Assembly (NCBI GenBank): GCA_028288675.1
Contig: JAQBNG010000112.1
Span: forward strand, 1-37,842
From: Flavisolibacter sp.
GTDB taxonomy: Bacteria > Bacteroidota > Bacteroidia > Chitinophagales > Chitinophagaceae
Reading direction: 5' to 3'
Length of the DNA: 37,842 nucleotides
A program made the translations under genes and the position numbers. Shown piece by piece: positions 1-37,842 of this stretch. Under the pieces are notes generated by a model. That model saw only the letters and a program-made list of their open reading frames with translations, made no database searches and was not told where the DNA came from. Position 1 is the stretch's first letter, and the number at the start of each line of letters is the position of its first letter.

Positions 1-103
1 GATTTCAAGTTTTATAAGTATAATTTACTATAACTTTACTACAGTTCTTCAACCAGTGTGCGATGCGTGAAAGCTGTTTTTTGAAAGTTTCTAACTCATT
101 GAT

Positions 104-400
104 TTATAAATAATTGCGGGCAGTCAAATTTCCGGCTGTCTTCCCGACTTTAAAGTCCTTGGTAAACAACGTTTTATCAGGGGCTTTTTCTTTTACAAAA
201 TCGTTCACCCGGTTATTTAATACCCCAAATTTACCCCCGTTTACCCCCCAAAATGATTGTCTAAGCCAAGTATTTGCAATGTATTTTCCAACAAAGGCGC
301 CTTAGTTGTCATATTTATAACCGAGTGTATCAGGAATAATCCTCGCCCTGTTGTAAGTCTCTGCAAAAAAAGCCTGGCCTTGTTCTCAATTTAAAATAAA
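104..400 (-). pseudogene. Decayed gene remnant, family not recognised
   Basis: Reading the minus strand from about 400 down to the TAA at 104-106 gives one long frame of protein-like sequence. It is interrupted by a TGA at its upstream end and by an in-frame TAA near 302-304. The first part reads like QAFFAETYNRARIIPDTLGY and the part after the stop includes GKYIANTWLRQSFWGVNGGK and ends in LTARNYL. Amino-acid use looks like real coding sequence, but no start codon or known motif is visible. I read it as the C-terminal end of a broken gene; the family is unknown. Chance readability of AT-rich DNA cannot be excluded. Confidence 0.35.
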
Positions 401-931
401 TGTGACTGTATCTGAAAAGTCCAACTACAGAATGCCCATTCAGAATTAGGCTCGATAGAATAGTTGGAAGGGAATATTCCTTATCAAAATACGCGACAAG
501 ATGGTTATAGCTCTGGACCAGTGAAACAATATAAATCCAATAATTAAGGATTGTATGGATATGGCAGGCAATGTTTAGGAGTGGTGTAGTCATTGGTATG
601 AGAGTAGTAAAATCTTTGATGGTTTTGTATTGTTCATCACTAAAAAAGCCCATAGCCTCAAAAGCTGTAACTAAAGGCCTTTTACCTTTTTCAGCCCCTT
701 TGCAAAATCTAAGAGTGAAACTTTGAAACAATGATCATTGGAAAATAACTATTGTACTACTGATTATTATCTCTGACGATAACTCGTGCACGGTACTAGC
801 GCTGGTTCGAACTTTTTAGTGCATGGTTTAAAGTTCCCAATACTCGTAAAAGATGTCGTTGCTGATATTCACTACTTACTTTACTATCGTCATTAGGTTA
901 TAATTCTCATTTGAGACGCGGAAAGAATCTT
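401..931. other. Gap without a supportable gene
   Basis: No gene is supported in these roughly 530 bases. A 133-codon minus-strand open frame spans 330-731, but it overlaps the remnant at 104-400 in another frame. Its translation has no recognisable domain, no convincing start context and an odd mixture of hydrophobic stretches. With decayed genes on both sides, this stretch is most likely further eroded sequence. Confidence 0.4.
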
Positions 932-1329
932 TCACATTCTGCGTGTCTGCATTAAAACCATTACCAGGTTGTAAGCAGGCCCATTATTCCTAACGCTAAA
1001 ACCGAAAACCTTATCACCAGCAAGGAAAGGGTAGATGAAGAAATTTTGGTTTGCTAAATCATTTATTGTCTTAAGCACTTGTCCGCTTGCATAATCAAAT
1101 GCCTTAACCACACGTTTGCCTCTCCACATTTCTATGTACAATTTCTTATCATAAAAATAGGAATGATACAGTGATGGGAGCGGTGAAGTCCATCCTGGGT
1201 CTAAAGATCCATTACGACATCAAAGGCAAAAATTTTGTTTGGATAACTGTCCGCTAATGCATATAAAAATTTATCGTCCGCTGTAAAAGGTGTCAAGGGA
1301 GAAGAAGTGAGCTCCCAAGTCATAATCAT
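932..1329 (-). pseudogene. Frameshifted remnant of a probable beta-propeller protein
   Basis: Two minus-strand frames join into one plausible protein. From the ATG at 1327-1329 the frame gives FTADDKFLYALADSYPNKIF and then stops near 1203. If the frame is shifted near 1215, it continues as NGSLDPGWTSPLPSLYHSYF and runs through KVVKAF-like and GDKVFGFSVRNN segments to the stop at 932. Repeated strand-turn-strand patterns such as DKFLYALAD, DKKLYIEMW and GDKVFGFSV suggest blades of a beta-propeller. That fold assignment is inference only. The frameshift and the lack of a full-length frame point to a pseudogene. Its 5' end lies next to the divergent promoter at 1356-1386. Confidence 0.4.
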
Positions 1330-1355
1330 CCTATTACTTCTTTTTTGTAGAAAAG

Positions 1356-1386
1356 TTTGGAGAAATGAAAATCTGCCCTATCTTCG
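1356..1386 (+). promoter_or_regulatory. Bacteroidota-type promoter for the ABC/GntR cassette
   Basis: TTTG at 1356-1359 is followed after 19 bases by TATCTTCG at 1379-1386. This fits the known Bacteroidota vegetative consensus TTTG-N(about 19)-TAnnTTTG with one mismatch in the -7 box. Transcription would start near 1392-1395, inside the inverted repeat at 1388-1411 and about 30 bases before the ATG at 1424. Confidence 0.6.
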
Positions 1387-1387
1387 T

Positions 1388-1411
1388 AGTGTACTAGACA
1401 AGTAGTACACT
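1388..1411. promoter_or_regulatory. Perfect inverted repeat, probable GntR operator
   Basis: AGTGTACTA and TAGTACACT form a perfect 9+9 inverted repeat with a 6-base spacer. It covers the predicted transcription start of the operon that contains the YtrA-type GntR gene at 3110-3481. Dimeric GntR repressors bind such palindromes, so repressor binding here would block RNA polymerase. The repeat and its position are seen directly; the link to that regulator is inference. Confidence 0.65.
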
Positions 1412-1423
1412 CAATCACTGTCT

Positions 1424-2257
1424 ATGATTAGTATTAAAAACTTATCGTTTGCTTACAAAAAAAAGCCTGTTTTCGATGGGTTGAATCTTCAGTTTAAAGC
1501 AGGGCATGTGTACGGACTGCTGGGTAAGAACGGCACTGGCAAGTCAAGCCTCTTGCGCAATATAGCAGGGCTGCTCTATCCACAAAATGGCAGTATCACC
1601 GTAAACGGTTTTACGCCTTTTGAACGGCTTCCCGTTTTCCTGGAAGATGTTTTTATGGTGCCGGAAGAGTTTTACCTGCCCGATATTTCGGTACCTGACT
1701 TTATAAAGCACTATGCTCCTTTTTATCCCCGCTTCAATAGTGAAAAATTCAGGAACTACATAGCTGTTTTTGAGATTCCTGCCGACAGTACGTTGCAAAA
1801 CATGAGCTACGGGCAGAAAAAGAAAGTGCTGATTTCTTTTGCCCTGGCAACAAATGCCAGGATTTTGCTGATGGATGAGCCAACCAATGGACTGGACATC
1901 ATGAGTAAAAGCCAGTTCAGAAAAATACTGGCCGAAGCGCTGGATGAAGAACAGTGCATCATTATCAGTACGCACCAGGTAAAAGACCTTGAGAATTTAA
2001 TTGACCGTATTACTATCATTGACGAAGGCAAAATTCTGTTTGATGAAAACGTAGAAACGATCACAAAGAAGTTGTCATTTCGGTTTGCTTATGATGCCGA
2101 AGATGTGGCGGCTGCTATCTACAGCGAATCATCTTTGATAGGTAACGTAATTGTAGCGCCTAACATTGATGGGGATGAGGGCAAACTAGACCTGGAATTG
2201 CTTTATAAAGCCATCATTACAAATAGTGAGAAAATCACCAAACTATTCCAACAGTAA
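1424..2257 (+). CDS. ABC transporter ATP-binding protein (YtrB/CcmA-like)
   Basis: This is the nucleotide-binding subunit of an ABC transporter; it powers the membrane partner encoded 9 bases downstream. At 277 residues it has the usual length for a single ATPase domain with a short C-terminal extension. Visible motifs are Walker A GKNGTGKS at about 34-41, an ABC signature with SYGQ at 128-131, Walker B LLMDEP at 148-153, a D-loop GLD and the switch histidine at H184. The Q-loop position reads VPEEF, so Glu replaces Gln. The ATG lies 13 bases after the inverted repeat and no better start is upstream. The order ATPase-permease-GntR matches YtrA-type operons, which often respond to envelope stress or antimicrobial peptides. 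The substrate cannot be told from sequence. Confidence 0.9.
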   Translation: MISIKNLSFAYKKKPVFDGLNLQFKAGHVYGLLGKNGTGKSSLLRNIAGLLYPQNGSITVNGFTPFERLPVFLEDVFMVPEEFYLPDISVPDFIKHYAPFYPRFNSEKFRNYIAVFEIPADSTLQNMSYGQKKKVLISFALATNARILLMDEPTNGLDIMSKSQFRKILAEALDEEQCIIISTHQVKDLENLIDRITIIDEGKILFDENVETITKKLSFRFAYDAEDVAAAIYSESSLIGNVIVAPNIDGDEGKLDLELLYKAIITNSEKITKLFQQ

Positions 2258-2266
2258 ACCTCTTTT

Positions 2267-3091
2267 ATGAACCAATTTTTCAGTCTCAAACGTTTTACTT
2301 TATTGGTATTGAAGCACTGGGCAGACAATAAAAAACGCTACGGTTTGTCGGTGCTCGCGTTCATCGGTTTGTTGATCACCTGGTTCGTGTTTACGATGCT
2401 TACAGGATTTGATAATATACCAATGGGAAAAGCTGTACAACAGATAACTTTTTTCCTTTCGCTTTTTGCTGTGGGTACATTTTATGCCAGCCAGTATTTC
2501 CGCGATCTTGGTTCCCGGTCAAAAGGGATCAATTTTCTTTTAGTTCCAGCTTCAGCATTCGAAAAGCTTTTGTGCAGCCTGCTGTACTCCGTGGTCCTGT
2601 TCTTTATTGTGTTTACCACAGCTTTTTATTTAATAGATGTTTTGATGGTTGCTATTGCAAACAGTTTACCGGGCACGGAAAAATTAGCGGGGAAACCGAA
2701 TGTGATTAACGTTTTTAAAGTGATAATTCTCCGGTTTAACAGTGACTCGACAATCAACTTTTTGCTTTTCTTCTTTTCAGTGCAGTCTGCCTTCCTGCTT
2801 GGTTCTGTTTATTTTGAAAAATACAGTTTCATCAAAACAATCATTTGTGGTTTTGTTGCCGGCTTTATCCTTTTCTGTATGATGTATTTTTTTTACGAGC
2901 ACCTTTTGCCCAACGGAGGGTTTCATAAAGGATTTCTTACTTCTTTCCGTGTGCATGTTGATGGTGTCAATGATCATCTTGTACAAGTACCCCGCTGGAT
3001 AGGGGAGGTATTTCGCTTCCTCATTATGTATGGCATCGCTCCTTTTTTATGGATAGTGACCTATTTCCGTTTGAAAGAAAAACAAGTATAG
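2267..3091 (+). CDS. ABC transporter permease, six-helix ABC-2-like
   Basis: This integral inner-membrane protein is the likely partner of the preceding ATPase. About six hydrophobic helices are visible, including LAFIGLLITWFVFTML near 30-45, LSLFAVGTFYASQYF, a long pair around LLYSVVLFFIVFTTAFYLID, FFFSVQSAFLLGSVYF, GFVAGFILFCMMYFFY and a final FLIMYGIAPFLWIVTYF. The chain ends with a basic cytoplasmic tail (RLKEKQV). No soluble domain or enzymatic motif is seen, and the sequence is too diverged to name a family beyond ABC-2-like. The operon is tight: 9 bases after the ATPase and 18 before the GntR gene, so the three are very probably cotranscribed. Confidence 0.8.
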   Translation: MNQFFSLKRFTLLVLKHWADNKKRYGLSVLAFIGLLITWFVFTMLTGFDNIPMGKAVQQITFFLSLFAVGTFYASQYFRDLGSRSKGINFLLVPASAFEKLLCSLLYSVVLFFIVFTTAFYLIDVLMVAIANSLPGTEKLAGKPNVINVFKVIILRFNSDSTINFLLFFFSVQSAFLLGSVYFEKYSFIKTIICGFVAGFILFCMMYFFYEHLLPNGGFHKGFLTSFRVHVDGVNDHLVQVPRWIGEVFRFLIMYGIAPFLWIVTYFRLKEKQV

Positions 3092-3109
3092 GCGTTTAAA
3101 AATATTACT

Positions 3110-3481
3110 ATGCAATTCAGAGAATCAATAGCCATATACCTGCAAATAGCCGATTACATCTGCGAACGCATTCTGCTAAAGGAGTGGAAAACAGGCGAAC
3201 GTATTCCTGCAGTACGGGAGCTGGCCGTACAAGTGGAAGTCAATCCAAATACTGTGATGCGTACGTTTGAATTTTTACAGGGACAAAACATTATCTACAA
3301 CCAAAGAGGTATCGGATATTTTGTAGGCCCCGATGCAATTAAAAATGCCACACAGTATCGCAAAACAGAATTCATTGAGAAAGAACTGCCTAACATCTTC
3401 CGCAATATCTACATGTTGGATATGGACATAGATGAATTAAGGCCACGTTACGAAAAATTCAAAAAACAAAACTTCAGTTAA
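3110..3481 (+). CDS. GntR-family transcriptional regulator, YtrA subfamily
   Basis: This 123-residue protein has an N-terminal winged helix-turn-helix of the GntR type at about 10-75. It shows the characteristic IYLQIADYI, ERIPAVRELA, VNPNTVMRTFEFL and GIGYFV segments. Only about 45 residues follow, mostly helical and charged, which matches the short dimerisation tail of the YtrA subfamily rather than the larger FadR or HutC effector domains. Members usually repress an ABC transporter operon in which they lie. Here the gene is third in such an operon, and a perfect palindrome sits on the operon's promoter at 1388-1411, so autorepression is likely. The inducer is unknown. Confidence 0.88.
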   Translation: MQFRESIAIYLQIADYICERILLKEWKTGERIPAVRELAVQVEVNPNTVMRTFEFLQGQNIIYNQRGIGYFVGPDAIKNATQYRKTEFIEKELPNIFRNIYMLDMDIDELRPRYEKFKKQNFS

Positions 3482-3498
3482 CCTTATCAAGCTTCGTT

Positions 3499-4194
3499 AT
3501 GAAAAAGAGCAACAAATTATTATTGGGAGGTTTTCTTACAGGGCTTTTACTTATAACTGCTATTCATGTCACCTTGTATGCAAAATATAAGGCCGGCGAC
3601 TATACCGTTTATAACGCAGAAGGAGACCTGGCGTCTCAATCGATGCAAACATTTCCGAATATACTTTTTGTATCAGTGCGCAATGTACCCGATGCAACTG
3701 TAAAATTCAGCGATGTGGCAGGAGTGGAAAAAGTTGAAAACCCTGGAGTAGTGTATGTCCGGCGAGGCGACACTTTGCTAATTACAGGTACGGACAGTAC
3801 GAATAATCATGACTTTGATTACCGGGTAGCATTGAACCTTCCTCACAATGCAACACTGTCCGTGTTTAATTCTTTTCTTTCTTTCAAAACAGGCAAAAAA
3901 ACAGCAGAAAGCAATCCAATTATCTACCTGCAGAAGTCCCAGGCTATTTTTTCAGGTGCTGAAACTCCAGTTCAATTTGGACATTTAAAAGTTTTTGCGT
4001 CAGGCAGTTCCACTGCAACGTTCCGGGGCAATACCCAGATCAACAATCTTGAAGTGCAGCTTTCTCATTCTTCTATTGAATATACTGATGGCAATTTTGA
4101 TCAACTGTCCATTGTGACAGATTCTGTATCCCGCATCTCTCTTCAATCAAAACATTTATTAAAAGCAAACATTAAAACCATAGCCTCCCAATAA
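3499..4194 (+). CDS. Membrane-anchored beta-rich protein of unknown function
   Basis: The product has 231 residues. A lysine-flanked hydrophobic segment at about 7-27 (LLLGGFLTGLLLITAIHVTL) looks like an uncleaved anchor or signal peptide. The rest is rich in short beta strands with repeated aliphatic, Ser and Asn patterns, such as FGHLKVFASGSSTATFRGNT and INNLEVQLSHSSIEYTDGN. This resembles the stacked-strand architecture of the DUF2807 and DUF4097 adhesin-like families; that likeness is by eye and not certain. It follows the GntR gene by 17 bases and precedes the receptor gene by about 115 bases. Similar proteins are common beside YtrA-type ABC operons in Bacteroidota, suggesting an envelope role. 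No catalytic residues are evident. Confidence 0.6.
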   Translation: MKKSNKLLLGGFLTGLLLITAIHVTLYAKYKAGDYTVYNAEGDLASQSMQTFPNILFVSVRNVPDATVKFSDVAGVEKVENPGVVYVRRGDTLLITGTDSTNNHDFDYRVALNLPHNATLSVFNSFLSFKTGKKTAESNPIIYLQKSQAIFSGAETPVQFGHLKVFASGSSTATFRGNTQINNLEVQLSHSSIEYTDGNFDQLSIVTDSVSRISLQSKHLLKANIKTIASQ

Positions 4195-4309
4195 CGCAAT
4201 CATCGTAAACAACAGCGTAACGTTTCCCTTGCCCGGAGCGACTGGCCGTCCCATGCTACAAATCACTAAAATTCTCAGCTAACAATAATTCATCTACAAA
4301 ATTTATTTT

Positions 4310-6742
4310 ATGAAGATCTCTGTCTTACTAGCATCCCTTGTTCTCTTTCTCTCAAGTGCAATTGCACAAAATGGGGGAAAAATTTCGGGAAGCATATTGC
4401 AAAATGGGAAAGCTGCCGGAGGTGCAAGTGTTAGTTTGCTTCGTGCCAGGGACTCGGCAACAGTTAAAATAGCAGCAGCAAATAGCGAAGGCCTTTATTC
4501 TTTTGAAAACATACCCGACGGAAAATATGTCGTTTCTGTAACTGCAGTTGGCCATCGAAAAAGCTTTTCAAAAATCATTGACGTAACTGCGCAGCAACAG
4601 GTAGTACAATTGCCCGCTATTAATCTTGTACCTGTTAGTAAAGACATGGCTGGGGTTACAGTCACGGCAAGTCGTCCATTGGTGGAGCAACGCATAGACA
4701 GGACAATTGTAAACGTTGATGCGTCAATAACAAATGTTGGTACATCAGCCTTGGAAGTGCTGGAAAAATCACCCGGTGTTTCTGTTGACAGGGATGGCAA
4801 TATTAGTTTGAAAGGAAAGGAAGGTGTGTTGGTTATGGTTGATGGGCGACCAACACAATTAGGAGGGGCAGACCTTGCTAACCTTTTGCGTAACATGAGT
4901 TCCAACCAACTCGATCAAATAGAAATAATGACAAACCCACCTGCCCGCTACGATGCGGCAGGCACTTCGGGTATTATCAATATAAAAACAAAGAAAACAA
5001 TTTCTGCGGGGTACAATGGCTCGGCAACTTTGACTTATTCGCAGGGACGATATGCTAAGACTGCTGAAGGTTTCAACTTTAATTACCGGGAAGGCAAAGT
5101 GAACGTGTTCTCAACGTTGAGTCACAACTACATGAAGCAATACGGAACCATAAATATTGATAGAAACATCTTCGACAATACTACAAATACAATAGACAAA
5201 GTTTTCAACCAGGAAGCTAATAGACTTGCAGAAGGCAATGCATATAATGCAAAAGTTGGACTGGATTTTTTTGCAACGAAGAATACAACATTTGGTGCTG
5301 CACTAACCATAAATTCAAGACACGTTTTAGCGAAGAACCCTAACATCACAAGAATTTCAAATTCTTCTAAAGATTTGGAAAGTGTGACAAAAGCGATGGT
5401 TGATAATAAGAACGACTGGAATGGGTTGGGCACTAACTTAAACTTTCGCACAGTGCTGGATAAAAAGGGTAAAGAGCTTACATCGGATATTGACTTTCTG
5501 AAATATGGTTCACAAAACGACCAATTCATGGTTAATTCTTATACCGATGCAATTGGAAGTCCATATAGAAAAGCAGATACATTAATGGGTGATCTACCCC
5601 AGAACATAAAAGTATATACTGCAAGAGTAGACTACCTGCAGCCGATGAATAAGGGTGCAAAATTTGAAGCCGGTATTAAAACTGGTATTGTTAGGACTGA
5701 TAATAATGCTGCGTACGATAGTATTCAAAATGGAAGAATCATTCATGACTTTAACCGCAGCAACCATTTCGTTTATGAAGAAAATATTAACGCAGCGTAT
5801 GTTAACCTTAGTGCACCATTATCAAAAAAAATAACCGCGCAGTTTGGCTTGCGTTTAGAAAATACAAATGCAAAAGGAGTTCAAAAAACCACGGGGGAAG
5901 ATTTTGACAGGCATTACACACAGCTCTTTCCTACAGCTTTCTTCCAATACAAGGCAAATGATAAAAACAACTTTGGGGCAAACCTTGGCAGACGTGTTCG
6001 TCGCCCGTCGTACGAAAGCTTAAATCCGTTTATAAGGTTCATCGACAGGTACATGTACCAAAAAGGAAATCCGGCCCTTAAGCCTTCTGTAAGCACTAAT
6101 CTCGAAATATCTCATACATGGAAAAACCAAATAACAACAACACTAAATTATTCACGTACTAAAGATGTTGTTGACGGAATCATTGAACAGAAAGGACAGG
6201 AAACATATACAATACCTGCAAACATTTCTTCTCTTACGCAATTCGGACTTTCAATAAATGCTAACACACCTATTACTAAATGGTGGACAAGCAGCATCAA
6301 CATAAATGCGTTTAATAATAACTACAAGGGTGTGGTAAGCAGTGCTCCTATTGACCTTGCTGCGACAAGTTTTGTTGTTACAGGAACGCAGCAGTTCAAA
6401 GTAACTAAAACACTCACTGCAGAACTAAATGGCAGGTTTAGAAACGGCTGGTATGAAGGTGTAATGAGAGCAAAATCTATTGCATTTATGGGCATCGGAG
6501 TTAGCCAGCAGGTGTTGAAAAATGCGGGTACCATTCGTTTCACCGTACGTGATATTTTTCACAGCCAGGTATTCAGGGGCAGAAGCCAATATGGTAATGT
6601 AGATTTCGAAATCGAACAGGTAAACGAAACACGTATTGCATCAATTGGCTTCTCTTACCGCTTCGCTAAAGGAAAAAAGATTGCACCGGTAAAAAGAACG
6701 GCAGGCAGCGCAACTGAAGAACAGGATCGTATCGGGCAATAA
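4310..6742 (+). CDS. TonB-dependent-type outer-membrane beta-barrel receptor
   Basis: The product is an 810-residue outer-membrane protein. A signal peptide ends near residue 20 (SSAIAQ). An N-terminal carboxypeptidase-regulatory-like domain follows at about 22-110 (GKISGSILQNGKAAGGASVS to GHRKSF), then a plug domain at about 125-235 with VLEKSPGVSVDRDG, VMVDGRPTQL and MTNPPARYDAAGTSGIINIK. The remainder is alternating-strand barrel sequence ending at IGFSYRF, with a basic tail after it. This architecture is the outer membrane beta-barrel family common in Bacteroidota, usually without a SusD partner, and none is present here. The ligand is unknown. Its place after the ABC/GntR cassette and before two more ABC modules suggests a shared envelope or peptide-handling role. 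A hairpin terminator follows directly. Confidence 0.88.
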   Translation: MKISVLLASLVLFLSSAIAQNGGKISGSILQNGKAAGGASVSLLRARDSATVKIAAANSEGLYSFENIPDGKYVVSVTAVGHRKSFSKIIDVTAQQQVVQLPAINLVPVSKDMAGVTVTASRPLVEQRIDRTIVNVDASITNVGTSALEVLEKSPGVSVDRDGNISLKGKEGVLVMVDGRPTQLGGADLANLLRNMSSNQLDQIEIMTNPPARYDAAGTSGIINIKTKKTISAGYNGSATLTYSQGRYAKTAEGFNFNYREGKVNVFSTLSHNYMKQYGTINIDRNIFDNTTNTIDKVFNQEANRLAEGNAYNAKVGLDFFATKNTTFGAALTINSRHVLAKNPNITRISNSSKDLESVTKAMVDNKNDWNGLGTNLNFRTVLDKKGKELTSDIDFLKYGSQNDQFMVNSYTDAIGSPYRKADTLMGDLPQNIKVYTARVDYLQPMNKGAKFEAGIKTGIVRTDNNAAYDSIQNGRIIHDFNRSNHFVYEENINAAYVNLSAPLSKKITAQFGLRLENTNAKGVQKTTGEDFDRHYTQLFPTAFFQYKANDKNNFGANLGRRVRRPSYESLNPFIRFIDRYMYQKGNPALKPSVSTNLEISHTWKNQITTTLNYSRTKDVVDGIIEQKGQETYTIPANISSLTQFGLSINANTPITKWWTSSININAFNNNYKGVVSSAPIDLAATSFVVTGTQQFKVTKTLTAELNGRFRNGWYEGVMRAKSIAFMGIGVSQQVLKNAGTIRFTVRDIFHSQVFRGRSQYGNVDFEIEQVNETRIASIGFSYRFAKGKKIAPVKRTAGSATEEQDRIGQ

Positions 6743-6761
6743 TAACATTACATCTTCATTT

Positions 6762-6795
6762 CAATGGACAACTATTTTTAAGTAGTTGTCCATTG
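6762..6795 (+). terminator. Hairpin terminator after the receptor gene
   Basis: CAATGGACAACTA and TAGTTGTCCATTG form a perfect 13-bp stem around an 8-base loop, 19 bases after the receptor stop codon. The 3' side is AT-rich but has no clean T-run, so termination may be partial. Its right arm reaches into the apparent TTG at 6793, which argues for the downstream ATG as the next gene's start. Confidence 0.6.
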
Positions 6796-6816
6796 AACAA
6801 ATTTCATTTTCTGCTT

Positions 6817-7746
6817 ATGTCTTTTGCAATTGAAACAAGGGATCTGAATTATTCTTACACCAAGGATAGAAGATCAGTCAACAACCTTTCGCTGCAGGTT
6901 CCTACAGGTAGTATCTATGGATTCCTCGGACCAAATGGCGCTGGAAAAACCACCACAATCCGGCTATTAACAGGCATGTTGCTATCTGACAAGGACAATG
7001 TTTTTATTCAAGGCAAGTCCCTGCAAAGAAATTTACCGCAGATTTTTAATTCGATGGGGACGCTGATCGAAATGCCATCGCTTTACCTCCATCTAACCGG
7101 TAAAGAAAATCTTCGCCTCATAGCAACGATGAGAGGAATTCACCGTAATAGAATTGATGATGCTTTACAAACTGCGGGACTTGCGGGAGCTGCGAATAAA
7201 AAAACAAAACAATATTCTTTAGGTATGAAGCAAAGGCTGGGCATTGCAATGGCTATGCTCTCTGATCCTGAATTACTGATACTTGATGAACCTGCAAACG
7301 GACTTGATCCAACCGGTATTATCGAGGTAAGGCAATTACTGGTAAAATTGAATAAAGAACAAGGGAAGACCATTTTTGTTTCCAGTCATTTATTAGGTGA
7401 AGTTGAAAAAACCTGTACGCATATTGGTATCATCCATCATGGAATTATGCGCTATAATGGAACATTGGAACAAATGAAAGCTTCTGCATATGACGCCGCC
7501 GATGTGATCTTAAAAGTGCAGGAAGCAGAACATTGGTTGCCGCAAATCACATCACAATATCCGTTAGCAAAAGTGCAGGGCCGCGATGAAATAACCCTAC
7601 CTGCAACTTCACGTGAAGAAGTAACACATATCAACCAACAATTAGTAAGAATGAACATTCCGGTTGCAGGCATCCAACTGCGCGGCGGATTGGAAGAATG
7701 GTTCATGCATATTATTGACCAGGAAAAAGACAAGCAAATACTATGA
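6817..7746 (+). CDS. ABC transporter ATPase, bacitracin/lantibiotic-exporter type with E-loop
   Basis: This 309-residue ATPase belongs to the BcrA/LanF-like group. Walker A GPNGAGKT lies at about 38-45, the signature is YSLGMKQR, Walker B LLILDEPANGLD, and the switch histidine is in VSSHLLGEVE. The Q-loop is replaced by LIEMP, with Glu at residue 85, followed by LTGKENL. A Glu at this place (E-loop) is known from ATPases of lantibiotic self-immunity transporters such as NukF. The C-terminal third (about 225-309) is an accessory region seen in this group. I chose the ATG at 6817 over the TTG at 6793 because the latter lies inside the terminator stem. The gene overlaps the next by an ATGA. It probably drives export or expulsion of a peptide or lipid from the membrane; this role is inferred from family. 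Confidence 0.9.
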   Translation: MSFAIETRDLNYSYTKDRRSVNNLSLQVPTGSIYGFLGPNGAGKTTTIRLLTGMLLSDKDNVFIQGKSLQRNLPQIFNSMGTLIEMPSLYLHLTGKENLRLIATMRGIHRNRIDDALQTAGLAGAANKKTKQYSLGMKQRLGIAMAMLSDPELLILDEPANGLDPTGIIEVRQLLVKLNKEQGKTIFVSSHLLGEVEKTCTHIGIIHHGIMRYNGTLEQMKASAYDAADVILKVQEAEHWLPQITSQYPLAKVQGRDEITLPATSREEVTHINQQLVRMNIPVAGIQLRGGLEEWFMHIIDQEKDKQIL

Positions 7747-9950
7747 AGAATTTTTTAGCAACACATAATAAAGCGCTGAAGGCTGAATGGCTAAAACTGC
7801 ATCATTCAGGTATGCTTTGGTTTTGCCTCGCGGCGGCGGCTTTCATCCCTGCTTTTCACACGTTAGTAAGCTTTTTTGAGTCGGTAGGAGACCTCAGCCC
7901 TGAGAGCGGGAACAAGATGATACAAATGGATTTCCAGATTTTCACCAATTTCTTTTTCCCGGTTTTCGTGGTGATTGTGGTGGTTCGGTTAGTTTACATG
8001 GAACACCGGTTTGATACATGGAAACTGGTAGAAACACAACCCGTATCGAAGGCAGCTATCTATTTTTCAAAGTGGGAGATCGCGGCATTTATTTCTTTTT
8101 GTTGCCTGCTAACGTTGCTGGTGGTGGCATTTTTAGGAGGATTAATTTTGCAATTTGGGAGACCCGCATTAGGCTTTGATCAAAGCAATATCAATTGGGG
8201 TCACGCCCTGCAGGCACTCACACGATTTTGGATTGCCAGCCTCTGCATAATTTCAGTTCAGTATTGTTTAACTGTATTGCTTAAAAGCTTTGCATTGCCT
8301 ATGAGCATTGGCCTGGTTGCAATTTTTGCCGGCTCTTTTGCACAGGCACTGGGATATATGAATTGGTGGCCATATTCTGCTACACAAATTACATCGGACA
8401 CGTACGGGGGTGCACCTAATGGTGAGTTTTTACTTTCACACGAAAAGATCAGCCTGATATCTTCTTTGTTATTTATTTGGCTGGGTTACCAACTTTACAG
8501 GCGCAAATCTTTCAGGAAAGCATTCCTCTCACCAATAAAAAATATGGTAGTTGCAGTTGCAGTTATCGCAGTATTTGCGTTGGCAATTTCAGCCGTAAAT
8601 AAACCTACAGTGCTCAATAGATATAGCGCAACTGTTGTAGCCGGGGAAATTAAATCAGCAACTCCCATTGCACAAGTGTTGTTGCTACGTTCTCCAATGA
8701 TGGATACGGTAATGACTATCCCTGTGGTTAACGATCATTTTCATTTAAAAACTGACAAGCAAATTGCAACCGGCATTTATTATCTAAAAGCAGGTTCGCA
8801 GGCAAGACGTTTGTTCATGGGAAATAAGGACAGCGTTTATGTTGATATTTCTTTTAGCGAAGGGGAGCCGAAAATACAAGTGTCGGGAACAAGAGTGGCA
8901 GAAAATGATTACCTGGTAAATGGTAAGCGAACTGACATTGAAATTCTGGGTCAATATGCTAATAATGTGCCACCATCAAATTTCGCAGATGACCTTATGG
9001 AATATTATAATGATGGTATTCGGGCATTGGAGACTTTCAAGACCAGCGATCGCATTAAACCGGCTGACGACTTTATAGAGCTTAGAAAAAAATTATTTGC
9101 AACACAGGTATTGGCGCTTGCTGATGGTGTTTACCCAAAGATCTTTGCAGCTTACTTTCCTAACCAGGAGTTGCAATTCCCGGAATCGATTAACGAATTG
9201 CGTGCAGGTGTTTCTCTCAATAGTCCCGAACTGATTTCTTTCCCCGAATATCGTAGATATGTAACATCAGCACTGCGCGAAAAAGCGGGTATAAATGACA
9301 GTCTATATTTTGGAATGCTGAATGATTCATTGCAGGATCCATACACCCGTGATGTGATCATTTATGAAGCAGCATCAACATCAATTGTAAGATTAAAAGA
9401 CAGCATCCGTCGGAATACGCTCATTGCCGGTATTCTTCTTAACACGAAAACAGGAATCGTAAATACTAAACTTACCGAAGCGAATCAGCGTGCTAATATT
9501 TTACATGGTGGCAAACCTGCACATGATTTTATCGCAGAGGCATTAAACGGAAAGCAAAAGAGGCGATTTGATTTCGTGGGGAAATATTTAGTAGTGGAGT
9601 TCAGGGATGCCGGTTGTGCGCCATGCAAAAAGGAAAGCCCGTTTTTTGAAAGTCTTGCAGACCGACTCACTTCACCAAAACTTGCGTTTGTCTCTTTATC
9701 ACTTGATGAGGATAAGAAAGTTTGGCAAACAGAAGCCAATCTTAAAAAGAAAACGAAAGTGTTGCAGCTTCTATCGAAGGATGATAAAGGCAGGATATCG
9801 GAAGCTTACGGGTTAGGAATAAGTCCAAGGTTTGTGCTGATTGATCCAAAGGGCAATATTATCAATCCGCACCTTCCTTCTCCATCTGAGCCAGAGTTTG
9901 AAATGATCCTGCAGAAGGAAATCCCTTCGCAAGGGTTCAGCGATGATTGA
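7743..9950 (+). CDS. ABC permease fused to periplasmic DUF4369-like and TlpA/thioredoxin domain
   Basis: The 735-residue protein joins two parts. Residues 1 to about 255 are an ABC-2 permease of the lantibiotic-immunity kind, with six helices and the N-terminal pattern KALKAEWLKLHHSGMLWF. A seventh helix (MVVAVAVIAVFALAISAV, about 275-292) follows. With a cytoplasmic N terminus, it places the rest in the periplasm. Residues of about 295-390 are beta-rich and resemble the DUF4369 domain of Bacteroidota TlpA-like proteins, followed by a helical linker. A thioredoxin fold fills about 595-735, with VVEFRDAGCAPCKKE (C625-A-P-C628) and a cis-proline segment GISPRFVLIDPKGNI. Ordinary permeases of this group have about 250 residues, so this is a true fusion with no stop or frameshift. 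It overlaps the upstream ATPase by 4 bases. It may couple thiol reduction or oxidation to transport; that is inference. Confidence 0.88.
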   Translation: MKNFLATHNKALKAEWLKLHHSGMLWFCLAAAAFIPAFHTLVSFFESVGDLSPESGNKMIQMDFQIFTNFFFPVFVVIVVVRLVYMEHRFDTWKLVETQPVSKAAIYFSKWEIAAFISFCCLLTLLVVAFLGGLILQFGRPALGFDQSNINWGHALQALTRFWIASLCIISVQYCLTVLLKSFALPMSIGLVAIFAGSFAQALGYMNWWPYSATQITSDTYGGAPNGEFLLSHEKISLISSLLFIWLGYQLYRRKSFRKAFLSPIKNMVVAVAVIAVFALAISAVNKPTVLNRYSATVVAGEIKSATPIAQVLLLRSPMMDTVMTIPVVNDHFHLKTDKQIATGIYYLKAGSQARRLFMGNKDSVYVDISFSEGEPKIQVSGTRVAENDYLVNGKRTDIEILGQYANNVPPSNFADDLMEYYNDGIRALETFKTSDRIKPADDFIELRKKLFATQVLALADGVYPKIFAAYFPNQELQFPESINELRAGVSLNSPELISFPEYRRYVTSALREKAGINDSLYFGMLNDSLQDPYTRDVIIYEAASTSIVRLKDSIRRNTLIAGILLNTKTGIVNTKLTEANQRANILHGGKPAHDFIAEALNGKQKRRFDFVGKYLVVEFRDAGCAPCKKESPFFESLADRLTSPKLAFVSLSLDEDKKVWQTEANLKKKTKVLQLLSKDDKGRISEAYGLGISPRFVLIDPKGNIINPHLPSPSEPEFEMILQKEIPSQGFSDD

Positions 9951-10055
9951 GTTTTGTTAAACCTAAAGTAGAGTTTAAGGCAGCAATTATCGGCAACACC
10001 GCTCATCATTGTTCTTACTCCTTTGCTTAAAATAAAAGCCTTAAACATTACATTA

Positions 10056-10970
10056 ATGGATAACCCATATATCATTAAAACTACTGGCCTTTCTTATCAT
10101 TATTCAAAGGGTGCACAAACATTGTTCGACATTAACGTGAATGTGGGAAGAGGAAGTATCTATGGTTTTCTTGGACCAAATGGTTCGGGTAAAACAACGA
10201 CTTTAAGCTTGCTGCTTGGCTTGCTAAATAACCGGCAGGGCGATATTGAAATTTTCGGTCAGCACCTGCATTCAAACAGGGTTGAGATTTTGAAAAAGAT
10301 AGGATCGCTAATTGAAACACCTTCTTTGTATGGCCATCTTACCGCAAAAGAAAATCTTGAAGTGTACCGTTCTGTTTATAATGCACCAAAGGCAAGAATA
10401 GATGATGTTTTGAAAGTTGTTGGCCTTGAGGATTCAGGTAAAAAGACCGTCAAAAAGTTTTCATTGGGAATGAAACAACGCCTGGCCATTGCCCTTGCAC
10501 TTTTACCAAATCCAGAATTATTGATACTTGATGAACCTTCCAACGGATTAGATCCCGCTGGGATCATTGAGCTTCGCGAATTGATTAAAAAATTGAACAA
10601 GACATACGGTATGACAATACTGATATCAAGTCATTTGCTGGGGGAGGTAGAGAAGATGGTAAGTCATGTCGGCATTATTTTCAAGGGGAAAATGTTATTC
10701 CAGGGCACACTTTCTGAGCTTCATTTATATCAACAAAAAGGATCAAGGCTATTTATAAAAACATCAGATAATGAAACTGCGTATGGTCTCTTGCAGGAGC
10801 ATCATCCTGAACTAGCCGGAGATACAGTCTCAGTTGCATTCAATGATATCAACCAGGTAGCTGCTATCAACAGAACGCTTACCGAACATGATCTGGATGT
10901 TTACCTGCTTCATCCAAAGGCAAACGACCTGGAACAATTATTCATTGACCTTACATCAGCCCAATCATGA
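10056..10970 (+). CDS. ABC transporter ATPase, second E-loop copy
   Basis: This 304-residue ATPase is a clear paralogue of the one at 6817. It shares GSIYGFLGPNG, the FSLGMKQRL signature, LLILDEPSNGLDP and SSHLLGEVE. Walker A is GPNGSGKT at about 40-47. The Q-loop is again replaced by Glu (LIETP, E87) followed by LTAKENL. The ATG at 10056 is preferred to the TTG at 10023 because it gives the usual short N terminus before the first strand (TTGLSYHY). About 105 non-coding bases separate it from the fusion gene. It overlaps the following permease by ATGA, so the two are translationally coupled. The likely role is energising export of an antimicrobial peptide or similar membrane-active compound. 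Confidence 0.9.
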   Translation: MDNPYIIKTTGLSYHYSKGAQTLFDINVNVGRGSIYGFLGPNGSGKTTTLSLLLGLLNNRQGDIEIFGQHLHSNRVEILKKIGSLIETPSLYGHLTAKENLEVYRSVYNAPKARIDDVLKVVGLEDSGKKTVKKFSLGMKQRLAIALALLPNPELLILDEPSNGLDPAGIIELRELIKKLNKTYGMTILISSHLLGEVEKMVSHVGIIFKGKMLFQGTLSELHLYQQKGSRLFIKTSDNETAYGLLQEHHPELAGDTVSVAFNDINQVAAINRTLTEHDLDVYLLHPKANDLEQLFIDLTSAQS

Positions 10971-11737
10971 ATCTATATATTTCGCTTCGCTCAGAAATAG
11001 TAAAAACAAAGAGAACAGCAGCATTTTATTTTACTCTCATAGGCGCGGCTGTTGTACCATTTATGTTCCTGTGTAACGTATTAACAGATGGCCTTCCGGA
11101 TGAGGACAAAAGCAGCAAAGACCCGCTCAATGCAATGTTTAAGCTTGCATCGGAAACAACGGGACTGGGAATTTTACCCTTATTTGTTGTACTCCTGTGC
11201 ACACTGCTGCCACAAGTAGAGTACAGGAATAATACGTGGAAACAGGTATTGACATCACCACAAACAAAGGCAAATGTGTTCCTGGCCAAGTTCCTGAATA
11301 TTCATTTGCTTATCCTTTTGTTTTTGGTTGCAAACCATTTGTTTATGTGGCTTGTTGTAATTGCCACTCATTATATTATTCCGGACTTAAACCTCTTGAA
11401 TCAGCCTCTTAATATTTACACGGTATGGGTAAACTGTGCTAATTCATATATTACTATTCTTGCTATTTGCGCTATACAGTTCTGGGTAGGGTTAAGGATT
11501 AAAAATTTCCTTGTTCCTATAGCCATTGGGTTGGCATTATGGCTAACAGGTACTTTAATGGTATTAGAATACCACTCAAGTTTTGCAAATTACTTTCCCT
11601 ACAGTTTCCAGGTTTTCAGTTTCTCTCCGCAACATAAATCCTGGCTCAACCAGGTTGCATGGACTTCGTTCGGATATGCCATCTTGTTTCTTTTCATTGG
11701 CTTTTTAGATTTTAGAAGAAGAAGGATAAACGCATAA
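10967..11737 (+). CDS. ABC permease, lantibiotic-immunity type, without fusion
   Basis: The 256-residue integral membrane protein is the partner of the second ATPase. It starts with SLRSEIVKTKRTAAFYFTLI, the same pattern as the first permease (KALKAEWLKLHHSG), so the two are paralogues. About six helices are visible: AAVVPFMFLCNVL, GILPLFVVLLCTLLP, ILLFLVANHLFMWLVVIAT, ITILAICAIQFWVGL, FLVPIAIGLALWLTGTLM and FGYAILFLFIGFLDF. A basic tail RRRR follows. Its length matches ordinary ABC-2 members, which shows what the sister permease at 7743 has gained. The stop codon lies within a hairpin at 11732-11772 that probably ends the operon. Confidence 0.85.
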   Translation: MNLYISLRSEIVKTKRTAAFYFTLIGAAVVPFMFLCNVLTDGLPDEDKSSKDPLNAMFKLASETTGLGILPLFVVLLCTLLPQVEYRNNTWKQVLTSPQTKANVFLAKFLNIHLLILLFLVANHLFMWLVVIATHYIIPDLNLLNQPLNIYTVWVNCANSYITILAICAIQFWVGLRIKNFLVPIAIGLALWLTGTLMVLEYHSSFANYFPYSFQVFSFSPQHKSWLNQVAWTSFGYAILFLFIGFLDFRRRRINA

Positions 11738-11772
11738 CCCATCTTCTATCAATGTGTCGAAGAAGGTTATGC
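11732..11772 (+). terminator. Imperfect hairpin overlapping the permease stop codon
   Basis: GCATAACCCATCTTC (11732-11746) pairs with GAAGAAGGTTATGC (11759-11772) around a 12-base loop, leaving one small internal mismatch. It covers the TAA at 11735-11737. There is no T-run after it, so it is either a factor-dependent terminator or an mRNA-stabilising 3' structure. The roughly 225 bases from 11773 to 11998 contain nothing I can support. Confidence 0.45.
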
Positions 11773-11998
11773 ATACGCAATGTCAGCCGCTTATTATTTG
11801 TTATGGAACGATACACGACCTCGGACCAACTTTGTAACGTTTTCAACTATTTAAAGACATGAGAACTCATCAAGAAATAATTGGTAGTCTATACACCTTA
11901 AAATACATGCTATAAATGAAGCAGCGTCGCGGAAGAAATCCTTGAGATAATGCATTAACCGCATCGGCTAAAGGAGAAGCGATGCTTTGGCTAAATAG

Positions 11999-12384
11999 TA
12001 CACATTAATCGCTGCCGGCATTATTGTCTTAGCCATACCCTATCTTTCATTATGCCCCATCTTTATTGCCAATATAAGGCTGATTGAGTTCTTCGGCATT
12101 ATTGCACTTTTAATTGTATTTGAATTCCTAAATTTAGTACTTCATCCACTCCTTGAACGAATCACAAATCATTCACCCGTTTTATTATTACTGACTTTGG
12201 TTGGCATTACTGATATGTTGGTGTCCTTACATCTTTATAAAAAATGGGCTGCCACCAGGCTGGTACAAAGGAACAATGCTATAGGATTAGCTGCGGCGAA
12301 AAGATGATAGAAGCACTGAAGCAGCGCCTGACCGTGAAGCTGCCAAACAACCTTGCAGTGATAATTTTGAACAAGACTAAGTAA
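11999..12384 (+). pseudogene. Frameshifted C-terminal remnant of a membrane protein
   Basis: From 11999, just after an in-frame TAG, an open frame runs to TGA at 12305-12307. It encodes two hydrophobic segments (LIEFFGIIALLIVFEFLNLV and SPVLLLLTLVGITDML) followed by a charged stretch ending VQRNNAIGLAAAKR. Translation then continues sensibly in another frame as MIEALKQRLTVKLPNN to the stop at 12382-12384. This indicates a frameshift in a helix that follows the membrane part. No start codon or N-terminal portion is found upstream. The family is not recognised. The intact YitT-type gene starts 21 bases later and is unrelated. Confidence 0.5.
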
Positions 12385-12405
12385 ACACATACTGCCTTTT
12401 ATAAT

Positions 12406-13302
12406 ATGAAAAAGAATTACAAAACGGGCGTCATTGAATGGAAGCATATCTTGAATGCAAAGCACCTGCTGCAGCTTGTAGTGGGCACTCTGCTAGCTGT
12501 TATCGCCATGAAGGGCTTCATGATACCCAACCGGTTTCTCGACGGCGGCGTTACGGGGATATCCATTTTATTTCACGAGATCTTTCACTTTAAAATAAGC
12601 CTGCTGGTGGTGGTTCTTAACCTTCCATTTATCTACCTTGGTTATAAACGCATCGGCAAAACCTTTGCCGTGCAAACAAGTATTGCTGTGGCACTGTTAG
12701 CACTTGGGTTGATATTTTTCAACATTGGCCCTATCACCAGCGACCGGTTGCTGATTGCCATCTTCGGCGGCATACTCATTGGCTCCGGCATTGGCCTCGT
12801 TATACGGGCTGGCGGCGTTATTGACGGCGCTGAAGTAATTGCTGTTTTTACCAAAAGGCGCACCGGCTTTTCCAACAGCGAAATCATTATGGCTATTAAC
12901 ACGGTCATCTTCGCCATAGCGGCTATTAAGTTTGGAATTGAGACTGCCATGTACTCTGTTATCACGTATTTTACCGCCACAAGAGCTACGGATTATGTGG
13001 TGGACGGCATTGAAGAATTTACTGCTATGAATATCATTTCTTCCCATCCCGAGGAAGTAAAGAGTTTGCTGGTAAACGATCTTGGTAAAGGCATTACCGT
13101 TTATAAGGGCGAACGTGGTTACCTGCCCGGAAGCTTCGACATCAAAGCCGATTGCGAGATTATTGTCACCATTATTACCCGCCTGGAAATAAAACAAATT
13201 GAGGAAGCGCTGGCCATCATTGACCCTACAGCCTTTGTTTACATACAAACTATTAAAGAAGCTAGTGGTGGAGTGTTGAAACCAAAGTCGCATGTGAAAT
13301 AA
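12406..13302 (+). CDS. YitT-family membrane protein (DUF161 plus DUF2179)
   Basis: The 298-residue protein has an N-terminal membrane region of about five or six helices. It carries the typical YitT motifs GFMIPNRFLDGGVTGISIL at about 38-55, GIGLVIRAGGVIDGAEVIAV at about 128-147 and FSNSEIIMAINTVIFAIA. Helical pairs like these mark the DUF161 repeats. A soluble C-terminal DUF2179 domain (about 205-285) follows, with ITVYKGERGYLPG and an alternating-strand ACT-like pattern through EIIVTIITRLEIKQIEEAL. The family is widespread, and transport of an unknown small solute is assumed. It stands alone between a decayed gene and a kinase remnant, so context gives no further clue. Confidence 0.9.
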   Translation: MKKNYKTGVIEWKHILNAKHLLQLVVGTLLAVIAMKGFMIPNRFLDGGVTGISILFHEIFHFKISLLVVVLNLPFIYLGYKRIGKTFAVQTSIAVALLALGLIFFNIGPITSDRLLIAIFGGILIGSGIGLVIRAGGVIDGAEVIAVFTKRRTGFSNSEIIMAINTVIFAIAAIKFGIETAMYSVITYFTATRATDYVVDGIEEFTAMNIISSHPEEVKSLLVNDLGKGITVYKGERGYLPGSFDIKADCEIIVTIITRLEIKQIEEALAIIDPTAFVYIQTIKEASGGVLKPKSHVK

Positions 13303-13413
13303 CATTGTGTAATAAAGCATTTGATAGCCTCGGTTGATGAACATAAGATGAAAGCAAAATCAATCAAAGGAGGGTTCCCAGGAGAAATATCCAGTAACTA
13401 AAGATGTTGATAC

Positions 13414-13640
13414 TGTTTTATTTCCATAGGCGATAATGGCACTGTATTTTAAGCCTACGCTTGATAAAATTCCAACCCTTTTTTTACCACTAAATCCACC
13501 GGGTGGGAACAGGCCTGGGTTTATCGTTAAGTTATGATATTGTAAATACACATGGCAGTGAGTTGCCCGTAGACACAAACGAAAGTGAATGGACAAATGT
13601 TTTTGTCACTATTCCAATCAACAACATGGCTCATAATTAG
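13414..13640 (+). pseudogene. Remnant of a histidine-kinase ATPase domain
   Basis: Pieces of a GHKL ATPase domain survive in different frames. They are ISIGDNG near 13420-13440 (the N/G1 region), PFFTTKSTG near 13477-13500, and from 13506 GTGLGLSLSYDIV followed by NTHGSELPVDTNESEW to a TAG at 13638-13640. The order equals that of the intact kinase at 14950-18714 (DNGNGIP, PFFTTKPAG, GTGLGLSMSYDIV, KAHGGSLKVETK). At least two frameshifts and a stop separate the pieces. It is therefore the tail of a lost paralogous sensor kinase. No N-terminal part is detectable before about 13400. Confidence 0.75.
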
Positions 13641-13685
13641 TGCTGAGATAAGTTATAGTAAATTACGCTAACAGAATTCAATAAT

Positions 13686-14501
13686 ATGACGTCGAAAACG
13701 GTAAAGCCTCTTGCATCTAAAGTGAAAGCGGGGAAGCTTCCATATGTACACGACCCCAGGACCTTTCATCTGTCACAGTATTTATCGCAGGAGCCGGTAG
13801 TAAAAATTCCCCAGGAATATAATTGGGGAAGAATAATTCACCCTGGTACATGGAGTTCTTTCGGCAACTTAAAAATGAACAATTGCACCTGTGCGGCCGC
13901 CGGACATTTAATAATGAGTTGGACGGGCAATATTGGCCGGCTTCATAAACCAACAACAAAAGCTATTGTAAAGGCATATACAGATATAACAGGCTTTAAT
14001 GCTGAAACTGATGGAATTGGTGAGCCTGTTGAAGCTATAAAAACACTGAAATATTGGCGCAAATATGGAATTGATGAACGTAAGATCACAGCCTTCGCGA
14101 AACTGGATTTTAGGAATCATCAGCAACTAAAACAAACTATCTATTTATATGGTGGTTGCTATATTGGGCTAAATCTCCCTAAATCCGCTGAAGAACAATA
14201 TAACAAATCTAAAAAATGGACGGTACCCCGTAGCGGCACAAATGGTGATGGAGAGCCTGGCTCCTGGTTGGGACATGCTTTGACGATTACGGGTTATAGC
14301 AAGAACGAATTAACCGCCATTACATGGGGCAAGGAAATTACCATGTCATTAGATTTTTGGGAAACTTATGTAGATGAATCCTATGCCATATTCAGTGAAG
14401 ATTTTGTACGGGATAACCGGACCCCTACTAAGATCAGCGTAGATATATTGAGAAATGATATTGAGACTCTGCAAAATAAAAAAGCGGAATTACAAACCTG
14501 A
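13686..14501 (+). CDS. Papain-like (C1-type) cysteine peptidase homologue with altered active site
   Basis: The 271-residue protein has no signal peptide. MNNCTCAAAGHLIMSW at 64-79 resembles the catalytic-cysteine helix of papain-like enzymes (CxxxCWAF region), with C67 and C69 as candidate nucleophiles. GHALTITGY at 196-204 matches the catalytic-histidine strand (H197), followed by LTAITWGKEI, where papains have NSWG. Here the Asn position is Thr (T213), and no oxyanion Gln is evident before the cysteine. The middle (DGIGEPVEAIKTLKYWRKYG) matches C1-like folds that process or bind peptides. It could be a weak or inactive peptidase or a transglutaminase-like relative. A helical tail (ISVDILRNDIETLQNKKAEL) ends the protein. 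It faces a small convergent ORF and may be recently acquired. Confidence 0.6.
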   Translation: MTSKTVKPLASKVKAGKLPYVHDPRTFHLSQYLSQEPVVKIPQEYNWGRIIHPGTWSSFGNLKMNNCTCAAAGHLIMSWTGNIGRLHKPTTKAIVKAYTDITGFNAETDGIGEPVEAIKTLKYWRKYGIDERKITAFAKLDFRNHQQLKQTIYLYGGCYIGLNLPKSAEEQYNKSKKWTVPRSGTNGDGEPGSWLGHALTITGYSKNELTAITWGKEITMSLDFWETYVDESYAIFSEDFVRDNRTPTKISVDILRNDIETLQNKKAELQT

Positions 14502-14567
14502 TAGAAAGGCGAACTGAATTACAAAAATTGAAGAACGGCTTTATGGTAAGTTATCCCGCTTTGTCCT

Positions 14568-14696
14568 TTACGAAAGACTTCCCTGGTTAGGAACCCCACC
14601 CAACTTAAGGGGTTTAGCAGAAGATGTGTTGCGGGCAGAAACCTTTTTAGATGTAACTGCTTTTTCTTTTTTAGCGACCGGTTTTGACTTACTCAT
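14568..14696 (-). CDS. Small lysine-rich protein, 42 residues, unknown
   Basis: An ATG at 14694-14696 opens a 42-codon frame ending with TAA at 14568-14570. The product starts MSKSKPVAKKEKAVTSKK and ends LGGVPNQGSLS. It is strongly basic, rich in Lys, Ser, Val and Ala, and predicted disordered. Codon use resembles neighbouring genes and the frame is cleanly bounded. It converges with the papain-like gene, whose stop lies 67 bases away. Lys-rich small proteins of this look can bind nucleic acid or be peptide substrates, but nothing specific is recognised. An AT-rich leader precedes it. The remaining gap of about 250 bases to 14950 shows no other gene. Confidence 0.4.
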   Translation of the reverse strand: MSKSKPVAKKEKAVTSKKVSARNTSSAKPLKLGGVPNQGSLS

Positions 14697-14949
14697 GGCG
14701 ATTTTTTTGTTTTTATAAATATGAGGATCAGGTTAAAAATTATAAGATCTGCGATCTGCTTTTCGAAAGCAATTTAATAAAATTATTAAAACCAAATTTT
14801 TTTTAATATTTATGTTTCAATAATCGTGAATGGTTTATGCATAAATTAATAGTTTGATGCTTATTGGCAGGATACTCATCACTATAACAACCCTATAAAA
14901 AAGATAATTAATTTTCTAAAAATAGTAACCGAACAACTACTTAACAATT

Positions 14950-17900
14950 ATGGAGGCGCAACATAATAGCATGATGAAAAAAAGAGGAGATGGCAAGGAC
15001 CTTGCGTCAACTTCTTTTGCCATAATGTTACACGTTATAGTGGTGCTACTTTTTATGATGGCATGTTCGCCCAACAAAAAACAGAATCCTTTTGTTGAGG
15101 TGGGAGCGAAAGAGTCTGCAGTACCAACGATAACTCTGCTCTCTCAACTTTCCGAAAAAGATAGGCCCCATGTGATATTGCTGGATACGGTTCCAAAGCC
15201 TACGGTTATAAACGTGCCTGCCAGAGATAGAACTATCCGGAGCGGCGTAGAAAGCAACAGTGAAAAAAATATTCAAAAACAGTTAGCTGAAAAGGAGACC
15301 ACGACTATCGGAGTGGTTAATGCTGAGGGAAGAGGTTTTTTTACAACGTTTACCACCGATGACGGACTTAGCCTTGACCAGGTATATTGTAGCTATAAAG
15401 ACGAATGGGGGAATCTTTGGTTTGGTACCAATGGTGGTGGCGTAAGCAAATATGACGGGAAAAATTTCACTACCTATACAACTGCGCATGGCTTGGCCAG
15501 CAATGTGATCTGGTGTATAACACAGGACCATGACGGCAATCTTTGGTTTGGTACTGATGGTAGCGGCGTAAGTAAATATGATGGCGAATCCTTTACAAAC
15601 TATACAACAGCACAAGGCCTGCCAGACAATGTTATTTTCAGTATTGTGGAAGATCAAAAAAATAACCTATGGTTTGGCACCTTAAAAGGCGGCGTAAGTA
15701 AATGGAATGGAAAAACCTTCATCAACTATTCTACAAAAGACGGACTAACCAATAATGCTGTAAAAACTATTCTTGAGGATAGCAAACGCAATTTGTGGTT
15801 TGGCACAATCGGAGGTGGAGTAAGTAAATGGAATGGAGAAACCTTCACCAACTATACCACAAAAGAAGGGCTTTCGGGAAAGAAAATTTGGAGCGTTGCG
15901 GAGGATAATTCGGGCAATTTGTGGTTTGGTACAGAAGGAAAGGGTCTGAGTAAATATGATGGGAAAGTATTTACAAATTACCCTGTGTTTAGTGAGCCTG
16001 CTAATGATGGCGTTTTATGCATAGCAAAAGATAAGCAGGGTGTCCTTTGGCTTGGAACGCAAAAGAGCGGAGTGATAAAATATGATGGCAGAACCTTTCT
16101 AAAATATTCAACCGCTAACGGCCTTGCAAATAACCAAATAAGAGCTGTTACCGAGGATGAAAAAGGGAATCTTTGGTTTGGTAGTTTTGGAAGCGGCATT
16201 TGCAAATTTGCCGGTAATGGTTTTACAAATTTTACCACCGAACACGGTTTATCAAGCAATGTAATATTCAGTATTGAAGAAGGCAAAGAAGGCAACCTTT
16301 GGCTGGGTACTTCAGGCGGTGGCGTATGTCGGTATGATGGGAAGCAATTTGCAAATTTTACAAAAGCCTACGGTCTTGCCCATAACGAAATTTATTGCGT
16401 TCTAAAAGATAGTGCAGGTAACCTTTGGTTTGGTACAGCGGGTGGTGGGGTAACTAAATACAACGGAAAAAGTTTCACTAATTACACTACGTTGCAGGGG
16501 CTTGCCAATAATGTTGTCTTTAGCATTGCTGAGGATAAAAAAGGAAATCTTTGGTTTGGTACATCCGGGGGAGGCGTTAGTAAATATGATGGTAAAAGCT
16601 TTACTAATTATACGCCGTTACAAGGGCTTGCAGGCAATGTTGTTTTCAGCATTAAAGAAGATAAGGATGCTAACCTCTGGTTTGGAACCTTAGGCGGCGG
16701 TGTAAGTAAATTCGATGGCACCGGCTTTACTAACTACACAGTTGAGCAAGGCCTTTCCGATAACGTAGTTTGGGCAGTTACAGAAGATAAGCAAGGAAAT
16801 CTCTGGTTTGGCACACAGCACGGATTAAGCCTGCTGCCAAAAGAAAATATTACCCAGGTTTCAGCAGCTGATAAAGCTAAAAATGTTCGTCAGCATTTGT
16901 TCACATCTTTCACTACAGAAGATGGTTTGCCCAACAATTTTATAACACAGGTTATTCGGGGAGACGGGGAAAAGCTATATGTAGGAACCAATCTTGGAAT
17001 GTGCGAACTGTTGCCAGCAAAGGGCGGGCAACCATCAGTAAAGGGCTGGTCCGTAGGTATGGTATTTAATACGCAGCACGGCTATCCCGTAAAAGATGTG
17101 AATGCGGGTTTGAATGCAATGTTCAAAGACAGTAAAGGCATCATCTGGATAGGCACAGGTTCCGACAAAACAGGACTTGTCCGGTTTGAGCCTGATGCTA
17201 TGATCAATAACAGCAGCGCACCTCCCCAACTTTTTATTAACCAGGTTAAACTAAATAATGAAGCCGTTAGCTGGAGAAATATCGATGCACCTGTTTACGA
17301 AGGAATTACCGATAGTGCAAAGAGCAGTGCAGCTATTATTGAAGAAGTTACCACTTACGGAAAAAAATTGACTGACCTGGAAAGAGAATCCTTACGTGAT
17401 AAATTCGCAAACATAAAATTCGACGGCATCACTAAGTGGCAGTCTGTACCGCAAAACCTTATTTTACCCTACTACTTTAATAACATCAGCTTCACTTTCG
17501 GCGCTATCGAAACCGGCAAAAATTTCCTGGTTAATTACAAGTATTTCCTTAAGGGCTATGATAAAGAGTGGTCGCCGGCAAGCCCTAATGTTTCTGCAAA
17601 TTTTGGGAATATGAATGAAGGTAATTACACCTTTTTGCTAAAAGCACAAAGCCCGGAAGGTGTATGGAGTCAGCCAGTCAGTTACAGCTTTAAGGTGTTA
17701 CCTCCATGGTGGCGAACATGGTGGATGCTTGCCATTTATGCGATTTTGCTTATAGCTTTAGTCATATTATTTTCCCTGTGGAGGCATAAGCGCATTATCT
17801 ATCAAAAGAAAATATTAGAGCACAAGGTAGCTGTAGCAACAAAGCAAGTGAGAGAGGAGGCTGAAAAAGTGCAGGTGCAAAAGAAAAAAATAGAGGTCAC

Positions 17901-18714
17901 TTTAAACGAATTAAAAGATACACAAGCCCAGTTGATACAAAGCGAGAAGATGGCTTCGCTTGGTGAGCTGACTGCTGGCATCGCCCATGAAATTCAGAAC
18001 CCCTTAAACTTCGTGAACAATTTTAGTGATGTGAACAGGGAATTGTTGGTTGAATTGAAAGATGAAATTGATAAAGGGAATTTTAATGAAGTAAAAGCTA
18101 TTGCCGACGATGTTATTTACAACGAAGAAAAAATTAATAACCATGGTAAACGTGCAGATGCGATAGTGAAGGGAATGTTACAGCATAGCCGCAGTAGCAA
18201 TGGTTTAAAGGAGCCAACCGACATCAATAAACTAGCCGATGAGTACCTGCGTTTGGCCTATCATGGTTTGCGGGCAAAAGACAAATCTTTTAATGCTACA
18301 TTAAAAACTGATTACGATGATAATATAGGCAGCATCAACATTATACCGCAGGATATGGGCCGCGTTATACTTAATCTTTTCACCAATGCGTTTTATGCTG
18401 TTAACGAAAAAGTAGCCTTATCTAAAGCTTCAGGCGACAATGATTATGGGCCTTTGGTGAGCGTCAGTACAAAGCGGACACAGGATAAGGTGGAAATACA
18501 GATCAGCGATAATGGCAATGGCATCCCCCGGAATATAGTTGACAAAATATATCAACCCTTCTTTACTACCAAGCCTGCCGGGCAAGGCACAGGACTTGGT
18601 TTGAGCATGAGCTACGATATTGTAACCAAAGCCCATGGAGGAAGCTTGAAAGTGGAAACAAAAGTGGGTGAAGGAACAACGTTTACAATCTGTTTAAACA
18701 TAACGAAAGATTGA
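14950..18714 (+). CDS. Sensor histidine kinase with 14-blade Reg_prop double propeller and Y_Y_Y domain
   Basis: The 1254-residue protein starts with a short cytoplasmic stretch and a hydrophobic segment at about 22-39 ending in MMAC, either an anchor or a lipoprotein-like signal. Reg_prop propeller repeats fill about 105-760. A Y_Y_Y domain (KYFLKGYDKEWSPA to YSFKVLPP) follows, then a transmembrane helix at about 922-945 and a coiled coil. The HisKA-type dimerisation domain has LTAGIAHEIQNPLNF with the phospho-acceptor H1013. The ATPase domain shows NLFTNAFYAV, D1187 in DNGNGIP and GTGLGLSMSYDIV. This is the sensor half of a Bacteroidota hybrid two-component system, but it lacks the fused receiver and AraC domains. 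A separate receiver gene starts 4 bases after its stop. The ligand is unknown. Confidence 0.92.
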   Translation: MEAQHNSMMKKRGDGKDLASTSFAIMLHVIVVLLFMMACSPNKKQNPFVEVGAKESAVPTITLLSQLSEKDRPHVILLDTVPKPTVINVPARDRTIRSGVESNSEKNIQKQLAEKETTTIGVVNAEGRGFFTTFTTDDGLSLDQVYCSYKDEWGNLWFGTNGGGVSKYDGKNFTTYTTAHGLASNVIWCITQDHDGNLWFGTDGSGVSKYDGESFTNYTTAQGLPDNVIFSIVEDQKNNLWFGTLKGGVSKWNGKTFINYSTKDGLTNNAVKTILEDSKRNLWFGTIGGGVSKWNGETFTNYTTKEGLSGKKIWSVAEDNSGNLWFGTEGKGLSKYDGKVFTNYPVFSEPANDGVLCIAKDKQGVLWLGTQKSGVIKYDGRTFLKYSTANGLANNQIRAVTEDEKGNLWFGSFGSGICKFAGNGFTNFTTEHGLSSNVIFSIEEGKEGNLWLGTSGGGVCRYDGKQFANFTKAYGLAHNEIYCVLKDSAGNLWFGTAGGGVTKYNGKSFTNYTTLQGLANNVVFSIAEDKKGNLWFGTSGGGVSKYDGKSFTNYTPLQGLAGNVVFSIKEDKDANLWFGTLGGGVSKFDGTGFTNYTVEQGLSDNVVWAVTEDKQGNLWFGTQHGLSLLPKENITQVSAADKAKNVRQHLFTSFTTEDGLPNNFITQVIRGDGEKLYVGTNLGMCELLPAKGGQPSVKGWSVGMVFNTQHGYPVKDVNAGLNAMFKDSKGIIWIGTGSDKTGLVRFEPDAMINNSSAPPQLFINQVKLNNEAVSWRNIDAPVYEGITDSAKSSAAIIEEVTTYGKKLTDLERESLRDKFANIKFDGITKWQSVPQNLILPYYFNNISFTFGAIETGKNFLVNYKYFLKGYDKEWSPASPNVSANFGNMNEGNYTFLLKAQSPEGVWSQPVSYSFKVLPPWWRTWWMLAIYAILLIALVILFSLWRHKRIIYQKKILEHKVAVATKQVREEAEKVQVQKKKIEVTLNELKDTQAQLIQSEKMASLGELTAGIAHEIQNPLNFVNNFSDVNRELLVELKDEIDKGNFNEVKAIADDVIYNEEKINNHGKRADAIVKGMLQHSRSSNGLKEPTDINKLADEYLRLAYHGLRAKDKSFNATLKTDYDDNIGSINIIPQDMGRVILNLFTNAFYAVNEKVALSKASGDNDYGPLVSVSTKRTQDKVEIQISDNGNGIPRNIVDKIYQPFFTTKPAGQGTGLGLSMSYDIVTKAHGGSLKVETKVGEGTTFTICLNITKD
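15412..16797 (+). repeat. Eleven tandem 126-bp (42-residue) propeller repeats
   Basis: Starting at N155 (NLWFGT) and ending before the same motif at residue 617, eleven units of exactly 42 codons follow each other without any insertion or deletion. The consensus unit is NLWFGT-GGGVSKYDGK-FTNYTT-GL-NNV-SI-ED-KG. Units 9 and 10 are nearly identical, pointing to recent duplication. Partial or diverged units extend on both sides to give about fourteen blades in total. Confidence 0.9.
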
Positions 18715-18718
18715 ACAC

Positions 18719-19093
18719 ATGAAAATTTTAGTGGTGGATGACGAACTGGATGTAAAGCCTCTTTTTGAGCAACGGTTTAGAAAGGAAATTAAAAATGAAG
18801 AGATGAGTTTTGCGTTTGCATTCTGTGGCAAAGATGCGCTTACCTATTTGACTGAGCACGAACATGAAGCTGTACTTGTTTTGTCGGATATTAATATGCC
18901 CGGGATGAGTGGGTTGCAGTTGCTGGAAAATATTAAGACAAGGTATTACAAACCTCCGCCTACCGTAATGATGATGACCGCTTATAGCGATGAACAAAGC
19001 TACACCATAGCAAAGAGCTTAGGGGCTGATGACTTCTTAACCAAGCCGCTTGACTTCGCCTTATTAAAACAAAAACTTAAACCAATTAACTGA
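18719..19093 (+). CDS. Single-domain response regulator (receiver only)
   Basis: The 124-residue protein is a bare receiver domain. The acidic pair D7-D8, phospho-acceptor D57 (VLSDINMPG), T87 (MMMTAYS) and K109 (LTKPLD) are all present, so it should be phosphorylatable. It has no output domain and probably passes phosphate on or acts by protein contact, like CheY or Spo0F. It lies 4 bases after the kinase stop and its stop codon shares a base with the next start (TGATG), so the three genes form one translationally coupled operon. The kinase at H1013 is its likely donor. Its insert of charged residues at 21-30 is shared with the next protein, showing common ancestry. Confidence 0.92.
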
Positions 19094-20133
19094 TGGCAAA
19101 AATATTAGTAGCAGATGACGAGGCCGACCTTGAAGCACTTATCAGGCAAAAGTTCAGGCAAAAGATACGTGAACAACAATACGAGTTTGTGTTTGCTATC
19201 AACGGGGCTGATGCATTGGAAAAGATTCAGCAGCACCCCGATGTGGATATTGTATTAAGCGACATTAACATGCCGGTGATGGATGGACTAACCTTGCTGA
19301 GCCGTTTAGGTGAATCAAGGCCGTTGATCAAGGCGGTAATTGTTTCTGCCTATGGCGATATGGAGAACATTCGTACAGCCATGAACCGGGGCGCCTTTGA
19401 TTTTATTACAAAGCCAATCAATTTTGAAGACCTCGCTGTTACTATAATAAAGACGGTTGATCATGTCAATCAAACTAAAGCAACATTAAAGGCCATCAAG
19501 GAAAATAATATCTTAAAGATGTATGTCGATGAAACAGTGTTGAATTTCATGAACACCCGTGAGTTTGAAACTTCGTTAATGCAAAATGAGACAGTGGAAG
19601 CAACGGTAGTGTTTATTGATATTTGCGGCTTTACGGCCATCAGTGAACATGAGTCTGCCAACACGGTTGTGAAGTTGCTAAACAGTTATTTTGATGTTAT
19701 GGTGAAAGAGATCATCGCCCAGGGAGGCCATGTTGATAAGTTCATTGGCGATGCGGTGATGGCCGTTTTTAGAGGTGCTTTTCATTTGGACAGGGCTATT
19801 GATGCAAGTCTTGCTGTACGAACAGAAATCGCCAAAATGCCTTCAGGTTCAGATAGTATTTATTTCAAACCCAAGGTTTCCATCGGCATTCATTGCGGTG
19901 AGATGATCTCAGGCAACATTGGTTCTGCCAACTTGCGCAGGCTGGACTACACAGTGATTGGTGATGTAGTGAACACTGCGCAACGCTTACAAACAGCCGC
20001 TAAAGAGGGAAAGATTATTATTAGTGAAGACACATTTCAAAAAGTAAAAGAATCGTTCAACTGCTATAAAATAGGTGAAACCAGTTTAAAAAATAAGTCG
20101 CAGGCGATGTGTATATATGAGGTGCTGGATTGA
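19093..20133 (+). CDS. Receiver domain fused to class III adenylate/guanylate cyclase
   Basis: The 346-residue protein has a receiver at about 1-125 (D57 in [29 protein letters not shown]), then a helical linker. A class III nucleotide cyclase domain fills about 165-346. Both metal-binding aspartates are present (D176 in VFIDICGFT and D220 in [10 protein letters not shown]). The purine-recognition site reads [12 protein letters not shown] with D285, and the transition-state pair N294 and R298 is present, so it looks catalytically competent. D285 favours adenylate over guanylate cyclase. It would produce a cyclic nucleotide in response to phosphorylation. The start overlaps the stop of the receiver gene by one base. 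No cAMP receptor protein gene is seen in the window. Confidence 0.92.
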
Positions 20134-20446
20134 CAGAAAATAAAGAGTGGACATCGAATTTTAAACAGAGGGTTTCCGGTTTCGTTGGTTTCAGATGAAT
20201 TGGTTTATTGAACCTGCTATCGAACTATGAAGTATAGAAAATCGTTTCGCTACTATTCAAATGGGCAGTCGTTACAGAGTGAGCGGAATAAAAAACTTTC
20301 AAATTTTTTGAACTCTTTTATTTAGTATAAAGCAGTGAAGCAAAAGAGCCGTGTTTCTGTGAATCATGAACGCCTATGCCAGGCTGACCGGGTTAAAAAT
20401 TCCTACATGGTTGATAGCAGTTCCTGATCAAAAATGTTTCTGCCTG
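20134..20446. other. Convergent intergenic gap without recognised feature
   Basis: About 310 bases lie between two convergent transcription units. Short open frames on the plus strand read into the antisense of the PAS kinase and are shadows. A weak AT-rich inverted repeat around TTCAAATTTTTTGAA may help end transcription. I see no further gene or RNA. Confidence 0.4.
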
Positions 20447-23158
20447 TTACGTTGGCAGAAGTACATTAAAGGATGCGCCTACTCCTGGTTCACCCTCTGC
20501 CCAGATGTAGCCATGATGATTCTCCACAACTTTCTGTACAATAGCAAGGCCCACACCTGTTCCTTCATACTCTACTCTTGCGTGAAGGCGTTGAAACAAC
20601 CCGAAAATGCGCTCCGCATTATCTGGATCGAAGCCAATGCCGTTGTCTTTCACGGTAATTAAATGAAAGGATTGCCCGTTAGTGCCAGGCGCCATATTGG
20701 CTTTGCTGTCTTTTCCTTGTATAGTTCGTGAAGTAATTGTCACATGGGGGCTCACCCCTTTTTTATGATATTTTACCGCATTGCTTATCAAATTTTGCAT
20801 CAATTGCCGCAGCTGGCGATGATCACCGCTCACTGCCGGCAACTGCCGAAGATCGATTGTTGCATCTTGTTCAAGAAGAGTAGCCTCCATATCGCCCAGC
20901 ACCTCTTTTACTATCTCGTTCAAGGCTACTTCTTCTGTTTTCCTTACTCCAAGGGTGGTATTGGAGTATGATAAAAGATCATCAATGAGCAGGCGCATTC
21001 TGCGGGTCGTATATTGAATGCGTTCAGCTACCTTTTTGTTCTCCTCACTCAGCGATGAACCAAGGTTCAGTAAAAGAAGGTCCAGAAAATAACTGATCTT
21101 TCGAAGCGGCTCCTGTAAGTCATGAGAGGCGGAATAGGCAAACTGTTTTAACTGCTCGTTGACCTGCTTTAATTCCCGGGTGCGTTCCTCAATTTTTTGC
21201 TCCATCATCTCCGCAGCTTTTTTTTCTTTTGTGATGTCCATCACAGTACCGATCAAAGTGTTAGTGGCGGAGCCTTTATCGAAGTAGCGTCCGTTGAGGC
21301 GTATCCAGTGAATGGAATGATCCGGCAGGATGATGCGGGTTTCGTAAATAAGCTCCGAGGTACGCAAGGCTGCTTCATGAGCCCTCTTTCTGATGAGTAT
21401 ATCGTCAGGATGTATGCTATTTATAAAGGCGGTGTAAGGCCAGGGTTTTGTGCGGTCTAGTCCAAATATTTCTGCTGCCCGTGCAGAGTAAATTATCGTT
21501 TGGGCTGCCACATCAATTTCAAAGGTTCCCAGCTGCGCTGTTTCCACTGCCAGCCGTGTTCGTGCCTCGCTCTGCTTTAGGGCTTCCTCCGCCAGTTTTT
21601 GTTCATGAATATCAAACCCTACACCTACATACCCATTAAATTCACCGTTGGTTAAATAGCGGGGGTTGCCTTTGAAAGCATGCCAGCGATATTCGTTATC
21701 ATGTCGTTTTACTCTCACGGACGGAATAAAATAAGGCCGTTCTTCCTTAAAGGCCGGAACATAGTGCTCCATTACCACGGCCACATCTTCTGAATGAATG
21801 ATGCCATCCCAGGCTCTGCCAAGAGCTTCTTCAACGGTTTGACCTGTGTATTGAAGCCAGGTTTTATTCCAGTAACTGATCGGAGCCGACGAATCTGCGT
21901 CAATGATGAAAACGAACATGGGACTTTCATCGGCCAGGCTGCGAAAGCGTTCTTCACTTTCCCTGATCATTTCGTCCCTCTTTTTCTGCTCGGTTATGTC
22001 CGTGAAAAGAACTGCAACCTTTTTGCTTTCTTCCCCTCCACTTCGGTAGGCATACACTTCAAACCAGCGTCCCATTGCCTCAGCTCCTTCCACAAAGCGT
22101 ATTGCTTCTCCCGTTCGGGCTACTTTACCATAAAGCTCAAACCAACGCGATTCAAGGTTAGGAACCAGCTCACGGACTCTTTTTCCAACTGCGTTTTTAA
22201 GTCCTGTTTGCATTTCAAACACAGAGTTGGTTTCAAGGAAACGATAATCAACAGGTTGATTACTTTCATCAAAGATCATTTCCAACACGCAAAAGCCCTG
22301 ATCCATGGACTCAAAAAGGCTGCGGTACTTAGCTTCGCTTTCCTGTTCTTTTTGCCTGGCAATTACTTTCGCAGTTACATCGTGACCCACACTAATGACA
22401 CCACTTGCTTTTTTATTTATTCCATCTTCATAAATGGCTTTATAAACCAAATCAAAATACAGAACTTCTTCTTTGCCATGACGGTTTAAAGTAATTGGAA
22501 ACTGGTATGCATAAAAAGGCTCGCCTGTTTTACATACCTGGTCTAACAGTGTAATTAATCCTTGTGCTTCCAGTTCAGGAATTGCTGTAAGCAACGGTTT
22601 TCCTATTATTTCAGCTGTTCTTCCCCAAACTTCCAGGAGTCCTTCATTCGCCAATTCAATAATATAATCTTCACCTTTTAAAATCCCTATAATCACGGGA
22701 GCGTTCATAAAGAGGTTGTAGGCTTTTTCTATCCCGCTGATTCCTTCTTCTCTTTTCTTTGCCTTCACCAAAGGAGTTACATCTTCTGATGTATGAATAA
22801 TATAACTCAGTTCACCTCCGTCATCCAGAACAGGTACATTGAATGCTTTCCAGTATTTCTCCGTAAAGGTGCCATCGCCGTTTGGTATATCGTAACGCTG
22901 CTGTGCAAGCAGGTGTGGCTTTTTATGCTGTAGGATATATGCAAACGAATCTCTTAAATTTTGCTCCCCGGTAAAGTCGGGATCGTCCGGACTTTCTGGA
23001 AACAGTTCAAAATGCCCCTTGCCAATGATTTCTTCCCTTGGGATGCGTGTTGCACGAACAAAATCATCACTTACGGCAATAACCGTAAACGTTGGAGGGT
23101 CGGGTAGGACCACTACACTAATCCCTGGTCTTGCTTCAAATAATTTAGAATCTATCAC
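20447..23158 (-). CDS. Soluble histidine kinase with five PAS domains
   Basis: The 903-residue protein lacks transmembrane helices and signal peptide, so it is cytoplasmic. Five PAS/PAC units follow each other at about 1-130, 145-265, 275-395, 400-520 and 525-645. PAC endings such as IIHTSEDVT, VISVGHDVT, VLFTDITEQ, YVGVGFDIHEQ and IGTVMDITKEK are visible. A coiled coil (KIEERTRELKQVNEQL) leads to a HisKA domain with SASHDLQEPLRKI (H679). The ATPase domain has NLISNAVKYH, DNGIGFDPDN and GTGVGLAIVQKVV, with GLFQRLH between. Such multi-PAS kinases resemble bacteriophytochrome-class kinases without the GAF/PHY module. They often pair with a bare receiver, and one is encoded divergently 206 bases away. 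The signals sensed are unknown. No cofactor-binding residues could be assigned. Confidence 0.93.
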   Translation of the reverse strand: MIDSKLFEARPGISVVVLPDPPTFTVIAVSDDFVRATRIPREEIIGKGHFELFPESPDDPDFTGEQNLRDSFAYILQHKKPHLLAQQRYDIPNGDGTFTEKYWKAFNVPVLDDGGELSYIIHTSEDVTPLVKAKKREEGISGIEKAYNLFMNAPVIIGILKGEDYIIELANEGLLEVWGRTAEIIGKPLLTAIPELEAQGLITLLDQVCKTGEPFYAYQFPITLNRHGKEEVLYFDLVYKAIYEDGINKKASGVISVGHDVTAKVIARQKEQESEAKYRSLFESMDQGFCVLEMIFDESNQPVDYRFLETNSVFEMQTGLKNAVGKRVRELVPNLESRWFELYGKVARTGEAIRFVEGAEAMGRWFEVYAYRSGGEESKKVAVLFTDITEQKKRDEMIRESEERFRSLADESPMFVFIIDADSSAPISYWNKTWLQYTGQTVEEALGRAWDGIIHSEDVAVVMEHYVPAFKEERPYFIPSVRVKRHDNEYRWHAFKGNPRYLTNGEFNGYVGVGFDIHEQKLAEEALKQSEARTRLAVETAQLGTFEIDVAAQTIIYSARAAEIFGLDRTKPWPYTAFINSIHPDDILIRKRAHEAALRTSELIYETRIILPDHSIHWIRLNGRYFDKGSATNTLIGTVMDITKEKKAAEMMEQKIEERTRELKQVNEQLKQFAYSASHDLQEPLRKISYFLDLLLLNLGSSLSEENKKVAERIQYTTRRMRLLIDDLLSYSNTTLGVRKTEEVALNEIVKEVLGDMEATLLEQDATIDLRQLPAVSGDHRQLRQLMQNLISNAVKYHKKGVSPHVTITSRTIQGKDSKANMAPGTNGQSFHLITVKDNGIGFDPDNAERIFGLFQRLHARVEYEGTGVGLAIVQKVVENHHGYIWAEGEPGVGASFNVLLPT

Positions 23159-23364
23159 TGTTTAACATGGTTATGGATAATGATCGAATGGATAAATATA
23201 CTTGAATAACGATTTTGTAAATTGATGAGATAAAGCTTTGGCATTAGTAGTAGTGAAATGAATGACAAATGAGAACTTCTACAGCAGCTTCTATGCTAAG
23301 AAAAAAGTACAATAGGTACTAGACTATATCTTTTTTAAATACCTTCACTTTTAACCTAACATAA

Positions 23365-23784
23365 ATGACCAAAGGACCAATTGTAATTGTCGAAGATGAT
23401 CATGATGACCAGGAAATGTATGCTGAAGCCCTTAAAGCCATCGGTATTCCTAACGAGCTCAGATTCTTTGATGGCGGGCGACAAGCATTGGATTACTTAA
23501 CTACAACAGAAGAGCAGCCATTCATCCTTCTATCCGATATAAATATGCCTGGAATGACAGGCCTTGAATTAAAAAAAATCTTGCAGGATGATGCCTACCT
23601 CGCCGCTAAAGGAGTTCCTTTTGTTTTCATTTCAACCAATGCAACAAAAGTATCTGTGCGCCATGCCCATGCCCTGAGCGTACAAGGTTACTTTGAAAAG
23701 CCACAGAGTCTTGAAGGAATTAAATCAATGTTTAGAACACTGTTTGACTATTGGGAGCTTTGTAAACACATCAATAATACATGA
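23365..23784 (+). CDS. Single-domain response regulator, Rcp1-like
   Basis: The 139-residue protein is a receiver without output domain. E10-D11-D12 form the acidic pocket and D58 ([12 protein letters not shown]) is the phospho-acceptor. VFISTNATKVS supplies the Ser/Thr position and FEKPQSLEG the conserved Lys. The inserted TTTEEQPF loop and the C-terminal extension are typical of Rcp1-like receivers that partner multi-PAS or phytochrome kinases. It is divergent from the five-PAS kinase and separated by about 206 bases that should carry both promoters. It probably accepts phosphate from that kinase. Confidence 0.9.
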   Translation: MTKGPIVIVEDDHDDQEMYAEALKAIGIPNELRFFDGGRQALDYLTTTEEQPFILLSDINMPGMTGLELKKILQDDAYLAAKGVPFVFISTNATKVSVRHAHALSVQGYFEKPQSLEGIKSMFRTLFDYWELCKHINNT

Positions 23785-23876
23785 GTTACTTCTTCCTTCA
23801 CCTGTATTAAACGCTACTGAAGTGCCTTTGTCGTTGATACTTTAAACACATTCTGTAACAGCCGTTGCATTATCAA

Positions 23877-24100
23877 TTAAAACAACAATAACCGATTCCA
23901 TCTTCGCTTAATTTAACCTGTCCTATAACCTCAACTTTTTAGGATAATATTAAACGGGCTGTTATCAAGCATGGCAAACCCTACAGTGCTGTCCTTTAAA
24001 ATTAACTGTTCAAATGCGGACCGGAACAATTGCCCTTTATCACTAACTCTTTATTGATATAAACACCATCGGTTATTGATACCCGGTTACAAAACCTATG
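23877..24100 (-). pseudogene. Decayed coding remnant, unrecognised
   Basis: On the minus strand from about 24100 the sequence reads like NRVSITDGVYINKELVIKG in one frame, then FRSAFEQLILKDSTVGFAML in a second frame to a stop at 23931-23933. A third piece (VEVIGQVKLSEDGIGYCCFN) follows in another frame. The alternating frames suggest an old gene with frameshifts. No family is recognised. The rest of 23785-24372 shows no gene I can support. Confidence 0.3.
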
Positions 24101-24372
24101 TGTTTTATTATTGAATTTTTATGCTGAACCAATGTACAGTAGGTCCCAGGTTTACGATGAGGTGTAATGCGGCCACGTAGATCTAACTAAGCATATAAGT
24201 TAGTAAGCACTTAAGATGCTGGTGAAAAAAAGCAACAAACCCATAAAAAGTAAACTGCCCAGCTTCTACAGTTTTACGTCTCATTTTAGTGATGTTCTTG
24301 AGGTGCTTAAAATTATGTTCTTTAAGAAAAGAAGATGGCATAAGATTTTTGAACTTATCTAAAATATCAGCA

Positions 24373-24555
24373 ATGGCAGACAATAAAGATCTACGCGATG
24401 GACGCGACAGCTCAAGAGTAGCCGGAGAAGAAAATTATGAAATACAATACATTGCCGAGAAGCTCGACGTTTCCCGTGAAGCGGTTCGCCAGGCAATAGA
24501 AAAGGTGGGTAACGGCAGAAAAGAGATTGAGGAATATTTGAAAAAGGGCAGGTAA
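24373..24555 (+). CDS. DUF3606 domain-containing small protein
   Basis: The 60-residue protein begins MADNKDLRDGRDSSRVAG, the hallmark start of the DUF3606 family. A helix-turn-helix-like region follows with YIAEKLDVSREAVRQAIEKVG, ending in a lysine-rich tail. I chose the ATG at 24373 because the longer frame from 24289 adds 28 unrelated residues. Function is unknown; family members are small, charged and often near stress or catalase genes, as here. A small GGGC-TTC-GCCC hairpin lies about 20 bases after the stop codon. Whether it belongs with the Mn catalase gene, over 200 bases further on, is unclear. Confidence 0.8.
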   Translation: MADNKDLRDGRDSSRVAGEENYEIQYIAEKLDVSREAVRQAIEKVGNGRKEIEEYLKKGR

Positions 24556-24768
24556 TTCGCTGCGGACGGGCTTCGCCCATATTCTCATGTCGGTGGCCCA
24601 TGAATTGAATACAACCTATACTGTTATTGAAGGTTTAGCAAAACACTAAAATGAACCCTGCCATCATTTATAGTACAACTATTTAAGAGCACACAGTGCT
24701 ATCAATATAAATTCAATAGAGCGCTTTTTGGACCATTAACTCAATACATTAACCATTAACCAATTTGA

Positions 24769-25725
24769 ATGTTTTACCACGTACAGTCTCTTATCAATGA
24801 AATTGTTGCCGACGAACCAGATCCGTCAGCAGCCAACGCACTACAGGAAGGCCTCGGCGGCCAGTTTGGCGAAATGCGCACTATGATGCAATACTTTTTT
24901 CAAAGTATGAATTTCCGTGGAAGTGCTGTTCCTTACCTTGATCTTATACAAGGTGTAGGCACAGAGGAAATAAGTCACGTAGAGCTTATCGGCAAAACCA
25001 TTGCACGGCTTTTAGATGGTGCGCCAGAGTACCACGGCGATAAATTTTCCGCACCGGGTGCAGGTGGCAAAGCCACTATGAATATGGCGAAAGAACAACA
25101 AAACCCTCACCATTTTATTGTAGGTGCGCAAGGTGCACTGCCGGTGGATGCCGCAGGAAATCCCTGGGTTGGCTCCTATGTTCACGACCATGGTAACCTG
25201 GTACTTAACCTGATGGACAACCTGGTATTAGAGGCTACAGGCCGGTTGCAGAAATGCCGTATCTATCAAATGTCGGATAACAAAACATTAAGAGCAACGG
25301 TCGCTTTTTTAATTGTTCGTGATGAAGCGCACCAGGCTGCATTTGCCAAGGCATTAGAGACCTTAGGCGTCGACTGGGGTAAAGTTCTTCCGGTACCCAA
25401 GTTTGATTCATCAAAGTTTCCTGAAGTAAAAAAATTACTTGATGCAGGCTTACACCGTGAACAATATCATTTTAGATTAGACAGTTCGCAGATGGGGCAA
25501 ATATTCAGTGGCGCATCGCCTTTTAATGATGGTACAGAACTAACAACGCTGAAAGAGCCGAGAGAAAGTTATCCTATTCCGATGGCGCCGGAGCGTCCGG
25601 AAGAATTTGCACCAGGTCTTGACCCTGAACTTCAGGCACTGGCTGATGCGATGACCGAATTCAAGGACAACCTTTTGAATCCGAAAAAAAAGTCTGTTCC
25701 TTCAAAAGGTAAAAAAGGGATATAA
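24769..25725 (+). CDS. Manganese catalase
   Basis: The 318-residue protein is a non-haem dimanganese catalase that disproportionates hydrogen peroxide to water and oxygen, probably in the cytoplasm. All expected metal ligands are seen: E35 (GEMRTMMQYFFQS), E67 and H70 (TEEISHVEL), E155 (NLVLEATGRL) and H188 (VRDEAHQAAFAKA). The four-helix-bundle core covers about 1-200 and the C-terminal part (about 215-318) is the usual beta-rich and extended tail, ending in a lysine-rich stretch (PKKKSVPSKGKKGI). The length fits the family. The start ATG has no better alternative. A DUF3606 gene upstream and a small exported protein downstream make a stress-tolerance setting likely. Confidence 0.96.
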   Translation: MFYHVQSLINEIVADEPDPSAANALQEGLGGQFGEMRTMMQYFFQSMNFRGSAVPYLDLIQGVGTEEISHVELIGKTIARLLDGAPEYHGDKFSAPGAGGKATMNMAKEQQNPHHFIVGAQGALPVDAAGNPWVGSYVHDHGNLVLNLMDNLVLEATGRLQKCRIYQMSDNKTLRATVAFLIVRDEAHQAAFAKALETLGVDWGKVLPVPKFDSSKFPEVKKLLDAGLHREQYHFRLDSSQMGQIFSGASPFNDGTELTTLKEPRESYPIPMAPERPEEFAPGLDPELQALADAMTEFKDNLLNPKKKSVPSKGKKGI

Positions 25726-25904
25726 CTTCTAAAAAATTATACTACTTGTCCAAATTGATAAGGAGCATACTTCTTTTATTCTGGCTTGACATGAAGCTGA
25801 TAAAAAGTGATATTATAAAGAATAATTCAGCGAAGACTCACTAGATAAACATCGCACAAAGAAGGTAAGATTAGTAATGCTATTTCTTAATTAAAACAAA
25901 TCAA

Positions 25905-26144
25905 ATGAAAAAGGTAATTAAATCTCTGGCAGTATTTGCATTGACAGCAACTTTGGGTCTTACAAACCCTGTAGCGGCGCAAACAACAGGCGACAACACA
26001 ACAACATCAACAACCGCAGCGGATGATAATAAGGATGATAGTGGAAAATGGGGTTTAGCCGGACTTTTAGGCTTACTTGGTCTTATTGGACTAAAAGGAA
26101 AAGACAGGGATAATCATAACAACAGAAATACTACAAACCGGTAA
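25905..26144 (+). CDS. Small exported WGxxGxxG-type protein
   Basis: The 79-residue precursor has a signal peptide of about 25 residues (KKVIKSLAVFALTATLGLTN then VAAQ). The mature part is short: an acidic Thr/Asp-rich linker, then WGLAGLLGLLGLIGLKGKDR. This matches the WGxxGxxG sorting-like motif followed by a basic tail, as in CTERM-type or anchor segments of small exported proteins. The glycine/leucine helix could insert in the membrane. Function is unknown. It has its own leader of about 180 bases and ends before a strong terminator, so it is probably a monocistronic gene. Confidence 0.75.
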   Translation: MKKVIKSLAVFALTATLGLTNPVAAQTTGDNTTTSTTAADDNKDDSGKWGLAGLLGLLGLIGLKGKDRDNHNNRNTTNR

Positions 26145-26171
26145 GAAGAGGTAAACAGGTAGTGATATTTT

Positions 26172-26209
26172 AGGCTCTTGTTCATAAAGTTTATTGTGAA
26201 CAAGAGCCT
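26172..26209. terminator. Strong rho-independent terminator between convergent genes
   Basis: AGGCTCTTGTTCA and TGAACAAGAGCCT form a perfect 13-bp stem with a 12-base loop, followed by TTATTATTAT on the plus strand. It ends the WGxxG-type gene. It is probably bidirectional, because the RND pump gene converges 100 bases away. Confidence 0.85.
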
Positions 26210-26309
26210 TTATTATTATCAACCATTTAATTTTATAAATAAAAAAGCGATCACTATATAATTTGGTTTGATTGAATTTTTTAGATGCCAATCTTAAATT
26301 ATAAATCCC

Positions 26310-29300
26310 TCAAAGATTATTCTCAACAATTGCCTTATCAATTTCACTGTCGTTCTTTGCCTGTTCCTGTGCTGCTTTTAACCGCTTACCATACGACAGG
26401 CGGCTGATTAATACAAATAATACCGGAACAACAAATATTGCCAGCGTGGTGGCTGCAATCATTCCGCCAAATACGGTCCAGCCAATTGTACGGCGGCTTT
26501 CAGCGGCAGCACCACTGGCTAATGCTAATGGAAGTACACCTAATATAAACGCCAGTGAAGTCATTACAATAGGGCGTAAGCGAAGGCGCACTGCTGATAT
26601 GGTAGCTTGTATCAAATCAACGCCGCTATCCACTCTTTCCTTGGCATATTCTACAATCAAAATGGCATTTTTTGCGGCCAGCCCAATTAACGTTATCAAT
26701 CCTATCTGCGCATAAATATTATTAGTAAGGCTTGGAATGAAAGTGAGGGTAAGAATAGAACCCAACGCACCGATGGGTACAGCAAATAATACCGAAAAAG
26801 GAATGGTCCAGCTCTCGTATAACGCAGCAAGAAAAAGAAAAACAAATACAAGCGATAAGGAAAAAATAAGTACAGAGCTATTGCCTGCTTTTATCTCTTC
26901 GCGGCTAAGACCTGAAAATTCATAACCATATCCGGCAGGTAAGTTTTGTGCCGCTACTTCCTTTAAAGCTTCTATGGCTTGTCCACTGCTGAAGCCCGGT
27001 TTTGCAGATCCATTTATTTCTACCGAACGGTAAATATTATAGTGCGAAATAAGCGACGGACTTTCTACTACCGTAGTTGTGATCAACGAACTTAAAGGAA
27101 CCATGCCTCCCGTTCCATTTTTTACATAATACCGGTTAAGTTGTTCTAAAGAAGAACGATAGGTGCTATCAGCCTGCGCTACCACCCTGAAGTTGCGGCC
27201 GTAAAGGCTTATATCATTTACATAACTGCTGCCGAGTAAGGTAGAAAGCGTTGCGTAAACAGCGGTTATATTAACATTCAATTGCTTTGCTTTTTCACGG
27301 TCAACTTCTACACGGTACGATGGCGTACGGGCATTAAAGAAGGTGTAGGCCATTGCAATTTCCGGACGCTGGTTTACCGCCGCTAAAAACTTTTGCGACA
27401 CTGCTTCAAACTGCTTGATATTATCGGTGCTGGTAGTTTGCTGCAACACAAATGAAAATCCGGAGGACTGTCCAAGCCCTGGAATAGCCGGTGGTGTAAT
27501 GGCTAATATTCTTGCCTCTTTAATGTCGGCAGTTGCCTTGGTTATCTTAGCTAAAACACTTTGTGCGTTGTGCTCTGTTCCTTCTCGCTGATCCCAGGGC
27601 TTTAAGCTGACAAATAAAGTTCCTGCATTGGTTTTACTGGAGAAGTTGATAATGTTCAACCCTGCTAATCCACCCACTACTTTTACTTCAGGAATACTGC
27701 GTATCCTGCCGGCAATTGTTTTTAGCATTGCAATGCTGCGGGTGGTAGATGTCGCTTCAGGCATCTCGTAAGTAACAAACATGCGGCCTTCATCTTCGGT
27801 AGGTATAAAACCCGATGGTTTGTTTTTAAAGAGAAAGAAAAGACCTACAAAAAGCACTGCCATCATTACTAAAACGTAAGGCGTTTTTCGTATCCATTGT
27901 GCAACGCCTTTACTATAAGATAAGGTGAGGCGGTTAAACTTATTATTAAAGCCGGCGAAGAATTTTTCCAGCCAGTTTTTCTTTTGTCCTTCTTCTTTTG
28001 AAGGACGCAGCATAATGGAGCAAAGGGCCGGTGTTAACGACAAGGCTACAAAAGCGGAGATGAGTACCGATACAGCGATAGTAATGGCAAACTGCTGGTA
28101 TAATCTTCCTACGATGCCCGGTATAAAACCTACCGGTACAAATACCGCGGCAAGGATCAATGCAATGGCGATCACCGGCCCTGAGATGTCTCTCATTGCG
28201 GCACGGGTAGCATCCTTCGGCGACATTTTATTATGGTCAATATAATGCTGAACTGCTTCTACCACCACGATGGCATCATCTACCACAATACCGATTGCTA
28301 ATACAAAGGCGAAAAGAGTCAATGTATTAATGGTAAACCCAAAAGGAATAAAGAAGATAAAAGTACCGATCAGCGAAACGGGTATCGCCAGCACGGGAAT
28401 CAATGTTGCCCGCCAGTTTTGTAAAAACAGGAACACTACGATAACTACTAAAGCCAATGCTTCAAGCAGGGTTATTATTACTTCTTTAATTGATGTTTTT
28501 ACCACTGATACGGTTTCAAGCGGCACTAGGAAATCTATGTCATTGGGAAAAGTTTTTCTTGCTTCCTCCAATGCTTTCATTAAACCATCATATGTATCCA
28601 AAGCATTGGCGCCAGGGGCCTGGTAAACAAGTAAGAAAGAAGCGGGCTTGCCATTTACGAAGCTGTTGCTGTTATAATCAAAAACACCAAGTTCTACGCG
28701 GGCCACATCTTTTAAATAAACAAGGCTGCCTGTTGTTGATGAATTGCGGACTATAATATTCTCAAACTGTTCCCTTGAATTAAGACGGCTGTTGGTAAGC
28801 ACACTGTATTCAAAGCTTTGCTCGGCAGGTTGCGGATTAGCGCCAACGGTACCCGCAGCTACCTGCAGGTTTTGTTCGGTTAGCGCACCTGTAATATCTG
28901 ATGGTGCAAGGCTTAGTGCTGCCAGCTTTTCAGGGTTCAGCCAGATGCGCATACTAAAGTCGCTTGCCCTTGAAATAATATCGCCGACACCAGGTACCCG
29001 TTGCAGCGCATCTTTCATGTAAATGCTGGTGAAGTTGCCAATGAACTTTGCATCATGTGTGCCATTGGGCGAATAAAACGCAAGCGCTACCATCACACTC
29101 GGGTTTCTTTTACGCACCGTAAGTCCTAAGCGTTTTACGGCATCAGGCAAAGATGGCTGCGCTACACTTACGCGGTTTTGCACATCAAGCGTAGCGATAT
29201 TAATATCAGTGCCTACTTTAAAAGTAGCGGTGATGGAACTTTGTCCGCTGGATGTGCTGCCACTTGAGATAAAGTCCATACCCGGTGAGCCATTCACCTG

Positions 29301-29504
29301 TGTTTCAATAGCGGTTGTTGTGGTCTGCTCAACGGTTTCCGCATCGGCACCGGTAAAGTTGCCGGCGATGGAAACAGTTGGTGGCGTGATGTCGGGATAT
29401 TGTGCAACCGGCAGGGTAAGCATAGCAATGATGCCTACTAAAACAATCACGATTGAAATAACGATTGCCGTTACCGGACGTTTGATAAAAGTTTCTGCGA
29501 TCAT
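26310..29504 (-). CDS. RND multidrug efflux pump, HAE1/AcrB type
   Basis: The 1064-residue inner-membrane pump uses the proton gradient to expel drugs, bile-like or other amphiphilic compounds through the outer membrane. It starts MIAETFIKRPVTAIVISIVI with the first helix. The porter domain follows with AQYPDITPPTV, and the second and third helix groups after about 335. The proton-relay aspartates D409 and D410 lie in GIVVDDAIVVVEAVQ. A second half repeats the architecture (from about 535, with GFIPTEDEGR) and ends with GLAAKNAILIVEYAKE and GWTVFGGMIAATTLAIF. Length and motifs fit AcrB and MexB. The gene is third in the tolC-adaptor-pump operon, 34 bases after the adaptor stop. The substrate range is not predictable. 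Confidence 0.96.
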   Translation of the reverse strand: MIAETFIKRPVTAIVISIVIVLVGIIAMLTLPVAQYPDITPPTVSIAGNFTGADAETVEQTTTTAIETQVNGSPGMDFISSGSTSSGQSSITATFKVGTDINIATLDVQNRVSVAQPSLPDAVKRLGLTVRKRNPSVMVALAFYSPNGTHDAKFIGNFTSIYMKDALQRVPGVGDIISRASDFSMRIWLNPEKLAALSLAPSDITGALTEQNLQVAAGTVGANPQPAEQSFEYSVLTNSRLNSREQFENIIVRNSSTTGSLVYLKDVARVELGVFDYNSNSFVNGKPASFLLVYQAPGANALDTYDGLMKALEEARKTFPNDIDFLVPLETVSVVKTSIKEVIITLLEALALVVIVVFLFLQNWRATLIPVLAIPVSLIGTFIFFIPFGFTINTLTLFAFVLAIGIVVDDAIVVVEAVQHYIDHNKMSPKDATRAAMRDISGPVIAIALILAAVFVPVGFIPGIVGRLYQQFAITIAVSVLISAFVALSLTPALCSIMLRPSKEEGQKKNWLEKFFAGFNNKFNRLTLSYSKGVAQWIRKTPYVLVMMAVLFVGLFFLFKNKPSGFIPTEDEGRMFVTYEMPEATSTTRSIAMLKTIAGRIRSIPEVKVVGGLAGLNIINFSSKTNAGTLFVSLKPWDQREGTEHNAQSVLAKITKATADIKEARILAITPPAIPGLGQSSGFSFVLQQTTSTDNIKQFEAVSQKFLAAVNQRPEIAMAYTFFNARTPSYRVEVDREKAKQLNVNITAVYATLSTLLGSSYVNDISLYGRNFRVVAQADSTYRSSLEQLNRYYVKNGTGGMVPLSSLITTTVVESPSLISHYNIYRSVEINGSAKPGFSSGQAIEALKEVAAQNLPAGYGYEFSGLSREEIKAGNSSVLIFSLSLVFVFLFLAALYESWTIPFSVLFAVPIGALGSILTLTFIPSLTNNIYAQIGLITLIGLAAKNAILIVEYAKERVDSGVDLIQATISAVRLRLRPIVMTSLAFILGVLPLALASGAAAESRRTIGWTVFGGMIAATTLAIFVVPVLFVLISRLSYGKRLKAAQEQAKNDSEIDKAIVENNL

Positions 29505-29538
29505 GAGAAGAATTTACTATAATGGAAAAGGGTACTGC

Positions 29539-30660
29539 CTACTTTTTCTGCGCTTGAGCAGCCGGTAGCGCTGTAGTTATCACCGAACCCTGACGGAGGT
29601 TTTGTACACCTTCTACAACTATTTTTTCGCCGCTTTTTAAGCCGCTCCTGATGATAACATTGCCGCCCAATTGCTGCCCTATCTCCACCTTGCGTTGCGT
29701 AACCTTGCTGCTGTCGCCTACCACGTAGGTAAAGTATTCACCTAATTGTTCTGTAACGGCTTTAAACGGAATAAGAACGGATGTTGCCTTGTTGTTTCCG
29801 GCCACTCTGAGTGTTCCGTTCATGCCCGATTTCAGCATGCCTTTTTTGTTGGGAAAAACAAGCCTTGTTTTAATGGTTCCTGTCTGCGGATCAACAGCCC
29901 GGTCTATCAAATAGATCTTACCTGTTTCGCTATAAGTGTCAGCGCCAAAGGCCAGGGTGAATGTTGAATCTCCGGGCCCTGTTTTTTGCTGCTGCAACTG
30001 TGTAAAACGAAAGATTTCTTTTTGGTCAATGTTCACATCAACAGCGATAGGGTCATCGGTGGAAACCGTATTGAGAATGGTTTGCCCTGCTACGACAGCG
30101 GTTCCTTTTTTTACACCTGAAATACCGATAGTTCCCGTGAAGGGAGCGGTTATCACGGCAAAGCCAACATTGGCTCTCACGGCTGATACACCCGCTTTTG
30201 AAGCAGCTACTTGCTTTTTTGCAGCTTCCAATGCGGCATCTGCATAATCCACTTGTTGTGTAGCAATGGCATCATGCTTTTGTAACTCATGGTAACGGTC
30301 TGCATCCTTTTGCGCTTTCATTAAATTAGTTTCCTGCACCTGCTGGTTCGCCTGCGCCTGTTGCAGGTTGGCGTTGTAAACCTGTTGGTCAATGCTATAC
30401 AGTCTTTGTCCCTTTCTTACCTTATCGCCATCTTTAAAAAACACACCGGTGATATAACCGTTTACCTGGGCTGTTAACTTTATTTCATTCAATGCTGTTA
30501 CGGTTGCAGGATATTCATCATGAACAACTGCCGTAGTATCTTTTACCGTAATGACTGTAACCGAAACCGGGGGCGGTGCTTTTTGTTGCGGCGCCTCTTG
30601 CTTGCCACCACAGGAAGCTAATAAAGCAACTGCTGCAATGCTTATATAAATCTTTGACAT
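29539..30660 (-). CDS. RND efflux periplasmic adaptor lipoprotein
   Basis: The 373-residue membrane-fusion protein links the pump to the TolC-like channel. A lipobox LLASC places the lipidated cysteine at C17. I chose the ATG at 30660 over an upstream frame because it gives this lipoprotein signal. The mature part has a lipoyl half-motif (EIKLTAQVNGYITGVFFKDG), a coiled-coil hairpin at about 95-165 (rich in Q, K and A), the second lipoyl half (FAVITAPFTGTIGISGVKKG), beta-barrel and membrane-proximal domains (VEIGQQLGGNVIIRSGLKSG). A poly-lysine end closes the chain. It is transcribed after the TolC gene with a gap of 203 bases that contains a strong hairpin. Confidence 0.94.
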   Translation of the reverse strand: MSKIYISIAAVALLASCGGKQEAPQQKAPPPVSVTVITVKDTTAVVHDEYPATVTALNEIKLTAQVNGYITGVFFKDGDKVRKGQRLYSIDQQVYNANLQQAQANQQVQETNLMKAQKDADRYHELQKHDAIATQQVDYADAALEAAKKQVAASKAGVSAVRANVGFAVITAPFTGTIGISGVKKGTAVVAGQTILNTVSTDDPIAVDVNIDQKEIFRFTQLQQQKTGPGDSTFTLAFGADTYSETGKIYLIDRAVDPQTGTIKTRLVFPNKKGMLKSGMNGTLRVAGNNKATSVLIPFKAVTEQLGEYFTYVVGDSSKVTQRKVEIGQQLGGNVIIRSGLKSGEKIVVEGVQNLRQGSVITTALPAAQAQKK

Positions 30661-30777
30661 ACTTGATTGTTGGTTAGTTTTTATAATGATGTTACGTTTC
30701 GTTGTTAAAATGAAAGCCCTTTTTTTGAACCAAACGGACGGTGGTACTATCTGCTTTAGTTGCACAGTTTATGCTGA

Positions 30778-30809
30778 GCATCCGAAGTACACTCTTGTAC
30801 TTCGGATGC
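30778..30809. other. Perfect 13-bp hairpin between tolC-like and adaptor genes
   Basis: GCATCCGAAGTAC and GTACTTCGGATGC pair perfectly around the loop ACTCTT. Neither strand has a T-run after the stem, so this is not a classical terminator. Within the operon it may set mRNA stability or be a dispersed palindromic element. The string ACTCTTGTAC recurs at 35569-35578 before the aldolase gene. Confidence 0.6.
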
Positions 30810-30863
30810 GCTATTCGGCAAAGTAAAAATTCACTACTCTGTTTTTTTCAGGTTATAAATGAT

Positions 30864-32177
30864 TTAATAAGCAATTAATCCAAGTGCTCTTTGTGCATCT
30901 ATCTTGCTGGAAAGCACCTGGTACAAGGCGTTAAAATAATTGATCTGCGCTGTGCGTAAATCTGTTTCAGAAGTAATGACTTCAAGATAAGTTTTAATGC
31001 CGGCCCTGTACTGCAACTGAATCACATCATATACCTCCTGCGCCAGGTCCACATTTGCCTTTGATGCCCTGTAATTTGCCAGGGCCCCTTTATAGTTCGC
31101 TAAGGCCGTTGCATATTGACTGTTGCCGGTATTGGTAAAATTGACAACATCTAAATCGAGCCGTGTTACCTGTAATTCTGCAGCCCTGATATTTGCTTTT
31201 CTCCGGCCTCCCTGGAAGATGGGAATACCCGCAGTAAGCCCTATGAAAGAATTGGGATAATTAGCGCCATACAATTTGCCAATATCATTATTCAGGTAAT
31301 TGAAATTATAACCTCCATTGGCTGCTATGTTTGGTAAAAAAGAGTTTTTCTGATACGTAACATTGGCCCGCTGAAGCCTTGTTTGTGTGGACAGTTGCTG
31401 GTACTCTATCCTTCTTGAAATATCAAGCCCCTGCAGCGTATCAAAGGCAACTTCTCTTTCCAATTTAAGACTGTCATATACAACCTGCAGTGGCGCTGCA
31501 ACCGGGTAACCCATCAGGCTTTTCAGGTATTCTAATTTAGCAATTAACGCGGCTGCGTTTGATTGCCTGCCGGCTGTTGTATTATTAAGTGTTATCTGTG
31601 CCCGCTTATAATCTGTTTTATCCACTACACCGGCCTGGTAACGATAATAGGCATCGTTCAGACTTTTCTGTAACCGGGCTATGTTTTCATCAGCCACTTT
31701 TATTTGTTGGCCCGTAGTAAGAATATCATAAAACGCCTTGCTGACATTTACCGTGATATCAATTTTACTTGCTGCCGTATTCTGCCTTGCCTGTAACCGT
31801 ACTTCTCCCTGTGTACGGTTGGCTAATAAAACATCGCGGTTAAATATGTTCTGTGTTAAGGACAGTTGCCCTAACGAGGTATTACTTACACCAACCGGTG
31901 TAGCTACACCATTAAAAAAGCTGGTTGATCGCTGAAAGTTATGCTGCAGGCTATAGTTAAACCCAATTTGCGGGTACCAGTCGGCCAGCCTGCTGCGAAT
32001 GTTATAATCGGTAATGCGTTCATCAATCTGTGCCTGTTCCACTATTGGCTGATGCGTTAGTGCATATTGAATACATTGCTCTAACGTAGCAGCAGGCAAG
32101 AGAGAATCTGTTGCACGCTGGCTATGTGCTTGTACAATAATGGTAAACAGCAGAAGTGAAATGGCAGTTCTTCTCAT
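30864..32177 (-). CDS. TolC-family outer-membrane efflux channel
   Basis: The 437-residue protein has a signal peptide ending near QAHSQ (about residue 19). Two long helical repeats with conserved TolC features follow: LEQCIQYALTHQPIVEQAQ near the start, YPQIGFNYSLQ, LSLTQNIFNRD, then YKRAQITLNNTT in the first half. LPNIAANGGYNF, GLTAGIPIFQGGRRKANI and YRAGIKTYLEVITSETDL mark the second half. The length fits the family. It should form the trimeric outer-membrane exit duct for the adaptor and pump encoded downstream. It is first in the operon and divergent from the TetR gene, so the 120-base gap should hold its promoter and operator. Confidence 0.93.
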   Translation of the reverse strand: MRRTAISLLLFTIIVQAHSQRATDSLLPAATLEQCIQYALTHQPIVEQAQIDERITDYNIRSRLADWYPQIGFNYSLQHNFQRSTSFFNGVATPVGVSNTSLGQLSLTQNIFNRDVLLANRTQGEVRLQARQNTAASKIDITVNVSKAFYDILTTGQQIKVADENIARLQKSLNDAYYRYQAGVVDKTDYKRAQITLNNTTAGRQSNAAALIAKLEYLKSLMGYPVAAPLQVVYDSLKLEREVAFDTLQGLDISRRIEYQQLSTQTRLQRANVTYQKNSFLPNIAANGGYNFNYLNNDIGKLYGANYPNSFIGLTAGIPIFQGGRRKANIRAAELQVTRLDLDVVNFTNTGNSQYATALANYKGALANYRASKANVDLAQEVYDVIQLQYRAGIKTYLEVITSETDLRTAQINYFNALYQVLSSKIDAQRALGLIAY

Positions 32178-32236
32178 AATAAAATCTGGTTCGGTTTATA
32201 GCAGCAAGCGTAAGAATAATACAATCCAAGAGGGGA

Positions 32237-32283
32237 CGTTTTAAAACGAAAAGCAAAGTAAATGAAAAGTGAATAATTATTCA
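32237..32283. promoter_or_regulatory. Two perfect palindromes in the divergent efflux/tetR promoter region
   Basis: CGTTTTAAAACG (32237-32248) and TGAATAATTATTCA (32270-32283) are perfect 12- and 14-base palindromes 21 bases apart, between the TolC gene and the TetR gene. TetR-type repressors usually bind such sites in the divergent region they share with their pump operon. The assignment is inference; AT-rich palindromes also occur by chance. Confidence 0.5.
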
Positions 32284-32297
32284 TTTAAATTTGCGCC

Positions 32298-32873
32298 TTG
32301 AGAATAAAAGACGAGTCGAAAACGGACCTGATTTTTAAAGCCACACTTAACTTAGTGAAAGAACGGGGGCTGGCCGGTATTACCATGAATGATATTTCAA
32401 AAGCCGCTTCCATAGCCACCGGGACTTTATACATTTATTTCAAAAACAAGGAAGAACTGATTAAGGCTTTGTTTTTAGAGTGCAGAACCGTATCGGTGCA
32501 ACACTATTTTGCAGGCCTGCAGGAGATATCTTCTTTTGAAGGAAGGATGAAAAGATTGTTCATCAATATTATCACTTATAAGATCGCTTTTTTTGAAGTC
32601 TCCGCTTTTTTGGAACAGTCATATCACTCGCCCTTTGTTTGCATTGCCGACCTTAAAAAAAAGGAGAAAGCACTAAAACCTTTATTCGCTCTTGTAAAAG
32701 AAGGAATAGAGGCCGGTAAGTTGAAAAATGCAGATGAGGAGTTGATCATTTCTTACCTTTTTGGAATTATTCATGAGATGGTTAAGAAGACGTATTTCTC
32801 CGGTAAGAAGTTATCTCCCGAAACCATTGAGCAACTTTATGACATGTTTTGGGATGGGGTAAGGCGGCAGTAG
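32298..32873 (+). CDS. TetR/AcrR-family transcriptional regulator
   Basis: The 191-residue protein has an N-terminal TetR helix-turn-helix at about 8-55 with LIFKATLNLVKERGLAGITM, NDISKAASIATGTLYIYFKN and KEELIKALF. A variable helical ligand-binding and dimerisation domain follows (about 60-191). The only start that keeps the whole HTH is TTG at 32298-32300; the next ATG lies in the recognition region. TAAATTTG at 32286-32293 fits the -7 consensus, but no TTTG lies about 19 bases upstream. It is divergent from the RND operon and probably represses it until a toxic compound binds. The C-terminal domain gives no ligand clue. Confidence 0.9.
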   Translation: MRIKDESKTDLIFKATLNLVKERGLAGITMNDISKAASIATGTLYIYFKNKEELIKALFLECRTVSVQHYFAGLQEISSFEGRMKRLFINIITYKIAFFEVSAFLEQSYHSPFVCIADLKKKEKALKPLFALVKEGIEAGKLKNADEELIISYLFGIIHEMVKKTYFSGKKLSPETIEQLYDMFWDGVRRQ

Positions 32874-32953
32874 AAGAGAGGGAACATATCGAACAGATGA
32901 ACAAGGAACAGATGAATGATAAAGTGAACAGCAATACAAGAACATCCCAATGT

Positions 32954-32976
32954 AGGGACATGCTCCCGGCATGTTC
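32954..32976. other. Small hairpin between tetR and the rhamnose regulator
   Basis: ACATGC and GCATGT pair around TCCCG, with a flanking G-T pair, in a context starting TGTAGGGACATG. It lies between two convergent genes and may be a weak terminator or a copy of a dispersed GTAGGGAC palindrome. Near 32892-32917 the string GAACAGATGAA occurs with a near copy. Nothing else is seen in the 150-base gap. Confidence 0.35.
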
Positions 32977-33025
32977 TAAAAACTGAAATAGGTTATGCTT
33001 TATGAATTAACAACAGTTCATTAAA

Positions 33026-34057
33026 TTAAAGCGAAGACCTCAGTGTAAGTGAAAAAGGCACATGCACATGCCGCAAACTATTCTCCTGGATAATTTTTGC
33101 AGCTTCGGCGCCAATGGCTTCAAAGTCGGTAGAGATAGTAGTAATACCATTTAAAATTATTTTCTTCAGCGGCGTTTCGTTATAAGAAATAACGCCTACT
33201 TCTTTTCCTACTTTCAGCTTCGACTCAATGATCTTTTCAATCAAAACAACGAGGTCGTTATCCATTAAATTAATATACACCTCACCCTTCTTTATTTTTT
33301 CCTCCAAGATATCATGCACCACACTAAAATTAAACGTGTACTCCTGGCAGAAAGACGTAAAGCCTTTTATAATTTCTTCGGGGTAATAACTGTTTTCAGG
33401 AAAGATGATTTTAATGGTTTCATATTTTTGAAGTTGCGGCAGCGCCTGCACTAATGCAGTATAAATATCAGCTTCAAAGTTTTCATATACAGCGCTAAAG
33501 TTTCCGGTGACACCGGGAATTATTTTATCCAGAAGAATTAATTTCTCTTTATCAATTGTATTCAAAATCTGGTGCGCCTTATCGCCTCCTTCTATAAAAT
33601 GCGGAAGTATTACGAAGTAGTTATAATCCGTCTTACTGTTTTGCAAAAGCGTTTTAAAGAGGCCCAGGTCGTTATTATAAATATAGAAGTCAATAGTGGC
33701 GCCTTCGCCCAATGTGCTTACTAAGGAGTCATAAATAATTTTTTTGTGCGGACTGAGTTTATTAAAAAGCAGGAAGATTTTTGTAGTTCTGTTCACGTCA
33801 ACCCGTTTGATAAAATACCCTTTGCCCGGCACAGAACCGATGATGCCCTGGTTCTTTAAATATTTATAGCCCTTCTCGGCGGTATCGCGGCAAATCTCAA
33901 ACTGAAAACTGAGTTCGTTTATTGAAGGAAGTACATCGTCAACCTGCAGCTTTCTGTCCTCAATGGCTTTTACAATCGAGTTCGCTAATTGCTGGTATTT
34001 TGGTGTAGCTGAAAACTCATCAAAATAAATGAGTTTGTAAAAAGGGGAAGACTTCAT
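33026..34057 (-). CDS. GntR-type regulator with periplasmic-binding-fold effector domain
   Basis: The 343-residue protein has a winged helix at about 15-75 (TPKYQQLANSIVKAI, DDVLPSINELSFQF, RDTAEKGYKYLKNQG, VPGKGYFIKR). The rest is a LacI-like periplasmic-binding-fold domain at about 90-343. Typical segments include TKIFLLFNKLSPHKKIIYDS, a beta strand-helix alternation and GVISYNETPLKKIILNGITT with ISTDFEAIGAEAA. This combination (GntR winged helix plus sugar-binding core) is found in regulators of sugar use, such as AraR of Bacillus. It is divergent from the rhamnose transporter gene, with about 150 bases between. It probably controls the rhamnose genes, binding rhamnose or a catabolite. The effector is inferred from context only. 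Confidence 0.87.
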   Translation of the reverse strand: MKSSPFYKLIYFDEFSATPKYQQLANSIVKAIEDRKLQVDDVLPSINELSFQFEICRDTAEKGYKYLKNQGIIGSVPGKGYFIKRVDVNRTTKIFLLFNKLSPHKKIIYDSLVSTLGEGATIDFYIYNNDLGLFKTLLQNSKTDYNYFVILPHFIEGGDKAHQILNTIDKEKLILLDKIIPGVTGNFSAVYENFEADIYTALVQALPQLQKYETIKIIFPENSYYPEEIIKGFTSFCQEYTFNFSVVHDILEEKIKKGEVYINLMDNDLVVLIEKIIESKLKVGKEVGVISYNETPLKKIILNGITTISTDFEAIGAEAAKIIQENSLRHVHVPFSLTLRSSL

Positions 34058-34074
34058 AGCAGTAGTTCTTATTC

Positions 34075-34099
34075 TTTATAGTGCAATCAATGCTATAAA
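34075..34099. promoter_or_regulatory. Inverted repeat upstream of the sugar regulator
   Basis: TTTATAG and CTATAAA form inverted arms with an 11-base spacer. Allowing one bulged T, they extend to TTTATAG-GCA and TGC-TATAAA. It lies 18 bases upstream of the regulator's start, in the divergent region with rhaT, and could be its operator. The AT-rich arms make chance occurrence possible. Confidence 0.4.
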
Positions 34100-34210
34100 A
34101 GTAGGGAATCGGAATTTCATCGCCTTGTATCTTACACATGATAGTCCATGATGGGTAAATATTTCTAAAATCTACTTTTAGTTTTCATTGTTTGCTATAC
34201 TGAAATACTT

Positions 34211-35494
34211 ATGGGAGTCATCTTAGGCGTAATTTTTCATTTCATCGGCGGGTTTGCATCAGGCAGTTTTTACATGCCTTACAAAAAAGTAAAAGGCTGG
34301 TCATGGGAAAGCTATTGGATCGTTGGGGGGCTGGCCTCCTGGCTTATTGTTCCTCCAATTGCTGCGTACCTTACCATTCCCGGTTTTGCCGGCATCATTT
34401 CCCAAACAGAAACTTCTACTTTATTATACACTTATTTGTTTGGCCTGTTATGGGGCATCGGTGGTTTAACGTATGGACTTGGCGTACGCTATCTCGGCGT
34501 ATCGTTGGGTAGCAGTATCATTCTCGGTCTTTGCATGGTTTTCGGCTCATTAATTCCACCTATTTACTACCAATTTTTTCCCGAAGCTGGAAAAGACACT
34601 ATCAGTGATTACACCGGCAGCCAATGGGGGCTTACTGTTATTGCCGGATTGGTTGTTTGTGTTATTGGAATTATAGTTTGCGGCAGGGCCGGTACCATGA
34701 AGGAAAAAGAATTAAAAGCTAACCTGCCTCCTTCTGACGGAAGCGGTAATGGAGGTTCTGTAAAACTTCGAAAGCTTTCACCGGTTACGGAGCCAGCTAC
34801 AGTTGGTGCAGGCACTACGCATCCCGCATACGAAGAAGTGGTCGTTCGGGAAGCTGCAGCTTCTGCACATGGCGCCACGGCGGGTAATTCTATTGAATAC
34901 AAATTTGGCCTGGGGATCTTTGTTTCCATTGTCTCCGGGGTATTAAGTGCCTGCTTTAATTTTGGAATCGAGGCTGGTAAACCCATGGCCGAAGTAGCCA
35001 ATCAACTTTGGGCGGCTGATCATCCGGGACAAGGCAATTTCCTCTTTGGTAATAATGTCATTTTCGTAGTGATACTTTGGGGCGGCCTAACCACCAACTT
35101 AATATGGTGCATGATATTAAATGCCAGGAATAAAACATTTGGTGATTATACTAATTCCAAAACGCCATTGACAAGGAATTATCTTCTTTGTGCTCTTGCA
35201 GGTACGGCTTGGTTTTTACAATTCTTTTTCTATGGTATGGGCGAAAGCAAGTTAGGCAACGGTGCTTCTTCCTGGATTTTGCACATGTCATTTATCATTC
35301 TTGTGGCCAACATGTGGGGATTGATTTCAAATGAATGGAAAGGCGTAAGTAAGAAAACTTTATATACGATTTTTGCCGGGGTATTAATTGTTATTGCTGC
35401 TGTTTTGGTGGTAGGCAAAGGCAATTCGTTAAAGCCAGATCCAGGCGCACAAACAGGTTATGTGAAATTGACCAACAAGGTTTTGCATACCTGA
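34211..35494 (+). CDS. rhaT: L-rhamnose/H+ symporter RhaT
   Basis: The 427-residue inner-membrane protein imports L-rhamnose with protons. It shows about ten helices and RhaT-family motifs: GVILGVIFHFIGGFASGSFY at the start, PYKKVKGWSWESYWI, IGGLTYGLGVRYLGVSLG and the late GMGESKLGNGASSWILHMSF. E. coli RhaT has 344 residues. The excess lies in a polar linker at about 160-228, rich in Gly, Ser, Ala and Thr, between the first and second halves. It faces a sugar-type regulator and precedes the aldolase/dehydrogenase gene by about 170 bases. Rhamnose specificity rests on family likeness and on the neighbouring catabolic genes. Confidence 0.93.
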   Translation: MGVILGVIFHFIGGFASGSFYMPYKKVKGWSWESYWIVGGLASWLIVPPIAAYLTIPGFAGIISQTETSTLLYTYLFGLLWGIGGLTYGLGVRYLGVSLGSSIILGLCMVFGSLIPPIYYQFFPEAGKDTISDYTGSQWGLTVIAGLVVCVIGIIVCGRAGTMKEKELKANLPPSDGSGNGGSVKLRKLSPVTEPATVGAGTTHPAYEEVVVREAAASAHGATAGNSIEYKFGLGIFVSIVSGVLSACFNFGIEAGKPMAEVANQLWAADHPGQGNFLFGNNVIFVVILWGGLTTNLIWCMILNARNKTFGDYTNSKTPLTRNYLLCALAGTAWFLQFFFYGMGESKLGNGASSWILHMSFIILVANMWGLISNEWKGVSKKTLYTIFAGVLIVIAAVLVVGKGNSLKPDPGAQTGYVKLTNKVLHT

Positions 35495-35625
35495 AATAAG
35501 TTCTTTTAAAGCAGGTGTATAGTTGTGTAACGGGCAGAAGTGCTACTATGAAGCTTTTCTTGCGTCGCACTCTTGTACATTAGAATAATACTAAGCAAAA
35601 GAGAGAATTTGGTTATGAGCAATCA

Positions 35626-35657
35626 TTTTCAAATTTTCAAATTTTCAAATTTTCAAA
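35626..35657 (+). repeat. Four tandem copies of TTTTCAAA before the aldolase gene
   Basis: Four perfect 8-base units fill 35626-35657 and end 7 bases before the ATG at 35665. They lie where the ribosome-binding region would be. Copy-number change by slippage could alter the leader length or its AT-richness, but not the reading frame. Confidence 0.85.
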
Positions 35658-35664
35658 TTCATTT

Positions 35665-37782
35665 ATGCCTGTTACAGCAACCTTTAAACACGTTAGTTAT
35701 TTGTGGGATGACGCCAAAGCTGCGGCTTTGGGTGGCGATGAAGTTGCCCTCCTGATTTACCGTTCTAATTTACTCGGCGCCGATCTTCGTCTCACCAATT
35801 ACGGTGGTGGAAACACATCCTGCAAAACAATAGAAAAAGATCCTCTCACCGGTGAGGACACAGAAGTAATGTGGGTTAAAGGCTCCGGCGGCGATATTGG
35901 TACGTTAACCAAAAGCGGTTTGGCCGGCCTTTATGTGGAGCGCTTACGTAACCTTAAAAATGTATATCGTGGTTTGGAACATGAAGATGAGATGGTGGAA
36001 CTTTTCAACCACTGCATTTTTGATCTGAAGTCAAAAGCCCCTTCCATTGATACACCGCTTCATGGATTTTTGCCATTCAAACACATAGATCATTTGCACC
36101 CCGATGCCGCTATTGCTATTGCCGCTGCAAAGGATGGCAAGCGCATTACCGAAGAATTATTCAGCGGTACTATTGGTTGGGTTGACTGGCAGCGTCCGGG
36201 CTTTGAGCTGGGCCTTCAATTAAAAGAATGCCTTGACCAAAACCCCGGTATTCGTGGCATCATGCTCGGCTCTCACGGTTTATTTACCTGGGGCGATACC
36301 GCTTATGAATGTTACATGAATTCATTAGAGGTGATTGAGCGTTGCGCCGATTATATAGAGTCTTTCATATACAAGCAACCCGCAGTATTTGGGGGAGCCA
36401 GGGTCCAATCTTTATCGAAAGATGGCCGTCTCTCACAGGCAGTTGCCCTGGCTCCTGTGCTGCGTGGTCTTTGTTCTTCCTATACAAAAATGATTGGTCA
36501 TTTTACTGATGATGACCGCGTGCTGGAGTTTATTAATTCAAACGACTTAGATCGTTTAGCGCCGATGGGCACCTCTTGTCCGGATCATTTTCTCCGCACT
36601 AAAATCAGCCCGCTGGTTCTAGAATTGTCTCCGGACGAAGATTTATCCGATGTACAAAAGATTAAAGAAAGGCTCGGCCCTTCGTTCCAGGCTTATCGTG
36701 CCATGTACGGGGACTATTACCTAAAGCATAAACATGGCAACAGTCCTGCAATAAGAGACGCAAATCCTGTTATAATTCTATATCCCGGTGTAGGCATGTT
36801 CTCCTTTGCCAAAGACAAAGCAACGGCCCGCATCGCTTCAGAATTTTACACCAATGCTATCAATGTTATGCGTGGCGCTGAAGCTATTTCAGAATATACA
36901 TCGCTGCCACGACAAGAGGCTTTTGATATAGAATATTGGTTGCTGGAAGAAGCAAAGCTTTCACGTATGCCAAAGCCAAAGCCTTTATCTGGAAGAATTG
37001 CCTTAATTACCGGAAGCGCCGGTGGCATTGGCAAGGCTATCGCTAAAAAATTTGCTGAGGAAGGCGCTTGTGTTATTATCAACGATAACAATCCACAACG
37101 CCTGGAAGAAGCAAAAGGGGAGTTTCAAAAATCATTTGGCAAAGATGTTTTTACCACAGATATTTTAGACGTTACCAAAGAAGACACGATACAGCAAACC
37201 ATCAACAGTTGTGTGCTTTATTTTGGTGGTGTAGATATCATTGTTAACAATGCCGGACTTTCTATTTCGAAAACAATTGAGGATCATACCAGCGAGGATT
37301 GGGATCTGCTTTATAATGTATTAGTAAAGGGGCAATTTTGTGTGACGCAAAAAGGAGTGGAGATCATGCGCAAGCAAGGCTTTGGCGGCGATGTGTTGAA
37401 CATTGTCAGTAAAAATGCCTTGGTAAGCGGACCAAATAATGCGGGCTATGGTTCTGCTAAAGCAGCGCAATTACACTTATCAAGATTGAATGCTGCGGAA
37501 TTAGGAAAAGATAAAATAAGGGTAAACGTCGTCAATCCCGATGCCGTTATTTCAGGAAGTAATATCTGGAGTAATGGTTGGGCTGCCGGCAGGGCAAAAG
37601 CCTATGGAATTACTGTTGAAGAATTGCCGGCTTATTATGCAAACAGAACTTTATTGGGTGAAATTATAGAGCCAGAAGATATAGCTGCGGCCTGTTTTGC
37701 TTTTGTAGGAGGCTTACTGCGAAAATCAACGGGTAATGTACTTAATGTTGATGGTGGTGTGGCAACAGCTTTCGTAAGATAA
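35665..37782 (+). CDS. rhaEW: Bifunctional rhamnulose-1-phosphate aldolase / lactaldehyde dehydrogenase
   Basis: The 705-residue protein has two enzymes. The N-terminal class II aldolase part (about 1-430) splits rhamnulose-1-phosphate into DHAP and L-lactaldehyde. NYGGGNTSCKT is the phosphate-binding segment, and candidate metal ligands are H143 and H145 (HIDHLHPDAA) and H204 (GSHGLFTWG). The C-terminal short-chain dehydrogenase (about 440-705) oxidises lactaldehyde to lactate with NAD(P). It has a Rossmann TGSAGGIG at 449-456, NNAG and the catalytic Y595-x3-K599 (YGSAK). This is the RhaEW fusion described from comparative genomics of rhamnose use. It follows rhaT and precedes rhaM by 6 bases, forming one catabolic operon. 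The length fits the family. Confidence 0.93.
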   Translation: MPVTATFKHVSYLWDDAKAAALGGDEVALLIYRSNLLGADLRLTNYGGGNTSCKTIEKDPLTGEDTEVMWVKGSGGDIGTLTKSGLAGLYVERLRNLKNVYRGLEHEDEMVELFNHCIFDLKSKAPSIDTPLHGFLPFKHIDHLHPDAAIAIAAAKDGKRITEELFSGTIGWVDWQRPGFELGLQLKECLDQNPGIRGIMLGSHGLFTWGDTAYECYMNSLEVIERCADYIESFIYKQPAVFGGARVQSLSKDGRLSQAVALAPVLRGLCSSYTKMIGHFTDDDRVLEFINSNDLDRLAPMGTSCPDHFLRTKISPLVLELSPDEDLSDVQKIKERLGPSFQAYRAMYGDYYLKHKHGNSPAIRDANPVIILYPGVGMFSFAKDKATARIASEFYTNAINVMRGAEAISEYTSLPRQEAFDIEYWLLEEAKLSRMPKPKPLSGRIALITGSAGGIGKAIAKKFAEEGACVIINDNNPQRLEEAKGEFQKSFGKDVFTTDILDVTKEDTIQQTINSCVLYFGGVDIIVNNAGLSISKTIEDHTSEDWDLLYNVLVKGQFCVTQKGVEIMRKQGFGGDVLNIVSKNALVSGPNNAGYGSAKAAQLHLSRLNAAELGKDKIRVNVVNPDAVISGSNIWSNGWAAGRAKAYGITVEELPAYYANRTLLGEIIEPEDIAAACFAFVGGLLRKSTGNVLNVDGGVATAFVR

Positions 37783-37788
37783 AAAAGT

Positions 37789-37842
37789 ATGGCAAGAGTA
37801 GCTTTCAAAATGAAATTATTCCCCGGCTTCAAAGACGAATAC
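37789..37842 (+). CDS. rhaM: L-rhamnose mutarotase, N-terminus only (cut by window end)
   Basis: The ATG at 37789, 6 bases after the aldolase stop, opens a frame of 18 codons that reaches the window end. The residues MARVAFKMKLFPGFKDEY match the start of RhaM, the enzyme that interconverts alpha and beta anomers of L-rhamnose. The operon position agrees. Only about a sixth of the expected length of roughly 104 residues is present, because the window ends; no truncation in the genome is implied. Confidence 0.85.
   Translation, partial: MARVAFKMKLFPGFKDEY

Follow-up and report, generated by a model that had tools for sequence, protein, structure and literature searches.

An ABC-2 permease fused to a TlpA-like thiol-disulfide oxidoreductase in Bacteroidota: a candidate exporter with a tethered redox domain

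A stretch of DNA from Flavisolibacter sp. (GenBank assembly GCA_028288675.1, contig JAQBNG010000112.1; 37,842 nucleotides, hereafter the window) encodes what looks like an ABC permease continued by a thioredoxin-fold domain, which raises the question of whether these are genuinely one protein and what a membrane transporter might do with a redox enzyme attached to it. The first of these questions can be answered directly: the gene is a single 735-codon frame without an internal stop, and Pfam recovers, each above its gathering score, both ABC2_membrane_4 (residues 12-197, E 2e-23) and AhpC-TSA (residues 590-706, E 3e-11). The covalent fusion with the CAPC cysteines C625 and C628, proposed in a first-pass annotation of this DNA, is thereby confirmed (Table 1).

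Table 1. Features of the locus (positions in the window; residues in the fused protein)
Feature	Position	Strand	Remarks
GntR-type regulator	3110..3481	+	same gene run
Outer-membrane beta-barrel protein	4310..6742	+	OMP_b-brl_3 with plug and regulatory domain
ABC ATPase partner (ABCb)	6793..7746	+	4-base overlap with the fused gene; E-loop; same order in 17/17 fusion loci
Fused gene: ABC-2 permease, helix 7 and predicted TlpA-like thiol-disulfide oxidoreductase	7743..9950	+	735 aa
Permease half	7743..8528	+	residues 1-262; six helices; motif WKLVETQP; from Pfam ABC2_membrane_4, helices and tree
Helix 7	8541..8597	+	residues 267-285; matches, in alignment, the export signal of unfused TlpA-like proteins
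Linker domain, predicted periplasmic	8598..9509	+	residues 286-589; weak likeness to DUF4369; can be aligned to unfused TlpA-like proteins
Thioredoxin-fold domain	9510..9893	+	residues 590-717; CAPC 625-628; P695 at the cis-proline place
Second ABC ATPase (ABCc)	10023..10970	+	unfused branch; E-loop
Second permease	10967..11737	+	unfused; six hydrophobic segments; motif WKQVLTSP

A search for further fusions of this kind recovered the same architecture in 16 more genomes, some of them from Paenimyroides and Chryseobacterium isolates, and both halves were matched by Pfam in all 15 fusions scanned. Such recurrence rules out both an overlooked stop codon and an assembly error, and with nothing found in favor of a chimeric contig an artefact is vanishingly improbable. 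At least two families, f1 and f25, are represented among the 17 fusion genomes. For seven of the fusions the motif WKLIETQP with its variants was the sole route of detection, so that its constancy in these is by selection; the window protein used as sole query against the genome contigs gave no match. The two plasmid records recovered hold only separate TlpA proteins, neither covering 80% of the query.

The placement of the redox domain depends on the membrane topology. A hydropathy scan of the window fusion finds seven hydrophobic segments, the sixth of them weak (0.94 against a threshold of 0.9), including the seventh helix that had been postulated beyond the six-helix permease, and the positive charges fall on the predicted cytoplasmic side. 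Hydropathy and charge alone thus put the C-terminus outside, in agreement with the earlier argument that an odd number of helices would leave the redox domain in the periplasm. Further, helix 7 falls, in the alignment, on the segments judged by eye to be export signals in stand-alone TlpA-like proteins of 443-509 aa, whose sequences align with the C-terminal half of the fusion; the segment with which these proteins begin is a permease helix in the fused chain, and this would account for the odd helix and the periplasmic C-terminus. However, for five of the 15 fusion proteins scanned the segment count is even (eight in four of them, six in one), which, read literally, would turn the C-terminus of those fusions inward and counts against the explanation favored below. 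Sequence comparison links the permease domain to no protein of solved structure, the one match (E 0.56) being due to chance. For the region between helix 7 and the thioredoxin fold, the label "DUF4369-like" proved shaky: a weak likeness exists (E 0.16), but it scores 13 bits against a Pfam cut-off of 25, and none of 15 fusion proteins matches DUF4369 at E<=0.01.

The TlpA-like half of the window fusion combines a match to the thioredoxin fold with a CxxC motif and a cis-proline segment (P695), features in which it resembles Bacteroidota TlpA/ResA-like proteins of solved structure (PDB 4k9z, 2lja, 2lrn). All 17 fusions keep the CxxC motif, and all 17 have the proline in the cis-proline position. 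Scores against the NCBIfam models stay below the cut-offs (ResA, 50.2 vs 170 bits; TlpA, 28.4 vs 230 bits), and on these sequence features the C-terminal half is predicted to be a complete TlpA-like thiol-disulfide oxidoreductase. A WA(T/S)W motif precedes the CxxC in 16 of the 17; the window copy has lost it, including the tryptophan preceding the CxxC, and its activity may hence differ from that of the other 16. Among the cysteine columns of the permease half none exceeds 8/17 fusions, and, outside the CxxC, the alignment of the 17 shows no conserved cysteine with which a regulatory disulfide could form. The latter bears on the idea that the CxxC domain is a sensor through which oxidative stress in the envelope would open or close the exporter: sensor and pump would then form a single chain in all 17 genomes, as the fusion allows, but the lack of a partner cysteine makes redox gating of this kind distinctly unlikely.

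As for the origin of the fusion, the permease halves (17 fused vs 41 unfused, support 100/100), their ATPase partners (17 vs 40, 100/99) and the TlpA halves (17 fused vs 17 stand-alone, 100/100) each part on one branch, and no sampled unfused row falls inside the fusion branch in any of the three trees. The 41 unfused permeases are drawn from those found and given loci, with L120 dropped as a duplicate of L015; the stand-alone TlpA rows come from 17 of 19 regions, L079 and L090 having incomplete frames; and L140, without an ATPase frame within the set distance, is absent from the ATPase tree. Long branches are flagged in all three trees, with a warning in the ATPase and TlpA trees that the long branches of L023 and L040 come together. 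Since permease, TlpA half and ATPase each split off on one well-supported branch, the simplest reading is one old fusion event, probably inherited together with its ATPase, the trees being unrooted and thus compatible with gain and loss of the fusion alike. The neighboring permease in the window does lack the fusion, but the further claim that the gain can be dated within the locus fails: this permease groups with the unfused branch, while the fusion forms a separate branch in 17 genomes. The same conservation tells against the permease being a mere anchor that holds an all-purpose periplasmic reductase at the inner membrane, the two activities being unrelated. Such a role would accord with the by-eye export signals of the stand-alone relatives, the fused half needing an anchor of its own; however, across 17 genomes of at least two families the fusion stays paired with one ATPase branch, and none of the sampled unfused permeases falls among the fused ones; we consider the anchor reading quite unlikely.

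The ATPase gene lies directly upstream of the fusion in all 17 loci, in one cut by the contig end. An E-loop in place of the Q-loop is a trait of LanF, and the fusion ATPases carry it, with glutamate at this place in 16/17 and aspartate in 1/17, as do all 42 unfused ATPase rows (one gene counted twice). The earlier assignment to the lantibiotic-immunity type holds in part. In its favor are this E-loop and weak matches to MutG (25.1 vs a cut-off of 117.2 bits) and MutE/EpiE (24.2 vs 145.2 bits); on the other side, these NCBIfam cut-offs are all missed, as is that of the gallidermin-type ATPase model (ABCb 234.2 and ABCc 243.9 vs 309.75 bits), and no lantibiotic-synthesis family appears among the 20 window proteins scanned by Pfam (of 53 listed ORFs). 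Models for export of phenol-soluble modulins likewise stay below cut-off (PmtR, 40.1 vs 200; PmtA, 116.1/127.1 vs 350; PmtC, 124.9/135.3 vs 375 bits). PMC4239024 describes LanFEG as one ATPase with two distinct permeases, and BcrA, of 280-320 aa, as paired with a single small permease (200-250 aa). The window has two ATPases with one permease each, and BLAST finds no second window-like permease in the available flanks of the other 16 fusion loci. Its ATPases measure 317 and 315 aa, the unfused permease 256, the permease half about 262 and the fused chain 735 aa. The likeness to BcrAB/LanFEG (BcrA/BcrB; LanF/LanE/LanG) lies in a six-helix ABC-2 permease of about 250 aa next to one ATPase of about 315 aa, in the weak model matches and in the E-loop, while the fusion system differs in missing the curated cut-offs, in having no second distinct permease per ATPase and in adding helix 7 and a TlpA-like protein.

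The presence of a thiol-disulfide domain and a pump in one conserved chain suggests that both act on the same substrate. We therefore tentatively favor, while holding it somewhat less than even, a two-gene exporter, most like BcrAB/LanFEG, in which the ATPase and the fused permease hand a substrate to the tethered thiol enzyme; the outward direction would follow by analogy from family likeness. The permease would work as a dimer, placing two thioredoxin domains above its periplasmic face, and ATP would power the removal from the inner membrane of a substrate that is hydrophobic or inserted in it, perhaps a peptide or another compound with disulfides. The tethered domain might exchange thiols with the leaving substrate, which would be kept reduced, unfolded or inactive, or be set to the right thiol state. 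As the permease half has no conserved cysteine pair able to carry electrons, recharge would come from outside the pump, with the one DsbD-type protein in the window's genome as candidate. The stronger form of this proposal, one polypeptide that both extracts from the inner membrane under ATP and exchanges thiols on the same substrate, descended from one ancient fusion inherited with its own ATPase, is possible but doubtful. Of the proposed reduction of an attacking peptide, that of disulfides is possible; the thioether part is not supported, thioethers (lanthionines) not being known to be reduced by CxxC thioredoxin folds.

A different use of ATP would be mechanical, moving the periplasmic domain without transport and so switching a disulfide reductase or isomerase for envelope proteins such as the neighboring barrel. 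NosF, which by sequence comes next after human ABCA lipid transporters among solved ATPases, lends this some weight, being the partner of a periplasmic protein. A large domain after helix 1 marks type VII systems, and the hydropathy scan finds none in the fused permease, which argues the other way. The order barrel, ATPase, fusion recurs in three of 17 loci (the window and two of Paenimyroides, with a barrel of the same family), as this reading would have it, but BLAST detects no relative of the window's barrel in 13 of the 17 flanks, some only 0.7-1.3 kb long, one further contig ending inside the ATPase. Members of this barrel family occur widely, with matches at E<=1e-130 in 101 of 147 genomes, so the pairing may be chance and is not taken as a strong clue. 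A precedent for ATP-driven periplasmic movement is described in PMC12646458 for YbbAP-TesA of Escherichia coli. This ABC transporter, which is proposed to offer compounds from the membrane to an enzyme positioned in the periplasm at its outer face, is equally a precedent for the exporter favored above; the enzyme, however, is a hydrolase, bound rather than fused, and the permease is of type VII. On balance, mechanical coupling appears unlikely.

Genes around the cassette vary among the 17 loci, which counts against the exporter reading; a NifU-like gene lies upstream in three genomes (by Pfam on one of the three), and a promoter-like pattern gave four matches against 9.3 expected, on which nothing is claimed. 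The search for a split ABC-permease-TlpA operon covered 20 regions, of which L087 is itself a fusion; BLAST found no match to the fusion or the window permease in the 19 around unfused TlpA-like relatives, and gene context hence gives no independent link. In L094, a related ATPase lies about 4 kb away on the opposite strand. CcmAB with CcmG pairs an ABC exporter with a thioredoxin during cytochrome c assembly, and handling of heme or a cofactor would explain the parts by analogy; CcmA models match ABCb (100.4 and 101 bits), and in L023 (1/17 loci) the divergent upstream neighbors are a UbiA-type prenyltransferase, two COX3 proteins and a DUF420 protein. However, the CcmA cut-offs of 131.6 and 195 bits are missed and partial Pfam scans of the other flanks show no such genes, making this very improbable.

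The first-pass annotation knew of no described ABC-2 exporter with a tethered redox enzyme, and our searches of open-license PMC papers, which found none, are consistent with this. A further precedent for the exporter reading is the fet cluster of Campylobacter jejuni (PMC10783030), in which the ABC transporter FetBCD is clustered with the membrane-associated periplasmic thioredoxins FetEF; these are not fused and are linked to iron, and the likeness rests on the gene cluster and not on the permease families. In the literature covered, ABC transporters that work together with a periplasmic thioredoxin are encoded separately from it, whereas here the two form one fused, conserved chain. A single gene allows the coupling of pump and redox activity to be tested with ATPase-dead and CxxC-dead point mutants, and the fusion would offer a handle on the use to which Bacteroidota put some of their many TlpA-like proteins.

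The fused gene overlaps the end of the upstream ABC ATPase gene by four bases, and its frame joins the permease and redox parts in a single uninterrupted chain, as the first-pass annotation had proposed. Among solved proteins, the putative thiol-disulfide oxidoreductases 4k9z (E 5e-17) and 2lja (E 7e-17) come closest to the C-terminal part. The label of a DUF4369-like domain is doubtful: the match in the window fusion reaches 13 bits against a cut-off of 25, no hit at E<=0.01 was obtained in the 15 fusion proteins scanned, and the three hits at that threshold among eight stand-alone relatives scanned are all below cut-off.

Features of the fused protein, the window and compared loci
Feature	Position	Description
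Window gene run	1424-11737	ATPase, six-helix protein without Pfam match, GntR regulator, weakly DUF2807-like protein, outer-membrane barrel, ATPase, fusion, ATPase, permease
First ATPase and six-helix protein	1424-3091	immediately ahead of the GntR gene
ATPase of the cassette	6793-7746	directly upstream of the fusion
Fused gene	7743-9950 (+)	735-aa frame, stop-free
ABC2_membrane_4	residues 12-197	Pfam, E 2e-23, above cut-off
AhpC-TSA	residues 590-706	Pfam, E 3e-11, above cut-off
RDAG	9603-9614	in place of WA(T/S)W
Unfused permease	from 10967	second permease of the window
Unclassified protein	13686-14501	271 aa, no Pfam match
L157 (genome G098)	4242-8634	barrel, ATPase, unfused permease
L162 (host genome, contig C50)	6593-11328	second outer-membrane barrel
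L023 (another fusion locus)	11917-16107	UbiA-type prenyltransferase, two COX3 proteins, DUF420 protein; divergent from the ATPase-fusion pair

A hydropathy scan of the window protein reveals seven hydrophobic segments, the sixth weak and the last at residues 267-285, with 15 lysines and arginines in the predicted cytoplasmic loops (the N-terminus and loops 2, 4 and 6) as opposed to three in periplasmic loops 1, 3 and 5. By the same scan, 15 fusion proteins contain seven segments in ten cases, eight in four and six in one, with a segment within residues 266-295 in every one of them; six were counted in the unfused permease at 10967. Further, in the first 170 alignment columns, helix 7 aligns with the N-terminal signal of 17 stand-alone TlpA-like proteins, which by eye divides into lipoprotein signals and ordinary signal peptides, and the longest alignments between stand-alone relatives and the fusion span approximately residues 275-725. 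On account of this, the fused half resembles an intact exported protein in which the signal for export was turned into helix 7. Such an origin supports the periplasmic placement of the redox domain that had been proposed earlier, with which the segment count and charge distribution of the predicted topology agree. In three loci (L077, L093, L096), stand-alone relatives adjoin genes resembling SusC/SusD pairs in size and order only.

The same architecture was recovered in 16 further genomes, bringing the total to 17. In the host family (294 genomes), 12 matches at E<=1e-20 comprise nine full fusions, including that of the window's own genome, and three permeases only; among the five genomes listed for the host genus, the window's alone has a match. 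The order (396 genomes) gave 13 matches with three full fusions, each already in the family count, while the 75 matches at E<=1e-30 in the phylum (395 genomes) include two full fusions, the window's and a new one from another family, the others being partial. Motif-based scanning of genome_contigs (84,980 species, each with one genome), which detects only proteins bearing one short motif and is no proof of absence elsewhere, returned 42 stretches; 14 were relatives, all with both halves matched, and seven of these were already among the family matches. Carriers include Chitinophagaceae MAGs and the isolate genomes of Paenimyroides aquimaris, P. viscosum, P. tangerinum and Chryseobacterium potabilaquae. 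Whole-chain identity to the window protein is 22-37% for 15 of the 16 other fusions, the copy in genome G909 lying outside those alignments.

In each of three trees a single branch parts the 17 fusions from their relatives: 41 unfused permeases (100/100), 40 ATPases linked to unfused permeases (100/99) and 17 stand-alone TlpA-like proteins (100/100). Additionally, W(K/Q)LxE(T/V)QP is present in 17/17 fused permeases, being constant by selection in the seven found only through WKLIETQP or its variants, and in none of the 42 unfused permease rows, 25 of which carry WKQxxxSP. Since the trees are unrooted with flagged long branches, and the unfused rows were gathered with profiles built largely from fusions, a single gain of the fusion is the simplest reading and not proof. 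The suggestion that this gain could be dated via the neighboring permease at 10967 fails, as that permease groups with the unfused ones (nearest L139, a permease locus, at 49% identity) and is thus not a recent sister.

The CxxC motif and the proline after it are kept in all 17 fusions, and WA(T/S)W precedes CxxC in 16. The window copy is the sole one without a tryptophan there, which makes it an unusual member whose redox behavior may have changed; its end branch in the permease tree is long (1.39). In the permease half, the best-shared cysteine column covers at most 8 of the 17 fusions, which renders it unlikely that the permease carries electrons in the manner of DsbD. The host genome encodes one DsbD-type protein (90.7 bits, cut-off 27.1), which could recharge the redox domain.

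The glutamate of the E-loop is a mark of LanF proteins. It occupies the Q-loop place in 16 of the 17 fusion-locus ATPases (aspartate in the other) and in all 42 unfused-linked ATPase rows, one gene being counted twice. This much favors the previously proposed lantibiotic-immunity type; against it, the cut-offs of the NCBI curated lantibiotic models were not reached, and with a single permease for each ATPase the arrangement is closer to BcrAB than to LanFEG, going by the account in PMC4239024. By analogy, we take the cassette to work like BcrAB/LanFEG-like exporters without being a member.

A same-strand ATPase lies directly upstream of the fusion in 17/17 loci (in L033, the contig end falls inside it). 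In the window, the cassette belongs to nine co-directional genes with gaps of -4 to 115 bases, with start codons as called; we take the layout at their beginning, up to the GntR gene, to recall Ytr-type operons. In two Paenimyroides, ATPase and fusion are preceded by a barrel that Pfam places in the same family as the window's (25-27% identity to it), and no barrel match was found in 13 of the 17 loci with 0.7 to 7.7 kb examined before the ATPase; L033 has no upstream room. As such barrels are frequent (matches at E<=1e-130 in 101 of the 147 family genomes), the adjacent barrel is a weak clue. In G098, the barrel, ATPase and unfused permease are adjacent, with identities of 70, 79 and 50% to the window's, and there is no fusion cassette. 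Hence, the window looks like this three-gene set with the cassette inserted between barrel and ATPase, or else the cassette was lost in G098. The barrel in L162 is 73% identical to the window's; small genes come after it, together with a 94-aa frame resembling part of the unfused permease, and L162 may be a degraded relative of the gene set in the window. Elsewhere, L016, L017 and L019, related loci, share a 198-aa gene of similar start upstream of the ATPase, NifU-like by Pfam in L016. On visual inspection alone, NCTCAAAGH in the window's 271-aa protein resembles the active site of papain-type enzymes. The genes divergent from the pair in L023 offer a possible heme context at one of the 17 loci, which slightly raises the probability of a link to heme, still a very improbable alternative.

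Searches limited to open-licence PMC papers brought up no description of a fused ABC permease-thioredoxin. The closest working precedent is YbbAP-TesA, for which it is proposed that the ABC transporter offers compounds from the membrane to a periplasmic enzyme bound to it (PMC12646458), and the closest genetic one is FetBCD with the thioredoxins FetEF (PMC10783030). We tentatively favor, at somewhat less than even confidence, a function in which the pump would extract or export a substrate and the tethered thioredoxin domain would exchange thiols with that same substrate. The authors of the FetBCD study argue that FetE and FetF may be oxidases (PMC10783030), so the exchange in the fusion could likewise run in either direction. 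Thioether reduction, raised in the first-pass annotation, is left aside on general chemical grounds, while reduction of disulfides in an attacking peptide is a possible role for the fusion.
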